This document shows positions 1-64,000 of a DNA stretch of 64,000 nt, piece by piece; position 1 is the stretch's first letter, and each line of letters starts with the position of its first letter. Origin of the DNA: an uncultured Bacteroidales bacterium. GTDB taxonomy: Bacteria > Bacteroidota > Bacteroidia > Bacteroidales > Paludibacteraceae. The notes under the pieces are model-generated. The model worked only from the letters and a program-made list of their open reading frames with translations. It ran no database searches and had not been told where the DNA came from. The stretch lies in NCBI GenBank assembly GCA_900316005.1, contig ONBH01000005.1, positions 1-64,000 of the forward strand, written 5' to 3'. Position numbers and translations under genes: made by a program.

Positions 1-629
1 GTGACGAAATGTCCGCCTTTTTCCCATACAAGTGTGCAGTTGTCTGCGCCGATGGTGCGCTGCAGATGGTCGTATTCCCAGCGGATGTTATTGCCAACCT
101 GTGCGATGGCTTTATTCTTCGTGATTTCCTCGCGGTCGCCGAGACTAAGATAGACATACCGTGCATATACGTCATGCGCATCGGAGAAGCCTTTCCATGC
201 CACAATCCAAAGCGATGGAGACGCAGCAGCAACGGCATCAAAGCATTCCTCTTTGCAAACTGCCCAGCGTGCAAATAGACCGGCCAAGGAATATCCGCCC
301 AACACAACAGGCATCTTGCCGTAACGCTCAAATATGTATGGCATCAGTTGCTCTGTGATATAGCCCAACGTCTCAAAGGAATGGTCACCAACCGATTTGC
401 GTGGAGAGATATTCTGGTCATGCCACGGCGTTAGTTCTTCCTCCCAATCGCTTATCGCAAAACCGGCAAAAACAAATGGTACATGAACCGCTTCTCGGAT
501 CGCCTCTATCTCCGCATCCAGCGTAGCATTCTCGTGCTCGCCCACCGGCTGAATGAGCAGTACTTCCGGTTGGTAGTCGCTTTCGTATAGCAGGCACTTA
601 CGACCGTTGACGGTAATTTCTTTTCTCAT
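1..629 (-). CDS. Alpha/beta hydrolase, esterase-like (3' end cut by the window edge)
   Basis: The minus-strand frame is open from an ATG at 629 to the window edge, giving 209 codons. The protein has a nucleophile elbow GYSLAG with the serine near residue 114 and an acidic LSLGDRE segment near residue 158. A KGGHF motif at the very end would supply the catalytic histidine, so only a short C-terminus is missing. This arrangement is typical of esterase-D-like or Fes-like alpha/beta hydrolases. There is no signal peptide, so it should be cytoplasmic. The substrate is not visible. The hydrolase fold is fairly certain; the exact family is not. Confidence 0.75.
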   Translation of the reverse strand, partial: MRKEITVNGRKCLLYESDYQPEVLLIQPVGEHENATLDAEIEAIREAVHVPFVFAGFAISDWEEELTPWHDQNISPRKSVGDHSFETLGYITEQLMPYIFERYGKMPVVLGGYSLAGLFARWAVCKEECFDAVAAASPSLWIVAWKGFSDAHDVYARYVYLSLGDREEITKNKAIAQVGNNIRWEYDHLQRTIGADNCTLVWEKGGHFV

Positions 630-636
630 CTATTCA

Positions 637-768
637 TTATTTATCAGATCCTATCGGTCGGAACTGTTCTTGCTCCTCGCTATAGACATAACCGGCTTCG
701 CGAAGAATGGCTTTGATCTTCTCCGGCTCGGTATTAAAGTTATAGCTCAACGATTCGAGCGAGTCAAA
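637..768 (-). pseudogene. C-terminal stub resembling a DUF4250 protein
   Basis: After an in-frame TAA the minus strand encodes 43 residues ending GYVYSEEQEQF then a short tail. The pattern of an SLE-type segment, an I..IL...GY.Y core and a final QF resembles the C-terminal two thirds of the small DUF4250 proteins (about 55 residues) of Bacteroidetes and Firmicutes. The usual N-terminus (LP.DP.ML..F.N..LRD) and a start codon are missing. It lies directly behind the gene stub at 778-900, as if a deletion joined two genes. The family assignment is from memory of the motif and is tentative. Confidence 0.45.
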
Positions 769-777
769 TTACTCATC

Positions 778-900
778 CTAAGCAACATATTGATGCTCGA
801 TACTAAAATGGAGCACTTTCTCTACTTGCGGCGTGCGCAGCAGTTCGAGCATCACGCCTTCGCCCACATAACCTGTGGCACCTGTTAGAATGATTTTCAT
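778..900 (-). pseudogene. N-terminal stub of an NAD(P)-binding epimerase/NmrA-like protein
   Basis: An ATG at 900 opens a 40-residue frame starting MKIILTGATGYVGEGV, the glycine-rich Rossmann nucleotide-binding motif (GATGYVG) of extended or atypical short-chain dehydrogenases and NmrA-like proteins. It stops at 778 after about 15 percent of the usual length, and no continuation is visible in any frame. Short but unambiguous in type; it is a truncated remnant beside other stubs. Confidence 0.7.
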
Positions 901-904
901 ATAG

Positions 905-1429
905 TTATTTTATCTCTTGTAATTCTCCTGTACCGCGGACGGTCACATCTTTGGGGATGAGCGGATGCGTTTGGATGGTCTTGACGGTCTTGCGGACGGA
1001 TGTCTCGGTGTCGCGGAAGCCTTCGAGCCAATGGTTGAGGTCAATGCCGCACTCACGAATGGTATTGAGCGTTTCATCTTTGATGCCACGCGCTTTCATG
1101 ACGTGGTGGAAATGTGCATAACTCATGTGACATGCGCCGCATTGCGAGTGTGCAACCACCATGATTTCCTCTACTCCAAGTTCATAGATCGCTACTATCA
1201 GGCTGCGCATCGCCGAGTCAAAGGGCGTGATGATGAGTCCGCCTGCGTTCTTGATGATCTTGGCATCGCCGTTCTTGAGCCCCAGCGCTGCCGGAAGTAG
1301 TTCAGTGAGACGCGTGTCCATACAAGTTAGTACCGCCAGTTTCTTGTCCGGATACTTGTCGGTGATGTACTGCTCGTAGCTTTTTTGTGCCACGAAGGAG
1401 CGGTTGTAATCAATAATCTGATCTATCAT
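905..1429 (-). CDS. Beta-class carbonic anhydrase
   Basis: This 174-residue protein reversibly hydrates CO2 to bicarbonate in the cytoplasm. The zinc ligands are visible as CMDTR (Cys36, with the Asp38/Arg40 dyad) and HSQCGAC (His94, Cys97), and the NAGG stretch lies at 61-64. Length fits the short beta-class enzymes. The frame is open further upstream to 1540, but that extension looks like a piece of a GNAT protein, so the start MIDQIIDYN at 1429 is preferred. It is the only intact gene among the stubs between 637 and 1673. Confidence 0.9.
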   Translation of the reverse strand: MIDQIIDYNRSFVAQKSYEQYITDKYPDKKLAVLTCMDTRLTELLPAALGLKNGDAKIIKNAGGLIITPFDSAMRSLIVAIYELGVEEIMVVAHSQCGACHMSYAHFHHVMKARGIKDETLNTIRECGIDLNHWLEGFRDTETSVRKTVKTIQTHPLIPKDVTVRGTGELQEIK

Positions 1430-1540
1430 AATCACTATATTTTTATTCTTGTCTTTGGGTATGCCTATTACCGGCATGATAGCAGGGATGTCATCATATG
1501 TCGCAAGTCGGATGGTCGGCAATAGTCTGTTCAAACTCAT
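1430..1540 (-). pseudogene. GNAT acetyltransferase N-terminal fragment fused in frame ahead of carbonic anhydrase
   Basis: The in-frame extension upstream of the carbonic anhydrase reads IRLATYDDIPAIMPVI, the beta1-alpha1 opening of a GNAT N-acetyltransferase, then runs straight into carbonic anhydrase sequence. No acetyl-CoA binding loop follows. It is best read as a deletion junction joining the first about 20 codons of a lost GNAT gene to the region before the anhydrase. If the upstream ATG were used, the anhydrase would carry this 37-residue tail. Confidence 0.55.
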
Positions 1541-1673
1541 CCGGCGTCACGGTCGGATACTTCGGTGCACATGCTGCAAAAAGCATTGTGCTAATGGCAG
1601 TAAAAAACTTTCTCATACTTATTAGATCGCTAATTCTCCGCTGCGCATCGATTATCGCTTCCTCGATCTTCAT
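1494..1673 (-). pseudogene. Truncated rhodanese-type lipoprotein
   Basis: In a different frame from the GNAT fragment, the minus strand encodes 59 residues from ATG 1673, or 40 from the ATG at 1616. The latter begins with a lipoprotein-like signal (MRKFFTAISTMLFAAC) followed by YPTVTPDEFEQTIAD, the start of a rhodanese-like domain, and stops at 1494 before the catalytic loop. The upstream ATG overlaps the stop of the YbjQ gene (TAATG), which may couple translation. The rhodanese reading rests on about 15 residues. Confidence 0.5.
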
Positions 1674-1993
1674 TAGTCAATCACAACGGCAGTGCCGCTG
1701 ATGGATATCATAATCATGCTGTTGGCTTGACCCATCGTCTCATAGCCAAAGCTAACGCCCACGATGGCATTGGCGCCTAATTTCTCGGCGCGCTCGCGCA
1801 TTTCTTTCTGCGCTGTCTCGCGTCCTTCCAGCATAGCTTTTTCGTAACTGTCGGTACGTCCTCCAAAGAAATCACGAAGCGATGCGCCAAAGTCCTTCAG
1901 GAAGTTCATGCCGAAGATAACCTCTCCGGAAACAAGACCTTTGTACTCCTTAATGGTGTGACCCTCAATGGTCGGTGTGGTGGTAACTATCAT
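1673..1993 (-). CDS. YbjQ/UPF0145 family protein (DUF74)
   Basis: This small cytoplasmic protein of 106 residues aligns from memory with E. coli YbjQ along its whole length. It has TTPTIEG at the start, GEVIFG, a DFFGGR segment, EKLGANAIVGV and the C-terminal ISGTAV. YbjQ-like proteins form pentameric rings and have been called heavy-metal-binding, but no activity is established. An in-frame TTG at 2002 would add three residues; the ATG at 1993 matches the family start. Confidence 0.9.
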   Translation of the reverse strand: MIVTTTPTIEGHTIKEYKGLVSGEVIFGMNFLKDFGASLRDFFGGRTDSYEKAMLEGRETAQKEMRERAEKLGANAIVGVSFGYETMGQANSMIMISISGTAVVID

Positions 1994-1998
1994 ATCCG

Positions 1999-2255
1999 TC
2001 AAAATTCAAATCGTTCTAATTTCATTTGTCCGCAAGCCTCTATCTCGGCTACGTATTTCTTGAACTCCGGCGTAGCGGAGTGAAGGTCGAGCGAAGCTTG
2101 ATCCTTCCAAGTTTCGCAAATCATATCTGGAATACATCATAAGCGATGCACCCGGCATGATTGCGGGACTTCTCGGTTAGAGCTACTGCAGCACGCAGAG
2201 CGTCATTGTACTTTGCCGCGTCTGCGGCCTGAAAAAAGCAATTTAAGCGTATCAT
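1999..2255 (-). pseudogene. Antibiotic biosynthesis monooxygenase (ABM) domain protein, frameshifted
   Basis: From ATG 2255 the minus strand reads an ABM-type ferredoxin-like domain through NHAGCIAYDVFQ and then hits a stop. In another frame the typical second half follows at once: MICETWKDQASLDLHSATPEF, ending at 1999. About five to eight residues that normally separate these blocks are missing, so a small deletion caused both the gap and the frameshift. Intact homologues are about 95 residues. Confidence 0.7.
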
Positions 2256-2318
2256 ATTATTTGGTATATTTAGCGTGTAATTTACCGCTGGTCATAGCTA
2301 TTGGTTGTTAAAGTAAAA

Positions 2319-2771
2319 TCACTCTTTGTTTTCAGCTGCTTTTCTCTCCAACATCCCTTTTCTGCGAACCTCGTATTGTTCGCGATTCCATTGATCCAAC
2401 TGCTCTTGCGTTGGGGCAACGTCCTTCATCGCTTCGAAAAGTGTATCAATATGCTTTGCAAATCTCCAACCGTTTTCATTAAGGGTGAAGTTGTGGGTCA
2501 CTTTAGAACCATCCTTAGGATCATTATCCCGCCAAGGTTCTACATCGCCGAACACAGTCAGGTAATTATTCTCGAAAATCTGCTCAGTAATAGAGCTATT
2601 CTCTTCGAATGCTCCTCCGATTGGACCAACATCCATCATATCAGCTGTACCACCTGCTTGCGCAGCGGCACGTACAAAAACCATAGCTTGTGCAAACATG
2701 TCGAATGCAGTAACTCTGTTTAGCATCTGCATGACGAATGCATCCATCATTTTAATGTCATTCTTTTCCAT
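2319..2771 (-). CDS. Hypothetical protein, 150 residues
   Basis: I do not recognise this protein. It lacks a signal peptide and transmembrane segments. The N-terminal half is rich in Met, Ala and Phe (DMFAQAMVFVRAAAQ), the middle is acidic with Asn and Asp, and the C-terminal third is a charged helix with many Glu, Gln, Arg and Lys. It is the first intact gene after the stubs and is followed by a small cysteine-rich gene on the same strand. Codon use looks normal and there is no competing frame. Confidence 0.6.
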   Translation of the reverse strand: MEKNDIKMMDAFVMQMLNRVTAFDMFAQAMVFVRAAAQAGGTADMMDVGPIGGAFEENSSITEQIFENNYLTVFGDVEPWRDNDPKDGSKVTHNFTLNENGWRFAKHIDTLFEAMKDVAPTQEQLDQWNREQYEVRRKGMLERKAAENKE

Positions 2772-2797
2772 ATTGTGATTTTATTTTAATTCAAAAC

Positions 2798-2953
2798 TTA
2801 TTTCTCCCATTCAATTCCCCGCAAGCAGGCGGGGAGTTTGGTTCCTGCGGCTTTGTGGTGAGCGACGCAGGCACAACAGAGACCGTGACGCGGACAGTCT
2901 TTAGGACAAGGGCAATCTATGTGATTATGTGGGCAGGGCATGGTAGTAATCAT
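2798..2953 (-). CDS. Small cysteine-rich protein (DUF6485-like)
   Basis: This 51-residue protein carries CPHNHIDCPCPKDC, a GLCCACVAHHK block and a final LPACLRG. Eight cysteines with paired histidines suggest a metal-binding knuckle. The pattern (CPC...C.R.G.CC.CV..H....LPAC) matches small Bacteroidetes proteins I know as DUF6485; function unknown. The start (ATG 2953 or 2941) lies inside the 3' end of the transposase gene, so the two genes overlap by about 29 bases. Confidence 0.65.
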   Translation of the reverse strand: MITTMPCPHNHIDCPCPKDCPRHGLCCACVAHHKAAGTKLPACLRGIEWEK

Positions 2954-4007
2954 TAGTTTTGTTTTGCCCCGAATCGGATTCGGGAGCAAATGACAAAGTG
3001 CATATCTCTTCTGTCATTTGGTTCATGGCGACGCATTCTGCGCGGGTGACATGGCGTTTGGAGGGATCGTACTCCCATGGGCTGAGGATAAGGACACGCC
3101 CGGCGGCAACGGCATCGAACAAACCGTCGCTGGGCTTGTAGTAATCCCGGAAACCATTATCCGCTATATAGATGATGGGATGTTCCTCTGCGAGAAGAAC
3201 CATCATCACCTCTTTCTCTTTGTCGGAGATGAACGGCGAGACCATCACCGCTCCCTGACGGGCAGCTACTACACAGCCGTTCATATAATCGCGTAGCCGT
3301 TTGTTATCGCCGTGCATCGCTTCGTCTATCATCGTCCGGCGGACATGCACAGGCGTAAATCGGGCGGCTTGTAGCAGCTTGGCATTACCGATGCCGCGGT
3401 ACTTCCGTCCGGCTATCTCTATATCCTTTTGCACGCTGAAGAACCCCGGCATGAGTTTCTTTGTCGCCAGCCGCTGGGGGTTCATATCTATATAGCGGAT
3501 GGTGGTGGGTAGCTGGCGGCGTTGTCCCATCGGGCGGATGAAGGGCATCTCGGTAAAGATCGGCGGGAGCGCATCATAGCGCTCTGCGCCTATCTCGTCG
3601 CGGAGCGTCTTGAATTTTTCTTGGTAGTTCTCCCGAATTAAATTCGGGACAAAAGAAGAAAAACGCCCCATCTTTTTCACCTCTTGCCAGAATCCTCTCA
3701 CGGCAGAGGCGATGCCTCGTGGCATCTCTTGCCGGACATACCAGATGGCATGCAGATGGTCGGGCATGAGACAATAATGGAGAATCTGAATCTCAGGATA
3801 AAAAGAAGGGAGATTCTTCTGAATATCCAAAATCGCCATCCCCAAATCGCTATACTCCACTATGGCTTGTTTAGGATCATTATCCGGAATGAGGAGGGAG
3901 CCTAACAACGGCTCACGCGACGGAATCGTCATCGTGATATGGTATAGCCCGGCGCCTTTCCATGCCGTTCCGGGTTCCTGCCAATGCCATGTGTCGTGAT
4001 TAGCCAT
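2925..4007 (-). CDS. REP-associated tyrosine transposase (IS200-like, RAYT family)
   Basis: This 360-residue protein has the Y1 single-strand transposase signature: GLYHITMTI near the start, the metal-binding HUH-type motif in YCLMPDHLHAIWY (about 78-90), and the RYIDMNPQR block that follows the usual catalytic tyrosine region. It is longer than IS200 TnpA and unaccompanied by tnpB, as expected for RAYT proteins, which act on REP palindromes. Two 17-bp palindromes occur inside the gene and two more just upstream of it. The last about 15 codons overlap one palindrome and the next gene, so the natural C-terminus may be earlier. Confidence 0.8.
   Translation of the reverse strand: MANHDTWHWQEPGTAWKGAGLYHITMTIPSREPLLGSLLIPDNDPKQAIVEYSDLGMAILDIQKNLPSFYPEIQILHYCLMPDHLHAIWYVRQEMPRGIASAVRGFWQEVKKMGRFSSFVPNLIRENYQEKFKTLRDEIGAERYDALPPIFTEMPFIRPMGQRRQLPTTIRYIDMNPQRLATKKLMPGFFSVQKDIEIAGRKYRGIGNAKLLQAARFTPVHVRRTMIDEAMHGDNKRLRDYMNGCVVAARQGAVMVSPFISDKEKEVMMVLLAEEHPIIYIADNGFRDYYKPSDGLFDAVAAGRVLILSPWEYDPSKRHVTRAECVAMNQMTEEICTLSFAPESDSGQNKTNDYYHALPT
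2968..2984. repeat. REP-like palindrome 1 (8+1+8)
   Basis: The sequence CCCGAATC-G-GATTCGGG is a perfect 8-bp inverted repeat around one base. It lies in the 3' end of the RAYT gene, where it encodes a PESDSG-type tail. A second member with the same arms except the innermost base lies at 3632-3648. Confidence 0.8.
3632..3648. repeat. REP-like palindrome 2 (8+1+8)
   Basis: CCCGAATT-A-AATTCGGG is a perfect 17-bp palindrome inside the RAYT coding region, read in frame as part of a FVPNLIRE segment. It shares the CCCGAAT arm with the palindrome at 2968. Confidence 0.8.
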
Positions 4008-4058
4008 GTCTATTCTCCCTTTTGTGTTTCGTTTTGCTTATTCCTTCTTCTTCCCTTC

Positions 4059-4131
4059 CAGGGCAATGCCGTTGCCCGCTCATTTCTCCCAATCTCCTTC
4101 TTCTTTTTCCAGGGCAATGCCATTGCCCGCT
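4059..4131. repeat. Two direct copies of a palindromic REP-like unit upstream of the RAYT gene
   Basis: The unit CCAGGGCAATGCC(G/A)TTGCCCGCT occurs at 4059-4080 and again at 4110-4131. Each contains a 17-bp palindrome (4061-4077 with one G-T mismatch, 4112-4128 perfect, arms GGGCAATG). The copies sit between the RAYT start and the downstream remnant, where REP substrates of RAYT transposases are expected. Confidence 0.75.
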
Positions 4132-4138
4132 CCTTATA

Positions 4139-5023
4139 TTACGCCGCGAGCCAGCCGTAGCCTTGCACCGCCATGTCGATGAAATGATTTAGCAGGAGCG
4201 TGGTCTTGTCGTCAAAGGCGGGTTTGTCGTAGCTCTCCGGCAGATCCTCGTTCAGAGAGGTCTTAATCAGTGACACCACTTTCTGTTTGGGCTGCTCATC
4301 TTTGTACCAATCGATGACCATGATGCGCTCTTTCTCCGCCACGAGCTTATGATAGAGGTTTTTTGCGGCAAGGATGACTTTTTGCTCCTCGGCTTTGGTC
4401 AGTTTCCTGTCCTTAATCAACAGGTCGTAAATCTCCATCTCTTCCTCGGTTAGCCCCAAGTCGGTTGTACGGGCTTGTTCTTTCTTGAGATCATCGATGA
4501 GTTGCAGCAGTTTCTCATAATAGTCTTCGTTTTCGCTTCCACCTTTGTTGTACGCATCGATATTGTTCTTGAACTGCCGCTCAGCTAACGGATGAGTGAG
4601 GTTAGCTTGGTACTCCGCAGGAGTCCAATCCATGCAGTTCGGATCGACATCCGTCCAGTGGAATCCTGCCGCGTTCGGCAAGGAGGTTACAGAAGTCGAT
4701 ACCACTCCCTCTTCTACGACACCATCTACGACATGATCTACGACAAATTGCCTAATAATAGTCAATATAAGTCTTTGTCTTTTAGTTAGTTGATCTACGA
4801 CACCATCTACGACATTTTTGGGATTCTCCGTAGTACTCTGACCACCAGTTTGACCACCTTCCTTTAGCAAGTCTAAAATAAGTTCGGTGTACTCGGGTTG
4901 GATGCTTTGCTCGGTGATGGTCGGACGAGCCCAATGGTTCTCTTCCCAGCCTTTCGCTATAATATCGGCTCCACTGCCGTATATGTGTGCGCCCTTGCAA
5001 CACGCACGCAAATTTGCGTGCAA
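4139..5023 (-). pseudogene. Chimeric remnant: Schlafen/AlbA-type ATP-binding protein C-terminus joined to HsdR C-terminus
   Basis: The 294-codon frame starts only at a TTG that lies inside the promoter -7 element, so it has no credible start. Residues 13-110 (YGSGADIIAKGWEE, then LTKRQRLILTIIR) look like the C-terminal helix and winged helix of AlbA_2/Schlafen-type ATP-binding proteins. From about residue 125 on (DWTPAEYQANLTHPLAE, LGLTEEEMEIYDLL, DWYKDEQPKQKVVSLIK, YDKPAFDDK) it matches the C-terminal helical domain of type I restriction subunit HsdR. The junction carries a VVDGVV micro-repeat. It is a decayed fusion of two lost genes. Confidence 0.65.
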
Positions 5024-5051
5024 AGGTACAAAAAAAATCTGATATATGCAA
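5021..5051 (-). promoter_or_regulatory. Bacteroidota promoter reading leftward
   Basis: The -7 element TACCTTTG (5021-5028) has TTG of a -33 element (TTGCATATATCA) exactly 20 bases upstream. Immediately downstream lies a perfect palindrome GCACGCAAATTTGCGTGC at about 5005-5022. The promoter now drives only the chimeric remnant. Confidence 0.75.
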
Positions 5052-5187
5052 ACTTTTTTAATGAATAATGAATAATGAATAATGAATATCTGAATTTTTT
5101 GGCAATCGGACTTTCAATTATATCCTCGAAAATGCCTCGGGATTGGTTCGAAAATGTCTCGGGATTGTCTCGAGAACGGTTCGGTTC
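5049..5187. repeat. 139-bp dispersed repeat, copy A
   Basis: This segment is nearly identical to the reverse complement of 29060-29198 over 139 bases. It contains ATGAATAATGAAT repeats, then GGCAATCGGACTTTCAATTA, then TCG-rich blocks of the type TCGGGATTGGTTCG. In both places the repeat ends at the -33 element of a promoter pointing away from it. Confidence 0.9.
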
Positions 5188-5475
5188 ACTCTCGCAAATA
5201 TATTCACTCAGAATAGGTCTAAAAATGGTCCGAGATTGGTTCGAGATTTCTTCGGGGTTTCCTCGGGAATGGCTCGGTGAAGTCGGAGAAATTTTTTAAG
5301 GATTTTAAGCTTCCCAATAGCATCACAAAAAAACACTTTGATTTCGGGTGCCGCAATGCCAAAGTCAGGAAATTGGACACCTCCGATCAATAATCTACCA
5401 AAGGTTAAAAGTTATATTGATCGAATTCTCGTTGCTTACGCGACGAGCAGCCAACGAATATAGGGGAGTGGAGGT
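5188..5475. other. Intergenic stretch with no recognisable gene
   Basis: It begins with further degenerate TCGGG/GGTTCG words continuing the neighbouring repeat. A short minus-strand frame (GVQFPDFGIAAPEIKVFF, near 5330-5390) is too short and lacks a start context. A hairpin-like word GCTTACGCGACGAGC lies near 5435. I see no promoter or RNA gene. Confidence 0.5.
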
Positions 5476-6585
5476 TTAATTGCAAGAAAGTTGCTTGCGG
5501 AAATCCTTGGATAGGGCGTTGCGATTGAGGAAGAGATAAGTGGTATTCAGCATCATATAATCACGCGACATATACCAGATACCATTGTAATCACCCTGCG
5601 GTCCCCATGAGTTTTTCACCATATAATAGGGTTTTCCCTGTTCGTCAACAGCCTTGCCGAAGATAAGCATCACATGGTCGTAGGTGAATCGCCAGTCGTC
5701 CCATTGCTCCTGACGCAATTGCTGGGTGGGTATCACGCTATCGGGCAGGGACGCCAGTCCTGTTCGCGAGAAACGCCCCGATACGTCACCACCCCAAGCC
5801 ACGGTATAACCGGCCTCCAAGGCTTGGTCCAGGATGTCCATCAGCTGTTCGATGGGAATGTTGTAGCTGGGTTTGAGCCTCCATTTGTAGAGCGCCTCGA
5901 TGACAAACCATTGGTTGAACGGATGATGGGTATAACTGGTCAGAGAAACATAGTCATCCAGATTCAGTCCGAGGCTTTCGGCAAAGGATTTGGGCGTGTA
6001 GGTTTGTCCCTCATATTCAAATGAATCGGGGCAACGTCCGATGTATTTCTCGATGATATTCAGGACGCTATCCTGCCAATGTTCCATGGGTGCTTTGGCA
6101 TCTTTGCGGGCAATCTTACTAACCATTTCCTCCAGTTCGGGCATGAACTCACGGAAGTTAGCCAACACGTCTCCTACCAACGAACCGGGAGCGGGCATGG
6201 CGTCCTCGGGGCAGATGCCGTAGCGGCGAATGACCTCCAATACATCATCGCAGGAGCCGCCCTGTGAAAATTGGCTATAGCCGTGCATGCGCACATAATG
6301 CGTGGCGCAATCCATATAGTCTCTGTTCGCTACGAACATCTCACAGAGGTCATAGACCTTGCCGGTCTTGCGGAGTATCTCACTCTCGAAGAATCCGATT
6401 GTGCCGTAGTCCCAGCACGTGCCGCTGCGGTATTGATTTTTGACAGAGGTTATTGGGACTTCCTTGATTGTGGTAAAGGTTTTCTTTTCTCCCCAAGACT
6501 CTGCGCCCTTCTGTAGGTCTTCCTGTGCCATGGCTGACGGAATGAGCAGCACAGTAGTTACAATAAAAGATAGTAGTTGTTTCAT
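5476..6585 (-). CDS. Secreted C1-family (papain-fold) cysteine peptidase, bleomycin-hydrolase-like
   Basis: The 369-residue protein begins with a signal peptide (MKQLLSFIVTTVLLIPSAMAQ), placing it in the periplasm or beyond. The C1B catalytic set is complete: the oxyanion Gln and nucleophile Cys in QYRSGTCWDYG near residues 51-58, His in TYDHVMLIFG near 310, and Asn in KNSWG near 329. Bacteroidetes encode several exported PepC-like aminopeptidases of this length. It follows the ferrodoxin gene by about 10 bases on the same strand, probably cotranscribed. Confidence 0.85.
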   Translation of the reverse strand: MKQLLSFIVTTVLLIPSAMAQEDLQKGAESWGEKKTFTTIKEVPITSVKNQYRSGTCWDYGTIGFFESEILRKTGKVYDLCEMFVANRDYMDCATHYVRMHGYSQFSQGGSCDDVLEVIRRYGICPEDAMPAPGSLVGDVLANFREFMPELEEMVSKIARKDAKAPMEHWQDSVLNIIEKYIGRCPDSFEYEGQTYTPKSFAESLGLNLDDYVSLTSYTHHPFNQWFVIEALYKWRLKPSYNIPIEQLMDILDQALEAGYTVAWGGDVSGRFSRTGLASLPDSVIPTQQLRQEQWDDWRFTYDHVMLIFGKAVDEQGKPYYMVKNSWGPQGDYNGIWYMSRDYMMLNTTYLFLNRNALSKDFRKQLSCN

Positions 6586-6594
6586 ATGTGCAGT

Positions 6595-7353
6595 TTATCG
6601 AAGAAACAAGTCCTTCAGTTTGATTTGCGGATGACGGTACTGGCGGTCAGGAAGCGTTTCGTGTCCGTTTGTCGAGACAGCCTGCTCTGCGCAGGCGTGG
6701 ACGCAAGCGAGACAGACGGTACAATGGTCGCCGAAGATGGCTTTGCGGTCCGTGAGGCGGATGTTATTCATCGGGCAGACGCGTACGCATGCATTGCATC
6801 CGATACACTTGTCGGGATTCACTTTTGGTCCCAAGTAATGAATCATGCCTTTCTCAACGGCCGGTCTGCCGAGTAGCCATGATAGCAGGCTGAACCAGCT
6901 ATAATGGAGTGTGTGGGATTGCGCTTCGATTTCGCGTATGATCTGCTCCATGCGAGCCGGAACGCGTTTGTATTTACCCAACTGCTTGTTGGGGTTTCGC
7001 CCGAATGCGAGCGCACTATTATCGGGCATACTGACCTTGTGGCTGTATGCCAGTCGGATGCCTTTGTCGCGTAATAAGCGTCTCAATACCCAAACGCAGT
7101 TGCCCGCCATGCTTCCGCAGGTGATGACCGCGAAGACGTAGGATAGGGGACTGATGTTCAAGCGCGATAGCAATTGTGGTAAAGCGGGTGGCAGATTGAA
7201 ATCATAGGTTGGGAAGACCAGTCCGATACGTTTCTCGCCCGTCAAGTCCAGCTGAACGGCTTGGGTCAGCGGCATTAGTTGTTCGTTTAGCCGTTCTGCC
7301 AGTTGTCGTGCCACGGCGAGACTGTTACCCGTTGCTGAAAAATAAAGAATCAT
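6595..7353 (-). CDS. EFR1 family ferrodoxin (flavodoxin domain plus two 4Fe-4S clusters)
   Basis: This 252-residue cytoplasmic redox protein has an N-terminal flavodoxin-like domain beginning ILYFSATGNS, the FMN phosphate-binding loop. Its C-terminus carries two cysteine sets, CIGCNACVRVCP and CTVCLACVHAC, each able to hold a 4Fe-4S cluster. Family and length fit EFRR1 (EFR1) ferrodoxins of anaerobic Bacteroidales; the electron partners are unknown. A Bacteroidota promoter lies 48 bases upstream of the start. Confidence 0.9.
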   Translation of the reverse strand: MILYFSATGNSLAVARQLAERLNEQLMPLTQAVQLDLTGEKRIGLVFPTYDFNLPPALPQLLSRLNISPLSYVFAVITCGSMAGNCVWVLRRLLRDKGIRLAYSHKVSMPDNSALAFGRNPNKQLGKYKRVPARMEQIIREIEAQSHTLHYSWFSLLSWLLGRPAVEKGMIHYLGPKVNPDKCIGCNACVRVCPMNNIRLTDRKAIFGDHCTVCLACVHACAEQAVSTNGHETLPDRQYRHPQIKLKDLFLR

Positions 7354-7400
7354 ACTGTCAAATCGTTCGGTTCAAATAAACGTGTTTGTCTTTCAAGCCG

Positions 7401-7431
7401 CAAAGGTACAACTTTTTTTTGAAATACACAA
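7401..7431 (-). promoter_or_regulatory. Promoter of the EFR1 ferrodoxin/peptidase pair
   Basis: On the minus strand, TACCTTTG (7401-7408) has TTGTGTATTTCA beginning exactly 20 bases upstream, with a T-rich spacer. Transcription would start near 7394 and give an untranslated leader of about 40 bases. Confidence 0.8.
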
Positions 7432-7511
7432 GTATTCGAAGCAAAAAGCGTGTTTTTTGTGCGATAGGTATATGTTTTATAACATATATGGCTAAAAAAA
7501 AGTCAAAAGAC

Positions 7512-7542
7512 TTGTGTATATGCGATTTTTTTTGTAATTTTG
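7512..7542 (+). promoter_or_regulatory. Promoter of the V-ATPase operon
   Basis: TTGTGTATATGC at 7512 and TAATTTTG at 7535-7542 are separated by the standard 20 bases after the TTG. Transcription would start about 50 bases before subunit E. It is divergent from the ferrodoxin promoter, with the two -33 elements about 80 bases apart. Confidence 0.8.
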
Positions 7543-7598
7543 CCGCCAAATTTAGCAATTCCATTTTTTAGCGTAAATTCATTTAAATAAAACAAGAT

Positions 7599-8183
7599 AT
7601 GAAATTAGAAGAACTGACCAACAAAATCTACGCCGAAGGCGTGGAAAAAGGTAATGCCGAGGCCAAAGAAATCGTAGCCAAGGCAGAGGAACAGGCCGCT
7701 CAAATCATGGCAGAAGCCAAGAAGCAGGCCGAGCAATGTGTGCAGGCAGCTCAACAGAAGGCAGCAGAGCTGGACAAGAACACTCGTTCGGAGTTGAAGA
7801 TGTTTGCCGAGCAGAGCGTAAACGCCCTTCGTACCGAGGTGACGAACCTGCTGACCGACCGTTTGGCAGCCGATAGTGTTAAGGCCGCAACCGCCGATAA
7901 GGCATTCATGCAACAGGTGATTCTGAAGATGGTAGAAGGCATGGTCAAAGACGGCAAGGTGACCGTTGAGACCCAGGATGCCAAGGCGTTGCAGGCTTAT
8001 TTTGAGTCGAATGCCAAGGCGCTGCTTGCCAAAGGTGTGAAGATAGAGGAGGTAAAAGGTATCAAGACCGACTTCCAGATCATACCGGAGAAGGGTGGGT
8101 ACAAACTCGCTTTCGGCGAACAAGAGTTCGTGGCTTACTTCAAAGAGTTCCTCCGTCCGCAACTTATCGAAATGCTGTTTTAG
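7599..8183 (+). CDS. V-type ATP synthase subunit E
   Basis: This 194-residue peripheral-stalk subunit opens the V-ATPase operon. Residues 1-75 form a long Ala/Glu/Lys/Gln coiled coil (KEIVAKAEEQAAQIMAEAKK) followed by a compact globular domain ending in FKEFLRPQLIEMLF, the usual E-subunit architecture. It would connect the catalytic head to subunit I. The start ATG lies about 57 bases below the promoter -7 element, and the gene is followed by a short repeat-filled gap and the DUF2764 gene. Confidence 0.9.
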   Translation: MKLEELTNKIYAEGVEKGNAEAKEIVAKAEEQAAQIMAEAKKQAEQCVQAAQQKAAELDKNTRSELKMFAEQSVNALRTEVTNLLTDRLAADSVKAATADKAFMQQVILKMVEGMVKDGKVTVETQDAKALQAYFESNAKALLAKGVKIEEVKGIKTDFQIIPEKGGYKLAFGEQEFVAYFKEFLRPQLIEMLF

Positions 8184-8262
8184 CTACGCAAGCGTAGCGT
8201 TTTCGTAGTTTTCGTAATCTACGTAAATAACGCAAACAACGTAAAATACGCAAACAACGTTT
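8183..8262. repeat. Hairpin plus CGTA-word repeat between V-ATPase genes
   Basis: The stop codon TAG supplies the first base of a perfect hairpin, GCTACGC-AA-GCGTAGC (8183-8198). It is followed by degenerate repeats of AACGCAAACAACGTAAAATACG type. No gene or promoter is seen. Confidence 0.7.
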
Positions 8263-8268
8263 AGAATT

Positions 8269-8991
8269 ATGGGATACGAATGTTTATTAACGGGATTGCC
8301 TGAGTTGGTATCCGGTGGTTCGGCTCCGATGACGGACGAGGCGCTCCAGACGCTATTGAGCGAGACGCTTAAGGAGAAAGACCTGGAGGAGTTGAAGCTG
8401 CTGAATATGCGTAGCGACGACCCGATTATCTTGGCACTATGCGCCCAATACGACGATACCATCATCGGTCAGCCGTCATGGTGGGAAGACGTGCGTGAGC
8501 AGCTGAGCGAAGAAGACTTGCGTACGCAGGTGCTCTACGAATACGGTCGCACGCATGGTTGTCGTTTTGTTCGCGAGTGGTTCGGCTTCAATCAGGATGT
8601 GAACAATGTACTTGCCGCCGCTATCTGCCGTAAGCACGGGCTGGATGTGCGCAAGGTCATCGTGGGTACCAACGAGGTGGCACAGATTCTCCGCAAAGGG
8701 CTTCCGCAGAAGGACTTCGGTCTGGGCGGAATACTCGATAACCTGCAGGAGATACTCGCCCTGGTGGATATAGCGAACCTGATGGAACGCGAGAAGAGCC
8801 TGGACGCCCTGCGCTTTATGTGGCTGGAGGATAAGACACGCTTCATTAACTTCTCGACGGAGAATGTATTGGCCTACTGGTTGCAAAACAAGATGCTGAA
8901 CCGCTGGGCCGTATTGACCGTAGAGGAAGGCGAGAAAGTCTTCCGCGAGATGGTAGCGGATATGAAAAAAGGAGTACGCCTGGATGCGTAG
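8269..8991 (+). CDS. DUF2764 family protein of the V-ATPase operon
   Basis: The 240-residue protein starts MGYECLLTGLPEL and is helical and acidic throughout, with Trp-rich segments (QPSWWEDVREQL, REWFGF). DUF2764 proteins occur between the E and A genes of V-ATPase operons in Bacteroidetes, Chlamydiae and Spirochaetes. They stand where other operons carry subunit C, the V1-V0 collar, so a C-like role is plausible but inferred from position only. It is cytoplasmic, with no membrane segment. Confidence 0.85.
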   Translation: MGYECLLTGLPELVSGGSAPMTDEALQTLLSETLKEKDLEELKLLNMRSDDPIILALCAQYDDTIIGQPSWWEDVREQLSEEDLRTQVLYEYGRTHGCRFVREWFGFNQDVNNVLAAAICRKHGLDVRKVIVGTNEVAQILRKGLPQKDFGLGGILDNLQEILALVDIANLMEREKSLDALRFMWLEDKTRFINFSTENVLAYWLQNKMLNRWAVLTVEEGEKVFREMVADMKKGVRLDA

Positions 8992-8996
8992 TCCTT

Positions 8997-9021
8997 TAAT
9001 CGTGCCCCTGTGGCTAAGAAA
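8997..9021 (+). other. 25-base motif shared with the leader of the polysaccharide cluster
   Basis: TAATCGTGCCCCTGTGG followed by CTAAGAAA lies in the gap before subunit A. It differs at only three positions, all transitions, from 41034-41058 upstream of the Wzt-like gene. The role is unknown; see findings. Confidence 0.6.
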
Positions 9022-9078
9022 AAAGGCGTCAGATGGGATGCCTAATTGAAAGTTTGATAATAGAAAATTAAAAGTTAT

Positions 9079-10830
9079 ATGACAAAAGGAAAAGTACAAG
9101 GGATTATCGCGAACCTGGTAACCGTACGGGTGGATGGTCCTGTAGCACAAAACGAAATTGCCTACCTGACCGTAGGCGACACCAAACTGATGGCCGAGGT
9201 CATTAAGGTGACCGGCGAGAACGTGTATGTTCAGGTGTTCGAATCGACCCGCGGTCTGAAGGTGGGTGATGCAGTTGAGTTCACCGGCCATATGCTGGAG
9301 GTAACTCTGGGTCCCGGCTTGTTGAGCCGTAACTACGATGGTTTGCAGAATGACCTGGACCAACTCACGGGTGTGTTCCTCAAGCGTGGCGAATACAACT
9401 ACCCGTTGGACAAAGAGAAATTCTGGGAGTTCGAACCTATCGCCAAGGTAGGCGACAAGGTAGAAGCAGCCGCCTGGCTGGGTGAGGTGGACGAGAACCA
9501 CCAGCCCCACAAAATCATGGTGCCCTTCGTATTTGAGGGACAATATACCGTGAAATACATAGCCGGCATGGGCAAATACCGCATCACGGACACGATTGCC
9601 ATCCTGACCGACGCAGAAGGCAAAGACCACGAGGTCACCATGGTACAGAAATGGCCCGTGAAGAAAGCCATTCTTGCCTACAAATCCAAACCGCGTCCAT
9701 TCAAGCTGCTCGAGACAGGCGTTCGTACCATCGATACCGCTAACCCCATTTGCGAGGGTGGTACCGGTTTTATCCCGGGGCCGTTCGGAACGGGTAAGAC
9801 CGTGCTGCAGCACGCTATCTCCAAGCAGGCAGAGGCTGATATCGTGATCATCGCAGCCTGCGGCGAACGTGCCAACGAGGTCGTGGAGACCTTTACTGAG
9901 TTCCCCGAGTTGGAAGACCCTCATACCGGCCGCAAACTGATGGAGCGTACCATCATCATCGCCAACACGTCGAACATGCCGGTTGCATCGCGTGAGGCAT
10001 CTGTCTATACGTCCATGACGATAGCCGAGTACTACCGTTCGATGGGTCTGCGCGTGCTGCTGATGGCCGACTCGACCAGCCGTTGGGCCCAAGCCTTGCG
10101 TGAGATGAGTAACCGTATGGAGGAGTTGCCCGGACAGGATGCGTTCCCGATGGACCTCTCGGCTATCATCGGTGCCTTCTATGCGCGCGCAGGTTACGTG
10201 TACCTTAATAATGGTAAGACAGGATCGGTAACCTTCCTGGGTACCGTATCGCCTGCCGGCGGTAACCTGAAGGAGCCCGTGACGGAAGGTACGAAGAAGG
10301 TGGCTCGTTGCTTCTATGCCCTGGAGCAGGCACGTGCCGACCACAAACGCTACCCGGCTGTGAACCCCATTGACTCTTACTCGAAATATATCGACTATCC
10401 TGAGTTTGAGGAATACATGACTAAGCTCATCGATGCCGACTGGCTGCCCAAGGTGAACACGATGAAGACCTATCTGCAGCGTGGTAAGGAGATTCAGGAG
10501 CAAATCAACATCTTGGGTGACGACGGAGTACCCGTTGATTACCACAAGGCATTCTGGAAGAGTGAAGTGATCGACTTCGTCATTCTGCAGCAAGATGCCT
10601 TCGATAAGATAGATGCCGTATGCCCCCTGGAGCGCCAACGTTACATGCTGAATCTGGTTATGGATATCTGCGCTCGCGACTATCGTTTTGACAACTTTAC
10701 CGAAGTAAGCGACTACTTCAAACGCGTCATCAACTTCTGCAAACAGATGAACTACAGCGAGTTCCACTCGCCCGACTTCGAGGAGTACCAGAAGAAACTC
10801 AACGACCTGCTGGCCGAACGTGCCATCTAA
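9079..10830 (+). CDS. V-type ATP synthase catalytic subunit A
   Basis: This 583-residue protein hydrolyses or makes ATP in the V1 head. The Walker A motif GPFGTGKT lies at residues 234-241. The large non-homologous insertion typical of A subunits lies before it (about residues 110-200), and LRVLLMADSTSRWAQALRE, with the conserved Walker B region, follows. The C-terminal helical domain ends in DLLAERAI. Length matches other bacterial A subunits. Neighbours are the DUF2764 gene upstream and subunit B 66 bases downstream. Confidence 0.97.
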   Translation: MTKGKVQGIIANLVTVRVDGPVAQNEIAYLTVGDTKLMAEVIKVTGENVYVQVFESTRGLKVGDAVEFTGHMLEVTLGPGLLSRNYDGLQNDLDQLTGVFLKRGEYNYPLDKEKFWEFEPIAKVGDKVEAAAWLGEVDENHQPHKIMVPFVFEGQYTVKYIAGMGKYRITDTIAILTDAEGKDHEVTMVQKWPVKKAILAYKSKPRPFKLLETGVRTIDTANPICEGGTGFIPGPFGTGKTVLQHAISKQAEADIVIIAACGERANEVVETFTEFPELEDPHTGRKLMERTIIIANTSNMPVASREASVYTSMTIAEYYRSMGLRVLLMADSTSRWAQALREMSNRMEELPGQDAFPMDLSAIIGAFYARAGYVYLNNGKTGSVTFLGTVSPAGGNLKEPVTEGTKKVARCFYALEQARADHKRYPAVNPIDSYSKYIDYPEFEEYMTKLIDADWLPKVNTMKTYLQRGKEIQEQINILGDDGVPVDYHKAFWKSEVIDFVILQQDAFDKIDAVCPLERQRYMLNLVMDICARDYRFDNFTEVSDYFKRVINFCKQMNYSEFHSPDFEEYQKKLNDLLAERAI

Positions 10831-10896
10831 TCAAAGATGAGATACAGCGTGAAAGCTAAACAAGTAAAAAGTGTAAATGAATAAATAGCAAGATAT

Positions 10897-12225
10897 ATGG
10901 CAAAAGCTTTTCAAAAAATCTACACACAAATTACCGCCATTACAAAGGCAACCTGTTCGCTGAAAGCCGAAGGCGTCGGTAACGACGAATTGGCCACCGT
11001 GAACGGCAAACTGGCTCAGGTGGTGAAAATCATGGGCGATGAGATAACCCTGCAGGTGTTCCAGGGTACGGAAGGTATCCCGACCAACGCCGAAGTGGTG
11101 TTCCTGGGCAAGGCTCCTTCGCTCAAGGTCAGCGACCAATTGGCAGGACGTTTCTTTAATGCCTACGGCGAACCTATCGATGGCGGACCTGCTATCGAAG
11201 GTAAGGAGATCGAGATCGGCGGACCGTCGGTGAACCCCGTACGTCGTAAACAACCCTCCGAGCTCATCGCTACCGGTATCGCCGGTATCGACCTGAACAA
11301 CACGCTGGTGTCCGGTCAGAAGATTCCTTTCTTCACCGACCCCGACCAGCCTTACAACCAAGTCATGGCCAACGTGGCTCTGCGTGCACAGGTGGACAAG
11401 ATCATCCTGGGCGGTATGGGTCTGACTAACGATGACTACCTGTACTTCAAGAATGTATTTGCCAACGCCGGCGTGCTGGACCGTATTGTTTCGTTCGTGA
11501 ACACGACCGAGAACCCCGCCGTAGAGCGTCTGCTGATTCCGGATATGGCTCTTGCAGCAGCTGAGTATTTCGCCGTAGAGAAACACCAGAAAGTGCTGGT
11601 TCTGCTGACCGATATGACGCTGTATGCCGATGCATTGGCTATCGTATCGAACCGTATGGATCAGATTCCGTCGAAGGACTCGATGCCCGGTTCGCTCTAT
11701 TCGGACCTGGCAAAGATCTACGAGAAAGCTGTACAGTTCCCCGAGCAAGTAGGCGGCGGTTCAATCACCATTATCGCCGTGACAACCTTGTCGGGTGGTG
11801 ATATCACACACGCCATTCCCGATAACACGGGTTATATTACCGAAGGTCAGCTCTATCTGCGTCGTGACTCCGATATCGGTAAGGTCATCGTTGACCCGTT
11901 CCGTTCGCTGAGCCGTCTGAAACAATTGGTAGCGGGCAAGAAGACGCGCGAAGATCACCCGCAGGTGATGAACGCTGCCGTTCGTCTGTATGCCGATGCC
12001 GCCAATGCCAAGACCAAACTGGAGAACGGTTTCGACCTGACCAACTACGATACACGTTGCTTGGATTTCGCCAGAGAGTACTCCGACCAAATCCTGGCTA
12101 TTGACGTGAATATCAATACCGTAGAGATGCTTGATATAACCTGGGGCTTGTTTGCTAAACATTTCAAACCCGAAGAGGTCAACATCAAGCAAGCCTTGGT
12201 GGATAAATACTGGCCGAAGGCCTGA
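10897..12225 (+). CDS. V-type ATP synthase regulatory subunit B
   Basis: The 442-residue non-catalytic partner of subunit A lacks a P-loop, as expected. It shows the B-subunit hallmarks RRKQPSELIATGIAGIDLNNTL, KIPFFTDPDQPYNQ, LLTDMTLYADALAIVSNRMDQ and GSITIIAVTTLSGGDITHAIPDNTGYI-type blocks in order. It forms the alternating A3B3 hexamer. The ATG is preceded by an AT-rich leader with no clear ribosome binding site, usual for this phylum. Confidence 0.97.
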   Translation: MAKAFQKIYTQITAITKATCSLKAEGVGNDELATVNGKLAQVVKIMGDEITLQVFQGTEGIPTNAEVVFLGKAPSLKVSDQLAGRFFNAYGEPIDGGPAIEGKEIEIGGPSVNPVRRKQPSELIATGIAGIDLNNTLVSGQKIPFFTDPDQPYNQVMANVALRAQVDKIILGGMGLTNDDYLYFKNVFANAGVLDRIVSFVNTTENPAVERLLIPDMALAAAEYFAVEKHQKVLVLLTDMTLYADALAIVSNRMDQIPSKDSMPGSLYSDLAKIYEKAVQFPEQVGGGSITIIAVTTLSGGDITHAIPDNTGYITEGQLYLRRDSDIGKVIVDPFRSLSRLKQLVAGKKTREDHPQVMNAAVRLYADAANAKTKLENGFDLTNYDTRCLDFAREYSDQILAIDVNINTVEMLDITWGLFAKHFKPEEVNIKQALVDKYWPKA

Positions 12226-12304
12226 CAGTTGAGAGTTGAATGTTGAGAGTTGAGTGAAGTTCGCTTCTCTAGACTCTAAACTCTAAACACTAAACTTTTA
12301 TAAA
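12226..12304. repeat. Low-complexity spacer with a UUCG hairpin
   Basis: Two GTTGAGAGTTGA words, a GAAG-TTCG-CTTC hairpin (12256-12267) and ACTCTAAACTCTAAACACTAAAC words fill the gap between the B and D genes. The UUCG loop is a very stable RNA tetraloop. No gene is present. Confidence 0.7.
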
Positions 12305-12934
12305 ATGGCAATTCAATATCAATTTAATAAAACCTCGCTGCAAGGCCTGGAAAAGGACCTGAAGATGCGGCAACGAACCCTGCCTACGTTACAGAGCAAG
12401 GAGACCGCCCTGCGCCTGGAAGTAAAGCGCGCTAAGGACGAGATTCGGCAACTGGATGAGGAGGTGAACCGTCGCATCAAGGACTACGACCAGATGCTGG
12501 CACTATGGGGGGAATTTGATACCTCGCTCATTCATGTGGATGACGTGCGCATGTCTATCAAGAAGATAGCCGGCGTGCGCGTTCCTGTGCTGGATGAGGT
12601 GGTGTATTCCACCAAGGAGTTCAGCATCTTCTCCGCGCCCAAATGGTTCCTGGACGGCTTCGAGCAGCTCAAGGCGATAGCAGATGTCGGCATACGGCAG
12701 GAATTTGTCCGCCGAAAAGTGGACCTGTTGGAATACGCCCGCAAGAAGACGACGCAGAAGGTGAATCTGTTCGAGAAAGTACAGATTCCCGGCTATCAGG
12801 ATGCCATCCGCAAAATCAAACGATTCATGGAGGACGAAGAGAACCTGAGTAAGTCGAGTCAAAAAATCGTTAAAAGCAAACGCGAACGCGAGGCCATGTT
12901 GGCCGAAGCCGCAGAAAAGGAGGCCGCTGTATGA
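12305..12934 (+). CDS. V-type ATP synthase subunit D
   Basis: This 209-residue central-rotor subunit is a long antiparallel coiled coil: charged helices at about 1-60 (LKMRQRTLPTLQSKETALRL) and 130-200, joined by a short globular segment with KKIAGVRVPVLDEV. This is the normal D-subunit (rotor shaft) layout. Its last bases overlap the start of subunit I by four (ATGA), indicating translational coupling. Confidence 0.93.
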   Translation: MAIQYQFNKTSLQGLEKDLKMRQRTLPTLQSKETALRLEVKRAKDEIRQLDEEVNRRIKDYDQMLALWGEFDTSLIHVDDVRMSIKKIAGVRVPVLDEVVYSTKEFSIFSAPKWFLDGFEQLKAIADVGIRQEFVRRKVDLLEYARKKTTQKVNLFEKVQIPGYQDAIRKIKRFMEDEENLSKSSQKIVKSKREREAMLAEAAEKEAAV

Positions 12935-14685
12935 TAACCGAGATGAAGAAATATACGTTCCTGGTGCTGACCTCGGCGTATGAACATTTCCTTACCGAAC
13001 TGCGCGAAGCAGGTGTGGTACATATCACGCCCAAGGCAGAAGGCATGGCGGACGACCCCGAGCTACAGAAACTGCTGGCGCGTGCCGACGAGATAAACCG
13101 TCTCTTGCGGCAACAGTCACCCGACCAACTGCTGAACGAACGTGCCGAGGTGGAGCAGAAGATTGCTGCTACCCGCAAGGAAGCCGAACGCATGCAGATA
13201 TGGGGTAACTTCTCCTCAAAGCGCATGCAGGAACTCCGCGAAGCCGGCTACACGTTGCGTTACTACAGTTGCTCTAAGAAGGCATTCCAAGAGGAGTGGG
13301 GTATTCCCGTAGCCGAAGTGGGCTCGCTGGTGTACTTTGTGACCGTCAATCAGGCTGTGGACGATGAGGCTTGTACCGAGCAGATGCTTAACGAGAAATC
13401 GTCAGCTGAGTTGCTGCGCGATGTAGAGAACCTCAACGGCCTATTGGTAGCCGCCAATGCACGTATTGAAGCTTGGTGGAAACAGAACGAACAACCCCTG
13501 CGCGATGAACTGCGCGATGTAGAGAGCCGTATCAACTGGCAGAAAGTGGAACTATCCACCACACCCGCCGCCGAAGGCAGCCTCAGTCTGTTGGAGGGCT
13601 TCTGCCCCGTGGACCAATGTGCTGCATTGGATGCCCGTCTCGCTACGCTGGACTGCTACTATGTAGCAGAAGCGCCTACCGCCGAAGATCAGACGCCTAT
13701 CAAACTGCATAACAACTGGTTCACTCGTCTCTTTGAGTGCCTAACCGGCATGTACGGCTGGCCTAACTATGGCGAGTTCGACCCGACACCTATCTTGGGT
13801 CCATTCTTCCTGCTGTTCTTTGCACTCTGTATCGGCGACGCCGGCTACGGCCTGCTGCTAATCCTCATCGGATACCTAATCTATAAAGGCAAACTCAAGA
13901 TCGAGATGTTCGACGGTCTCGGCGGCATCATCATGGCGTTGGGTGTAGGTTCGACCGTAGTGGGCTACCTCATGGGCGGCTTCTTTGGCATTGACCTCTA
14001 CCGTGCTGAATGGTTCCCCGAGGGAGCGAAAGCAATCATGTTCAATAACCTGGGTACAAACGGCAAGATAGGTGAATACGACGTAATGATGGTACTGGCA
14101 CTCATCATCGGTGTGTTCCATATTTGCCTGGCTATGACCATCAAGGCGATAACTTACACCAAGCGTTATGGCTTCCGCGAGACGGTTTCCGTATGGGGAT
14201 GGCTGCTGCTTATCGTAGGCGGCATCATTACCGGCGTATTGGCGATGACGAGCGTCTTGAGCGAAGAAGCCACCAAGATGACGCTTATCGTTATTGGTGC
14301 TATCTCGGCCTTAGGCATCTTTATCTTCAACAAACCCGGACGCAACCCGCTCATCAATATCGGCGCAGGCCTATGGGATACCTATGGTATGACTACCGGT
14401 CTGATGGGTGACGTCTTGTCGTATATCCGTCTCTACGCCTTAGGCTTGGCAGGCGGTATGTTAGGTATGGCATTCAATCAGTTGGGCACGATGGTTCTGG
14501 GCGACGCCCCGGGCATTGGCTCGTGGATAGGATTTATCCTGATCGTTACCTTTGGTCATGTGCTAAACCTGCTGATGGCTTGCTTGGGCGCATTCGTACA
14601 CCCCCTGCGTCTGACCTTTGTGGAGTACTTCAAAAACGCCGGCTACGAGGGTTCCGGCAAGAAATATCAACCCTTTCAGAAATAG
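12931..14685 (+). CDS. V-type ATP synthase subunit I (membrane stator)
   Basis: The 584-residue protein has a soluble N-terminal half of helices and coiled coils (1-290) and a membrane half with about seven to eight hydrophobic segments starting at PILGPFFLLFFALCIGDAGYG. The block DVLSYIRLYALGLAGGMLG contains the conserved arginine that faces the rotor glutamate during proton or sodium passage. The last helix carries GHVLNLLMACLGAFVHPLRL. It is shorter than many I subunits but complete. The operon order D-I-K is standard. Confidence 0.95.
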   Translation: MITEMKKYTFLVLTSAYEHFLTELREAGVVHITPKAEGMADDPELQKLLARADEINRLLRQQSPDQLLNERAEVEQKIAATRKEAERMQIWGNFSSKRMQELREAGYTLRYYSCSKKAFQEEWGIPVAEVGSLVYFVTVNQAVDDEACTEQMLNEKSSAELLRDVENLNGLLVAANARIEAWWKQNEQPLRDELRDVESRINWQKVELSTTPAAEGSLSLLEGFCPVDQCAALDARLATLDCYYVAEAPTAEDQTPIKLHNNWFTRLFECLTGMYGWPNYGEFDPTPILGPFFLLFFALCIGDAGYGLLLILIGYLIYKGKLKIEMFDGLGGIIMALGVGSTVVGYLMGGFFGIDLYRAEWFPEGAKAIMFNNLGTNGKIGEYDVMMVLALIIGVFHICLAMTIKAITYTKRYGFRETVSVWGWLLLIVGGIITGVLAMTSVLSEEATKMTLIVIGAISALGIFIFNKPGRNPLINIGAGLWDTYGMTTGLMGDVLSYIRLYALGLAGGMLGMAFNQLGTMVLGDAPGIGSWIGFILIVTFGHVLNLLMACLGAFVHPLRLTFVEYFKNAGYEGSGKKYQPFQK

Positions 14686-14760
14686 CTTCGTGAAGCGACC
14701 GATCTCTTTTCGTCATAACGTCATTACGTCATCACGTCAATACGACGGTCGCAAACGATA
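14685..14760. repeat. Post-stop hairpin and ACGTCAT repeats
   Basis: A GCTTC-GT-GAAGC hairpin (14685-14696) starts on the last base of the stop codon of subunit I. It is followed by four to five degenerate copies of TAACGTCATTACGTCATCACG type. This fills most of the gap to subunit K. Confidence 0.7.
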
Positions 14761-14787
14761 ACGAAAAAAACAATATTAACAAAATAA

Positions 14788-15216
<429 letters not shown>

Positions 15217-15245
15217 GCCAAACGAAACGGTCAACGATGACAAAT

Positions 15246-15273
15246 AAAAGGACGTACACATGTGCGTCCTTTT
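15246..15273 (+). terminator. Terminator of the V-ATPase operon
   Basis: AAAAGGACG and CGTCCTTTT form a 9-bp stem with inner ACACATGTG, followed by ATTTTG. The symmetric A/T flanks make it able to act for tex on the other strand as well; tex ends at 15296. Confidence 0.9.
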
Positions 15274-15295
15274 ATTTTGTCTTTACATCGCGGCT

Positions 15296-17350
15296 TTATA
15301 CGCCCTTCATGGTAAGGTTGATTCGTTGACGTGAACGGTCGATGTCAAGTATGCGAATGCGGATTTGCTGATGCAGTCGGACTACTTCGTGCGGCGAACG
15401 AATGCGTCGGTCGGTCAGTTGGCTCACGTGAATCAAGCCGTCTTTATGTACGCCGATATCCACAAACACCCCAAAGTCGGCTATGTTGGTCACGATACCG
15501 GGCAATACCATTCCCGGCACGAGGTCGTCTATGGTATGGACATTTTCGTCGAAATGGAACTCCTCAATCTGCGTGCGCGGGTCACGTGTCGGTTTCTCCA
15601 ATTCGTGCAGGATATCCGTTAGGGTAGGTAGTCCAACCTCATCGGTAACGAATGGTCGGAGGTCAATCTGCTGTCCTTCACCCGCCCGGCGGCGTGCCTC
15701 GATGAGTTGCTTGGCTACCTCGTAGCGTTCGGGATGAACGGCTGTGTTATCCAGCGGATTCGTTCCGCCGGCTATACGCAAGAAACCAGCACATTGTTCA
15801 AAGGTCTTCGGACCCATCTTCGGAACTTTCTTGAGCGCTTGGCGGTTGGCAAACGGACCATTCTCACGACGGTAAGTCACAATATTCTCTGCCAGCGTCG
15901 GCCCGAGACCGGAGATATATGTCAGCAGGTATGGGCTGGCGGTATTGACATCTACGCCCACGTAGTTGACGACTGACTCGACAGTCTGGTTCAGACTTTC
16001 TTTCAGGCGAGTCTGATCTACATCGTGCTGGTATTGCCCTACGCCGATGGACTTGGGGTTTATCTTTACCAGTTCCGCCAGGGGGTCCATAAGCCTGCGA
16101 CCGATGGAAACGGCTCCGCGGACAGTCACATCCTCATCGGGGAACTCCTCACGCGCTAACTTCGAGGCACTATAGACCGAAGCACCATTCTCAGATACCA
16201 CATAGACGGGTATACTATCGCCCAAGACCTGGTGCACAAAGGCTTCTGTCTCGCGGCTGGCGGTTCCGTTACCGATTGCGATCGCCTCAATCTGATAGTC
16301 GCGAGCATATTGCTGCAGCTTCTCCACGCTATCCATCATGCGTAGAAAGATGACATCATGTTTCAATAGGTCGCCCTGCGCACTTAGTACCACCATTTTG
16401 CACCCCGTGCGGAAGCCCGGATCGAGCGCCAGCACGCGTTTCTGGCCCAGGGGCGAGTCTAAGAGCAGTTGACGCAGGTTATCGCGGAAGACGCGTATGG
16501 CTTCGGTATCGGCTTTCTCTTTGCTCAGCGCAGCAAACTCAGTCTCGATAGAGGGTTTCAAGAGACGTTTGTAACTATCCTCAAGTGCGTCTGCCACCTG
16601 GTCGGCTGCGTAGTTATTGGCTCGCAGGAAGATGCGGTCGAGTTTGTCGAGGCACTCGTTTGTGTCGGGCGATATATCCACGCGGATGAAGCCCTCTTTC
16701 TCCGCCCTTCGCATCGCCAGTAGTCGATGGGCCGAGATACGCTTGAGCGGTTCGGATACGTTGAAATAATCGCGGTAGTTCTGCGCCTCGGGCGTGTCGG
16801 CCTTGTCCTTAACGGGTTTGGATGATATAACAGCCGTATAAGTGAAGGCTCGCCGGATGGCATTACGAGCACATTCGTCCTGACTGATTTGCTCAGCTAT
16901 GATGTCACGTGCACCCTGTAGTTGCTCTTCGCTGTAACGGCGCGGGTTGAAATCGCTACGCTGACGCATAATCTCATCCGCCAAGGGTTGCAAACCTTTC
17001 TCGCGCGCGAGGTCTGCACGCGTCTTGCGATGCGGTTTGTAGGGTAGGTAGAGGTCCTCCAGGGCTGTTGCATCCCAGCACTCATCAATACGCCGACGCA
17101 GGTCGTCGGTCAGTTTGCCTTGCTCCTGAATGGTGGCAAGGATAGTAGCCTTGCGGTCAGCCATCTCTTGGTATTTGCGGTATAACTCTGCGATAGCGGC
17201 TATCTGTACCTCGTCAAGTGAACCCGTTTTCTCCTTGCGGTAACGGGCAATGAAGGGAATGGTAGCTTTGTCGTCAAGAAGACTAAGGGTAGCGTGGACG
17301 CCTGCACGCGGTAGTTGCGTCTGTTGGGCTATTAGTTGACTGAAATCCAT
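15296..17350 (-). CDS. tex: Tex-like RNA-binding protein (S1 domain transcription accessory factor)
   Basis: This 684-residue cytoplasmic protein has the Tex domain order: N-terminal helical region (IPFIARYRKEKTGSLDE), YqgF/RuvX-like fold (RVLALDPGFRTGCK), helix-hairpin-helix region (DVNTASPYLLTYISGLG) and C-terminal S1 domain (LVPGMVLPGIVTNIADFGVFVDIG). The last residues are INLTMKGV. I chose the ATG at 17350 because the promoter's -7 element lies at 17374, leaving the longer upstream frame outside the transcript. It probably binds nucleic acid in transcription or ribosome-associated processes. Confidence 0.95.
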   Translation of the reverse strand: MDFSQLIAQQTQLPRAGVHATLSLLDDKATIPFIARYRKEKTGSLDEVQIAAIAELYRKYQEMADRKATILATIQEQGKLTDDLRRRIDECWDATALEDLYLPYKPHRKTRADLAREKGLQPLADEIMRQRSDFNPRRYSEEQLQGARDIIAEQISQDECARNAIRRAFTYTAVISSKPVKDKADTPEAQNYRDYFNVSEPLKRISAHRLLAMRRAEKEGFIRVDISPDTNECLDKLDRIFLRANNYAADQVADALEDSYKRLLKPSIETEFAALSKEKADTEAIRVFRDNLRQLLLDSPLGQKRVLALDPGFRTGCKMVVLSAQGDLLKHDVIFLRMMDSVEKLQQYARDYQIEAIAIGNGTASRETEAFVHQVLGDSIPVYVVSENGASVYSASKLAREEFPDEDVTVRGAVSIGRRLMDPLAELVKINPKSIGVGQYQHDVDQTRLKESLNQTVESVVNYVGVDVNTASPYLLTYISGLGPTLAENIVTYRRENGPFANRQALKKVPKMGPKTFEQCAGFLRIAGGTNPLDNTAVHPERYEVAKQLIEARRRAGEGQQIDLRPFVTDEVGLPTLTDILHELEKPTRDPRTQIEEFHFDENVHTIDDLVPGMVLPGIVTNIADFGVFVDIGVHKDGLIHVSQLTDRRIRSPHEVVRLHQQIRIRILDIDRSRQRINLTMKGV

Positions 17351-17373
17351 TTTGCTTGATTGATTTGATGGTA

Positions 17374-17404
17374 CAAAGGTACTGCTTTTTTTTGACATAC
17401 ACAA
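17374..17404 (-). promoter_or_regulatory. Promoter of tex
   Basis: TACCTTTG (17374-17381) with TTGTGTATGTCA starting 20 bases upstream on the minus strand. The predicted transcript start is about 17 bases before the tex ATG. Confidence 0.8.
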
Positions 17405-17427
17405 GAAAAAGAGCATAAAAATACAAA

Positions 17428-17448
17428 AGGAGCCTCATTTAGACTCCT
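17428..17448 (-). terminator. Terminator of the tRNA-Pro transcript
   Basis: On the minus strand AGGAGTC-TAAATGA-GGCTCCT forms a 7-bp stem with one G-T pair, followed by TTTTGTATTTTT. It lies just below the tRNA and above the tex promoter. Confidence 0.8.
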
Positions 17449-17456
17449 CATGCATG

Positions 17457-17530
17457 TCGGGAAGACAGGATTCGAACCTGCGACCCCCTGGTCCCAAACC
17501 AGATATTCTACCGGGCTGAACTACTTCCCG
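17457..17530 (-). tRNA. tRNA-Pro (anticodon TGG)
   Basis: Minus-strand cloverleaf with acceptor arms CGGGAAG/CTTCCCG, D-arm containing AGTTCAGCCCGGTAGA, anticodon arm CTGGTTTGGGACCAG (anticodon TGG) and T-arm GCAGGTTCGAATCCTGT. Discriminator base is A and the CCA end is not encoded. Length is 74 bases. Confidence 0.95.
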
Positions 17531-17633
17531 CTCTCAAAAAAGCGTGCAAAAGTACAACAAAATTCTGATATAACCAAATTATTTGGCTGAAAAATAGAAT
17601 TTGTAAGGTATTTTGTGCAAAATAAGTTCCCTT

Positions 17634-19007
17634 TTACACGTTTTGGTACTGCTGATAGAACTCGGTAACGGCGATGATGCCCTTTTCCCATACCTCCAGG
17701 TCCATGGATTCGTTGGGTGAGTGAATGGCATTCTGCTCCAAGCCGAATCCCATGAGGATTGTCTTGACGCCGAGAATCTGTTCAAAAGAAGAGATAATCG
17801 GAATACTGCCTCCGCGACGTGCAGCCAGAGGTCGACGACCGAAAGCTTTTGTGAATCCGTATTCGGCAGCCTTGTAAGCAGGTATATCAATGGGGCATAC
17901 GTAGCCTTGTCCGCCGTGCATGGGTGTTACCTTCACGCGCACGCCTCTGGGAGCAAGCGACAGGATATATTCTGCAAATTGGCGTGAGATCTCCTCATGG
18001 TCCTGATTCGCCACAAGCCGACAACTGACCTTGGCAAAGGCTTTGCTGGGCAGAACGGTCTTGCTTCCCTCGCCGGTATATCCGCCCCAGATACCACAGA
18101 TATCGAATGAAGGACGGCAGGAGTTACGTTCCAGGGTAGAGTAGCCTTCTTCGCCAAAGACATCATCTACATCAATAGCACGGTTGTAGGCTTCCTGCGA
18201 GAAGGGGATTTCGGCAATCATGCGTCGTTCTTCTGCCGGAATGGGTAGCACCTTGTCGTAGAAATGCGGAATGGTGATGCGGCCTTTGTCGTCAACTATC
18301 TTTGAGAGCATTTCACAGAGTGCATTCACGGGATTCTTAACAGCCCCGCCGAAATGACCACTATGCAGGTCGCGGTTCGGACCGTCAACCTCAATCTCCC
18401 AATAAGCCAGTCCGCGCAGACCGGTTGTTATGGAGGGTGTATCTTTGCCTATCATCGAGGTATCGCTCACGAGGATAATATCGCATTTGAGTAACTCTTT
18501 GTGTTCCTCAATAAACGCCTCTAACGAGGGGCTTCCTATTTCCTCTTCGCCTTCGAGAATGAACTTTACGTTGCATTTTAATAGTCCTTCGCGCACTAAA
18601 TACTCGAAAGCTTTAGCCTGAATCATTGTCTGTCCCTTGTCGTCATCGGCGCCGCGGGCATATAGTCGTCCATCGCGTTCGGTGGGTTCCCAAGGGTCGG
18701 ATTTCCACAATTCGAGCGGCTCGGCAGGCATCACATCGTAGTGACCATAGACGAGGACGGTTTTGGGTTCAGGGTTCTCGGTTCTCGGGGCGAGGTATTC
18801 GCCATAGACGAAAGGATTGCCGTTGGAGGGCATGATTTCGGCTTTCTGTATGCCTGCCTCCAGCAGGAGTTTCTTCCATTGTTCGGCACAGCGAAGCATA
18901 TCAGGCTTGTGTTCCTCCTGGCAACTAACGGAGGGGATACGAATGAGCGAGGCCCATTCCTCGCGCATACGCGAGCGGTTGGTGTTGATAAAATCTTGTA
19001 TGGTCAT
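17634..19007 (-). CDS. M20 family dipeptidase/metallopeptidase
   Basis: This 457-residue cytoplasmic enzyme should hydrolyse dipeptides or other short peptides with two zinc ions. Metal ligands are seen in VYGHYDVMPAEP (His), RGADDDKGQ (bridging Asp), EGEEEIGS (general base Glu and ligand Glu), VSDTSM (Asp) and AIHSPNE (His). The dimerisation lid lies between about 200 and 330. There is an unusual in-frame low-complexity stretch encoding PRTENPEPK near residue 75 (18765-18788), built of GGTTCTCGG-type repeats just before the active-site beta strand. Confidence 0.93.
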   Translation of the reverse strand: MTIQDFINTNRSRMREEWASLIRIPSVSCQEEHKPDMLRCAEQWKKLLLEAGIQKAEIMPSNGNPFVYGEYLAPRTENPEPKTVLVYGHYDVMPAEPLELWKSDPWEPTERDGRLYARGADDDKGQTMIQAKAFEYLVREGLLKCNVKFILEGEEEIGSPSLEAFIEEHKELLKCDIILVSDTSMIGKDTPSITTGLRGLAYWEIEVDGPNRDLHSGHFGGAVKNPVNALCEMLSKIVDDKGRITIPHFYDKVLPIPAEERRMIAEIPFSQEAYNRAIDVDDVFGEEGYSTLERNSCRPSFDICGIWGGYTGEGSKTVLPSKAFAKVSCRLVANQDHEEISRQFAEYILSLAPRGVRVKVTPMHGGQGYVCPIDIPAYKAAEYGFTKAFGRRPLAARRGGSIPIISSFEQILGVKTILMGFGLEQNAIHSPNESMDLEVWEKGIIAVTEFYQQYQNV

Positions 19008-19063
19008 GTTTTCAGTTTAGAGTTTATAGTTTATAGTTTAAAGTTATATTTGGTCATTTGTTT

Positions 19064-19128
19064 AATCCATCATTGAGCGCAGCGTCATCAATCCATCATT
19101 GAGCGCAGCGTCATCAATCCATCATTAT
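19064..19128. repeat. CATCATTGAGCGCAGCG spacer repeat
   Basis: CCATCATTGAGCGCAGCGTCAT is present twice in tandem with a third partial copy (ATCCATCATTATT). The same phrase with AAGCGCAGCGCT recurs at 26808-26922 and 28300-28357. Confidence 0.8.
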
Positions 19129-19832
19129 TTCTTACTTCTGATTAAGCGGCTGAGTAGGTCATATACTTCTTGTAGCTCAGGGTCGAGTAGGGCTCGATGG
19201 TGTGCCATCACGACCTCATCGCCACGCTGTGCAGGACCCGATTGAGCCTCGCGAGGTGTGAGGCTGTGCACCTTGGCGGCTGTCTCGTCGATGAGAGGCA
19301 GCAAGGCCCGGAATGGTATAGAAGTCCCTTTGAGCAAGTCGGCGGCTATGGTGAACATCAGGTTCGAGAAGTTGTTGGCAAAGACGCCGGCTACATGAAG
19401 CCGTTCGCGGTCGGCCTGTGATGCCTCGTAAATATGGCTTGAGAGCGTCAGCGCCAGGGAATAGAGAGCGGATACATCGTCAATACCGCGTGCTTCGATG
19501 AAGAGGGGTACGGACGAGAAATCGGTCAGGGGACTGGCTTTCGTAAAGGTCTGGAAGGGGTACAGAATACCGGCATGCGGTTTGTCGTCGCCAAAAACGG
19601 AAAGCGGAATTGTACCACTGGTATGTATATGGAGCGCGCGCGTCTGTACGTGTACGCGTGCAATAACCTCCTCCAGAGCCGTGTCACGAATAGCATAGAT
19701 ATAGGCATCGGCATTGAGTGGCAAGCCATCAAGGGTACGCGACGAGATAAAATCCGTCGTCATACCCTTCGATAGGAAAGCCTTATATAGGCTTGTGCCC
19801 ACGTTTCCTTGTCCGATGATTGTAATACGCAT
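19125..19832 (-). CDS. Rossmann-fold oxidoreductase-like protein with DUF2520 domain
   Basis: The 235-residue protein starts with the NAD(P)-binding motif IIGQGNVGTSL. It continues with a Rossmann half carrying LHTSGTIPLSVF and ILYPFQTFTK. The C-terminal DUF2520 helical half holds AGVFANNFSNLMF, LLPLIDETAAKV and QSGPAQRGD. It resembles 6-phosphogluconate dehydrogenase-like or F420-dependent reductase folds; the substrate is unknown. It lies just downstream of yidC on the same strand, separated by 51 bases of GTACGAT words. Confidence 0.88.
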   Translation of the reverse strand: MRITIIGQGNVGTSLYKAFLSKGMTTDFISSRTLDGLPLNADAYIYAIRDTALEEVIARVHVQTRALHIHTSGTIPLSVFGDDKPHAGILYPFQTFTKASPLTDFSSVPLFIEARGIDDVSALYSLALTLSSHIYEASQADRERLHVAGVFANNFSNLMFTIAADLLKGTSIPFRALLPLIDETAAKVHSLTPREAQSGPAQRGDEVVMAHHRALLDPELQEVYDLLSRLIRSKK

Positions 19833-19883
19833 GTTTATGTACGATTTACTTATGTACGATGTACGATTTGTCCTTCGTACATA

Positions 19884-21797
19884 TTAATGTCTTCTTTGTT
19901 GTGCCTTGGCTTGTTCGCGGGCGAGGCGTTGCTGCTCACGCTGCATGGCTTCGAGACGCTGCATGAAGCCGGATTTCTTCTTGGTGCTGTTCTTCTTGGC
20001 GTTTTCCTCCATCTGGCGGAGCAGTTGCTCATCGTCGATTGCCCAGCGGAAAATCATGGTCTGCAGGATGGTGAAACCGAGCGAGAGGAGGTAGTAGTAA
20101 CTCAGGCCGGCTGCGTAGTCGTTGAAGATGAAGAAGAACATCAGCGGCATGAGGTACATCATCCATTTCATGAACTTCATGTTCGGGTCTGTAGCCTGCG
20201 ACTGCATCGTCACGAAGGTGTAGGCGAAGTTGGTAACGGTCATCAGCACGCAGAAGAGGCTGAGGTGGTCACCAATGAGGGGTAGGTTATAACCCCACGA
20301 AAGGATGGCATCGTAGGTTGAGAGATCGTCGGCCCAGAGGAAACTCTTGCCGCGCAGCTCGATGGCGGTGGGGAAGAACCAGAACATGGCAATCAGAATA
20401 GGCATCTGGAACAACATCGGTAGGCAGCCCGACATCGGACTGACACCCGCGCGTTGATACAAAGCCATCATGGCCTGCTGGCGTTCCTGCATCTTGTCGG
20501 CAGGATATTTGGCGTTGATCTCATCAATCTGCGGACGCAACACGCGCATCTTAGCGCTTGACTTGTACGAAGCAAACACGAAGGGCAGAATGATGATTTT
20601 GATAACAAGTGTCATCAGCAGGATGACCAGACCGATATGAAGTCCCCATGACTGGAAGAGATCGAACATCGGGATGGTCAGAATCTTGTTGATCCATGCC
20701 ACAATCTTCCAACCCAGCGGCACCAGTTCCTTGAGGTGCAGCCGTTGGTCTTTCTCCACGCCCTGGTCATAGGCCTTGAGGGTGTTATAGTGGTTCGGAC
20801 CAAAGTAGTAGCGGAAGTCGGTTGTCTTCTGTCCGCGGATGTCAAAAGGCACACTGGTCTTGGTGCGATATTCCTTGATGTAACGCGAGTGCGACCCTTG
20901 GGGAGTCGATTCCATCTCTGTGGAGGTGAAGGCATCGTCAGCGATGAGGACAGTAGAGAAGAACTGGTCTTTGTAGCCAATCCATTGGATGCGGGCATTC
21001 TCACGCTTAGAGTCGCTCTTTTGTTCGGAGAGCGTTTCCATTTCGCCGCCTACCAGCATATATTGTATGCGCGCATAGCGCTCCTCGAACTTGCGTCCGC
21101 GTTCCTGCTGCGGGATGAGTTGGTCCCACTGCATCTCAACGGAGTTGATATTTTGTGCCAAAACCTGTTGCATGCCGTGGGGACGCATGGAGAAGGATAC
21201 CATATACTCGTCATCGGGCAAGGTATAGACGAAATCGAGCCAAGCGTCTTCGATGTCGGTCTTCAGACGCATGGTGACACTATTGCTTGTTGTCTCAGCG
21301 GGTTCGAAGAAGAGGTTTCGGGTGGCGAGCACGCGGTTGTTGGCAGTCACGAGTGTAAATGACAACTGTGACTCGTCGTCGCGGAAGAGCGAGAGGAAAT
21401 GAAGGCTATCGTTATATGCCTTGTACTCCTTCAGCTCCGCCTGACGGATACGTCCGCCCTGATAGGCGATATTGAGGCGCAGTTTGTTGTTCTCCAGCAC
21501 CACGGTTTTGTCTTCGCCTTGTGCAGAGGGAGCAAAATTGCCATAGGTAGCCTGTACTTGTTGTTGCATCAAGTCTGCACGCTCGGCCTGGAAGGCTGAG
21601 TCGGCTTTGGCCTGCTCGGCTGCTGCCAACTGGTCGGCAATCAGCTGTGCCTCGGCTTGGGCCTGACGAACAAGAGCAATACTGTCATACTGACGTTGGC
21701 GTTCCGCCAATTGTTCTTTGGACGGACGCTGTAAAAAAGAAAATCCTACAATAATTCCGGCTATGAGTAAAAAGCCGATCCAAGTGTTTTTATCCAT
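19884..21797 (-). CDS. yidC: Membrane protein insertase YidC
   Basis: The 637-residue inner-membrane insertase has an N-terminal anchor (NTWIGFLLIAGIIVGFSFL), a large periplasmic beta domain (about 80-360) and a conserved core of five helices from WGLHIGLVILLMTLVIKIII onward. The cytoplasmic loop KSSAKMRVLRPQIDEINAKY, the coiled coil with MALYQRAGVSP and the arginine-rich tail are typical. It would insert proteins alone or with SecYEG. Its ATG abuts the stop codon of folA without a gap, so it is cotranscribed with thyA-folA. Confidence 0.97.
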   Translation of the reverse strand: MDKNTWIGFLLIAGIIVGFSFLQRPSKEQLAERQRQYDSIALVRQAQAEAQLIADQLAAAEQAKADSAFQAERADLMQQQVQATYGNFAPSAQGEDKTVVLENNKLRLNIAYQGGRIRQAELKEYKAYNDSLHFLSLFRDDESQLSFTLVTANNRVLATRNLFFEPAETTSNSVTMRLKTDIEDAWLDFVYTLPDDEYMVSFSMRPHGMQQVLAQNINSVEMQWDQLIPQQERGRKFEERYARIQYMLVGGEMETLSEQKSDSKRENARIQWIGYKDQFFSTVLIADDAFTSTEMESTPQGSHSRYIKEYRTKTSVPFDIRGQKTTDFRYYFGPNHYNTLKAYDQGVEKDQRLHLKELVPLGWKIVAWINKILTIPMFDLFQSWGLHIGLVILLMTLVIKIIILPFVFASYKSSAKMRVLRPQIDEINAKYPADKMQERQQAMMALYQRAGVSPMSGCLPMLFQMPILIAMFWFFPTAIELRGKSFLWADDLSTYDAILSWGYNLPLIGDHLSLFCVLMTVTNFAYTFVTMQSQATDPNMKFMKWMMYLMPLMFFFIFNDYAAGLSYYYLLSLGFTILQTMIFRWAIDDEQLLRQMEENAKKNSTKKKSGFMQRLEAMQREQQRLAREQAKAQQRRH

Positions 21798-22289
21798 TTA
21801 ATTACGTTTGATATATTCGGTAAAAGTATAGTCGTAAGGGTTGTCTGCGTCTGCGAAGTGATGTTCCTCGCTTGCGACTTGCCATATTCGTGTATCAATC
21901 ACAGGGAAGAATGTATCGGCATCCTCCCAGGCATGATGGAGATGTGTGATATAGAGTTTATCTGCCAGGGGCATAAACTGGCGATAGACCATTCCGCCGC
22001 CGATGACGAAGGCTTCGTCTTCGTTACGGACCATTTCCTGCAACTCGGGAATGGAGTAGGCTACCTCAGCACCCTCGAAGGTGCGTCCGGCAACGTCTGT
22101 CAGCACGATGTTACGGCGCTTGGGTAGGGGACGCTTGGGCAACGATAGATAGGTGCGCTCACCCATGAGGACCGTATGACCCTGGGTCACTTCTTTGAAG
22201 TGTTTCAAGTCCGCCGGCATGTGGCACAACAGGTCTCCCTGCTTGCCAATGGCATTATTTTCTGCTACAGCTACGATGATACTAAGCAT
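21798..22289 (-). CDS. folA: Dihydrofolate reductase
   Basis: The 163-residue enzyme reduces dihydrofolate to tetrahydrofolate with NADPH. The opening IIVAVAENNAIGKQGDLL and PADLKHFKEVT place the catalytic acid at Asp27; GHTVLMGERTYLS and FVIGGGMVYRQF are the cofactor motifs. Position 22, usually Trp in E. coli-type enzymes, is Cys here. It lies between thyA and yidC, and the link with thymidylate synthase is metabolic because ThyA produces dihydrofolate. Confidence 0.95.
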   Translation of the reverse strand: MLSIIVAVAENNAIGKQGDLLCHMPADLKHFKEVTQGHTVLMGERTYLSLPKRPLPKRRNIVLTDVAGRTFEGAEVAYSIPELQEMVRNEDEAFVIGGGMVYRQFMPLADKLYITHLHHAWEDADTFFPVIDTRIWQVASEEHHFADADNPYDYTFTEYIKRN

Positions 22290-22292
22290 AAT

Positions 22293-22357
22293 CTTAAATC
22301 TTAAATTTTAAATCTTAAATCTTAAATTTTAAATCTTAAATCTTAAATCTTAAATTC
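22293..22357. repeat. AATCTTAA tandem repeat between folA and thyA
   Basis: About eight copies of the 9-base word AAATCTTAA or AAATTTTAA lie in tandem in the 74-base gap. No promoter is seen. Confidence 0.85.
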
Positions 22358-22363
22358 TAATCT

Positions 22364-23158
22364 CTATACGGCGACTTTCCCTGCAATGTGAGGGTGGGGA
22401 TTGTATCCTTCCAGACGGAAGTCCTCGTACCGAAAGTCGAATAGGTTCTTTACGTCAGGGTTGAGGTTCATGGTGGGTAGTGGGCGCGGTTCGCGGGTGA
22501 GTTGCAGTTGTACCTGTTCCAGGTGGTTGAGGTAGATATGTGCGTCGCCCAAGGTGTGCACAAAGTCGCCGCATTGGAGCCCCGTGACCTGTGCCATCAT
22601 CTGCAGTAGCAGGGCGTACGAGGCGATATTGAAGGGCACTCCCAAGAATACATCCGCGGAGCGTTGGTAGAGCTGCAGGCTCAACTTGCCATCCGCCACG
22701 TAGAACTGGAACAGACAATGGCAGGGGGGTAATGCCATTTGGTCCACTTCCGCCACGTTCCATGCCGATACCAGCAAGCGGCGGCTATCGGGATTGGTAC
22801 GAATCTGCTGAACCAGATTGCTTATCTGATCGATGCTACCGCCGTTGTAGTCCGGCCAGGAACGCCATTGGTGCCCATAGACGGGGCCCAATTCACCGGA
22901 GGCATCTGCCCACTCATCCCAGATGCTAACGCCGTGTTCCTGCAGGTAGCGGACGTTCGTATCGCCGCGTAGGAACCACAACAACTCGTAGATGATGGAT
23001 TTCAGATGCAGTTTCTTGGTCGTCAGTAGCGGGAAACCCTCTGCCATATTGAAACGCATCTGATGCCCAAAGACGGAGCGGGTACCCGTTCCTGTTCGGT
23101 CGTGTTTGACCACGCCCTCACGCATGATGCGCTCGCATAAATCCAAATATTGTTTCAT
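22364..23158 (-). CDS. thyA: Thymidylate synthase
   Basis: The 264-residue enzyme, exactly the E. coli length, converts dUMP to dTMP with methylene-tetrahydrofolate. It shows [27 protein letters not shown], the catalytic cysteine in [32 protein letters not shown] and the C-terminal KVAV. The ATG at 23158 (MKQYLDLC) aligns with the E. coli start; an in-frame start three codons earlier is less likely. Confidence 0.98.
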
Positions 23159-23159
23159 A

Positions 23160-23306
23160 ACTATCAATTGTCAACTATCAATTATCAACTATCAACTATC
23201 GTACGGCTTTAGCCGATCGTTCGAGGCTTTGCCGAGATAAGAATTGTCAACTATCAATTATCAACTATCAATTATCAACTATCAATTATCAACTCTCAAC
23301 ACTCAA
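23160..23306. repeat. Tandem AACTATCAATTATC spacer with two small hairpins
   Basis: About eight copies of the 14-base word AACTATCAATTATC or close variants surround a centre with CGGC-TTTA-GCCG and GGC-TTT-GCC hairpins (about 23203-23236). The whole 147-base gap is low complexity and has no gene. Confidence 0.85.
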
Positions 23307-25385
23307 CTAATAAAGCTTGTAAGTTGTTCTAAGCACCTTAAACTCCGTGCGACGGTTGATTTGGTTGCAAATCTCCTGTTGTTCTTCCGTCAGGTTGGCG
23401 ATGAACTCGGGTGTCAGCGCTTGTCCTTCGGGAATAAAGCGGTACCGCTTGGTGATGGCTTTGTCTGCCACAACGGGTTTATCCTCGCCGTAGCCCACGG
23501 GGGTCAGGCGTTCGCGGTCAATACCATGTTCGATGAGGTAGCGTACACAACTCTCGGCACGCTTCTCCGATAGGCGTTTGTTGAAGAGGCTGTCACCTTT
23601 CATATCGGTATGTGCTGAAAGCTCAATGGTGATATTGGGGTTGTCATTCAGCAGTTTAACCAATGCTTGCATGCCGGTCTCCGACTCGGGCGTCAGTTCC
23701 CATTTGCCGAACTCGTAGAAGATGTTATCCATCGTCACGGGTTTGGAAATCATCGGCAGACTGAAATCCTGTTGGTAGGTCTTGCTGTCGTATAGGTCAC
23801 GGGTCGTGAGCATCTGTTTCTGATTCAGGTAGCCGCGTGCGGTGGCGAGCATCACGTAGCGTGCGTCTTTCTTCAGGTTCAGCCGGTAGGTTCCATCGCG
23901 GCGAGCCTGTATCTTTTGGTTCGTGCCGTCGTCGCCCACCAGTCGGAGCGTAGCGTTGGCAATGGGGTCGCCGTTGTTATCCAGCACACTACCTTCTACG
24001 GCAAATACCATCTCGGGCAGGATGAAGCGGTAAATCATATCGATACCTTTCTTCTGTCCGCGGTTGGAGGATAGATAGCCGTTGTCGGTCTTGCCCTCAA
24101 AGGTGATACCAAAGTCGTCGCCCGAGGAGTTGATCGGAAGCCCCATGTTGTATAGATCCCAAGTCATCAGTCCCGTGGTGTCGTATCCCAAAGGAAGGGC
24201 TTTGTAGATATCCAGTCCGCCGTAACCGGGATGACCGTTGGTGGAGTAGAAGAACACACCGTCGGCACGCATAGAGGGGTACATCTCATCGCCTGAGGTG
24301 TTGATCTGTGGGCCCATGTTACGGACGTTGATCCAGCTGTCTTCTTCCTTCTCCGCCATCCATATATCCTTGCCGCCGAAGCCATCGGGTGCGTCGGAGG
24401 CGAAGTACAGCGTGTCGCCCGACGCATTAACGGATGGATGCCCCACGCTGATAGTACTATCGATGAACAGCTTCACTTCCTTCGGCTCGCTCCATTCGCC
24501 GCCGGTGCGGGTCGAGGTGAATATCTTGGCGCCAAGGTCCTGACCGTTGATGGGCTTGGAGTACGTGAAGTACATAGTCTTGCCATCGCCCGTGAAGCAG
24601 CATACGCCCATTTCTGCCGTTGCCGACTTGCCGCCGGATGCCGTACTATCGTTCTCGCTTTCTTCGGTCTCGGTCTCTGAATACAATCCATCAGGCAGTT
24701 CGATTTCTTCCCATTCGCCGTTCTGATTCTTGCGGGTGGAGTAGAGGTTAAAGGTGGCGATGCCCGTTACGGGACTCGGTCGCTTCAGGGTCTTCTTGCC
24801 TTTTTGTTTCTCCTGGCGGTTTGAGGTGAACATCAGCGCATCGGCATCTTGCCCGATGAATGCGGGCGCGAAGTTAGACGAACGCTTGGCGTTAAAATCC
24901 TTCGCTGCACTCACACGGAAGCGACTGGGTTGTTTCTTCCATTCGTTCATCTGTCGACATGCGTAGATACCCGCCTGAGCGGTGTAGTCATCCGGATGGC
25001 TATCCAGGTAGAGTAGGTAGTTCTTCTCTGCCTCGCGGTACTTACCTTGATAGGCTTGCACTTGTGCCAGACGCAGAAAGACGATGGAGTCTTGCAACTG
25101 GTACTTGTAGCGTACAGCGTTTTTGTACATGGTTTCGGCGCGGGTGTTATTGAGTATGCGGTTGCATTCGCCCTGCCGGAAAGCCACATATGCCTTCATT
25201 TGTTTGTCTTTCTTAGGCGAAATGCGGCTATAGACCTGTTTGTAAGTCTCGCCGGCGTCGTAGTATTCGCCTATCTCAAATTTCTTGTCTGCACGCTTCA
25301 AGCGCGTCTTGATGCTGCACGAACTCAGCACTCCGATGAGGAGCACGAGAGCGATAATCGGTATGTGTTTTTGCGTATTATCCAT
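23307..25385 (-). CDS. PorE-like type 9 secretion lipoprotein (TPR, beta-propeller, CRD, OmpA)
   Basis: The 692-residue protein begins with a lipoprotein signal ending LSSC (Cys23). Domains run TPR helices (about 30-165), PD40-type beta-propeller blades (KTMYFTYSKPI, DTLYFASDAPDGFGGKDIW, GVFFYSTNGHPGYGGLDIY; about 170-440), a carboxypeptidase-regulatory domain (EGSVLDNNGDPIANATLRL) and a C-terminal OmpA domain (ELSAHTDMKGDSLFNKRLSEKRAESC) that binds peptidoglycan. This order is that of PorE, a component anchoring the type 9 secretion system. I chose ATG 25385 because the longer frame starts inside the promoter. Confidence 0.85.
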   Translation of the reverse strand: MDNTQKHIPIIALVLLIGVLSSCSIKTRLKRADKKFEIGEYYDAGETYKQVYSRISPKKDKQMKAYVAFRQGECNRILNNTRAETMYKNAVRYKYQLQDSIVFLRLAQVQAYQGKYREAEKNYLLYLDSHPDDYTAQAGIYACRQMNEWKKQPSRFRVSAAKDFNAKRSSNFAPAFIGQDADALMFTSNRQEKQKGKKTLKRPSPVTGIATFNLYSTRKNQNGEWEEIELPDGLYSETETEESENDSTASGGKSATAEMGVCCFTGDGKTMYFTYSKPINGQDLGAKIFTSTRTGGEWSEPKEVKLFIDSTISVGHPSVNASGDTLYFASDAPDGFGGKDIWMAEKEEDSWINVRNMGPQINTSGDEMYPSMRADGVFFYSTNGHPGYGGLDIYKALPLGYDTTGLMTWDLYNMGLPINSSGDDFGITFEGKTDNGYLSSNRGQKKGIDMIYRFILPEMVFAVEGSVLDNNGDPIANATLRLVGDDGTNQKIQARRDGTYRLNLKKDARYVMLATARGYLNQKQMLTTRDLYDSKTYQQDFSLPMISKPVTMDNIFYEFGKWELTPESETGMQALVKLLNDNPNITIELSAHTDMKGDSLFNKRLSEKRAESCVRYLIEHGIDRERLTPVGYGEDKPVVADKAITKRYRFIPEGQALTPEFIANLTEEQQEICNQINRRTEFKVLRTTYKLY

Positions 25386-25394
25386 TTTACGCCG

Positions 25395-25425
25395 CAAAAG
25401 TACAAAAAAAAAATGACATACGCAA
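25395..25425 (-). promoter_or_regulatory. Promoter of the PorE-like gene
   Basis: TACTTTTG (25395-25402) with TTGCGTATGTCA starting 20 bases upstream on the minus strand. The start codon at 25385 lies only about 10 bases below the -7 element, so the mRNA is nearly leaderless. Confidence 0.8.
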
Positions 25426-25427
25426 AA

Positions 25428-25461
25428 AAAATCGCAGAAATCTTTGCGTTTCTGCGATTTT
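25428..25461 (-). terminator. Terminator of the DUF3078 gene
   Basis: AAAATCGCAGAAA and TTTCTGCGATTTT form a 13-bp stem around an 8-base loop, followed on the minus strand by further T residues. It overlaps the region just upstream of the PorE promoter. Confidence 0.9.
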
Positions 25462-25490
25462 GAGTGTGAGAAAGCATTGTAGATGGCTAA

Positions 25491-26717
25491 TCAGAATGAG
25501 TAACCAACACCGATTCCGAGCACACCTTTGAACTGAACGCGCTCTTTGTAGTTCTCATCCGAGTCGGCAATAAGGGTCCCGGGATAATACTTTAGGTTTG
25601 CCTGGAAATTGATTTGCAGGCATTTCAGGAACTGATAACCCAAAACCAAGTCCCAGTCGATATCAAAATTACCGAAGTAGCGGTTCTTGGATGACCATTC
25701 GAAATAACTGTCAAACGGGTCGAGTGCATTCCAGTCTGCCTCTGTACGTGGGGTTCCATCCGGATTACCCGCTCTGATCCAGGCTTCTTTTACATTGAAT
25801 CCCTTGCCTTGATACGGGGTGAAGAGAGCCAACGTGGTACTGAACTTGAAGTCCTTGTGACTATAGGCAATACCGCCCTTGAAGCTTAAACCCAACTCAA
25901 CGCGTGCATTATGATACTCTTTTTGGACTACTTTACCGTTGTCGCTATAACTGAATGTACCGTATTTCTCTTGCAAAGAAGTACGAAAATCCCAATGCTC
26001 TTCCCTGGCAGCAGTATAGCCGCCTTCGGATTCGTACTTTTTCACTCTTTCATCGTACGCTTTTTGCGCCGCTGCTCTGGCTGCATCGTCCTTGGCGTTC
26101 TCCATGGCATAAACCTCGGCGTAGCAATACTCCTCTTTGGTGTAGTACTCATTGATTTTCTCGCTGACATATGCTGTGGTAACTCGTCCGGCAACGGGAG
26201 ATAGATATACCGAGAAATTACATCCCTTCACGTTCGTTTTCCAGTCGATACCTACCGAGATGTCCGTGTACGAAGGAGCCAACCAATTGGAGTGAATGAA
26301 GTCGTAGCCTTTCTGGTACTTGCGTCCAAGCGCATACTGGCTTTGGAAGCCTGCGCTAACGGTTAGATACCAATTCTCTTTGAACTCCCAACCGAATTTG
26401 GTAGCTAACTTGATGTTATCGCTCGACTTCTGGTATGGATCTTCTTTCTGATCTCGCCATGTTAATCCGAAGTCTGTGTCAAAATTGGTTTCCCATGCCA
26501 TGGCATCTTTGTGATACAACAAGTGTAGCTTCGCATATACAAAGCCTGTCACGCTGTTCTTACCTCCTGACGTCCAGTTGAAATTACCCGTTGCCGCGGC
26601 ATTCACACCTAATGAACCATCAAACTTCCATGCGCTCTCTTTCGGAGCATCCGCCTCTTGTGCAAACATACCAACTGACAATAGCGCGAACAAAGTAAAA
26701 GAAAAAATACGTTTCAT
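25491..26717 (-). CDS. DUF3078 outer-membrane beta-barrel protein
   Basis: The 408-residue protein starts with a signal peptide (MKRIFSFTLFALLSVGMFAQ) and then alternates short polar and aromatic beta strands (WKFDGSLGVNAAATGNFNW, LHLLYHKDAMAWETNFD, ENWYLTVSAGFQSQY). It ends with a C-terminal strand GIGVGYSF whose final Phe is typical of outer-membrane barrels. Family and length match DUF3078 of Bacteroidetes; the function is unknown. A helical Lys/Glu/Ala-rich insert (about 210-240) probably forms an extracellular or periplasmic loop. The ATG at 26717 gives the signal peptide. Confidence 0.85.
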   Translation of the reverse strand: MKRIFSFTLFALLSVGMFAQEADAPKESAWKFDGSLGVNAAATGNFNWTSGGKNSVTGFVYAKLHLLYHKDAMAWETNFDTDFGLTWRDQKEDPYQKSSDNIKLATKFGWEFKENWYLTVSAGFQSQYALGRKYQKGYDFIHSNWLAPSYTDISVGIDWKTNVKGCNFSVYLSPVAGRVTTAYVSEKINEYYTKEEYCYAEVYAMENAKDDAARAAAQKAYDERVKKYESEGGYTAAREEHWDFRTSLQEKYGTFSYSDNGKVVQKEYHNARVELGLSFKGGIAYSHKDFKFSTTLALFTPYQGKGFNVKEAWIRAGNPDGTPRTEADWNALDPFDSYFEWSSKNRYFGNFDIDWDLVLGYQFLKCLQINFQANLKYYPGTLIADSDENYKERVQFKGVLGIGVGYSF

Positions 26718-26770
26718 GTTATAAAAAAATATTAGTGATGTTATAAATAGTCGTACCATCGGTATTCAGT

Positions 26771-26806
26771 AAAAATCGCAGAAATCTTTCAATCTCTGCG
26801 ATTTTT
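26771..26806 (-). terminator. Terminator of the DUF1015 gene
   Basis: AAAAATCGCAGA and TCTGCGATTTTT form a 12-bp stem. The stem is the same sequence as in the terminator at 25428-25461, at the other side of the DUF3078 gene. Confidence 0.85.
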
Positions 26807-26807
26807 C

Positions 26808-26922
26808 ATCAATCCATCATTAAGCGTAGCGCTCAATTCATCATTATAGTCATCATTAAGCGTAGCGCTCAATCCATCATTATAGTCATCATTAAGCGCA
26901 GCGCTCAATCCATCATTATTCT
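26808..26922. repeat. CATCATTAAGCGCAGCGCTCAATC repeat cluster
   Basis: Three full units of CATCATTAAGCG(T/C)AGCGCTCAAT are spaced by TCATTATAGT. Each has a small palindrome (AGCGC-A-GCGCT or AGCG-TAG-CGCT). The last copy touches the 3' end of the DUF1015 gene. Confidence 0.85.
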
Positions 26923-28160
26923 AAGGAGTGGATGACGAGACCCGAACGGAGCTTCGGCTCAAACCAGGTCGTCTTGGGCGGCATGATGTTACCCGAGTCA
27001 GCAATATCGATGATCTGCTGCATGGTTACGGGGTAGAGTGCCAAGGCCATCTTCATCTCACCGCTATCCACGCGACGTTTCAGTTCGCCTAAGCCGCGGA
27101 TACCACCCACGAAGTCGATACGCTTGTCGCTGCGCAGATCCTTGATACCAAGAATCTTATCCAGAATCAGGTTTGACGAGATTGTTACATCCAGCACGCC
27201 AATGGGGTCATTGTCGTTGTAGCGACCGGGTTTGGCTGTCAGGCTGTACCAGTTACCGCCTACATAGAGCGAGAAGTTATGCAGCTTGTTCGGACGGTAG
27301 ATGTCCGCACCCTTCTTCTCCACGATGAAGTCCTCTTCCAATGCTTTCAGGAACTCTGCCTCGCTCAGTCCGTTCAGGTCTTTGACTACGCGGTTGTAGT
27401 CAATGATGTTGAGCTGATTATCGGGGAAGCAAACGGCCAGGAAGAAGCAGTATTCCTCGTTGCCGGTATGATGGGGGTTCTGCTGCTTGCGTTCGTTGCC
27501 CACCAGGGCGGCGGCAGCGCTACGGTGGTGTCCGTCAGCAATGTACATAGCAGGAATCTTAGCGACCAGTTCGGTGATGCGTTTGATATCATTGTCGTCG
27601 TCAATGACCCAGAACTTGTGGCCAAAGCCTTCTGGCTCGGCTACGAAATCGTATTCCGGCTCTTTGGCAGCATAGCGAGCGATGATAGCATCCAGTTCGT
27701 CCACGTGTTTGTAGGCGAAGAAGACGGGCTCGATGTTGGCGTTGTTGACGCGCACGTGTTTCATACGGTCTTCCTCTTTGTCGCGGCGTGTGAGCTCGTG
27801 TTTCTTGATGCGGCCGGCCATATAGTCTTCAAACCATGCAGCTACTACCAGGCCATATTGCGTTCTATCGCCCATGGTCTGGGCATATACGTAATAGCAT
27901 TCTTTCGGGTCTTGAACCAGCCAGCCGTTCTTCTGGAAGAGGTCAAAATGCTCGCGTGCACTCTGATACACCTTCGGATCGTGCTCGTCGGTACCGGGCT
28001 CGAAGTTGATTTCGGGTTTGATAATGTGATACAGCGATTTCTCGTTGCCGGCGGCTTCTGCGCGGGCTTCTTCGCTGTTCAGCACGTCATACGGACGTGA
28101 GTTAACTTGCAGTACATACTGCTTGGGGGGACGAATCCCCTTGAAGGGTTTAATTCTCAT
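26916..28160 (-). CDS. DUF1015 family protein
   Basis: The 414-residue cytoplasmic protein starts MRIKPFKGIRPPKQYV and carries the family's SRPYDVLNSEEARAEA, YIADGHHRSAAA and PDNQLNIIDYNRVVKDL segments in order. DUF1015 proteins are widespread in anaerobes and often lie beside serA/serC, though not here. The function is unknown. A run of six C residues near its start is part of ordinary coding sequence. It ends inside the repeat cluster and before the terminator at 26771-26806. Confidence 0.92.
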   Translation of the reverse strand: MRIKPFKGIRPPKQYVLQVNSRPYDVLNSEEARAEAAGNEKSLYHIIKPEINFEPGTDEHDPKVYQSAREHFDLFQKNGWLVQDPKECYYVYAQTMGDRTQYGLVVAAWFEDYMAGRIKKHELTRRDKEEDRMKHVRVNNANIEPVFFAYKHVDELDAIIARYAAKEPEYDFVAEPEGFGHKFWVIDDDNDIKRITELVAKIPAMYIADGHHRSAAAALVGNERKQQNPHHTGNEEYCFFLAVCFPDNQLNIIDYNRVVKDLNGLSEAEFLKALEEDFIVEKKGADIYRPNKLHNFSLYVGGNWYSLTAKPGRYNDNDPIGVLDVTISSNLILDKILGIKDLRSDKRIDFVGGIRGLGELKRRVDSGEMKMALALYPVTMQQIIDIADSGNIMPPKTTWFEPKLRSGLVIHSLE

Positions 28161-28299
28161 GATATAAAGGTTATTAAAATGTACGATTTACAAATTTACG
28201 ATGTTCCATTTATGCACGAATTAGACCATGTACGATTGACCTTTGTCCTTTATCTCCTTCGTAAATAAATCGTCCTTCGTACATCGTCCATCGTCCTTC

Positions 28300-28357
28300 A
28301 ATTCATCAATCCATCATTCCATCAATCCATCATTAAGCGCAGCGCTCAATCCATCAT
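28300..28357. repeat. CCATCATT spacer repeat
   Basis: ATCAATCCATCATT words and one AAGCGCAGCGCTCAATCCATCATT unit precede the 3' end of the bactofilin gene. The rest of the gap (28161-28299) consists of GTACGATTTAC and GTCCTTCGTAC words. No gene is seen. Confidence 0.75.
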
Positions 28358-28740
28358 TTCTTCACGTTTTCCTCTGCCTTGTTGTCGGCTTTCATTGAGC
28401 ATGTACCGTTGAACTTGGCATTGGGTTCTACGATGAGTGTGGTGGTTTTTATTTCGCCTCTCAGGTCGGATGTTGCACGCAGAGCAAGGGTCTGACGCAC
28501 CTCGATCTTGCCTTCCAAATTCCCTAATATCTCTGCATTTTGGCAGACGACGTTGCCTTTTATCCTGCCTTTTTCGCCAATGACGACCTTACCCGAGCAT
28601 TGCATCTCGCCTTCCAAAAGGCCATCGATACGAATGTCCGAATCGGCGATGATGGTGCCTATTATCTTACTACCTGCGGTCAACGCGTTGAAGAGCGTGC
28701 CGGTATTCTGTTGCTGTTGTGCCATATTCCCAAATAACAT
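28354..28740 (-). CDS. Bactofilin family polymer-forming cytoskeletal protein
   Basis: This 128-residue protein (or 123 from the ATG at 28725) is nearly all right-handed beta-helix: repeated six-residue strands such as SKIIGTIIADSDIRIDGLL, GKVVIGEKGRIKGNV, AEILGNLEGKIEV and LIVEPNAKFNGT. Flanking tails are short and polar. Bactofilins self-assemble without nucleotides into filaments that position envelope functions. Its promoter lies about 60 bases upstream and is divergent from that of the secreted protein at 29267. Confidence 0.92.
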   Translation of the reverse strand: MLFGNMAQQQQNTGTLFNALTAGSKIIGTIIADSDIRIDGLLEGEMQCSGKVVIGEKGRIKGNVVCQNAEILGNLEGKIEVRQTLALRATSDLRGEIKTTTLIVEPNAKFNGTCSMKADNKAEENVKK

Positions 28741-28802
28741 TAAGTCTTGTCAATTAAACGGTTATTTTACTTTCCATTTCGCGCTTTTACCGAAATTCGC
28801 TG

Positions 28803-28833
28803 CAAATATACAACAAAAATTGCACATACGCAA
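28803..28833 (-). promoter_or_regulatory. Promoter of the bactofilin gene
   Basis: TATATTTG (28803-28810) with TTGCGTATGTGC starting 20 bases upstream on the minus strand. Confidence 0.75.
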
Positions 28834-28871
28834 ATTTTCGGGACATTTTTTGCAAAAATAGAGTGCAAACT

Positions 28872-28950
28872 CTATATTTTGGGAGGGATGATGGCGCTTA
28901 TGCTCGCATAAAAGCGACATCATGCGTACCAAAATAGTAGGGCTGAGCCC
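28872..28950. other. Long two-tier hairpin between divergent promoters
   Basis: ATGATG-G-CGCTTATGC pairs with GCATAA-A-AGCG-A-CATCAT around a TC loop. An outer stem CTATATTTTGG/CCAAAATAG closes it, giving an imperfect hairpin at 28872-28939. A second hairpin GGGCT-G-AGCCC followed by TTTT lies at about 28940-28953. Neither strand has a gene here. Confidence 0.65.
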
Positions 28951-29059
28951 TTTTGCAAAAAAGTTTCCGGAAATGGGGCAGTATGTCCAATAAATCAGCG
29001 GGTATTCAGCGGTAAAACACGTAAACGAGACGTAAACGACACGTAATCGACACGTAATC

Positions 29060-29198
29060 GAACCGAACCGTTCTCGAGACAATCCCGAGACAATCTCGAA
29101 CCAATCCCGAGGCATTTTCGAGGATATAATTGAAAGTCCGATTGCCAAAAATTCAGATATTCATTATTAATTATTCATTATTCATTAAAAAAGTTTGC
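29060..29198. repeat. 139-bp dispersed repeat, copy B (inverted relative to copy A)
   Basis: Reverse-complement match to 5049-5187 with a handful of mismatches and no length change. It is preceded by ACACGTAATCG/ACGTAAACG words (29020-29059). It ends at the -33 TTG of the promoter at 29195-29225. Confidence 0.9.
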
Positions 29199-29225
29199 GT
29201 ATGTCAGATTTTTTATGTATCTTTG
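29195..29225 (+). promoter_or_regulatory. Promoter of the 747-residue secreted protein
   Basis: TTGCGTATGTCA at 29195 and TATCTTTG at 29218-29225, with the standard 20-base gap after TTG. The ATG follows about 42 bases below. Confidence 0.85.
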
Positions 29226-29266
29226 CAGCCAAAATGAGTTATGCTGATATTTAAAAATAATGTAAT

Positions 29267-31510
29267 ATGAAAAAAATCTTTACTTTCTTGGCTGCTTTGC
29301 TGATGGCAGCTATGACATTTGCAGAGCCTACCATTACCGCCCGTGCTACCATTAACGTGATGTCCGCTACCGGCTCAGCGGATTCGTTTACCGTGATGGA
29401 GGGCTCGGACTTCACCAACTTGTTTGACAACGGATATGATGTGGCTAAGATGATGAATACCGGCACGTCTGCCATCAATCTGTACGGCACACAGGGCGGG
29501 ACGAATGTATCGATTCTGGCAACCAACGATCTGACCAATACAGAGTTAATCTTAGAGGCCAATGAAAGCGACACTAGTTATACGCTTTCTTTCAGCAACG
29601 TGAGCGGAAATATCCGAATTTACGATCGCTATGCTAACGCTTGGATACTGATCTCTCCTAACGGCTGTTATAGCCAAACCTATGATTACGATGTTGCATC
29701 ATGGGTAACGAACCAGATTCCCAACGGCTATGACTTCTCCAATTTGTATCTGCCCGAAGTAGGCAATCGGTTTGTTATTAGCTACGATCCCCAATACTAT
29801 ATCGGTTTGGAAGAAACCATAACCGGCAACATAACATGGTATCCGATGACGAAGGACAGCACCACCGGTACGTGGGAATATACCGGAGCCTACTCGGGTG
29901 GTGGTGCGTATGTGAACACTTCAGCCCAGACCGGCGATTTGATGCGGTGGGTATCAGAAGATGCCTGGGTCGTAGAGGGAAACATGCCGCAGTCGGGCGA
30001 CACCGTGCATTTTACGTGGAACCCGGAGACGAACATAATGATTGTGGAGTCAATGTCGGGAGATAATCCCCAGCCGCAGGAGGAACGCCGCATCTGCTTA
30101 ACGCACGGCAAACTGATGATCACGGAAATCAACAACAGCACACCCGTTCTGCTGGATTCTGCCGGTCTGCAGGTCGAGATGCTGGTCGAGGGCTATCCGA
30201 TGGAGAATGCCATTCAATACGACCTCCGCAGCCTGGCTGCCGGACGCTACACCTTGGTCATTGACGACGAGTCGCTGCGATTCGACTTCGGTACCGAGAC
30301 AACGACCTCTTCGGCGCAGGAAGGACAAGACTGCATCGTTTATACTTCTGTAATCAATGCAACCATGGACGAAGGACAGACCTACCTCTTCAACTGCGAT
30401 AGGATGACCCAGCCCGGTACCTATAATTCGATTCTATCATCCTCTACCCAGTGCGATTCCATCGTTATGTTGTACCTCAGCTTCACGCAGGATGAGATTC
30501 CCTGCTCCGTAGATACAACGCTCATCCAAGCTTCTATCTGTCAGGGCGAAGCCTTCATCTGGCGTGGTGAGGAGTTCAAAGAGGCGGGCACCTACGATTT
30601 TACAGTGCAGTACCACGGCTCGAGCTGCGATAGTGTCTATCGTGTGCAGATAACGGAGAATAGCACTTCGTATGTCGAGGAAATCGTCTCCGTACGCGAG
30701 GACCATCTGCCCTACACCTGGCACAGACAAGTCCTGACCGAGTCGGGCGTATATTACGACACCGTGCGCTACACCCGTGCACAATGTGATAGTATCTGCT
30801 ACACGCTGCATTTCACCGTTACCCAACTGCCCATCTATACCGTCAATGTCCTTGCTGACCACGGTTTCGTAAACGGTACGGGAACCTATCCCGAAGGCAC
30901 GCAGATCTCCCTGACGGCTGTTCCGGACGAGAACTTTGAGTTCCAGATGTGGTCCGACGGTTCGACCCTCAACCCCAAGAACTTCACCGTGATGCAGGAC
31001 ACCACCTTCCGCGCGTTGTTCTATATGCCCGAGGTGGAGCAGGAAGTTGTGGTAGATAGTATCGAGACCAACTCCGTCACCATCACTTGGGACACCGTTG
31101 CCGGCGCTACGCTCTACGAACTGACTATCTACAAGAACGGTAAGGTTATAGCGGACTTCCAGGTAGATAAAGACAACAACATCGTCAACGAGCACTTCTT
31201 TGGCCCCGAACGCATCATCGCCCGTCGTGACTCCACAGGCGGTTCGTCCGAGACGCTGCAAGTGAATATCGGCGGCCTCGAACCCGGTCAGGACTACACC
31301 TACAGCCTCGATGCCCTGGATGACGACCGCAGCTACGTGGGCGCTCAGTCCGGTTCGTTTACGACGGAAGAAGAACCCATCGACGGCCTCGAGCAACTTA
31401 ACACGCAGACGAAGTCCGGCAAAGCACGCAAACTGCTGCGCGAAGGCTGCCTCTATATCGAACTGCCCAACGGTACTACCTACGATGCCCACGGGCAGCG
31501 AACCCTCTGA
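29267..31510 (+). CDS. Large secreted multi-domain surface protein with InlB-B-type and Fn3-like repeats
   Basis: The 747-residue protein has a signal peptide (MKKIFTFLAALLMAAMTFA). A beta-rich N-terminal part (20-270) is followed by three repeats (about 340-520) with the pattern G.Y...........CDS(I/V), each with a conserved cysteine. Then come an InlB B-type repeat (VLADHGFVNGTGTYPEGT, about 525-590) and an Fn3-like domain (TNSVTITWDTVAGATLYEL, about 600-700). The tail KLLREGCLYIELPNGTTYD followed by GQ resembles a short C-terminal sorting motif of Bacteroidales exported proteins; that reading is inference. Substrate and partner are unknown. Confidence 0.75.
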   Translation: MKKIFTFLAALLMAAMTFAEPTITARATINVMSATGSADSFTVMEGSDFTNLFDNGYDVAKMMNTGTSAINLYGTQGGTNVSILATNDLTNTELILEANESDTSYTLSFSNVSGNIRIYDRYANAWILISPNGCYSQTYDYDVASWVTNQIPNGYDFSNLYLPEVGNRFVISYDPQYYIGLEETITGNITWYPMTKDSTTGTWEYTGAYSGGGAYVNTSAQTGDLMRWVSEDAWVVEGNMPQSGDTVHFTWNPETNIMIVESMSGDNPQPQEERRICLTHGKLMITEINNSTPVLLDSAGLQVEMLVEGYPMENAIQYDLRSLAAGRYTLVIDDESLRFDFGTETTTSSAQEGQDCIVYTSVINATMDEGQTYLFNCDRMTQPGTYNSILSSSTQCDSIVMLYLSFTQDEIPCSVDTTLIQASICQGEAFIWRGEEFKEAGTYDFTVQYHGSSCDSVYRVQITENSTSYVEEIVSVREDHLPYTWHRQVLTESGVYYDTVRYTRAQCDSICYTLHFTVTQLPIYTVNVLADHGFVNGTGTYPEGTQISLTAVPDENFEFQMWSDGSTLNPKNFTVMQDTTFRALFYMPEVEQEVVVDSIETNSVTITWDTVAGATLYELTIYKNGKVIADFQVDKDNNIVNEHFFGPERIIARRDSTGGSSETLQVNIGGLEPGQDYTYSLDALDDDRSYVGAQSGSFTTEEEPIDGLEQLNTQTKSGKARKLLREGCLYIELPNGTTYDAHGQRTL

Positions 31511-31516
31511 CAACCG

Positions 31517-31852
31517 ATGGAGATAAAGGAGTTATTGGAGTTTACCAACCGCGCACAACTACGTGCGTGGTTGGAAGCCAATCATACTTCCGCTAAGGAG
31601 TGTTGGGTAACGACCTACCGCACCAAGGTACCGCGTGAGGACTGCATACCATACTTGCATGTGGTCGAAGAGGCTCTCTGTTTTGGCTGGATAGATAGCA
31701 CCCTCAAGCGTCTGCCCGACGGACGCAATGCTCAACGCCTCTCGCCTCGGCGCAAGGGAAGTCACTGGACAGAACTGAACCGACAACGCTGCGCCGACCT
31801 CGAACTGCGCGGCTTGATGACCGATGCCGGACGCAAAGCCTTGAAACGGTAA
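31517..31852 (+). CDS. YdeI/OmpD-associated family protein, short form
   Basis: The 111-residue protein begins ELLEFTNRAQLRAWLEANH and contains ECWVTTYRTK, LHVVEEALCFGWIDSTLKRL and RRKGSHWTELNRQRC, all hallmarks of the YdeI/OmdA N-terminal region. Full-length relatives are about 185 residues; this one stops after TDAGRKALKR, so the C-terminal half is missing. It may be a natural short version or a truncated gene. It starts only seven bases after the large secreted protein and is followed by the prolyl-tRNA editing gene. Confidence 0.8.
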   Translation: MEIKELLEFTNRAQLRAWLEANHTSAKECWVTTYRTKVPREDCIPYLHVVEEALCFGWIDSTLKRLPDGRNAQRLSPRRKGSHWTELNRQRCADLELRGLMTDAGRKALKR

Positions 31853-31880
31853 TAATTTTAGAAAATACACTATAGATATC

Positions 31881-32420
31881 ATGGACGATACCATACTCTC
31901 CGAGCGTCAGCAGAACGTGCTGAACTACCTGTCGGAGCATAATATCCCTTACGAGCATTACACGCATCCCGAAGGCAAGACCATTGAGGAAGCCAAGCGA
32001 TGGTGGCACGATGACGGCAGCGTGCATTGCAAGAATATCTTCATGCGCAACCACAAGGGCAACCGGCATTACCTCATCTGTTTCCCTTGTGACGACGACT
32101 TGGCGATTCACGACATAGAGCATTGGTTGAAGGAAGTTTTAATGGCGAAGGGACAGAACTCCCCGGGCAAACTCTCATTCGCCTCGCCCGAACGGATGAT
32201 GCGTTACTTGGGGCTGGAACCCGGTAGCGTCAGTCCCTTTGGCTTGATAAACGATGTAGAGCACCATGTGATCCTCTTTTTAGACACCCGTCTGAAGGAT
32301 GCCGCTACGCTTAGTTTTCACCCGAACGACTGCCGCGGAACGGTAGTCATCACGCAGGACGCATTTCAAAAATACCTGGCTACGATAGGTAACCAGGTAG
32401 AATATATCAAGACCAATTAG
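31881..32420 (+). CDS. YbaK/ProX-type prolyl-tRNA editing domain protein
   Basis: The 179-residue cytoplasmic protein has the YbaK fold. HNIPYEHYTHPEG lies at the start, then HCKNIFMRNHKGNRHYLICF with the catalytic lysine region, then GKLSFASPERMMRYLGLEPGS and a VSPFGLIND loop. Such stand-alone ProXp proteins hydrolyse Ala or Cys wrongly attached to tRNA-Pro. The length and order match the free-standing family of Bacteroidetes and Firmicutes. Confidence 0.9.
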   Translation: MDDTILSERQQNVLNYLSEHNIPYEHYTHPEGKTIEEAKRWWHDDGSVHCKNIFMRNHKGNRHYLICFPCDDDLAIHDIEHWLKEVLMAKGQNSPGKLSFASPERMMRYLGLEPGSVSPFGLINDVEHHVILFLDTRLKDAATLSFHPNDCRGTVVITQDAFQKYLATIGNQVEYIKTN

Positions 32421-32451
32421 ACGTCTTGTAGTGGACCGGAGAGGCGTTCCG

Positions 32452-32736
32452 TTATTTGCGGTTGGGATTCCGGGGAAACCAACCGCGTTCTACGCGTTTC
32501 TTCTGCTCAAAGAGTTCGTGAATAGACCAGAAAGACGAGAACGCAAATGCACCTAACAACACCGATACGATAACGCTCTCTACGAACAGCGAACCCACAA
32601 TAGCTGCCAGGCCGACGATGGCAAAAACAGGCCAGCAACCCGTACCCCAATAGTATTCCGCCTTGATGACAATAGGGTGGAAGATACCAATCATCAGAAA
32701 GACGGCTGAGCCGATGATAATTCCTGTGAAGTTCAT
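32452..32736 (-). CDS. DUF4491 small membrane protein
   Basis: The 94-residue protein begins MNFTGIIIGSAVFLMIGIFHPIVIKAEYYWG and has three hydrophobic helices. A charged C-terminus (ELFEQKKRVERGWFPRNP) probably lies in the cytoplasm. The family is common in Bacteroidales and has no known function. It lies 12 bases below a lipoprotein gene on the same strand, likely cotranscribed. Confidence 0.88.
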   Translation of the reverse strand: MNFTGIIIGSAVFLMIGIFHPIVIKAEYYWGTGCWPVFAIVGLAAIVGSLFVESVIVSVLLGAFAFSSFWSIHELFEQKKRVERGWFPRNPNRK

Positions 32737-32748
32737 GGGCTCTATTGT

Positions 32749-33195
32749 TTATTTGACCAGTTTGCCGGCATAGACACTGGGCGTCTCGCCGTAGTTGTTG
32801 CTCAGGCAGAGCGAGTCGGCGGATATAGAACCCTTCAGGTCTGTGACGATGTATTTCTCGTACGGCTTGTCACCGGCTGTGGGCACGATGCTGTCACCGT
32901 GGAACTCAATCATAGAGCCCGACTTGGTGTAGCTGACGTTACGGATGACCATGTCGATTGTCACGGGCATCATCGTGGCAAACTTAACCTCGAACATATA
33001 GATGTCCAGCAACTCGTCATCCACCAGGATAACTTTCGTGCGGAGGTTCTCTTTGGTAAAGCCCGATGTCGGAATGGTCAGTACGCCGTAAGCCTCGTAG
33101 GCTGTCTCTTGGTCCTTTACTTCCGGCTCTTTCGACGTAATGTGGCATGCCGACAACACGCTGACTAATGCAATAAGAGTAAGAATTTTTTTCAT
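32749..33195 (-). CDS. Calycin-like lipoprotein
   Basis: The 148-residue protein has a lipoprotein signal (MKKILTLIALVSVLSAC, lipobox LSAC, Cys17). An all-beta domain of about 125 residues with eight strands ending YAGKLVK follows, as in the calycin-like lipoproteins of Bacteroides. It lies immediately downstream of a TonB-dependent receptor, with 18 bases between them, which suggests a ligand-binding accessory role at the outer membrane. The fold is inferred from the strand pattern. Confidence 0.65.
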   Translation of the reverse strand: MKKILTLIALVSVLSACHITSKEPEVKDQETAYEAYGVLTIPTSGFTKENLRTKVILVDDELLDIYMFEVKFATMMPVTIDMVIRNVSYTKSGSMIEFHGDSIVPTAGDKPYEKYIVTDLKGSISADSLCLSNNYGETPSVYAGKLVK

Positions 33196-33213
33196 TGATT
33201 ATAGTTTTAGTTT

Positions 33214-35493
33214 TTATAGTTCAAATCGTAAGGTAGCACCCAATTCGCGCGGTTTGCCGCGTTGCAGGAAGTCATTTCCCATCGAGCGGAAGTAGAATAC
33301 ATCGTACTCCGTCCCCGTGAGGTTTCGTCCCCATAGCTCCAGCTGCACGTATTGCCATTCGAGTGTCATATTGGCTGCTAAGAGTGCATAGGGAGCCTGC
33401 GTGCAGGTGTTTTGTTCGTTCCAATAGATAGGTCCGACTATGTTCGTCCGTACGGATAGCGAGATTGCCTCCAGCCACCTGCGCCCCGTACGATAGCCGG
33501 CTTGTACGAAAGCGTGTGCTGTGTGCTTGGGCGCATAGGGAATATAGTGGCCGGAATAGTCACCCATGCCGTCGTTGAAATCGATAAAACGGGCATCGGT
33601 AAATCCGTACGACGCATCCACCATTCCCTGCCAGTTGCCTTTCTGCCAGCGGTAATGAAGCGCCGCCTCTGCACCCCATATGCGCGAGCGCGCAGCATTC
33701 GCCATCATGCGGCCGGTGGTCTTGCCGTTCGGGAAAATGGTGACTTGCTGGTCATAACATTGGATATGGAAGGCGTCAACGTCAATTTTCAACCCCTCTG
33801 TGGGCGTGAAATGTGCACCGAGTTCAAAAGTCCAATCCTTCTCGGGCTTGTAGCGCGTGATGGCCACATCCGAATAGCGCTCATCGGCTATCTCTAAATG
33901 CATCCCCATGTCCGCCGCCAGGTCAGTCATCACCTGGTTCTGCGTGATGGTGCTGAATATCTGCGGGTTGTACCCTCCGGCTTTATAACCTTTGGCGGCA
34001 TAGCCGTAAATGGTGCCCCATGCGCCGTCGTACGAAACTGCCAAGCGGGGCAGCACCTGAATGTAGTCTGCCGCCTGCGTGCCTTGTATGGCGGTATGCA
34101 CGGTCTCATAGTCCTGCATGATCAGCGTGAAACGATAGGTCACATCGGCTGTACTGAGGTACTCCATGCGCGTGTGCTCGTAGTCAATACGCACGCCGGC
34201 GTTGATATGCCAGTTGCCAAACTGAAAATGGCTCTGGTGATACACGGCTGTACCGGCATTCAGCAGATTGAAACGGCTGGGAATGGGTAGGGTAGTATTG
34301 CTTATCTCAATGGAGTCGTTCGGGAAAACCGTCTGAATACCGCGATTGGCGTTGCCAAGTATCAGTTCCTCGATACCTTCGCGCATGAAGACGACCGGCG
34401 CTTGCATATTGTTGCTTTTGGCAAAGGAACTCAAGCCCAAAGTCCATTCGTACCATTTGCAGGGCTTGGGGGCGCGCAGTAGTGCGTCCAGTGTGCCGCT
34501 GTGCTGGCGTTGCTTTTGCTGCAGCGTGAAGATGTCCGCGGGCGTATAGTCGTTGTCCATCAGCATGTTGTCGCCCAGGTACTGGTAACTTGCCACCAGT
34601 TGCAGATGCCAATCCTGCCGCTTGAATTCTGCCCGCAGCGATGGCAGTAGTGCCAATCGCTCGTAGCTGCCCGGGCTGTTGTAGTTGATACGTCCGGTGG
34701 ATACCTGTGCGTACGGAAAAGCGCCTTGACGCACCCAATCGGCATAGATTGCGCCGCTTAGGCGCCATTCATCGGTTGGTCTGCCGTCCAGTACAAGGCG
34801 TCCGCCGGCTTGCTGGCCTCCGTCTATCTTCTGGCCGGTAAAATCGTTGCGGTAGAAGCCGTCTGTGCGTTGGTAGCGTGCTGCAAATCCCCAGCCGAAG
34901 TCTGTTTTGGATGTCCGGCTGTTCGTGATTGGCTGGTAGAAAGAGGCTTGAGCCAGTACGCTGTTGGCGGTGGCATAACTTACCAATGCGCGAACAGTAT
35001 AACTCGTCAAATCCAAGGGCTGCAACGTACGTATCTCCATCACGCCGGCAGGTGAGTTGCGCCCGTACAAACTGCCTTGCGGTCCGCGTAACAGCTCCAT
35101 ACGCTTGATGTCCTGCATGGCGTGGTCGTACATATTCTTGTCCTGCAGAGGCACGCCGTCCACCACCATTCCCATGACCGGCTCGTTAATACGGCTTCCC
35201 AATCCGCGGATGTAGATAGACGATGTCATCGCGCTACCGTAGTCGGGCATATACACATTGGGTATCAGTTGGCTGATGTCTTTGGGCGTCACGGCTTGTA
35301 TCTCTTGAATCAGACGGCTGTCGATGACGCTTATCTGCATCTGTTGCTGCGAGGCAGGCCGGGCTATGCGTGATGCGCACACCTCCAAATCCGGCAGGGC
35401 GATCGTGTCCGACCATCCTTCCGGCGATGCTGCAGCGGCAGATACCACCGAAACAACCAATCCTACTATCATCAAAAGCACCTTTGCGCGCAT
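33214..35493 (-). CDS. TonB-dependent outer-membrane receptor
   Basis: The 759-residue receptor has a signal peptide (MRAKVLLMIVGLVVSVVSAAAA). Its plug domain (about 45-155) shows ITPKDISQL-like segments, YIRGLGSRINEPVMGMVVDGV and LRGPQGSLYGRNSPAGVMEI. A 22-strand barrel follows and ends GKPRELGATLRFEL. There is no N-terminal carboxypeptidase-like domain and no SusD partner, so it is not a SusC-type glycan importer; a metal chelate or cofactor is more likely. ATG 35493 is preferred over an upstream TTG. The orphan regulator upstream may control it. Confidence 0.93.
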   Translation of the reverse strand: MRAKVLLMIVGLVVSVVSAAAASPEGWSDTIALPDLEVCASRIARPASQQQMQISVIDSRLIQEIQAVTPKDISQLIPNVYMPDYGSAMTSSIYIRGLGSRINEPVMGMVVDGVPLQDKNMYDHAMQDIKRMELLRGPQGSLYGRNSPAGVMEIRTLQPLDLTSYTVRALVSYATANSVLAQASFYQPITNSRTSKTDFGWGFAARYQRTDGFYRNDFTGQKIDGGQQAGGRLVLDGRPTDEWRLSGAIYADWVRQGAFPYAQVSTGRINYNSPGSYERLALLPSLRAEFKRQDWHLQLVASYQYLGDNMLMDNDYTPADIFTLQQKQRQHSGTLDALLRAPKPCKWYEWTLGLSSFAKSNNMQAPVVFMREGIEELILGNANRGIQTVFPNDSIEISNTTLPIPSRFNLLNAGTAVYHQSHFQFGNWHINAGVRIDYEHTRMEYLSTADVTYRFTLIMQDYETVHTAIQGTQAADYIQVLPRLAVSYDGAWGTIYGYAAKGYKAGGYNPQIFSTITQNQVMTDLAADMGMHLEIADERYSDVAITRYKPEKDWTFELGAHFTPTEGLKIDVDAFHIQCYDQQVTIFPNGKTTGRMMANAARSRIWGAEAALHYRWQKGNWQGMVDASYGFTDARFIDFNDGMGDYSGHYIPYAPKHTAHAFVQAGYRTGRRWLEAISLSVRTNIVGPIYWNEQNTCTQAPYALLAANMTLEWQYVQLELWGRNLTGTEYDVFYFRSMGNDFLQRGKPRELGATLRFEL

Positions 35494-35512
35494 AGTCTTC
35501 AAAAAACGGCGG

Positions 35513-35520
35513 CAAAGGTA
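35513..35520 (-). promoter_or_regulatory. -7 element of the TonB receptor promoter
   Basis: TACCTTTG on the minus strand, 20 bases above the start ATG. Unlike the other promoters there is no TTG at the 20-base distance, so it may depend on an activator. Confidence 0.6.
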
Positions 35521-35553
35521 CTGCTTTTTTCTTAAACAAAGATTAAGATTACC

Positions 35554-36165
35554 TTAAGATTTCTTTAAATCCCCATAAATAGGGATACGTAGCTCGTTTA
35601 TTGTTCCGTTTATAGCCAATGTGAGGGAGAAATAGCTCAGTCCAAGGTGCGATGACACGCGTATGGTGCCGGGTTTTGCCGCGGGCAGCAGAGCGGCTAA
35701 GATACCATCTAACATCGTTCGTAGGTCGTTGGGCTTCATCGTGATTTCGCTCACGAATGGATCCATATGCATGTGCGCCACCAAGCCTTTGTTTTCGAAC
35801 TCGCCTTGATGGCTTTTTAGCCACGCAGCGATGAAGGGCTGGATGGTTAGGTTGTACGGCTTAGCGGCGTCTTCGGTGTGCAGAATCAAACCTGCACCGC
35901 GTATGGTCTCAATGGGGTAGTTGCGTGTGCAGCCTAACTTCCGGCGCAGCGCATTGAGGTGTACATCGATGGTGCCGGTGTCGTACTGAAAACGTTGTCC
36001 CCATACCTTGTCTATTATTTCCGTGCGCGCGCATACACGATTTGGGTGCTGCATCAGGTATGCCAATAGCCCGAACTCCAATGGCGTCAGGCTGACTATC
36101 TTTCCCCCGCACAGTACGCTATGTGCATCGGTGTCTAATTCTATGGTGCCAACTTTGTAATACAT
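35554..36165 (-). CDS. Orphan OmpR/PhoB-type winged-helix regulator with a C-terminal ATPase-like domain
   Basis: The 203-residue protein starts directly with an OmpR-type winged helix (SLTPLEFGLLAYLMQHPNRV, TGTIDVHLNALRRKLG, IETIRGAGLIL), without a receiver domain. The second half (about 105-200, with MHMDPFVSEITMKPNDLRTML and PGTIRVSSHLG) has the rhythm of a degenerate histidine-kinase ATPase domain, though its nucleotide motifs are not evident. The arrangement suggests transcription control not driven by phosphorylation. It is likely the local regulator of the TonB receptor downstream. Confidence 0.7.
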   Translation of the reverse strand: MYYKVGTIELDTDAHSVLCGGKIVSLTPLEFGLLAYLMQHPNRVCARTEIIDKVWGQRFQYDTGTIDVHLNALRRKLGCTRNYPIETIRGAGLILHTEDAAKPYNLTIQPFIAAWLKSHQGEFENKGLVAHMHMDPFVSEITMKPNDLRTMLDGILAALLPAAKPGTIRVSSHLGLSYFSLTLAINGTINELRIPIYGDLKKS

Positions 36166-36198
36166 CTTTTGTCGTTTTTATTTTCGTAAGCTTCATTG

Positions 36199-36299
36199 TT
36201 TTGACGTTATGACAATGAACAATCGGTTGCCATTCTTCTCCTTCTCGCCCCAAGTGCTGGTCGGTTTTGACGTCATGACAATGAACTATTGGTTGCCAT
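36199..36299. repeat. 35-base direct repeat in the leader of the winged-helix gene
   Basis: Copies at 36199-36233 and 36265-36299 differ at three positions and are 66 bases apart. Each has TTTTGACGT(T/C)ATGACAATG; the second contains the palindrome TGACGTCA. They lie between the promoter and the start codon. Confidence 0.8.
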
Positions 36300-36319
36300 C
36301 CCGTCTCTCATTGGGTCTG

Positions 36320-36350
36320 CAAAGTTACTGTTTTTTTTTGATATACGCAA
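36320..36350 (-). promoter_or_regulatory. Promoter of the winged-helix regulator
   Basis: TAACTTTG (36320-36327) with TTGCGTATATCA starting 20 bases upstream on the minus strand. This gives an untranslated leader of about 150 bases containing the direct repeats. Confidence 0.75.
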
Positions 36351-36419
36351 GATTTTGCTTATAAAATCAGCAAAAAAACGTCCCAAATGAATAAATTTGT
36401 AAATTTATAGCGTATATTT

Positions 36420-36450
36420 TTGCGTATATCGTATATTTTTCGTATCTTTG
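36420..36450 (+). promoter_or_regulatory. Promoter of the helix-turn-helix gene at 36563
   Basis: TTGCGTATATCG at 36420 and TATCTTTG at 36443-36450, with the standard 20-base gap. It is divergent from the previous promoter. Confidence 0.75.
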
Positions 36451-36562
36451 CGCGCTTAATTTGTAAGTACGTATGTGTGCTGGATCCCCGCAAGTCCGAG
36501 TTAACCCAACGAACATTGACATATTGTAATCAAAAAAGACGTGATCTACAATCACTTAAAAA

Positions 36563-36943
36563 ATGATGCCGCGTGTAAGTTGTATGTACTTGGGGGAATT
36601 GCAATTGGCAGGACTGCTGGTAGATGCGGACGGAAAATGGCAGATGGGAGCAGGATATGAGGCATTTGACCAGATGGAACAGGAGTCGATAAGTCCGGAG
36701 GAATTGCTGAATTTCATAAAAGATTTCATAAAAGAGAATGGTGTGGAACTGACTGAAAGACAGCAAGATATACTTATGATGGTGCGTGAGGATTGCACAA
36801 TAACTTCACAAAAGATTTCACAAAAGTACAGGGTGACTCCGCGTACGATCATCGATGATATGAAGGTGCTACAGGAGCATGGCTTGCTGCGGAGAATGAA
36901 AGGACGGAAGAAAGGGTATTGGAAGTTGCTGGTGAAGAGGTAA
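36563..36943 (+). CDS. Small winged-helix protein, possible C-terminal remnant of an ATP-binding regulator
   Basis: The 126-residue protein has an acidic helical N-terminal half (ISPEELLNFIKDFIKEN). A clear winged helix follows at about 62-124: LTERQQDILMMVRED, ITSQKISQKYRVTPRTIIDDMKVLQEHGLL, GRKKGYWK. This domain is the usual C-terminus of AlbA_2/Schlafen-type ATP-binding proteins, so the gene may be a remnant, but it has its own promoter and an intact frame. A DNA-binding role is likely. Confidence 0.6.
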   Translation: MMPRVSCMYLGELQLAGLLVDADGKWQMGAGYEAFDQMEQESISPEELLNFIKDFIKENGVELTERQQDILMMVREDCTITSQKISQKYRVTPRTIIDDMKVLQEHGLLRRMKGRKKGYWKLLVKR

Positions 36944-36975
36944 GTTAAAAGGACTAAGCCATTAAAAAGTTAATA

Positions 36976-37221
36976 GTGCTTGCAGCACGTTCGAAAGTTA
37001 ATAGGCAGCAAACTGCCGTTAAGAAATAACGCGCAGCTATAAACGCAGCGCAAGCTGCTCCAACGCGAAGCTCAAACCTAACTAACACTTAACGGCACGT
37101 AGTGCCTATAAACGCGATATTATCGCTCTAACGCAACCTGTTGCTATAAACTGAACAGAACGATCATTATAAACGCAGCGTAAGCTGCTCGAACGTGAAA
37201 CTATAAACGCCGCATCGCGGC
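36976..37221. repeat. Array of eight mini-hairpins joined by TATAAAC linkers
   Basis: Eight perfect hairpins of 5-6 bp stem and 1-4 base loop lie at 36976-36988, 37004-37017, 37045-37058, 37094-37106, 37114-37126, 37133-37144, 37175-37188 and 37209-37221. Examples are GCAGC-GCAA-GCTGC, GGCAC-GTA-GTGCC and GCCGC-ATC-GCGGC. TATAAAC or TTAATA words precede most of them and (T)CNAACG words follow several. No frame of note is present. Confidence 0.85.
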
Positions 37222-37370
37222 TATAAATCATAATTAAATTATGAGCACCACTACCCAATCCAACCTCCTGAACCTTCATCCTTATTCCCCGAATCTCCAC
37301 TTCCGGACACCATGAACTCCTCAAAACCCTCACTTTTCCTTGCAAAATGCAAAAAAAATGCAAATTTTCC

Positions 37371-37410
37371 CATATACATTTGTATATGTCAATTTTTTTT
37401 TGTATCTTTG
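37371..37410 (+). promoter_or_regulatory. Promoter with 18-bp palindrome, zinc-ribbon/Cas2-like/ATPase operon
   Basis: The perfect palindrome CATATACATTTGTATATG (37371-37388) overlaps the -33 TTG (37380-37382). TATCTTTG (37403-37410) follows after 20 bases. Nearly the same module occurs at 51713-51752 and 62214-62253. Confidence 0.85.
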
Positions 37411-37470
37411 CGCCCTGATTTGCCATGCGCAATATATATACGCTGCGCACACACGTAAAAACGAGGACAG

Positions 37471-37857
37471 ATGAAAGATGAAAAGAAATGTAGATGTTGT
37501 GGCTACCCATTCGGCTACGACGGAATTGAGGAGAGTACTACCACTCCCGGTGTGTGCCCCACTTGCGAGAAAGCTATGAAGGCTTTCAGCGGTGTCGAAC
37601 TCCGTAAGTCCGCTTCTGCAGACTTGGACAAATACTCACCTATGTTCCACAAGGACTCGTATATGGAGGTTACCGAATGGGTCAATGGAGAAGGAGTGGA
37701 TGTGTATGTCGATTTTGGGCCAAATCGCCCTGAGAAACGGTTTGAGTTGACGTATGACGAGTTCAATGTCCTGGTCAACCTCGTGCACATCATCAATCCG
37801 GAAGAGCCTTTCCATATCCTCTCCGACAAACCCATCCTAACTCCCGAATTGGAGTAA
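37471..37857 (+). CDS. Zinc-ribbon hypothetical protein, first gene of an ATPase operon
   Basis: This 128-residue protein carries CRCCGYPFGYDG near the start and CPTCEKAMKAF near residue 30, giving four cysteines in two CxxC pairs that could bind zinc. The rest is acidic with a beta-strand pair (VDVYVDFGPN, RFELTYDEF) and an all-helical end. I do not recognise the family. It lies first in an apparent four-gene operon with a Cas2-like protein, a DUF3696 ATPase and an unknown protein. Confidence 0.6.
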   Translation: MKDEKKCRCCGYPFGYDGIEESTTTPGVCPTCEKAMKAFSGVELRKSASADLDKYSPMFHKDSYMEVTEWVNGEGVDVYVDFGPNRPEKRFELTYDEFNVLVNLVHIINPEEPFHILSDKPILTPELE

Positions 37858-37896
37858 TTGGTACAATCAATCCACAAGAAACTAAAAACAAACTAT

Positions 37897-38169
37897 ATGG
37901 TTTATTTAATCACATATGACATCAATACTGCTATAAAAGATTATAGCGCAATGTACGATGCTATTAAAGGTGTTAGTGGCGATTACCAGCATCCATTGGA
38001 GTCGGTATGGCTGGTAAATACGCCTATGGATAGAGTACAGTTGTTCAATACCATTCATGCTAAAATGAATCCTCAAGATTATCTGTTGATAGTCGAGATT
38101 AAGGGCAACTATTATGGTTGGCTTAATACGAATGTATGGCAATGGATGAAATCTAAATTGGGATATTGA
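37897..38169 (+). CDS. SinR-family/Cas2-like small protein
   Basis: The 90-residue protein begins MVYLITYDIN and continues YSAMYDAIKG, LESVWLVNT, DYLLIVEIKGNYYGWL and a final WQWMKSK. This is the small ferredoxin-fold family usually annotated as 'SinR family protein', related in fold to Cas2 and VapD. Members often sit beside toxin or defence genes; the activity is not established. The longer upstream frame was rejected because the family begins at this ATG. It ends one base before the ATPase ATG. Confidence 0.8.
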   Translation: MVYLITYDINTAIKDYSAMYDAIKGVSGDYQHPLESVWLVNTPMDRVQLFNTIHAKMNPQDYLLIVEIKGNYYGWLNTNVWQWMKSKLGY

Positions 38170-38170
38170 T

Positions 38171-39349
38171 ATGATAACTTCCATCAGAATAAAAAACTTG
38201 AAAGCACTCAAAGATACCAAGGAGTGTCAAGTTGGTAGGGTGACCTTATTGACCGGTATAAACGGACGTGGTAAATCCTCGTTTATTCAGTCTTTGCTGT
38301 TGTTGTCGCAAAGTCTGCGAAAGAATGGTGGTTCGCCCAAATTGTTAGATCCTATGGGTGATTGGTGCAAATTGGGATATTTCGAAGATGTCCTATCAAC
38401 CAATGCCGATGGTCCCCTCGCTATAGAACTTTCAACCAACTCTGAAACAGAGAATGCTTTTTCTTTCCAATACGAAAAATCAAAGGAAAGTAAATTGTAT
38501 GGAGAAGCTGTTAGTATAAAAGTTGATGGTGAGGAAACGATATCAGTTAATGTGGGTGCACCTGGTGGGGCTTCGGGAGATTCAAGTACATATAATGCGA
38601 CTCTAATTAATGAATCCCAAAACATTTCAAATCCAAAAGGTAGAAGCACCTATGAGGATATTGCTTTCCTGAAGCATCTCCAGAACCTATATTTCGTTTC
38701 GGCTGATCGATTCTCAGCTAAGGATAGTGAGGTGTTGATTAAGACTGAACGCGAGTTATACTTAGGTGAGCATGGGCAATTTGTATTAAACGTGTTAAGC
38801 CATTGTACGCAGGAGCAAAGAGATGAACTTGAGAATGCGATGAATGAGATATTAGATGGTGCCACGTTAAAAATAGAGGTGGACGAGAAAGATAATCGCG
38901 TATATCTGTACCTTGATTCGGAATCGGATGGTAAGAACTATAAGCCAATAAACGTAGGTTATGGATATAGCTACATCATATCTACATTGCTATCCGCGAT
39001 TTTGGTTCCGAATAATGGAATCCTGATAATCGAAAATCCTGAAGCACACCTCCATCCACAAGCCCAATCCCGTTTGATGGAATATTTAGTCCAAGTGTCC
39101 AACGAAAAAAATGTGCAGTGCTTCGTCGAAACGCATAGCGACCATATCATCAACGGCTTGTTAGTCTCGCTTAAAGAGCAAAAACTCAATGTAGAAGACG
39201 CGAAAATCCTATTCTTTGATCGAAAGAATCAAGATGAACAATCGTACATTGATGTGTCCAACTTGGAACTTACTCAGTATGGTCGCGTCAGAAGGCCACC
39301 CAAAGGATTTTGCGATCAGTATGGTATAGACTTGCGTAAACTTATTTGA
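38171..39349 (+). CDS. AAA/ABC-type ATPase with DUF3696 C-terminus
   Basis: The 392-residue protein is a single-chain SMC/RecF-like ATPase. It has TSIRIKNLKAL at the start, Walker A GINGRGKSS near residue 30, an ABC-like signature region INVGYGYSYIIS near 262, and Walker B IENPEAHLHPQAQ near 290. The D/H-loop is ETHSDHIINGLL near 322. The DUF3696-type end reads ELTQYGRVRRPPKGFCDQ. There is no TOPRIM nuclease domain, unlike OLD proteins, so any effector must be a partner. It is flanked by the Cas2-like gene (one base) and an unknown gene (four bases). Confidence 0.85.
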   Translation: MITSIRIKNLKALKDTKECQVGRVTLLTGINGRGKSSFIQSLLLLSQSLRKNGGSPKLLDPMGDWCKLGYFEDVLSTNADGPLAIELSTNSETENAFSFQYEKSKESKLYGEAVSIKVDGEETISVNVGAPGGASGDSSTYNATLINESQNISNPKGRSTYEDIAFLKHLQNLYFVSADRFSAKDSEVLIKTERELYLGEHGQFVLNVLSHCTQEQRDELENAMNEILDGATLKIEVDEKDNRVYLYLDSESDGKNYKPINVGYGYSYIISTLLSAILVPNNGILIIENPEAHLHPQAQSRLMEYLVQVSNEKNVQCFVETHSDHIINGLLVSLKEQKLNVEDAKILFFDRKNQDEQSYIDVSNLELTQYGRVRRPPKGFCDQYGIDLRKLI

Positions 39350-39353
39350 TGCT

Positions 39354-40247
39354 ATGCCGGATATAGTTTTGCAAAATAAACTCACGGAACTATTCTTCCT
39401 TTTTCCAGAGTATATTGATGCCAATCATAGAGCATCTGCTCCGTATATCCATGATATGACCTACCATTTTGATGCGGTTCAACCTTCTTTCGTGGATAAT
39501 GTTATAAGGTTGTTGACGTTCTTTTCGTACGAGCGTAATGTGACAAAGTATTATGACAAAAAGAACTTGGACGGTATGTTATATCCTTACCAAGAATTGG
39601 AATACCCGTTTGTCGATACGCAAGTTCGTACAACCTTGCGCGATTTGGACGTTGTTGATTGGCGCATCGAGTTAGGAGAGGATGATACAATCATTGAATG
39701 GCATGGAACGCAGATACCTAATGATACAGTTGCGAAGGTGTACGAACGTGCACATACCGATACTCCAGATTTGTTGGTTCATGCCACCTTGTTCTCTGTA
39801 GGAGATGCTATTGAAAACGATGGAGAAACGATTGTTTTTAAGAAAGAAAATGTGGATTGCTCGTTATCGTATCAAACAACATTGAGAGGATTACATGAAT
39901 GGCTAAGTGAAAATCGAATTCCCCAACGATACTTCAAATACAGCGAGAAGCATGGCGAGAATGGTGTTGGAGGTTGGATGTTGCCTAATAATGTTCCCGC
40001 AGCTGTCCTCGAATGTAATCGTGAACACGCACAAGAGATCCTTTGTAAGGCAATAGGGGATACTTCCTTGGATAATGATTTGTGGTATTTTGATGCGGAC
40101 TATGATAAGGTTTTGTATTTTGAATATGAGAATCAGAGTCCACAAAACGAATATCATGGCTATCACCTTTCGCAAGGCGACAAAGGATATAGTAAAGTTA
40201 AGTTTGATTTGTTGCGCTTAATCCAAGATATCCCCAATAATCACTAA
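39354..40247 (+). CDS. Hypothetical partner of the DUF3696 ATPase
   Basis: This 297-residue protein is not recognised. It is acidic, has no signal or membrane segment, and mixes helical and strand segments (FPEYIDANHRASAPYIHDM, LLTFFSYERNVTKYYDKK, NVPAAVLECNREHAQEI). It starts four bases after the ATPase and uses the same AT-rich codons, so it is almost certainly in the same operon. By analogy with other two-component ATPase systems it would be the effector or sensor; that is inference. Confidence 0.6.
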   Translation: MPDIVLQNKLTELFFLFPEYIDANHRASAPYIHDMTYHFDAVQPSFVDNVIRLLTFFSYERNVTKYYDKKNLDGMLYPYQELEYPFVDTQVRTTLRDLDVVDWRIELGEDDTIIEWHGTQIPNDTVAKVYERAHTDTPDLLVHATLFSVGDAIENDGETIVFKKENVDCSLSYQTTLRGLHEWLSENRIPQRYFKYSEKHGENGVGGWMLPNNVPAAVLECNREHAQEILCKAIGDTSLDNDLWYFDADYDKVLYFEYENQSPQNEYHGYHLSQGDKGYSKVKFDLLRLIQDIPNNH

Positions 40248-40273
40248 GAAACCGAATCGAACACCCCAACAAC

Positions 40274-40720
40274 ATGACCAACTATTCCATACATAAGCTC
40301 CAACCGGCAAACGCCCACCTCACCGAGCAACTCCGCGCTTACGCCTATGACGTCATCGGCTGCTGCCAGGTTGTCCATCGCGACATGGGGCCGTTCCTCA
40401 ACGAGTATATGTATCAGGAGGCATTGGCTATCGCGCTCAACGAGGCGAACATACCCTTCCAACGCGAGTATTATTTCTCCGTCGAGTTCCATGGCCAACG
40501 CATCGAACACAAGCATTTCGTGGACTTCCTGGTCCGCAATGATATCTTCGTGGAGTGCAAGGCCATCGAGCATATCGGCACGGAGCAGCGTCAGCAGCTC
40601 TGGAACTATATGCGCCTCACCTCCACACGCATCGGCATCTTGTATAACTTCGCCCCGGTGAAGGACGAATGCGAACGGTATTACCTGGATGCCACCACCG
40701 GCATGATGTATGCTTTTTAG
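40274..40720 (+). CDS. GxxExxY family protein (PDDEXK-like)
   Basis: The 148-residue protein carries the motif that names the family, GPFLNEYMYQEAL, near residue 38. It also has PFQREYYFSVEFHGQ and HFVDFLVRNDIFVECKAIE, in which D...ECK forms a PDDEXK-like site, and TRIGILYNF. Family members are widespread in Bacteroidetes and Planctomycetes; nuclease activity is presumed from the fold. Its codons are GC-richer than those of the operon before it, so it belongs to a different stratum. Confidence 0.88.
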   Translation: MTNYSIHKLQPANAHLTEQLRAYAYDVIGCCQVVHRDMGPFLNEYMYQEALAIALNEANIPFQREYYFSVEFHGQRIEHKHFVDFLVRNDIFVECKAIEHIGTEQRQQLWNYMRLTSTRIGILYNFAPVKDECERYYLDATTGMMYAF

Positions 40721-40806
40721 CACCTACCACCCGTGTACATTGACAGACTGACAAAAACGCCTCTCTCCTTTGAGGGATGGAAAAAAACATCAAAAACCCT
40801 GCGTAT

Positions 40807-40965
40807 GGAATAGTTTTCTATTCCGGCCTACGTGGCCTTGAACGTATGGTCTCTTAGATTGCTCGTGAGCAAGCTCCCGGACACTCTAATAGTCCCATCC
40901 GTAGCAGCATGCTGCAAATCGTAAACTCTCCCATCCGCAGAAAAAACAACGAGATTTTCAATCTC
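40807..40965. repeat. Second mini-hairpin array (five hairpins)
   Basis: GGAATAG-TTTT-CTATTCC (40807-40824), GGCC-TACGT-GGCC (40825-40837), TTGCTC-GT-GAGCAA (40859-40872), GCAGC-AT-GCTGC (40904-40915) and GAGATT-TTC-AATCTC (40951-40965) lie in one gene-free stretch. TCCCATCCG words recur between them. Confidence 0.8.
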
Positions 40966-41033
40966 TACAAAAACAGCGCAGCGTACCCTGTTCTTCTTGT
41001 TAACAAAAATGATGTTTACACTATGCTACGAAA

Positions 41034-41126
41034 TAATCGTACCCTTGTGGTTAAGAAATGTTTTTGACTGTTTTTTCTGATTTGGGGATGAAACGATGAG
41101 GGATATAGGATGATATGCATATCATC
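41034..41126 (+). promoter_or_regulatory. Leader elements upstream of the polysaccharide cluster
   Basis: The 25-base motif at 41034-41058 (TAATCGTACCCTTGTGG then TTAAGAAA) is shared with 8997-9021. The 18-bp perfect palindrome GATGATATGCATATCATC lies at 41109-41126. No clear TAnnTTTG promoter was found between here and the Wzt-like gene at 41307. The rest of 40966-41306 shows no gene. Confidence 0.5.
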
Positions 41127-41306
41127 GCGTAGAAGCAGATAAATATACATCTGAAAATTTATTTACAAGTGGATATTTAGCTGATTATACGGAGGACGGA
41201 ACGTCTATATCCAAATCGTTACATACGCAAATCAGTGTTATTGATGTTTTTGTGATTCTTATTATGTCAATCGGTGAAATTAGAAAATAAAAACAACAAA
41301 AGATAT

Positions 41307-42596
41307 ATGAGCAATAATATTGCGATAGAATTTGAGCACGTGTCGAAACAATATCGGTTAGGGTTAGTGAGCACCAAGACCCTGAGCCACGACATTCGCC
41401 GCTTCTGGATCACCAACGTCCTCGGCAAGGAGGACCCGTATCTCAAGATCGGCGAGACCAACGACCGTGCCTCCAAGGGCAACTCCGAGTACGTCTGGGC
41501 GCTACGCGATATCGACTTCAAGGTCGAGCAAGGCGACGTCGTTGGCATCATCGGCAAGAACGGTGCCGGCAAATCCACTTTGCTCAAGCTCCTTTCCCGC
41601 GTTACCGGTCCTACTACCGGCACTATCCGTGCCCATGGCCGTATCGGCTCCTTATTGGAAGTTGGCACCGGCTTCCATGGCGAGATGACCGGGCGGGAGA
41701 ATATCTTCATGAACGGCGCCATCCTCGGCATGACGCGTAATGAGATCCAAGCCAAATTGGACGAGATCATCGATTTCTCCGGCTGCGAACGATATATCGA
41801 CACCCCGGTGAAGCGTTATTCCTCCGGTATGACAGTCCGTCTGGGATTCGCTGTTGCTGCTTTCCTCGAACCCGAGATTCTCGTCGTCGACGAGGTCCTC
41901 GCCGTCGGCGATGCCGAGTTCCAAAAGAAAGCCATCGGCAAGATGAAAGACGTCTCCCAAGGCCAAGGCCGCACCGTCCTCTTCGTTAGTCATAATATGA
42001 CTTCCGTGAAGTCCCTTTGCAAGACTGGTATCTTGCTAGAGAATGGAATGTTGAAAGAAATGGGTCATGTGGATCAGATAGTGAGCCACTACCTCCGTGG
42101 AGGAAGCGAGATTGATAACTACAAGCATTGGGACATTCCCCAATATAAGAATGGAGGTTTCGAATTGCTTGAGATTGGCATTCGTCCGAAATGTGGCACT
42201 TATACCGACGTGATGTGTGTGACAGATGATTTGGATTTAGTTATTCATTATCGTCTCACGGAGTCTAAAGAGAAGTTTTGGATTACGCTGCATATGAAGA
42301 ACGAACAGGGTGAAAAGATATTCTCTTTTAGTGCTTCTGAGGATGAAGTTCAACGAACTAAGAAAACAGGAGAATATAAGCAGATTTACCATATTCCTGC
42401 CAATTTTCTTAATTGGGGTAATTACGCCATAGATTTTATGTCATTTGAGTTCCTTTCCTCAGTGATACCATTGGTTATTGAGTCCGATATGATTTCTTTT
42501 ACGCTAGCAGGTAAATCTGTCGAAGTAGGTGGCTGGATGGGACGCGAACCTGGAGATGTAACTCCAAAATTTATATGTGAAGAAACGAGATTATAA
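41307..42596 (+). CDS. Polysaccharide ABC transporter ATP-binding protein, Wzt-like
   Basis: The 429-residue protein would energise export of O-antigen or capsule. Walker A is GKNGAGKSTLLKLL near residue 91, the signature VKRYSSGMTVRLGFAVA near 171-187 and Walker B LVVDEVLAVGD near 195. The C-terminal 180 residues form the Wzt-type carbohydrate-binding domain (beta-rich). The matching permease Wzm is not in the window, which is unusual. Composition changes sharply near 42000: the ATPase half is GC-rich, the C-terminal domain AT-rich, consistent with a domain swap. ATG 41307 gives the family start. Confidence 0.9.
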   Translation: MSNNIAIEFEHVSKQYRLGLVSTKTLSHDIRRFWITNVLGKEDPYLKIGETNDRASKGNSEYVWALRDIDFKVEQGDVVGIIGKNGAGKSTLLKLLSRVTGPTTGTIRAHGRIGSLLEVGTGFHGEMTGRENIFMNGAILGMTRNEIQAKLDEIIDFSGCERYIDTPVKRYSSGMTVRLGFAVAAFLEPEILVVDEVLAVGDAEFQKKAIGKMKDVSQGQGRTVLFVSHNMTSVKSLCKTGILLENGMLKEMGHVDQIVSHYLRGGSEIDNYKHWDIPQYKNGGFELLEIGIRPKCGTYTDVMCVTDDLDLVIHYRLTESKEKFWITLHMKNEQGEKIFSFSASEDEVQRTKKTGEYKQIYHIPANFLNWGNYAIDFMSFEFLSSVIPLVIESDMISFTLAGKSVEVGGWMGREPGDVTPKFICEETRL

Positions 42597-43975
42597 TGAT
42601 AAAATCGCTAATAAATAAGGGGGAAACCCATTCATCATTAGAGTTGCTGTTTCGTTGGATTATGCAGCGTAACCAGGATGTGGATGTCCAAGTGGAGCAG
42701 ATACCTTTTTCTCAGATGAATGGTTGGTACATGGATGCAGATGGGTGTATCCGGCATGAAACCGGCCGATTCTTCAGTATTGAGGGAATTCACGTGCGGA
42801 CGGATGTGAGTGTGACATATGAATGGGAGCAACCGATTATTAACCAACCGGAGATTGGGTACTTGGGAATCTTGACGAAAGAATTTGAGGGAGTGCTCTA
42901 TTTTTTGATGCAAGCAAAGATTGAGCCGGGCAATGTCAACTGCGTGCAGATTAGTCCGACTCTGCAAGCCACCAAGAGCAATTATACCCAGCAACACAAA
43001 GGACGCAAGCCATTGTATCTGGAGTTTTTTCAGAATGCCAAACCGCATCAGGTGTTGCTCGATCAGTTGCAGAGTGAGCAAGGTGCACGGTTCTTACGTA
43101 AACGGAATCGCAATATCATCATCAAAGTAGATGAGGACGTGCCGGTATATGAAGATTTCGCATGGATGACTTTGGCGCAAATAAAGGAACTGCTACACCA
43201 TGATAATATGGTGAATATGGATACGCGAACGGTACTTGCAGGGTTAGATTTTAGCCAATTTGAGATATCCAATGATGTCTTGGAAAAGATGTCTCCGTTT
43301 GGTCGGGATATGATAGCTTCTTCTCAAACGCACAAAGCGTACAATACTATGAATGAGCATTTGTCGTGGTTGACGCAACTAAAATCTATGGCAGAACTGA
43401 ATGTGCGTTATGTGCCGTTGAAGAATATCGGTGGCGGGTGGAAACAAGATGAGTACGAAATTAGTCGCAACGATAAGAAGTATTTCCGCGTTATCGGCAC
43501 ACGAGTGAACATCTCCAATCGAGAAGTTACATCGTGGTGTCAACCATTAGTGCAACCTATGCAAAAAGGTCTTTGTGCATTTATCATTAAGAAGATAGAT
43601 GGAGTTTATCACTTCCTCGTGCATGCTAAGATGGAGTGTGGAAACCTTGATGTATATGAATTGGCTCCGACTGTGCAATGCTTGACCGGTAACGTGCTGG
43701 ATGTGCCGAAGGATAAATGGCCGGCATACGTGGAGTATGTGATGAATGCGAAGCCGGAGCAGATATTGTATGATACATTCCAATCGGAAGAAGGGGGACG
43801 ATTCTACCATGAGCAAAATCGGAATATGCTTATTGAGGTAGGCGATGAGTTCCCGATAGATGTGCCGGCTGATTATCACTGGATGACGCTTGGGCAGATA
43901 CATGAGTTTATGCGATTCAATAATTACATTAATATTCAGGCACGTAGCTTAATCGCAGCGATTAAGTACGTGTGA
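42596..43975 (+). CDS. NDP-hexose 2,3-dehydratase
   Basis: The 459-residue enzyme removes water from NDP-4-keto-6-deoxyhexose at C2/C3, the first step to 2-deoxy sugars. It is an internal duplication: FSQMNGWYMDADGCIRHETG...FFSIEG in the first half recurs as NIGGGWKQDEYEISRND...YFRVIGT in the second. Each half later shows a QAKIEPGNVN/HAKMECGNLD motif and a QSEQGARF/QSEEGGRF motif, the substrate-binding pockets. The ATG overlaps the Wzt-like stop by one base. It fits a deoxyaminosugar pathway with the next genes. Confidence 0.9.
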   Translation: MIKSLINKGETHSSLELLFRWIMQRNQDVDVQVEQIPFSQMNGWYMDADGCIRHETGRFFSIEGIHVRTDVSVTYEWEQPIINQPEIGYLGILTKEFEGVLYFLMQAKIEPGNVNCVQISPTLQATKSNYTQQHKGRKPLYLEFFQNAKPHQVLLDQLQSEQGARFLRKRNRNIIIKVDEDVPVYEDFAWMTLAQIKELLHHDNMVNMDTRTVLAGLDFSQFEISNDVLEKMSPFGRDMIASSQTHKAYNTMNEHLSWLTQLKSMAELNVRYVPLKNIGGGWKQDEYEISRNDKKYFRVIGTRVNISNREVTSWCQPLVQPMQKGLCAFIIKKIDGVYHFLVHAKMECGNLDVYELAPTVQCLTGNVLDVPKDKWPAYVEYVMNAKPEQILYDTFQSEEGGRFYHEQNRNMLIEVGDEFPIDVPADYHWMTLGQIHEFMRFNNYINIQARSLIAAIKYV

Positions 43976-44033
43976 TGTGTAATGTGTAAAGTGTAATGTG
44001 TAAAAATAAACCTTACACAATCAACAATCAACA
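43976..44033. repeat. GTGTAATGTGTAAA spacer with CAATCAACAATCAACAAT end
   Basis: GTGTAATGTGTAAAGTGTAA words are followed by CCTTACACAATCAAC, so GTGTAAGG-type and CCTTACAC halves can pair. The same phrases recur at 44997-45131 and 45528-45588. Confidence 0.75.
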
Positions 44034-44996
44034 ATGAAAATGATGAAATTTATAGTTATCGGATGTGGCAATATTGCGCAGCGTTGTTCGATTCCGGCAT
44101 TAATGAATAGCGGTGCGACGGAAGTGGTATGCGTGGTGGATACGGACGAGCGGAAGCGCGAAACCGTAGAGACACGTTTTGGTTTGCCGTTTGAGACGGA
44201 TCTGAAGAAGGTGCTGGATACATACGAGTTCGAGTCCGTCTATATCTCTACACCCAATGCTATCCATGTACAGATTGTAGAGCAAGTTGCGCCATATCAT
44301 AAGAACATTCTCTGCGAAAAACCACTTGCAGGTTCGATGGCAGATGCGGAACGAATAGCGGAATTGGGAAAGCAATACAATATCCCTATTTTCGAGGGAT
44401 TTATGTACCAATTCCATGAGCAGCATAAGATCAAGAACCAACTGATTGCGGATGGCACGATAGGCGAGCCGCAACTGTTCCAAGGCTGGTTCGGATTCCC
44501 ACCTATAGCAGAAACAGATTTCCGCTATAAAAAGTCGCTTGGTGGAGGCTGTGTTTTGGACTCTTGTGCGTATCTCGTACATTCTGCCCGTCATTTCTAT
44601 GGCTGTGAGCCGGAGCATGTGTATGCAGTATTGAGTAAAGAAGAAGGATGTGAAGTGGAGACACATGCCACAATCTTGTTGGATTTCGGAAAGGGTAGAG
44701 TGGCGAACCTCGTATCTGGATTCAATAACAAGTATAAGAGTCAACAGATAATCTGGGGAAGCAAAGGATTATTGTCGTTGGAACGCGCTTATGCATTGCC
44801 TCCGGATTTTCAATCCACGCTGACAATTGAGACACAAGAAGGAATCACGCAACAAACCATGCCGGCATGCAATCACTTTGAAGAAGAGATGCGTTATTTT
44901 GTGGATAATTATGCTACTCATGCTGAGGCTTGGCGAGAGGAGTTCCTCAACCAAACGCGCGTTTTGATGCGCATTAAGGAAAGCACAATTGTGTAA
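44034..44996 (+). CDS. Gfo/Idh/MocA family oxidoreductase, probable sugar 3-ketoreductase
   Basis: The 320-residue enzyme has an N-terminal Rossmann domain (FIVIGCGNIAQRCSIPALM, VVDTDERK). The family's ISTPNAIHV and LCEKPLA motifs follow, the latter with the catalytic lysine near residue 99. The C-terminal alpha/beta domain includes GGGCVLDSCAYLVHSARHFYG. Directly after a 2,3-dehydratase, the natural role is to reduce the 3-keto group of the dehydrated NDP-sugar, as TylC1-type enzymes do. The start could be ATG 44034 or the third codon. Confidence 0.88.
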   Translation: MKMMKFIVIGCGNIAQRCSIPALMNSGATEVVCVVDTDERKRETVETRFGLPFETDLKKVLDTYEFESVYISTPNAIHVQIVEQVAPYHKNILCEKPLAGSMADAERIAELGKQYNIPIFEGFMYQFHEQHKIKNQLIADGTIGEPQLFQGWFGFPPIAETDFRYKKSLGGGCVLDSCAYLVHSARHFYGCEPEHVYAVLSKEEGCEVETHATILLDFGKGRVANLVSGFNNKYKSQQIIWGSKGLLSLERAYALPPDFQSTLTIETQEGITQQTMPACNHFEEEMRYFVDNYATHAEAWREEFLNQTRVLMRIKESTIV

Positions 44997-45131
44997 TGTG
45001 TAAGGTGTAGGAGTTGTGGAATGTGTAGCGGCTTTGCCGATGTGTAATGTGGAAAAATGTAAACATTACACAATCAACAATCAACAATATAAAGGTAAAC
45101 ATTACACCCTCAACAATCAACAATAGAAAAT
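44997..45131. repeat. Spacer of GTGTAATG and ACATTACACAATCAAC words
   Basis: It contains a CGGC-TTT-GCCG hairpin near 45028 and two copies of AACATTACACNNTCAACAAT. Halves GTGTAATGT and ACATTACAC are complementary. No gene is seen. Confidence 0.75.
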
Positions 45132-45527
45132 ATGGATGAAGTATTCGCTTTTGAACAATTGGACGTTTATCAAGTGGCTCGACGATATGTCAAAAACGTC
45201 TATCTGCTTTCGGAGAAATTTCCGCAGAAGGAAGACTTTGCGCTTACATCGCAAATCCGTAGGGCAGCCGTATCCATTACATCGAACATTGCAGAAGGCA
45301 CATCGCGCTTTTCGGTAAAAGACAAGTCTCACTTTATAGAAATTGCGTACGGCTCTCTTATGGAAACCTACTCGCAATTGCAGGTGGCTTTGGATCTGGG
45401 CTATATAACCCAATCAGATATAGAACAACAACATCCGCTTGTAGTAGAATTGCGCAACCGCTTATCTGCTCTGCGGAAATCGTACATGAGTAAAACTGTG
45501 GAAGGTGGAAAGTGTAAGGACGAATAA
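45132..45527 (+). CDS. Four-helix bundle protein (S23/IVS family)
   Basis: The 131-residue protein shows FEQLDVYQVARRYVKNVYLL, FPQKEDFALTSQIRRAAVSITSNIAEG and KDKSHFIEIAYGSLMETYSQLQVALDLGYI, the signature of the S23 four-helix bundle. The family was first seen encoded in 23S rRNA intervening sequences but is common as a lone gene in polysaccharide clusters of Bacteroidetes. It forms pentamers; the function is unknown. Confidence 0.92.
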   Translation: MDEVFAFEQLDVYQVARRYVKNVYLLSEKFPQKEDFALTSQIRRAAVSITSNIAEGTSRFSVKDKSHFIEIAYGSLMETYSQLQVALDLGYITQSDIEQQHPLVVELRNRLSALRKSYMSKTVEGGKCKDE

Positions 45528-45588
45528 ACATTACACACTCAACAATCCACAATAATTTGTAAACATTAAACATTCAACATTCAACAAT
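45528..45588. repeat. ACATTACACACTCAACAATCC spacer
   Basis: Two units of AAACATTA(A/C)AC..TCAACAAT precede the aminotransferase ATG. No promoter motif is seen, so the genes from 41307 on are probably one long transcript. Confidence 0.65.
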
Positions 45589-46674
45589 ATGAAGAATATT
45601 TATGTTACCATGCCGACATTGGCACCCTTGGAGGAAGTGGATGCATACCTGAAGCAAGTGTGGGAATCCGGTGTGATGACGCATAATGGTCCGTTGCTCC
45701 GTAAGTTCGAACATGATGTGGCTGAATGGCACGGTATGCAGCATCATACGGTAGTGGTAAATGGAACTATTGCTCTGCAATTGGCAATCCTTGCGTTAGG
45801 CTTGAAAGGTGAGATTATCACCTCTCCGTTCTCGTTTATCGCAACAACAAGTGCTATCATGTATGAGGGCTGTACACCGGTATATGCAGACATCAACCCA
45901 GAGACGTTGAATGTCGATCCGGCAGCCATTGAAGCCGCCATTACGGATAAGACAGTAGCGATCATGCCTGTACATGTGTTTGGTAATACTTGCGAGATAG
46001 AGGTAATAGAAGCCATTGCAAAGAAGCACAATCTAAAGGTAATCTATGATGCGTGTCACTCGGTAGGTGTGCGATACAAAGGCAAGAGTGTCTTTGCCTA
46101 TGGCGATGTGTCTTGCACCAGTTATCATGCTACCAAGATGCTTAACTCTGGAGAAGGAGGAGGATGTTATACCAACGATGCAAAATTGGATGCCAAGATG
46201 AAGCGTATCCGCTTCTTCGGTTTCTCGGAAGATAAGACGAATGTGGTAGAAGAAGGTTCCAATCTCAAGATGACAGAGGTACATGCTTCGGTTGGTTTGG
46301 CGAACCTCAAATACCTGCAAGCCGCATTGGATGACCGGAAGGAGAAGTACATGCTTTATAAACAATTGCTATCAGCTAATCCGAAGTGCCATTTCCAACG
46401 CATCAATGAAGATAGTTGTAACTATAGTTATTTCCCATTGATTTTGGATTCGGAGGAAACATTGCTGAAAGTAGATGCAGCTTTGCAAGCGGAGCATGTG
46501 TTTGCGCGTAGGTATTTCTATCCGTCGCTGAACACGTTCACGGACATCGTGCCGTACGTCAAGATGCCGCATAGCGAAGATATTGCCAGTCGCATTCTTT
46601 GCTTGCCGCTATATTATACCTTGCAGAAAGAGGATGTAGAGAGAATAGCAAAGGTGATACTGAAAACACTATAA
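45589..46674 (+). CDS. DegT/DnrJ/EryC1 family sugar aminotransferase
   Basis: The 361-residue PLP enzyme transfers an amino group to a keto-sugar nucleotide. NGTIALQLAILALGL (cofactor phosphate), SPFSFIATTSAIMYEG, DACHSVGVRYKG and the Schiff-base lysine Lys183 in SYHATKMLNSGEGG are all present. After a 2,3-dehydratase and a ketoreductase, the product is likely a 4-amino (or 3-amino) deoxysugar. It lies between an S23 gene and the membrane/MBL cargo. Confidence 0.93.
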   Translation: MKNIYVTMPTLAPLEEVDAYLKQVWESGVMTHNGPLLRKFEHDVAEWHGMQHHTVVVNGTIALQLAILALGLKGEIITSPFSFIATTSAIMYEGCTPVYADINPETLNVDPAAIEAAITDKTVAIMPVHVFGNTCEIEVIEAIAKKHNLKVIYDACHSVGVRYKGKSVFAYGDVSCTSYHATKMLNSGEGGGCYTNDAKLDAKMKRIRFFGFSEDKTNVVEEGSNLKMTEVHASVGLANLKYLQAALDDRKEKYMLYKQLLSANPKCHFQRINEDSCNYSYFPLILDSEETLLKVDAALQAEHVFARRYFYPSLNTFTDIVPYVKMPHSEDIASRILCLPLYYTLQKEDVERIAKVILKTL

Positions 46675-46750
46675 TAAGAGTTTGCGTAACCGACTGATGA
46701 GCGGGAGATGACCGAGAGATAACCGAGAAAAGAATATATACTGTAAATAT

Positions 46751-47474
46751 ATGAGTAAAGATAAATATACAAAAATTGCTAGGGTATATCCATCTATTGT
46801 AGGAGCTATATTGCCGTGCTTCGTAACGGTAGTTTGTTTTTGGAAATATCTACCCACGTTGAACTCCTATATTGAGGTTGTCATGATGTATTTAGGGTAT
46901 ATAGGTATATCTGCTATAGTATTTTCTTCTGTAGCCTATTTGTTACGTGAATTAGTACGAGATACATCTAAGATAATTTTTCAGTTTCCACTATTTAAAG
47001 AGGATGAGACAAATATGCCTACAACAAAAATGTTATTGTGGAGTGAAAATTTAATATCGGATGAGTATCATAATCAGATCGCTTCAAAAGTGAAAACAGA
47101 TTTTCAAATACAACTGCTTCCTAAAGAAAAAGAGATGGAAAATTTGCCTCAGGCAAAATTAATCATAGCTAACGCAGTTCAGCAAATGCGTGATGTAACT
47201 CGGAATGACTCTATCTTATTACAATGATAATTATGAGTATGGATTCTGTCGTAACTATCTTGGCGCTTCTGTACTTAGTATTGTATATATGTCAATGTTA
47301 TGGATTATAAACATATGGTGTCATTCTTTGCCATGGTGGGCTTTCGCACTTTGTATCGGAATACAACTTATAGCCGCTTGTATTGCATTTGTAATGTTAA
47401 AGCATAATGCGAATGCTTATGCCCGCCAATTATTTAGCGCCTATATGACTACACAAGTTTACGAAAATAAGTAA
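46751..47474 (+). pseudogene. Four-helix membrane protein split by a +1 frameshift
   Basis: Frame one (46751-47227) encodes two TM helices (IVGAILPCFVTVVCFW, YLGYIGISAIVFSSVAYLL), a soluble middle and QMRDVTRNDSILLQ. Frame two continues at about 47208 with YEYGFCRNYLGASV and two more helices (IVYMSMLWIINIW, FALCIGIQLIAACIAFVML) to 47474. The halves abut without loss, so one nucleotide inserted near 47200-47220 splits a single protein of about 240 residues. It could be a sequencing error, a real mutation or programmed shifting. It precedes a metallo-beta-lactamase-fold gene by 24 bases. Family unknown to me. Confidence 0.6.
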
Positions 47475-47498
47475 TATTTTAACATAAGAGGATAGTAT

Positions 47499-48551
47499 AT
47501 GATACCCAAAACCTATGAAGTAAAATTTTTCTCTGTCGGAACAGAGAGCAAAGGCGGTGATGCAATTTTTATACGCTTTGTTGATGATAGTAACGAATGG
47601 AAAGTAATAGTTATCGATGGCGGATATGGCGAAAGCGGCGAAAATATAGTCAACTATATGAAGAACTTAGGCCTTTCTACTATAGACTTAATGGTAAATA
47701 CACATCCGGATTTAGATCATATATCTGGTTTGTTGACTATTATGGACTCGGATATTCAAGTTACTACACTTGTATACCATAGACCATGGCATGATGCAGA
47801 CTTAAATGCTGATATGTTCCAAGACAATCGTATAACAGACAAGAGTGTTAATAGACGACTGCGCGAGAATTTCAGCAAAGCGTATGAGTTGGAACAGAAG
47901 GCTATTGCAAAAGGTTGCCATATAAATGCCCCTGAATTAGGGAAAACGTACTTTGATTGTTTCATAATATTAGGTCCTACTATGGACTTGTATCAGCAAA
48001 GACTATTAGAATCGGACAAAACCCCTACTGTACTAGATGGGGAACAAGGCTCTACATATCATAAAATAGCTTTGAAATTCAGTAGATGGATTAATCGGAT
48101 GTTACCTATAAATTGGATTCCAAACGAAGATACGTCTGCTATTAATGATACAAGTATTGTCTCTTTGCTAAGCTTGCAGGACATGAACATTTTATTTACA
48201 GGAGATGCAGGAAAACAAGGATTGAACTCCGCACTAAACTATCTTTATAAGATCTCGCCTCAAACACAAATCAATTTATTACAATTACCACATCATGGCA
48301 GTCGTCGCAACATAGACCCTCAGATATTATCGAGGATTGCAGCGAAAAAATATTTTATTTCTTGTCCACCGAAGGGCGAAGAAGATGGTCATCCTTCTAA
48401 ACGCTTAGTTAACGTAATATATCAATTATTCCCTGATGCCGTGGTACATAAAAATAATGACGGTCGCAATTTCATTTATCATTCCGATGATCTTTCCATA
48501 AAAGCGACGCCAGTCGGGAGAGTTGATTCTTATGATGAGATTGAGGATTAA
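47499..48551 (+). CDS. ComEC/Rec2-like metallo-beta-lactamase-fold hydrolase
   Basis: The 350-residue cytoplasmic protein carries the metal motif NTHPDLDHISG near residue 68 (HxDxDH), an FTGDAGKQG aspartate near 230, and LQLPHHGSRRNI near 258, the histidines shared with the soluble domain of ComEC. The last 60 residues contain the SCPPKGEEDGHPSKRL motif with a final His. Relatives include nucleases, phosphodiesterases and lactonases. With the membrane protein before it, it forms a two-gene cassette inserted between sugar genes, which suggests a defence or signalling function (inference). Confidence 0.85.
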   Translation: MIPKTYEVKFFSVGTESKGGDAIFIRFVDDSNEWKVIVIDGGYGESGENIVNYMKNLGLSTIDLMVNTHPDLDHISGLLTIMDSDIQVTTLVYHRPWHDADLNADMFQDNRITDKSVNRRLRENFSKAYELEQKAIAKGCHINAPELGKTYFDCFIILGPTMDLYQQRLLESDKTPTVLDGEQGSTYHKIALKFSRWINRMLPINWIPNEDTSAINDTSIVSLLSLQDMNILFTGDAGKQGLNSALNYLYKISPQTQINLLQLPHHGSRRNIDPQILSRIAAKKYFISCPPKGEEDGHPSKRLVNVIYQLFPDAVVHKNNDGRNFIYHSDDLSIKATPVGRVDSYDEIED

Positions 48552-48661
48552 ACAAACATACCAATCAGAAATATGAGTGCCAAATAAAATCAACCCAATA
48601 ACTCCTTTTATTAATCATAGAAGCAAGAGGATGCTAATATGATTATTACAAAACAATACAA

Positions 48662-49921
48662 ATGCCCAAACAAAAGAAAATATTACTTTTAGGAGGAGAC
48701 AACCTGCTCTTGCCTGTGATCAAATCCGCGCATGAGTTGGGGTGCTATGTCATTACGGTGGACTATCTGCCGGATAACGTGGCGCACAAGTACTCCGACG
48801 AATACCAATATGCCAGCACGACCGATAAAGAAGCGGTGCTTGAGATAGCCAAGAAATGCCATATAGACGGCATTCTGACGTTCACAGATTCGGGCGTGGT
48901 GACAGCTGGTTATGTTGCTCATGAGTTAGGCCTACCTTCTCCCGGCCCTTATGAATCCATACAAATACTCCAGAACAAAGGTCGTTTCCGTCAGTTCTTA
49001 GCCGAGCATGGTTTTAATGTGCCTAAAGCGAAAAGTTATACTGCTATAGATGTAGCTCTCGGTGAAAAAGAGGATTGGACTTATCCAGTTATCGTGAAGC
49101 CTGTTGATTCCGCAGGAAGCAAAGGTGTTACAAAAGTAGAAAGCAAGGATCAATTAGAAGATGCAGTAGTATTTGCTTTGGAATATTCCATTTCAAGTGA
49201 ATTCATAATCGAAGAATGGATAGAGAAAGTTGGCTGCTCATCTGATTCAGACTGCTTCTCTCTAAATGGACAATTTCAAATGTTAACCTACTCAGCCCAG
49301 CGCTTTGATGAGAAAGCAGCTAATCCCTATGCTCCGGCTGCATTTAGTTGGCCTTCTACAATGGGTAAACAGGTAGAAGAAGAATTATCATCGGAACTAC
49401 AAAGACTAATTACGCTTTTAGGTATGCAAACCTCGATATATAATATTGAGACTCGTTTGGGAACAGATAGCAAGCCTTATATTATGGAAGTGAGTCCGCG
49501 TGGAGGAGGCAACCGTTTGGCAGAGGTGGTAAGATACGCAACTGGAGTAGATATGATAACCAACGCCGTTCGCGGTGCGTTGGGCATGCCAATAGAAGAA
49601 ATAGGATCATGGGAATATAGCGGACATTGGGCAGAAATTATGCTGCATAGTTATAGTAATGGTGCATTCCAATCTCTTGACATCAATGAAGATGTAAGAC
49701 CCTATGTGCGAGATCTGTCTCTATGGGTAAAAGAAGGAGATATGATACATAAGTTCGAGAGTGCACGATATGCAATCGGTTCTCTTATCCTTTGTTTCCC
49801 CGATGAGCAAATGATGTTAGACAGACTTGCCCATCAAGGTGATTGGCTGAAGATTTATTTAGATAATACGTATAATATGCTGAAAATAAGCAAGTTGGAT
49901 AAATTCTCGGGGGGGGGGTAA
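48662..49921 (+). CDS. ATP-grasp ligase with poly-G 3' end
   Basis: The 419-residue protein has an N-terminal pre-ATP-grasp domain (ILLLGGDNLLLPVIKSAHELG), the ATP-binding lid (YPVIVKPVDSAGSKGVTKV) and the Mg-binding block (YIMEVSPRGGGNRLAEVVR) of carboxylate-amine ligases related to PurK, BtrJ and CarB. In polysaccharide clusters such enzymes attach amino acids or similar acids to sugars. The gene ends in a run of ten G residues encoding SGGG just before the stop, so slippage would change the C-terminal tail. It lies upstream of wbqC. Confidence 0.85.
   Translation: MPKQKKILLLGGDNLLLPVIKSAHELGCYVITVDYLPDNVAHKYSDEYQYASTTDKEAVLEIAKKCHIDGILTFTDSGVVTAGYVAHELGLPSPGPYESIQILQNKGRFRQFLAEHGFNVPKAKSYTAIDVALGEKEDWTYPVIVKPVDSAGSKGVTKVESKDQLEDAVVFALEYSISSEFIIEEWIEKVGCSSDSDCFSLNGQFQMLTYSAQRFDEKAANPYAPAAFSWPSTMGKQVEEELSSELQRLITLLGMQTSIYNIETRLGTDSKPYIMEVSPRGGGNRLAEVVRYATGVDMITNAVRGALGMPIEEIGSWEYSGHWAEIMLHSYSNGAFQSLDINEDVRPYVRDLSLWVKEGDMIHKFESARYAIGSLILCFPDEQMMLDRLAHQGDWLKIYLDNTYNMLKISKLDKFSGGG
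49909..49918 (+). repeat. Poly-G tract (10 G) at the 3' end of the ATP-grasp gene
   Basis: Ten consecutive G residues followed by TAA. With 10 G the protein ends SGGG; with 9 it gains a 13-residue tail (KSLLIAPRLLKAA); with 11 it ends GGGVNLS. This is the longest G run in the window. Confidence 0.95.
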
Positions 49922-49979
49922 ATCTCTCTTGATAGCTCCACGCTTGCTTAAAGCAGCATAAGAGTAAAATGAGAGAATT

Positions 49980-50669
49980 ATGACAATCGGAATAATGCAA
50001 CCGTATTTTATGCCATATATTGGCTATTGGCAATTGATGAAAGCAGTGGATAAGTATGTGGTGTATGATGATGTGAATTTTATCAAACGCGGCTGGGCGA
50101 ATAGAAACAACATCTTGTTAAACGGAGAGCCCTATATGTTTTCTGTAGCATTGAGCGGTGCAAGCCAAAATAAATTATTTAACGAGATAGATATAATTGA
50201 TGATTTTGGTAAATTGAAGAAAACTTTGTACTATGCGTATAACAAGGCTCCATACTATGAGAAAACAATGCAGTTGCTTGATGAAATATTTGAATATCAC
50301 GATAAGAATTTAGCTCGTTTTCTATATCATAGTTTTTTCGTGATATTGAACTATCTGGATGTTCAAACTGAGTTGATAATGTCATCTTCTGTCGATAAGG
50401 ATAATAGCTTAAAGGGACAAAGTAAGATTTTGGATATATGTAGTGTATTGCAAGCTGATCGATATATCAATGCCATAGGTGGGCAAGAACTATATAATCA
50501 TGATGAGTTTGCGCAGAACGGAATAGAATTAAAGTTTCTTCATCCGAATATTGTTTCTTATCAGCAGTATAAGCATGAATTTGTGCCGAATTTATCAATC
50601 ATAGACATGATGATGTTTAATGGGAAAGAAAGAACGAAGAAACTATTAAATGAATATACATTGGTATGA
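49980..50669 (+). CDS. wbqC: WbqC-like family protein
   Basis: The 229-residue protein begins TIGIMQPYFMPYIGYWQLM, followed by VVYDDVNFIKRGWANRNNIL and the mid-protein LDVQTELIMSSS, LKGQSKILDICSVLQA, YINAIGGQELY blocks of the WbqC family. Members lie in O-antigen clusters of many phyla and are thought to act on amino-sugar nucleotides or their acyl groups; no reaction is proven. It overlaps the next aminotransferase by four bases (ATGA). Confidence 0.9.
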   Translation: MTIGIMQPYFMPYIGYWQLMKAVDKYVVYDDVNFIKRGWANRNNILLNGEPYMFSVALSGASQNKLFNEIDIIDDFGKLKKTLYYAYNKAPYYEKTMQLLDEIFEYHDKNLARFLYHSFFVILNYLDVQTELIMSSSVDKDNSLKGQSKILDICSVLQADRYINAIGGQELYNHDEFAQNGIELKFLHPNIVSYQQYKHEFVPNLSIIDMMMFNGKERTKKLLNEYTLV

Positions 50670-51640
50670 CAAACGCAATAGGCGGATATTTTGAGAAGGA
50701 ACCTCGGACGAGAGAGGAACATGCTATCCCGCAAAAGGATGGCATCTTGCTCAATACTGCGAGGAATGCTTTTGAGTATATATTGCGTTCTATTCCGAAT
50801 CTCCGTGGTGTATATCTTCCGTACTACACATGCAATGTCATGCTCGAACCGCTCAAACGATTGTTTGGCGTGTCGTTCGCCTTCTATCATATCACGCATC
50901 AATTGGAGATCGCAGAAGACTTTGATTTGGGTGAAGGGGAGTATATAGTAGTGAATAACTACTTTGGCATAAAAGACAAGTATGTGAGCCGAATGGCAGA
51001 CAAGTATAAAGATCGCCTAATCGTGGATAATGCACAAGCGTTCTATGCTCCGGTGATAGACGGAATCAAAGCCATCTATAGTGCGCGTAAGTTCTTCGGT
51101 GTTCCGGATGGTGGAATAGCTTATCTGCCGAATGACAACAAACAGTGGGAATGGTACGAGACGGATGACTCAGTTGACAGGTTAGCCCATCTGAGAATCC
51201 GTTTGGAGCAAGGACCGGAGGCTGGGTATGCTAAGTATCGCGAGGCTGAGGATAAGTTAGATTATCAGCCGATAATGCAAATGTCCGCTTATACACGTGA
51301 TGCATTGAGTCATATTGATTACAATATCGCACAACAAGTACGCAGAAGGAATTTTCGGATACTGCATGATGCATTGAGTGATTATAATGTATTGCCGATA
51401 CCGGATATAGAGTCATTCGCCTGTCCTATGGTATATCCATTCTTGGATGTCCGGAAATGCGATTGGCGATACAAAATGAAAGGACAACGGATATTTATTC
51501 CGAAATTTTGGCCTAACGTGATTAGTTATGGACATTTTGATTTTGAGTCAATGTTAGCTGACCGAATCATGCCTCTGCCCATAGATCAGAGGTACAATGA
51601 AGAAGATATGAAACGAATAATTGAAATTATATTTGATTAG
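50666..51640 (+). CDS. PLP-dependent aminotransferase-like protein, divergent DegT family
   Basis: The 324-residue protein is shorter than normal DegT enzymes. NTARNAFEYILRSIPNLRGVYLPYYTCNVMLEPL forms the cofactor-phosphate region, spread over two segments, and VDNAQAFYAP holds the aspartate that pairs with the PLP nitrogen. SARKFFGVPDGGIAYL carries the probable Schiff-base lysine Lys142. Genes of this subtype typically follow wbqC. It would make an amino-sugar nucleotide; the substrate is unknown. Confidence 0.8.
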   Translation: MTNAIGGYFEKEPRTREEHAIPQKDGILLNTARNAFEYILRSIPNLRGVYLPYYTCNVMLEPLKRLFGVSFAFYHITHQLEIAEDFDLGEGEYIVVNNYFGIKDKYVSRMADKYKDRLIVDNAQAFYAPVIDGIKAIYSARKFFGVPDGGIAYLPNDNKQWEWYETDDSVDRLAHLRIRLEQGPEAGYAKYREAEDKLDYQPIMQMSAYTRDALSHIDYNIAQQVRRRNFRILHDALSDYNVLPIPDIESFACPMVYPFLDVRKCDWRYKMKGQRIFIPKFWPNVISYGHFDFESMLADRIMPLPIDQRYNEEDMKRIIEIIFD

Positions 51641-51712
51641 GTTATTTTACAACAAACAGGTTCATAGTTAACCAATTTTCTGCAAAAACGAAGAAAAATT
51701 GCAAAATTATGG

Positions 51713-51752
51713 CATATACTCTTGTATATGTCATTTTTTTTTTGTACCTTTG
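51713..51752 (+). promoter_or_regulatory. Promoter with palindrome, DUF262/ATPase operon
   Basis: CATATAC-TCTT-GTATATG (51713-51730) overlaps the -33 TTG; TACCTTTG lies at 51745-51752. The upstream box GCAAAATTATGGCATATAC is shared with the promoter at 62214. Confidence 0.85.
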
Positions 51753-51786
51753 CACCCTGTAAAGGTTTGTAAGGTAAAATACATAA

Positions 51787-52965
51787 TTGCAATTGCATAT
51801 GAAAACAGAAAATAGCATAGATTTAGAAATGAAAATAGATGAGAACTCAACGCAACTTGATTTTGAAGGGGAGGAAACTCTAAATCCTTCAATTAGCGCT
51901 AAATCATCTATTGGTAGTGTATATCCCAATGCTGTCTTGAATATTGTACGTGATACGGCATCTGTATTTCAGTTAAAGAGAAAGAGGGAAAAATGTCCAC
52001 CATTATTGGATCTGACACCTCCATTCCAGCGAGAATTAGTATGGACCAAAAAGCAAAAATGCGAATTGATTGAATCCATTCTGATGGGCATACCATTACC
52101 TGCTTTTTATGTGCGAGAAGATATGAATGGGGTTTATGTGGTTGTGGATGGTAAACAAAGATTATCTACATTGTTTGATTTTATTGATGGAAAATTCAAA
52201 TTAGATAACCTAACTATTCTGAGAGATAAAAACAAAATGTCATTTGAAGATTTATCTCCTGTTGAACAAAATAAAATTGAAGATTACTCTTTAAATGTAA
52301 ACGTAATCAAGAGTCCCACCGACGACCAAGTTACTTTTGATTTGTTTGATAGAGTGAATCGTAGCGGTACAAAACTTAATAATCAAGAGATGCGCAATGC
52401 TCTCTATCAGGGAACATCGACAAAATTGATAGATGAGCTGGCTCAAGTTGGGTCGTTCTTGAAAGCTACTGAAAAATCTTTACCCAAAAAGCACATGAAG
52501 GATCGATATATAGTATTGCGTTTTATTGCTTTTTATTTATTGCAGGAGCATATGAGCAAAGATACGGAGACTGGAGAAATATTGGAATATAAAAGCAATT
52601 TAGAGGATTTTTTGGGGAAAACAATGAGGTTTCTTAATACGTTGCCGGTTGATGCTCCTCTAGTTAGTCATGTTAAAGATATATTTAAGCAATGCATGCA
52701 ACGTGCAACAGATGTGTTGTTGCCTTTAGGTGGATTTCGTTTACCTCAAGAGGGAACCCAGCGCAGACCTTTGAATATGGCTTTCTTTGAAAGCGTTTCG
52801 TACCTGCTTTCTCGAACCATGGAGGAATCAGATACATACATAGAAGATACATACTATGAACTATTGGGAAACCAAGAGTATATTTCTACTTTGACATATT
52901 CTGTGGATAGTGCTCAACAGATTCAAAAAAGATATTCTATTATACGTAAATACATTAAAATGTAA
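51787..52965 (+). CDS. DUF262 domain protein (ParB-like NTPase/nuclease fold)
   Basis: The 392-residue protein has the DUF262 core. PPFQRELVWTKKQKCELIESILMGIPLPAFYV lies at about 78-110 in two adjoining blocks, then VVVDGKQRLSTLFDF (the DGQQR motif, here DGKQR), then FDRVNRSGTKLNNQEMRNALY. The C-terminal half is helical. In GmrSD-type enzymes this domain binds NTP and controls a nuclease; here no DUF1524 HNH domain follows in the same protein. It is the first gene of a three-gene operon with its own promoter, followed after four bases by an ATPase. Confidence 0.88.
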   Translation: MQLHMKTENSIDLEMKIDENSTQLDFEGEETLNPSISAKSSIGSVYPNAVLNIVRDTASVFQLKRKREKCPPLLDLTPPFQRELVWTKKQKCELIESILMGIPLPAFYVREDMNGVYVVVDGKQRLSTLFDFIDGKFKLDNLTILRDKNKMSFEDLSPVEQNKIEDYSLNVNVIKSPTDDQVTFDLFDRVNRSGTKLNNQEMRNALYQGTSTKLIDELAQVGSFLKATEKSLPKKHMKDRYIVLRFIAFYLLQEHMSKDTETGEILEYKSNLEDFLGKTMRFLNTLPVDAPLVSHVKDIFKQCMQRATDVLLPLGGFRLPQEGTQRRPLNMAFFESVSYLLSRTMEESDTYIEDTYYELLGNQEYISTLTYSVDSAQQIQKRYSIIRKYIKM

Positions 52966-52969
52966 TGTT

Positions 52970-54001
52970 ATGCTGAAACAATTGATTGTAAGAAGATTTA
53001 AATCAATAAAAGAGGCAACTGTTGCTCTAAGCCAACTTAATTTGTTTGTAGGAGCAAATTCAGCAGGAAAATCATCTGCTATTCAGGCACTCATGTTAGC
53101 TCTGGATAACAACATGATTGGAGCTGATGAGCAATTATGTGAAATGGTTCATCTACGAGCAAGTTCTTTCAATGAACTCCGTTGTTTCGTGCTTAATGCG
53201 AAATCATTTGAGATTCATCTGGATGATGTGCCATTTATGTTTCGTCCTGCTGATGATAATATGATACAGACTACCGTGCAAAGAAATAGCGATAAAGTGG
53301 GCGAGTATACTAACATATTGTATTTGCCTGCAATGAGGAATGCAGATTTAAGTCATGTCGGCATTAACTCATCTCCTCGCAATAATCCACTTGGTAGAAA
53401 TGGAGAATATGTTATAGATTACTACTATAATCACCGTAAAGATGTTTTGCCACAATCACTTATTGTTGATAAGAGTCTGGAAACATTAGAAGGGCAAGTG
53501 AATTATTGGCTGAATAAGTTAACTGGATATAATATTCAAGTATTATTGCAAGGCTCAGAATATCAAGTCCACTTTGAAGACCCGAATAAAAAGATGCTGT
53601 CTCCTATTCATGTGGGAACGGGAATTAGTTTTATTGTTGAATTACTGATCGTTTGTTTGTCTGCAAAGAAAGGAGATGTCATTATTATTGAAAATCCTGA
53701 AATTCATCTGCATCCTTCGGCACAAGCATCAATCATTGATTTCTTGGCTATGATCGCTGCGAATAGTTCTGCTCAACTCTTTATAGAAAGTCATAGCGAC
53801 CATTTGTTTAATGGTATTCGACGTTTGTTGCATGAAGAGAAACTAAAGTTGAATGAGGTGTCTGTTTATTATTTTACACGTGATGAAAATGGACTTTCGT
53901 CTGCCCAAGAAGTTCAGCTAAGTCAATATGGCGGACTCAAGAATTATATACCGGGAATGTTTGATCAGTTCGATGAGGATTTAGATGCTATCCTGAAATA
54001 A
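52970..54001 (+). CDS. AAA/ABC-type ATPase with DUF3696-like end
   Basis: The 343-residue protein starts LKQLIVRRFKSIKEA. It has Walker A GANSAGKSS near residue 30, HVGTGISFIVELLIV (signature region), Walker B IIIENPEIHLHPSAQ near 245 and the ESHSDHLFNGIRRLL loop near 275. It ends ELSQYGG-like (QLSQYGGLKNYIPGMFDQ). It lacks TOPRIM and other effector domains. Its layout matches the ATPase at 38171-39349, but the sequences are clearly diverged. ATG 52970 is chosen over an upstream ATG that overlaps the DUF262 gene by 56 bases. Confidence 0.85.
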   Translation: MLKQLIVRRFKSIKEATVALSQLNLFVGANSAGKSSAIQALMLALDNNMIGADEQLCEMVHLRASSFNELRCFVLNAKSFEIHLDDVPFMFRPADDNMIQTTVQRNSDKVGEYTNILYLPAMRNADLSHVGINSSPRNNPLGRNGEYVIDYYYNHRKDVLPQSLIVDKSLETLEGQVNYWLNKLTGYNIQVLLQGSEYQVHFEDPNKKMLSPIHVGTGISFIVELLIVCLSAKKGDVIIIENPEIHLHPSAQASIIDFLAMIAANSSAQLFIESHSDHLFNGIRRLLHEEKLKLNEVSVYYFTRDENGLSSAQEVQLSQYGGLKNYIPGMFDQFDEDLDAILK

Positions 54002-54014
54002 ATTTGTTTGTGAT

Positions 54015-54893
54015 ATGGATCATATACTCAACGAATTATCGCTCGCTGGACAATTTCAATCTGTAGATGACTTTGTTCAGGAAGGAGCATTGCCTTTAGC
54101 GGATGTCTTGGCTGATATCGCCAAATTTGGAGGCACTTTATTATATAAGAAAAGTGATTTTTATTTATGTAATGCTTTGCCAAATATGACTTTTTATGAT
54201 TTGGTGATAGCAGGTACTCCGGCTCGAACCAATGATTCTTTAAGAAAGTTGAAAAGTAAATTAGCATTTTTAATGAATGAGCCGCATTGGGATCTAAATC
54301 CGCAGCAAAACGAAAAGGCAATCTACCTTATGGTAGATAATTCTGGAAAAGAAATAGATGTTTCTGGCACTTCAGTAGCAGAGGCATTAGTTAGAAAAGC
54401 ATGTTTGGTGTCTTTTGCAAAGTCTGCGTTTGTCCAAACTCCCATCAAAGTTAAGGAAAAAACTGAAAAAACTTATGATGATGTTGAAAATGTATGGCAA
54501 AGAGGGCAAGTGTGCGATATATTACAAAAGGCGGGTGTCCTTTCAATAGAAGATTATATAATCGGTAAATATTCGGGAAAATTAGATTTCTCAAAAATAG
54601 ATGCTAAAAACGGTTTTTCTTTAATTGATTCTGCTAACTTGTCTGTATTCGAGTCGGGATTTAGAAAATTTAACGAGTTACTATGGTCACAAATCCCAAT
54701 GGATGATGCATTAGACTATAAAGAATTTCATAATAATGCTAATACAAAACGGTTTTTTCATAAAGAAATATGGAACAAAGGTGTAAGGAAATTCCGCATA
54801 ACTCAGGAAATTCGCTGTTTTGGCTATGTTGAAGGAGGAACTTTTTATGTTTTGCGTTTTGATTTGGGTCATTTACTAAGTGATTTAGGATAA
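54015..54893 (+). CDS. Hypothetical protein, third gene of the DUF262/ATPase operon
   Basis: The 292-residue protein is not recognised. The N-terminal half includes ADVLADIAKFGGTLLYKKSD and AGTPARTNDSLRKLKSKLAF. The C-terminal 50 residues (KFRITQEIRCFGYVEGGTFYVLRFDLGH) show a two-strand FRI...R.FGY..G..FYVLRFD pattern that recalls compact RelE/HigB-like nuclease folds; this is only a resemblance. AT-rich like its neighbours, it starts 14 bases after the ATPase. Confidence 0.55.
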   Translation: MDHILNELSLAGQFQSVDDFVQEGALPLADVLADIAKFGGTLLYKKSDFYLCNALPNMTFYDLVIAGTPARTNDSLRKLKSKLAFLMNEPHWDLNPQQNEKAIYLMVDNSGKEIDVSGTSVAEALVRKACLVSFAKSAFVQTPIKVKEKTEKTYDDVENVWQRGQVCDILQKAGVLSIEDYIIGKYSGKLDFSKIDAKNGFSLIDSANLSVFESGFRKFNELLWSQIPMDDALDYKEFHNNANTKRFFHKEIWNKGVRKFRITQEIRCFGYVEGGTFYVLRFDLGHLLSDLG

Positions 54894-55041
54894 TAGATGA
54901 ATATACATATATAGCTCCCAATTAGCATCCAATCCCGACAGTCACCCGACGGCTGACCGACAATCATATGTGACACCTATATGAGGATGCCGAAAAAACG
55001 AAAAATGAGAAATTGTAAATGGATAAATAGTAAATGAATTT

Positions 55042-55398
55042 ATGGCACAAGTAATACCGGCAGATTTTATCCATGAGTTGCATGGAAAGATAAGTAGCAC
55101 AAGCAACGGCTACTTCTATATGTCCAAGAAGACGGGCAAGATGTATTTCCGTTCGCGCGAAGAAGGATACCAGAAGAATCAGTCTCCTCGCCAGAAATGG
55201 AACTCCTCTGCCTTTGCTTATGTCCATAAACAACTCCATGCCATTGAAACAAACGCCGAACTGACCGCACAGATGGAAGCGGCATTTGAAGCCGCCAAAG
55301 GCAAAGCCCCTAACAGCAAAATATACACCACCGCCCATGCTTGGAAATTCAATTCGTTACTTTGGGAATGGAAACAGGAAAATCCGTTTGAGGGATAA
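55042..55398 (+). CDS. Hypothetical protein, 118 residues
   Basis: The protein starts MAQVIPADFIHELHGKISS and carries YFYMSKKTGKMYFRSREEGYQ and FAYVHKQLHAIETNAELTAQM. It is soluble and basic at the N-terminus. Its codons are GC-richer than those of the flanking genes. I have seen the KTGKMYFRSR style in small Bacteroidales proteins of unknown function but cannot name a family. No partner gene is apparent. Confidence 0.6.
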   Translation: MAQVIPADFIHELHGKISSTSNGYFYMSKKTGKMYFRSREEGYQKNQSPRQKWNSSAFAYVHKQLHAIETNAELTAQMEAAFEAAKGKAPNSKIYTTAHAWKFNSLLWEWKQENPFEG

Positions 55399-55455
55399 AA
55401 AATAGTGATTAGATTGTAATCGAATTTAAAGTAAAATAATTGCATAATATTTAAT

Positions 55456-57333
55456 ATGATGGATAATACTTTATTGTCATTAGCTTATGTAACCAGTTTA
55501 TGGGAGCAAAAAAAGAATATTTTTGATGCGTACATCCCTATTGTGTCAAGCAGTATTATTGATATGTGGGATCATCAATCCCCTATAAATCACGCGCAAG
55601 TAGGTGATTGGGTGAAGGAGAAATACGGCCTATCTAATTTTACGTATGGGGCAGCTCGTTCGATATTGGATAAGATGTCAAAGAAGAATATTCTAGTACG
55701 AGTTAATGGAGAATATCAAGTAAACAAAGATGAAATCGTAAAATATGTGCAAACACCGACAATTGATTTCGAGTCAGAAATGAATCGCTTGGTGAAACAA
55801 ATAATGCAATATGCAAAAACATGTTTTCATGTTGAATTAGAAGAAGAACAAGTTACGTCTGGATTAATGCGATTTTTAGACACTTACGCAACAGAATTGG
55901 TCTTAAGAAAAAATAAATTGTTTCATGATAAAATAGAAACTGTCAAGGAAACTCAAAAAGTAAAATTTATCATATCTAAATATATATTGGATAACGATGC
56001 TCATGATGCAGATGTTGTCAATTTATTGGGTTCATTAGCAAAAGGATATTTATTGTCAAATATAATTAGTTTTGATAATTTAGATATTTTTGTCGGAAAT
56101 TTAAATGGCATAATAGTTGCTCTTGATGCACCTATAATTTATAATCTACTTAGTCTTAATGGTGAATCTAACTATAAATTAACAAAAGAACTTATAGATC
56201 TTCTCCAAGAAAAAGGTGCAAAACTAGTTGTGTTTAATGAGAATGATGGTGAGGTCGTGAATACCATTCACGATGCAATAAACCGGTTAAGAAAAGGAAA
56301 TTATGACTTGAGGTATTGTTCTCGTTTGCTTAAAACAGCTATTTTAGAACACTACTCTGCTAGTTATTTGGAAACAAAATTAGGGGAATTGGCTACATTG
56401 TATGAGCGATACTCAATTGAAACAATGGATGCACCTGATTTCCCGCCTAAGTACTCGGAGATTGATATTGATAAACTGAAAGAATACATTACAGATAAAT
56501 ATACAAATAAAGGCACGCAAGCACTTCCAGAGCATTTAAAGGCTAAAATAGATACGGATGTAACAACTGTATCTTACATATTTAGGATGAGAGGAAGTAA
56601 AGTGGCTGGGACATTAAAGCAAAGTAAAGCAATTTTAGTCTCAACGAACAAGGTGTTAGCTTCTGCCTCAAGCCTAAATTATATATCTAATGTTCGGCAC
56701 TTAATTCCCCCATGTGTTACTGATGTATTCCTTTCTACTATAATATGGCAAAATTTCCCAAAACAATGCGAAAATTTAAATCGCAATATATTAATGAGTG
56801 AGAGTTACGCAAATATTGAATTAGATGATAAGTTGTTACAAATGTATTATGATGATTTGGAAAGAAAATATAAGGAGCAAGTTATTTCAAAAGAGACTTA
56901 TGTTCTTGCTTCGACATCAAATTTGATATCTACATTGTTAGAGGAAAAGACGTTGAACGATAGAGAACTATATACTGACGAAACAGTAAATGAGATAATA
57001 TATGAAATCAATGCTGCAAAAGATAGAAAGTACCATGATGAACAAGATAGTCATCAAAAAGATCTAACCAGGATTAGAAAGATTTCTAGATTTATCGCAA
57101 ATTGCATATTTTGGATTTTGTGGCTAATTCTTGCAGGTTTGTTCGTATGGGTTAAATTATGGAAGCCACAAACCATTTCATGGTGCGATTGGCGCTTTTT
57201 GCTATGGGGTGGAATTGTAGCCTTCTCTGGCATATTTGGCTTATTGAGTTATGCTCAGATATTTCCAACAAAGGTAGATTTTATACATAAATTGGAAAAT
57301 ATTATATATCGTCTAATATTAGGAAAAGATTAA
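55456..57333 (+). CDS. Winged-helix, PIN-like, two-TM hypothetical protein
   Basis: The 625-residue protein has an N-terminal winged helix (about 25-95: HAQVGDWVKEKYGLSNFTYGAARSILDKMSKK over two segments). A possible PIN-type nuclease core spans about 205-440: GIIVALDAPIIYNLL, FNENDGEVVNTIHDAI, AILVSTNKVLASAS and CVTDVFLSTIIW occur in the order of PIN acidic motifs. Two C-terminal TM helices follow (FIANCIFWILWLILAGLFVW and FLLWGGIVAFSGIFGLLSY, about 547-610). Strongly AT-rich. It could be a membrane-tethered RNase toxin. The PIN reading is tentative. Confidence 0.55.
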   Translation: MMDNTLLSLAYVTSLWEQKKNIFDAYIPIVSSSIIDMWDHQSPINHAQVGDWVKEKYGLSNFTYGAARSILDKMSKKNILVRVNGEYQVNKDEIVKYVQTPTIDFESEMNRLVKQIMQYAKTCFHVELEEEQVTSGLMRFLDTYATELVLRKNKLFHDKIETVKETQKVKFIISKYILDNDAHDADVVNLLGSLAKGYLLSNIISFDNLDIFVGNLNGIIVALDAPIIYNLLSLNGESNYKLTKELIDLLQEKGAKLVVFNENDGEVVNTIHDAINRLRKGNYDLRYCSRLLKTAILEHYSASYLETKLGELATLYERYSIETMDAPDFPPKYSEIDIDKLKEYITDKYTNKGTQALPEHLKAKIDTDVTTVSYIFRMRGSKVAGTLKQSKAILVSTNKVLASASSLNYISNVRHLIPPCVTDVFLSTIIWQNFPKQCENLNRNILMSESYANIELDDKLLQMYYDDLERKYKEQVISKETYVLASTSNLISTLLEEKTLNDRELYTDETVNEIIYEINAAKDRKYHDEQDSHQKDLTRIRKISRFIANCIFWILWLILAGLFVWVKLWKPQTISWCDWRFLLWGGIVAFSGIFGLLSYAQIFPTKVDFIHKLENIIYRLILGKD

Positions 57334-57450
57334 TCTTCCCGTTAGCGAATAGGTAAAAAATATATGTTACCGACGGTGTGTATGAGGAGGAGAATTTTCA
57401 ACAGAACACTATCAGCAAAATTGATCAAGTATATTATAATAATCATTTGA

Positions 57451-58281
57451 ATGGATAAAATAACTTCTATAGAGCATCTAAAAGAACTGATACTTAATGT
57501 CTGCAATCAGCACCAAGGTTTCGTCACGAATTTCTATTTGGACGAAGAAAAACATGCAGCTTGGATTCGGACAGGAGAGTTCCTGTTTGATAAGTATGAC
57601 GATACGGTGTTCTTGCTGTTTGATCATTATGCTCCGGATAATGAGAAATATTTCACAAATATGTATTATATCTCAATATCGGAGAATACAATGTTGGCGC
57701 GACTAAAGGAATATCCGGAAAAGTATATATACGACTTGTATGTTTTGGACATTGTTGGTTGCGATGAGATGTGCTTACCGTTAGTTGAGAAACTGAAAGC
57801 GATGTGTGGATATAATGACGCGACTTTAGTTCGAATGAATCGTGTTGGTGAGTTAGACGCATGTTTGGCTAAGCAAGGAGAGCATATCCGCTATGCTGAC
57901 TTGATGGATTTGAAATCTATTAACGAATTATTGCATACGCATTTTGATGAGCAGCTGGAGCAGTTACCTTTAGAGGACGAACTGGAGAAAATGATAGAGC
58001 AACGACATGTGTTGGTTTGTGATAGAGGAGACAAAGTAGCGGGAATGCTGCTGTTTGATTTAAGTGCTTCAACTTTGTATCTGCGATATTGGTTGGTTCT
58101 TCCGGAATTTAGGAATATGGGAGTGGGTAGTGAACTGTTACACCATTTCTTATGGGAAGGACGTAAAACAAAACGGCAGATACTATGGGTGAACCAGGCG
58201 AATGAAAATGCTATAATCCGATATGAGCACTACGGATTCAAGAAAGAGAATTTGTATGATTATATTATCAAGTATTGTTGA
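57451..58281 (+). CDS. GNAT N-acetyltransferase with extra N-terminal domain
   Basis: The 276-residue protein carries a C-terminal GNAT domain (about 150-275): RYADLMDLKSINELLH, VAGMLLFDLSASTLYLRYWLVLPEFRNMGVGSELLHHFL across adjacent motifs, and NENAIIRYEHYGFKKENLY. The acetyl-CoA loop is RNMGVGS. The N-terminal 145 residues may be a degenerate second GNAT domain. In this cluster it would acetylate an amino sugar. It precedes a second GNAT gene by 30 bases. Confidence 0.85.
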   Translation: MDKITSIEHLKELILNVCNQHQGFVTNFYLDEEKHAAWIRTGEFLFDKYDDTVFLLFDHYAPDNEKYFTNMYYISISENTMLARLKEYPEKYIYDLYVLDIVGCDEMCLPLVEKLKAMCGYNDATLVRMNRVGELDACLAKQGEHIRYADLMDLKSINELLHTHFDEQLEQLPLEDELEKMIEQRHVLVCDRGDKVAGMLLFDLSASTLYLRYWLVLPEFRNMGVGSELLHHFLWEGRKTKRQILWVNQANENAIIRYEHYGFKKENLYDYIIKYC

Positions 58282-58311
58282 TATGAAACGAATATTAAAA
58301 TTGATTATATA

Positions 58312-58818
58312 ATGACAGTATCAATACGTCCTTTAAAAATAGAAGATGCCTATACGTCTGTGAAATGGCGCAATGATTCAGAAGTGTTTCGATATACTGG
58401 AAATACTTACAATCATAGTATTACGATTGAGTCTGAATTAGCGTGGATAAAACGAGTGATAAATAAGGAAGATGATTATCGTTGTGCCATTGAAGTAGAT
58501 GGTATATATGTCGGAAATATTTATTTGACAGACATCCATGACGGTGAAACTGAGTATCATATATTTCTTGGAAATAAAGAATACTGGGGAAAAGGAATCG
58601 CAAAAGAAGCATCAAAACTCATTATTAAATATGCATTTGAGAAACTCAAATTAAAGAGGATAATACTCTTGGTGAAAGAAGAAAATGTAAATGCAGTCAA
58701 ACTATATATAAAATTAGGATTTAAATGTGTTAAAATAGAAAACTCTTGGATGAAGATGGAATTAGCGAATGGGGGTAAATTGTATAAAGTAGCCGTCCTC
58801 GCATCGGTGGGGGGGTAA
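58312..58818 (+). CDS. GNAT acetyltransferase reading into a poly-G switch
   Basis: The 168-residue frame holds a complete RimJ/RimL-type GNAT domain: IRPLKIEDAYTSVKWRND, CAIEVDGIYVGNIYLTDI, WGKGIAKEASKLIIKYAF and NVNAVKLYIKLGFKCVKIE. After it, KLYKVAVLASVGG is the start of a formyltransferase domain, cut off by a stop directly behind a run of seven G. With six or nine G the frame continues into the formyltransferase at 58817-59344, giving one bifunctional protein of about 344 residues. Confidence 0.85.
   Translation: MTVSIRPLKIEDAYTSVKWRNDSEVFRYTGNTYNHSITIESELAWIKRVINKEDDYRCAIEVDGIYVGNIYLTDIHDGETEYHIFLGNKEYWGKGIAKEASKLIIKYAFEKLKLKRIILLVKEENVNAVKLYIKLGFKCVKIENSWMKMELANGGKLYKVAVLASVGG
58809..58815 (+). 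repeat. Poly-G tract (7 G) at the GNAT/formyltransferase junction
   Basis: Seven G residues lie at the glycine-rich loop (VAVLAS.GG.NFEA) of the formyltransferase. Seven G gives a stop right after the run; six or nine restores the reading frame; eight gives a stop nine codons later. It is the second poly-G tract in the cluster. Confidence 0.95.
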
Positions 58819-59344
58819 TTTTGAAGCCGTAGTTAAGAAATCACAATTGTATGGATATCAAGTGATTCGTTTGATTGTGAATAAACAATGTGCAGCAATT
58901 GCAAAGGCAGAAAAACTTAGGGTACCATGTACCGTGATAGAAAAAAAAGGTGATGAACTATTTGTAGATATAGATAATGTACTCTCAATGGATGAGGTGA
59001 ACTTGATAGTATTAGGTGGATTCATGCCAATAGTTCCGGCATGGTTCTGCAAAAAGTGGACTAATAAAATTATTAATATACATCCATCCTTATTGCCTGC
59101 ATATGGGGGCAAAGGTATGTATGGGGTACATGTGCAGGAAGCGGTTATGGCGGCAAAAGAGAAATATGCCGGATGTACCGTCCATTATGTTAATGAGGGA
59201 ATCGATAGCGGTGAGATTATTGAACAATGGAAGATAATGGTTGATTACTCTTTAACCCCTTGGGAATTGGGCGGCGAGATATATAACCGCGGAATAGAGA
59301 TGTTACCTATGGTAATAGGGAATTTAGCAAAAAAGAAGTATTAA
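58817..59344 (+). CDS. PurN-like formyltransferase domain, out of frame with its start
   Basis: From NFEAVVKKSQ this frame encodes a phosphoribosylglycinamide-formyltransferase-like domain. The catalytic Asn and His occur in INIHPSLLPAYGGKGMYG, and the catalytic Asp in CTVHYVNEGIDSGEI. The first beta strand (KVAVLAS) is encoded in the upstream GNAT frame, across the poly-G. The only in-frame start here (TTG 58847) would lose that strand. In a sugar cluster it probably N-formylates an amino sugar rather than GAR. As sequenced it is in the OFF state. Confidence 0.85.
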   Translation, partial: NFEAVVKKSQLYGYQVIRLIVNKQCAAIAKAEKLRVPCTVIEKKGDELFVDIDNVLSMDEVNLIVLGGFMPIVPAWFCKKWTNKIINIHPSLLPAYGGKGMYGVHVQEAVMAAKEKYAGCTVHYVNEGIDSGEIIEQWKIMVDYSLTPWELGGEIYNRGIEMLPMVIGNLAKKKY

Positions 59345-59359
59345 TTTTGATTTTGAACA

Positions 59360-60352
59360 ATGAAACAAGAAGAACCTATATTAGTTGCTATCCATTGTCT
59401 CGTGTATAATCACGAGCCATATCTTCGTGATTGCTTCGAGGGATTTGTGATGCAGAAGACCAATTTCCGCTTTGTGGCAGTTGTGCATGAGGACGCTTCG
59501 ACGGACAATAGTGCTGTTATAATTCGTGAATATGAAGCCAAATATCCTGATATCTTCCGTCCCATATATGAAACGGAGAATCAATGGCACAAAACGGATG
59601 GCTCACTTGGACGTATTATGAATGCTGCAATTAATGCTACCGGAGCCAAATATGTCGCTATGTGTGAGGGAGATGACTATTGGACAGATCCGTATAAGTT
59701 GCAGAAACAGGTGGATTTCTTGGAGGAGCATGAGGAGTTTTCGCTTTGCTGCCATGGGTATAGTATTTTGAATGTAGACAAAGGAACGATGGTTGAGAAG
59801 CGAGTGGTTCTGCCACCTGAGTCCAAAGATGGATTGATGTTCACGAATGCAGAGAACATGATGGAGTGGTACACCAAGACGCCGACTGTTCTCATGCGAG
59901 CTGACGTATATAAAGCAGTGCCGGACTTGTCGATCTTTAAATATGCATGCGACACTTACATATTTTACTACATACTTAAACAAGGAAAAGGTTACTACCT
60001 TTCTTTTAACGGCGCGGTATATCGAGCTCATGGTGGGGGAGTGTATTCTTCGCTTTCGTCTTTTAAGAAGGATTTGAATTGCGTTAAGATTTTTTATGAA
60101 ATCTATACTCATAATCGGGAAGATGATGTGTTAGAACAGCAACTCCTTGACACTATTAAATGGGTGTCTGATGAAATTATCTGGAACTTAAAAGATAAAG
60201 AATGGACATTAGATGTGTTTGAAGGTATTTCGCTCATTAATACTATATTATATAAGGAGAAGAAATACAAAGATTTATTTGCTTGGCATAAGAAGTTAGC
60301 TATAAGCCAATTTAAACGAGTGAAGAGAAAATTTAAGAAATATATAGTATAA
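59360..60352 (+). CDS. Family 2 glycosyltransferase
   Basis: The 330-residue enzyme has a GT-A fold: VAIHCLVYNHEPYLRDCFEGF, VVHEDASTDNSAVIIREYEAKY, and MCEGDDYWTDPYKLQKQVDFLEEH carrying the metal-binding DD motif (EGDDYWTD). The C-terminal 120 residues are helical and basic. It is cytoplasmic, without a membrane anchor. It begins 15 bases after the formyltransferase domain. Donor and acceptor sugars cannot be told. Confidence 0.93.
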   Translation: MKQEEPILVAIHCLVYNHEPYLRDCFEGFVMQKTNFRFVAVVHEDASTDNSAVIIREYEAKYPDIFRPIYETENQWHKTDGSLGRIMNAAINATGAKYVAMCEGDDYWTDPYKLQKQVDFLEEHEEFSLCCHGYSILNVDKGTMVEKRVVLPPESKDGLMFTNAENMMEWYTKTPTVLMRADVYKAVPDLSIFKYACDTYIFYYILKQGKGYYLSFNGAVYRAHGGGVYSSLSSFKKDLNCVKIFYEIYTHNREDDVLEQQLLDTIKWVSDEIIWNLKDKEWTLDVFEGISLINTILYKEKKYKDLFAWHKKLAISQFKRVKRKFKKYIV

Positions 60353-60364
60353 TAATTCTCATAA

Positions 60365-61225
60365 ATGAAACAACCATTATTTTCCATATTGATTGCCAAT
60401 TATAATAATGGCAAGTACTTGATGGATGCGATAGAGAGTGTCCGTCAGCAGACGTTTTCCAATTGGGAGATTGTGCTGGTGGATGATGCTTCAACGGATA
60501 AGTCGGAGGAGTTGTATGTGGCGTTAGAGAAGGATGAACGTATCCATATCTATCGCAATGAGCAGAATATGGGCTGCGGCTATACGAAACGTCGTTGTGC
60601 TGAATTAGCGAAAGGTGAGTTGTGCGGATTTCTCGATCCGGATGATGTGCTGTTGCCTAATGCGGTAGAGGATAGTGTGGCGAACTTGCGGAGTCATCCG
60701 AAATGTGCACTGAGTTTCTCGCGGTTCTATACTTGTGATGAGAACCTCAATCGGACTGGTGAATGTCGCTTGTTAGAGTTGAAGGGTAAGAGTTATTTTG
60801 AGAATAGGGACTATTGTCCGGAGCACTTTGTGGCTTTTCGTAAAAATGCATATGACAAAACGGATGGAATAGACGCAACGTTAAAAGCCGGAGTTGATCA
60901 AGACTTATATTTCCGGTTAGAGGAGGTAGGTGAGGCTTTGGTGCTGAATAAGTTTACCTATCTGTATCGGCAGAACACCAGTGCATTGACATCGAAGCCA
61001 TACTGGTGCTATTATTGGAATACGATTGTTCGGCATAACACATGCTTACGTCGTGGTTTGCCGGATAAGGATTTTGCGTATGCGGACTATTTGCAGATTG
61101 TGACGGAGAATGAGCGGTATGCTCGTGAGCAAGTAGAAAAGATGCAGCAATCAAAGGCGTATCGGTTGGGTAAAGCGATACTAAAACCGTTTAGTTGGCT
61201 TCGCCGTGTAAAGTGTAAGGTGTAA
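60365..61225 (+). CDS. Family 2 glycosyltransferase
   Basis: The 286-residue enzyme shows SILIANYNNGKYLMDAIESVRQQTF, VLVDDASTDKSEELY and CGFLDPDDVLLPNAV (DxD-type DPDD), then a CPEHFVAFRKNAYDKTDGIDATLKAGVDQDLYFRLEEVG acceptor region read over adjacent blocks. The C-terminus (EQVEKMQQSKAYRLGKAILKP) is an amphipathic basic helix that may touch the membrane. The tail and following spacer are built of GTGTAAAGTGTAAGG words. Confidence 0.93.
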   Translation: MKQPLFSILIANYNNGKYLMDAIESVRQQTFSNWEIVLVDDASTDKSEELYVALEKDERIHIYRNEQNMGCGYTKRRCAELAKGELCGFLDPDDVLLPNAVEDSVANLRSHPKCALSFSRFYTCDENLNRTGECRLLELKGKSYFENRDYCPEHFVAFRKNAYDKTDGIDATLKAGVDQDLYFRLEEVGEALVLNKFTYLYRQNTSALTSKPYWCYYWNTIVRHNTCLRRGLPDKDFAYADYLQIVTENERYAREQVEKMQQSKAYRLGKAILKPFSWLRRVKCKV

Positions 61226-61237
61226 AGTGTAAGGTGA

Positions 61238-62182
61238 ATGAAACTAAGTATCATCATATTATCTTATGCTCTCGATGACGAGGTGTATCAGATGAACTGT
61301 CGGGCGATTGAGTCGTTGTTTGCGTCGGAGGAGTGGGATTCTAAAAGTGGAGAGACGAGAGACGAGAGTCGAGAGACAGAATTGGAAGTGCTCTTGTTGG
61401 AGAGTAACCGAGAGGCTGGATACACCTATGATGTGCGCGTAAGGGTAATGATGCCGGAGGAGAAGTTCGGGTTTCATCGGTTCTTCAATATAGGATTAGA
61501 CAATACGAGCGGAGACTTTGTTGCCTTCTGTAATAACGATATTGTTTTTATGCCCGGATGGTGGAGCGCTATCATGCGCGTTAAAGAACAGCATCCGAAG
61601 TTCATGTGCTTCTCGCCGGTAGATAGCAGTTATCTCATGATGGCAGAGGAGATAGCGAAAGGGAAAGATTATACGATTGGTTGGGATAATAAACGTCATT
61701 TTGCGGGATGGTGCTTTGTGTGGGAACGGAAAGTGTTTAAGACCATTGGACGGTTTGACGAACAGTATGATTTTTACTCTGCGGATGATGATGAGCTAAT
61801 GACGCTACGCTTTTATGCGATACCCAATGTATTAGTGATCGGCAGTGAGGTAAAACACTTGAGTCAGGTAGTAACAAAAAAAGTGGGTATCAGTAAATAT
61901 GCTGTAACGGACAAAGAGAAATATCCGCTGTCAGAATACGAACTCCAGCGCAAATTGAGATGGTTATGGGACGATGTGCGGTTCTACATAGGATACCGAC
62001 GTGAAGAGGCTAAATGGGGTAATCTACATATGCGGCAGCGTTTAAATAGGTTCATTATGCAGCACTTATGGCTAAATGTTCGTCCTGTAACACAGATTCT
62101 TTACAATCGAAATGTAATCCGTTTATTAGCGCGAATAACCGGCGTTTCTGACCCAAATCCGGTTCATTTTAGCGAGTTTTGA
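61238..62182 (+). CDS. Family 2 glycosyltransferase with an in-frame low-complexity insert
   Basis: The 314-residue enzyme begins LSIIILSYALDDEVYQMN and has HRFFNIGLDNTSGDFVAFCNND (FCNND as the DxD equivalent), HFAGWCFVWERKVF and FYSADDDELMTLR. Residues about 36-48 (DSKSGETRDESRE) are encoded by AGAGACGAGAGACGAGAGTCG repeats at 61350-61380, interrupting the second beta strand region, where relatives have a short loop. Otherwise typical of Bacteroidales GT2 enzymes. Confidence 0.9.
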   Translation: MKLSIIILSYALDDEVYQMNCRAIESLFASEEWDSKSGETRDESRETELEVLLLESNREAGYTYDVRVRVMMPEEKFGFHRFFNIGLDNTSGDFVAFCNNDIVFMPGWWSAIMRVKEQHPKFMCFSPVDSSYLMMAEEIAKGKDYTIGWDNKRHFAGWCFVWERKVFKTIGRFDEQYDFYSADDDELMTLRFYAIPNVLVIGSEVKHLSQVVTKKVGISKYAVTDKEKYPLSEYELQRKLRWLWDDVRFYIGYRREEAKWGNLHMRQRLNRFIMQHLWLNVRPVTQILYNRNVIRLLARITGVSDPNPVHFSEF

Positions 62183-62213
62183 ATACAAAATGAAAATATT
62201 TTGCAAATAATGG

Positions 62214-62253
62214 CATATACATTTGTATATGTCATTTTTTTTTTGTATCTTTG
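62214..62253 (+). promoter_or_regulatory. Promoter with 18-bp palindrome before a glycosyltransferase
   Basis: Palindrome CATATACATTTGTATATG (62214-62231) overlaps the -33 TTG; TATCTTTG lies at 62246-62253. A hairpin with GCACGC/GCGTGC arms follows directly (62254-62273), between transcript start and the ATG. Confidence 0.85.
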
Positions 62254-62274
62254 CACGCAAAACTGTGCGTGCAT

Positions 62275-63090
62275 ATGCGTAAGCTATCAATAATAACTAT
62301 AAATAGGAATAATACGGAGGGACTTCGGAAGACAATGGAGTCGGTCTTTAGGCAGACATACCGCGACATTGAGTATATTGTTATCGACGGAGCAAGTACA
62401 GATGGATCCGTTGATATTATCAAGGAGTTCGCTTCGAAAGTCTCGAGCGGAAAGTCGAGAGTGGAGAGTTTCTTATGGGTAAGTGAGCCGGATAGGGGAG
62501 TGTATGAGGCGATGAATAAGGGGATAATGAAGGCATCCGGTGAGTATTGTTTGTTTTTGAATAGCGGTGACTTCTTGATAGCACCGGATGTGATAGAACG
62601 TGTGATGAAGCAATGCAATGGCGCGGATATTCTCTGTGCGCGGTGCAATGTGTCGGATGATGGGAAAGTTATATGGACCAGTAATCCACCGGAGAATATC
62701 ACATTCGGTACACTCTATACGGTAGGCTTGGCGCATCAGTCTACATTCATCAAGCGGACACTTTTTGATACCTGCAGATTGTATCAAGAGGATTTTCGGT
62801 ATAATGCGGATATAGCATTTTGGTATAAAACAATCATCGATAATCATGCGACGACGCAGCGAATAGATGTCGTTACGACAGACTATAACTTAGACGGGAT
62901 TTCCTCTAGAGAGAATCAGAGCGAACAATACAAGAAAGAAATGGAAATCATTCTTGCGCCTTATGCAAAGTTTATACCGGATTATGAGGAGTTGCTTGCT
63001 CATCGAAGAGAGCATGTAGTATTGAATTGGATAAAAAGACATAAGATGGTATATTATATGGTGAAATTGTTGTATAAAATCGGGAAGTAA
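62275..63090 (+). CDS. Family 2 glycosyltransferase, WcaA-like
   Basis: The 271-residue enzyme has LSIITINRNNTEGLRKTMESV, YIVIDGASTDGSVDII and SGEYCLFLNSGDFL (NSGD). The typical WVSEPDRGVYEAMNKGI acceptor loop and LAHQSTFIKRTLF follow. Between DIIKEF and FLWVSEPD a stretch ASKVSSGKSRVES is encoded by TCGAGAGTGGAGAG-type repeats (62431-62470), longer than in usual homologues. ATG 62275 is preferred; the earlier TTG lies within the promoter. It overlaps the following stub by one base. Confidence 0.93.
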   Translation: MRKLSIITINRNNTEGLRKTMESVFRQTYRDIEYIVIDGASTDGSVDIIKEFASKVSSGKSRVESFLWVSEPDRGVYEAMNKGIMKASGEYCLFLNSGDFLIAPDVIERVMKQCNGADILCARCNVSDDGKVIWTSNPPENITFGTLYTVGLAHQSTFIKRTLFDTCRLYQEDFRYNADIAFWYKTIIDNHATTQRIDVVTTDYNLDGISSRENQSEQYKKEMEIILAPYAKFIPDYEELLAHRREHVVLNWIKRHKMVYYMVKLLYKIGK

Positions 63091-63290
63091 TGAAAGCAAT
63101 ATTTGATAATATCAAAGGTACTTGCGAGATAGAAGGCAATGTGCCGAGTAGAATGGTTTGCGAATATGACGCAAAGCGTAAAGAACTGAAAGTGGCTCGC
63201 GATAAGATTGGAGAACAAACGCTCAATTATGCTCAAATGCCGACATCGGTGATTGTATCTACGGAGATGAAAGATATTATGCTTTCTTAA
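63090..63290 (+). pseudogene. Remnant of an asparagine synthase glutaminase domain
   Basis: The 66-residue frame contains CEYDAKRKELKVARDKIGEQTLNYAQ and STEMKDIML in sequence, matching CMYDIKKKKLFAARDRVGEKTLYYAQ and STELKAIL of the AsnB gene just downstream (about residues 130-175 there). The N-terminal cysteine, glutamine-binding motifs and synthetase domain are missing. It is a decayed partial copy of asnB left by duplication or recombination. Confidence 0.75.
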
Positions 63291-63367
63291 AATCAATATG
63301 CTCAATATGGCGCAGCCGAATTGAGATATACGGAAAATAACTATAGAAACAAAACAAGATATAGCCT

Positions 63368-64000
63368 ATGTGCGGAATATCATCTTTATATAGATTTACG
63401 AAAATTACGCAGCAGGATAAGCAAAACCTGATGCATATGAATCGTGACATGCATTATCGCGGACCGGATGGCGAGGGGTATTGGAATGACGATACATGTG
63501 CAATGGCACATACAAGGCTTAGTATTATCGGCCTTGATAATGGTGCGCAACCGCTATTTAATGCCGACAAATCGCTTGTGCTTATATGCAATGGTGAGAT
63601 ATATAATTACACAGAATTGCGTCAGCATGTGGCGGAGCGAGGATATACGTGTACCACAGATACAGATTGCGAAGTGGTTCTCTATTTGTATGAGTTATAC
63701 GGTGAGGAATGTTTGCAGCATCTGCGCGGCATGTTTGCTTTTTGCATGTATGACATAAAGAAGAAAAAACTATTCGCTGCTCGTGACAGAGTAGGTGAGA
63801 AAACACTTTATTATGCCCAGCTTTCAACCGGTGTCGTGTTCTCAACGGAACTGAAGGCGATATTGAAATATTATATCCCCAATCCACAATTGAATGCACA
63901 TGCGTTAGCAGAGTCTATTCGTTTTAACTATCCGTTGGATAATCGCAATACATATATTGAGCAGATAAAACGTCTGGGGGCAGGAGAATATGCTATAGTA
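63368..64000 (+). CDS. asnB: Asparagine synthase (glutamine-hydrolysing), 5' part
   Basis: From ATG 63368 the frame stays open to the window end (211 codons). The N-terminal nucleophile Cys2 is in MCGISSLYRF. RGPDGEGYW, HTRLSIIGLDNGAQPL and CNGEIYNYTELR, then TDCEVVLYLYELYG and ARDRVGEKTLYYA, form a complete glutaminase domain. The ATP-binding synthetase domain lies beyond the window. AsnB-like enzymes in sugar clusters may amidate hexuronic acids rather than aspartate, so the real substrate is open. Confidence 0.93.
   Translation, partial: MCGISSLYRFTKITQQDKQNLMHMNRDMHYRGPDGEGYWNDDTCAMAHTRLSIIGLDNGAQPLFNADKSLVLICNGEIYNYTELRQHVAERGYTCTTDTDCEVVLYLYELYGEECLQHLRGMFAFCMYDIKKKKLFAARDRVGEKTLYYAQLSTGVVFSTELKAILKYYIPNPQLNAHALAESIRFNYPLDNRNTYIEQIKRLGAGEYAIV

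Follow-up and report, generated by a model that had tools for sequence, protein, structure and literature searches.

In a 64,000-nucleotide stretch of an uncultured Bacteroidales genome (family Paludibacteraceae; hereafter, the window), a run of seven G separates the reading frames of an acetyltransferase and a formyltransferase, and the question is whether this run is a slippage-based switch, a fixed mutation, or an error in the consensus sequence. Surface variation in Bacteroidales is known chiefly from invertible promoters, and our literature search found almost nothing on poly-G slippage in the order. Slippage switching of the run emerges here as the leading explanation, ahead of a fixed recent pseudogene and of a consensus error, at a probability that we put slightly below an even chance.

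Results

Read directly, positions 58809 to 58815 of the forward strand are exactly seven G (G7). The run separates a complete PseH-like GNAT N-acetyltransferase (58312 to 58818, forward strand) from a PurN-fold formyltransferase domain in the +1 frame of the same strand (58817 to 59344). The GNAT frame encodes 168 amino acids, matches Acetyltransf_3 (Pfam PF13302, 7.9e-24) upstream of the run, and is terminated by a TAA immediately 3′ of it; before the run it passes without a stop into KLYKVAVLAS, the first strand of the PurN fold. The +1 frame is open from upstream of the run through 59344, and its part downstream of the run matches Formyl_trans_N (Pfam PF00551, 2.1e-28). Because both flanks of the run, KLYKVAVLAS and NFEAVV, align with EYGIVVCASGGGGNF of PurN-like relatives, the frame break is narrowed to about 10 nt, and the run occupies the substrate-loop codons of the domain. 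A sequence-only reading of the window had placed seven G at the glycine loop of a PurN-like domain with the stop right behind, and sequence, Pfam matches, and alignment confirm this. The alignment also bears out its claim that NFEAVV and the catalytic residues continue in the +1 frame, where N255, H257, and D298 (numbering of the fused protein) are invariant. Sequence inspection also found a second short G run, G5-TAAA, at 58771 to 58775 (forward strand), at the GNAT/PurN domain junction.

Chance alone would give 0.4 to 1.6 runs of at least seven G in the window, where two are observed, and the whole genome has 12 tracts of exactly seven. The notable feature is the coincidence of G7 with a frame break within a conserved loop, not the mere occurrence of such a run. 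Elsewhere in the genome, at least seven coding G7 or C7 tracts (L039, L042, L044, L045, L046, L048, and L049) are in frame, which makes a systematic assembly error unlikely. As in an SSR contingency locus, the homopolymeric tract lies within a reading frame, its length decides whether the distal part is in frame, and the gene, through its glycan cluster, belongs to a class typical of phasomes (surface glycan, RM); the tract is, however, shorter than the poly-G length of at least 9 that is used as the cut-off in phasome scans (PMC5953494).

When frames were recomputed for 6 to 12 G, a single open frame, of 343 to 345 amino acids, resulted only with 6, 9, or 12 G; with 7, 8, 10, or 11 G the frame is closed. 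The claim that either the removal of one G or the addition of two yields one open frame thus holds arithmetically for both changes, but only the addition restores the length of the loop. With 6 G the loop reads S-VGG-N, one residue short of the family length, whereas with 9 G it reads S-VGGG-N, with the four residues between S and N that the family has. The two closest relatives of the domain, L052 and L051, have the loop S-GGGG-N-F, and housekeeping PurN likewise has four residues between S and N, so that 9 G fits better than 6 G; judged from the sequence, normal loop length is probably regained by adding two G and not by removing one. The intact loops of L051 and L052 use mixed glycine codons (GGCGGTGGAGGC and GGTGGAGGTGGT) without poly-G, and the homopolymer is therefore not dictated by the protein motif.

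The downstream half is well preserved. Its 175 codons carry no second lesion, and of 46 residues on which five other PurN-family proteins all agree it keeps 40, the single invariant column lost to a gap being the loop itself. A structure model of the fused 6 G reading is confident in the PurN half, most of which reaches pLDDT 83-92, and poor in the GNAT half, because the alignment contained no GNAT relatives. The first start codon proper to the PurN-like frame, TTG at 58847, lies 3′ of the loop. In the fused reading the domain scores 112.7 bits against the NCBIfam PurN equivalog TIGR00639, below the cut-off of 150.1 and thus outside the equivalog, as are L051 and L052; the genus PurN (L005) passes at 156.7 bits. 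Profiles of known sugar N-formyltransferases are missed as well (ArnA, 19.9 against a cut-off of 777 bits; dTDP-4-amino-4,6-dideoxyglucose formyltransferase, 19.8 against 238 bits; NCBIfam).

The closest relatives of this half, L052 (genome G540) and L051 (genome G359), are 51% and 47% identical to it. The three group together in the tree (support 96/87) on a branch beside the genus PurN, the window row forming a long branch, and the nearest solved structures are GAR transformylases (PDB 4zyt, 1zlx, and 2ywr). All three clade members lie in glycan loci, the two relatives in those of other Bacteroidales: L052 beside DegT and WbqC, L051 fused to GT2, and the window domain in the cluster described below. 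Since the domain is nearest PurN rather than the known sugar N-formyltransferases, sugar N-formylation rests on genome context; family and context together argue against a role in purine synthesis. The families of the two closest relatives yielded no further clade members, and a literature search found no papers on PurN-like glycan formyltransferases. Matches to the PurN-like alignment among viral contigs were just 31 to 43% identical. In L051 (positions 421 to 2064) the PurN-like domain is fused to a GT2 glycosyltransferase, in a clade outside the known equivalogs. No other PurN, and no PurT, above cut-off was found in the window's genome, which leaves a purine role some small probability; PurN is also absent from most of the sampled genus, which suggests purine auxotrophy.

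The gene stands in a glycan cluster that comprises, on the forward strand, an O-antigen type (Wzt-like) ABC transporter ATPase (41274 to 42596; PF00005 and a weak PF14524 match), an NDP-hexose 2,3-dehydratase (42596 to 43975; PF03559, 5.7e-158), a DegT/DnrJ/EryC1 aminotransferase (45589 to 46674) and an ATP-grasp ligase (48662 to 49921), a WbqC-like protein (49980 to 50669; PF08889, 1.7e-66), a DegT-like protein recognized by sequence reading without a Pfam match (50666 to 51640), a GT2 glycosyltransferase just downstream of the formyltransferase frame (59360 to 60352), and three further GT2-type glycosyltransferases (60365 to 63090), together with a Gfo/Idh oxidoreductase. This gene set fits synthesis of a deoxy amino sugar, and the natural inference is therefore that the GNAT and the PurN-like half would N-acylate this sugar. 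The ATP-grasp gene carries a G10-TAA at its 3′ end (49909 to 49918, forward strand), which we weighed as a possible further switch and set aside, since other lengths alter only a non-conserved tail. Also in this region, another NsnB/NsnC-like pair, this one lacking NsnA, lies upstream of the cluster (38171 to 40247), and 47499 to 48551 matches a PDC-M48B/LmuA-type MBL protein.

In the sister genome G315 the cassette is the same except that it lacks the PurN-like part: a homologue of the DegT-like gene (94% DNA identity) is followed by the GNAT fused straight to GT2. DNA identity between the two genomes is 90% over the GNAT (58280 to 58648) and 82% over GT2 from 59360. In the window, the DegT-like gene and the GNAT are separated by a Menshen-type defence module (NsnA, NsnB, and NsnC; 51787 to 54893), which lies between two copies of a 26-nt sequence from the 3′ end of the DegT-like gene (51605 to 51630 and 58280 to 58305). 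Given this insertion and the different arrangement in G315, the locus is mosaic, and the GNAT has had at least two different downstream partners.

Homologues with a fused GNAT-PurN frame, which the sequence-only reading had named as a supportive result, were looked for and did not appear: neither the genus (178 genomes, GNAT query), nor 300 family, 393 order, and 395 class genomes, nor plasmid records yielded an in-frame fusion, and the same searches, with one genome per species, found no second copy of the gene. Only three other relatives of the GNAT occur within the genus at E ≤ 1e-22, and two of these three, both in sister species, have a long G tract at a DegT/GNAT junction: G8 in L036 (genome G276, 1941 to 1948) and G9 in L037 (genome G035, 1969 to 1977, minus strand). 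At their present counts both DegT frames end shortly past the tract, whereas a count of 7 or 10 G would give a DegT-GNAT fusion. In L037 no start codon precedes the domain in the GNAT frame, so at the present count a complete GNAT should not be made. The window's genome has about one tract of at least seven G every 100 kb; at that density the chance of two such junction tracts among three relatives is of the order of 1e-5 to 1e-4, an estimate whose density is taken from that genome only, and coincidence is very unlikely. The positions of the sister tracts differ from that in the window, which makes them parallel cases and not the same switch.

Tracts of at least nine G are present in 154 of the 178 genus genomes, and many are intergenic. 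From a sample of 101 tracts we obtained 19 sense-strand open reading frames (ORFs) of at least 200 amino acids, the window's own gene excluded, and six of these 19 are glycan or type I restriction genes (two N6_Mtase-Methylase_S, DegT, Acyl_transf_3, GT4, and pyruvyl transferase). As background we took 93 ORFs that adjoin intergenic tracts; the 25 families listed for them include two occurrences of HsdM_N and one each of N6_Mtase and an epimerase, and neither a glycosyltransferase nor DegT; because 38 further background families, of one or a few members each, lie beyond those listed, the contrast with 6 of 19 is indicative only. In two genomes (L078 and L081), G9 lies in frame at codon 499 of a fused N6_Mtase-Methylase_S, a candidate phase-variable specificity gene.

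Most coding poly-G tracts genus-wide are in frame, with split genes at 4 of 30 tracts against 14 of 406 controls; we dropped this excess as proof, the signal being weak and one of the four splits ascertained. TAA directly follows long G tracts in 15 of 43 cases, and TATTCG follows several more; many of the GnTAA tracts are intergenic, so the motif is not tied to glycan genes in particular. The tract sites match no Rfam family. A recurring intergenic G9-10, which is a C run on the opposite strand (L070, L071, L115, L117, L121, L126, L129, and L139), adjoins hairpin-like sequence and a TTTG motif like that of Bacteroidetes-type promoters, and these eight sites resemble a small RNA gene. The tracts at the sister junctions and in glycan and restriction genes suggest a poly-G phasome, so far undescribed, in this Paludibacteraceae-like genus.

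Discussion

The mechanism that we favor takes 58312 to 59344 as one gene for a putative bifunctional sugar N-acyltransferase, a PseH-like acetyltransferase joined to a PurN-fold formyltransferase, in an ABC-transporter-dependent O-antigen or other glycan locus. The G run, lying in the phosphate-loop codons, would slip and so bring the downstream half into frame or take it out: 9 G, possibly also 6 or 12, would yield the fusion protein, and 7 or 8 G the acetyltransferase alone plus a few residues, so that the present G7 would be the OFF phase for the second half. That the acetyltransferase is made in both states, as previously claimed, agrees with a GNAT domain that is complete either way. We infer that run length changes within the population, that the substrate is the amino sugar which the neighboring dehydratase and aminotransferase supply, and that this sugar is converted to its N-formyl or N-acetyl form. 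The broader claim of a poly-G switch of sugar N-formylation thus stands in part: it is favored by the frame break at poly-G, the glycan cluster, the analogous sister tracts, and the poly-G tracts in other glycan and restriction genes of the genus, and weakened by a G7 below the usual cut-off, the lack of a fused relative, and a domain nearest PurN.

The strongest competitor, which we consider unlikely but by no means negligible, is that a one-off slippage inactivated the formyltransferase half, leaving a recent pseudogene with a fixed count and a GNAT that works alone. G7 is short and would be slow to slip, no fused GNAT-PurN relative was found, and the GNAT-GT2 fusion of G315 indicates that the PurN-like part is dispensable; yet the lesion-free 175 codons retain the conserved residues, and the break lies exactly in a homopolymer, the most reversible type of mutation. 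Somewhat less probable is an error of consensus or assembly, the true count being 9 (or 6) and the gene always in frame. Homopolymers are the usual site of such errors, the genome is a draft in 56 contigs, and 9 G equals the family loop length, but the seven other coding G7/C7 tracts, as well as A8 and T8 runs inside window ORFs, are in frame, and a survey of the window ORFs found no other broken gene.

Programmed recoding, by a ribosomal +1 (or -2) shift at GGG-UAA or by RNA polymerase slippage, would produce some fusion protein from G7 itself. A stop right behind a slippery glycine codon is a layout like that of +1 shift sites; the downstream RNA structure is not unusual (z = -1.4), however, no relative shares the arrangement, and a +1 shift would give the short loop, all of which makes recoding improbable. 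We give still less credence, very little in all, to the downstream half being an independent gene, either housekeeping purN or a stand-alone enzyme. Its relatives L005-L013 and L052 are free-standing, and the genome search gave no other PurN or PurT above cut-off, but the GNAT frame runs through the first PurN-fold strand uninterrupted, the sole start of its own falls 3′ of the loop, and the domain scores below the PurN cut-off and groups with glycan-locus proteins.

Extending slippage switching beyond the window, we propose more tentatively, as a possibility to which we give distinctly less than an even chance, that the genus has a poly-G phasome in which tracts around the PseH-like GNAT act as domain-fusion switches. 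The acetyltransferase would stand alone or be joined to a PurN-like formyltransferase (window) or a DegT aminotransferase (two sisters), and the acyl groups on a surface sugar would vary accordingly. If this holds, gut and rumen Bacteroidales would have, besides the known one, an overlooked source of variation in surface and methylome: the slipped-strand switching of glycan acylation and type I restriction genes. The PurN-fold clade in glycan loci may also represent a new kind of sugar formyltransferase.

Of the enzymes to which the two halves can be compared, GAR transformylase PurN (TIGR00639; 4zyt, 1zlx, and 2ywr) shares with the window domain the fold, the catalytic Asn-His-Asp, the GGKGMYG segment, and the position of the loop; the window domain differs in its score below the equivalog cut-off, its loop SVGG(G)NF (SGGGGNF in L051 and L052) in place of the SGxGSN of PurN, its glycan cluster, and its TPWxLGG C-terminal segment. 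PseH, a UDP-4-amino-sugar N-acetyltransferase (TIGR03585), is the best NCBIfam equivalog for the GNAT, which likewise sits in an amino-sugar locus; the GNAT, however, scores 57.8 bits against a cut-off of 93.1, outside the equivalog, and is fused or junction-linked to DegT, GT2, or PurN-like domains.

As for the tract, poly-G/C LPS and capsule genes of Campylobacter, Helicobacter, and Neisseria also carry a homopolymer inside a surface-glycan gene, among them siaD, a known G7 case that switches at <1e-5 (PMC5953494); the window tract is at the short end of such lengths and would join two enzyme domains rather than truncate one. The Bacteroides fragilis PSI/9 locus has an acetyltransferase frameshifted by an extra C in a run of four C, for which slippage was proposed (PMC3090145). 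It too is a Bacteroidales polysaccharide locus with an acyltransferase frame altered at a C/G run, but its run is very short, it was found by strain comparison, and it has no fusion partner. The closest precedent is NgoAV hsdS1/hsdS2 of Neisseria gonorrhoeae, where G7 also splits two ORFs and the loss of one G gives a fused protein with a new activity; tract lengths there range from 6 to 9 G among strains, with 7 G (split) in 60 of 92 strains and 6 G in 15 (PMC9577141). NgoAV is a restriction specificity gene with documented strain variation, whereas the window gene is a putative Bacteroidales glycan acyltransferase known from one assembled sequence. The mechanism would thus be of a known kind in a new lineage and gene, and the fusion of domains, as opposed to a simple on/off change, would be its less usual feature.
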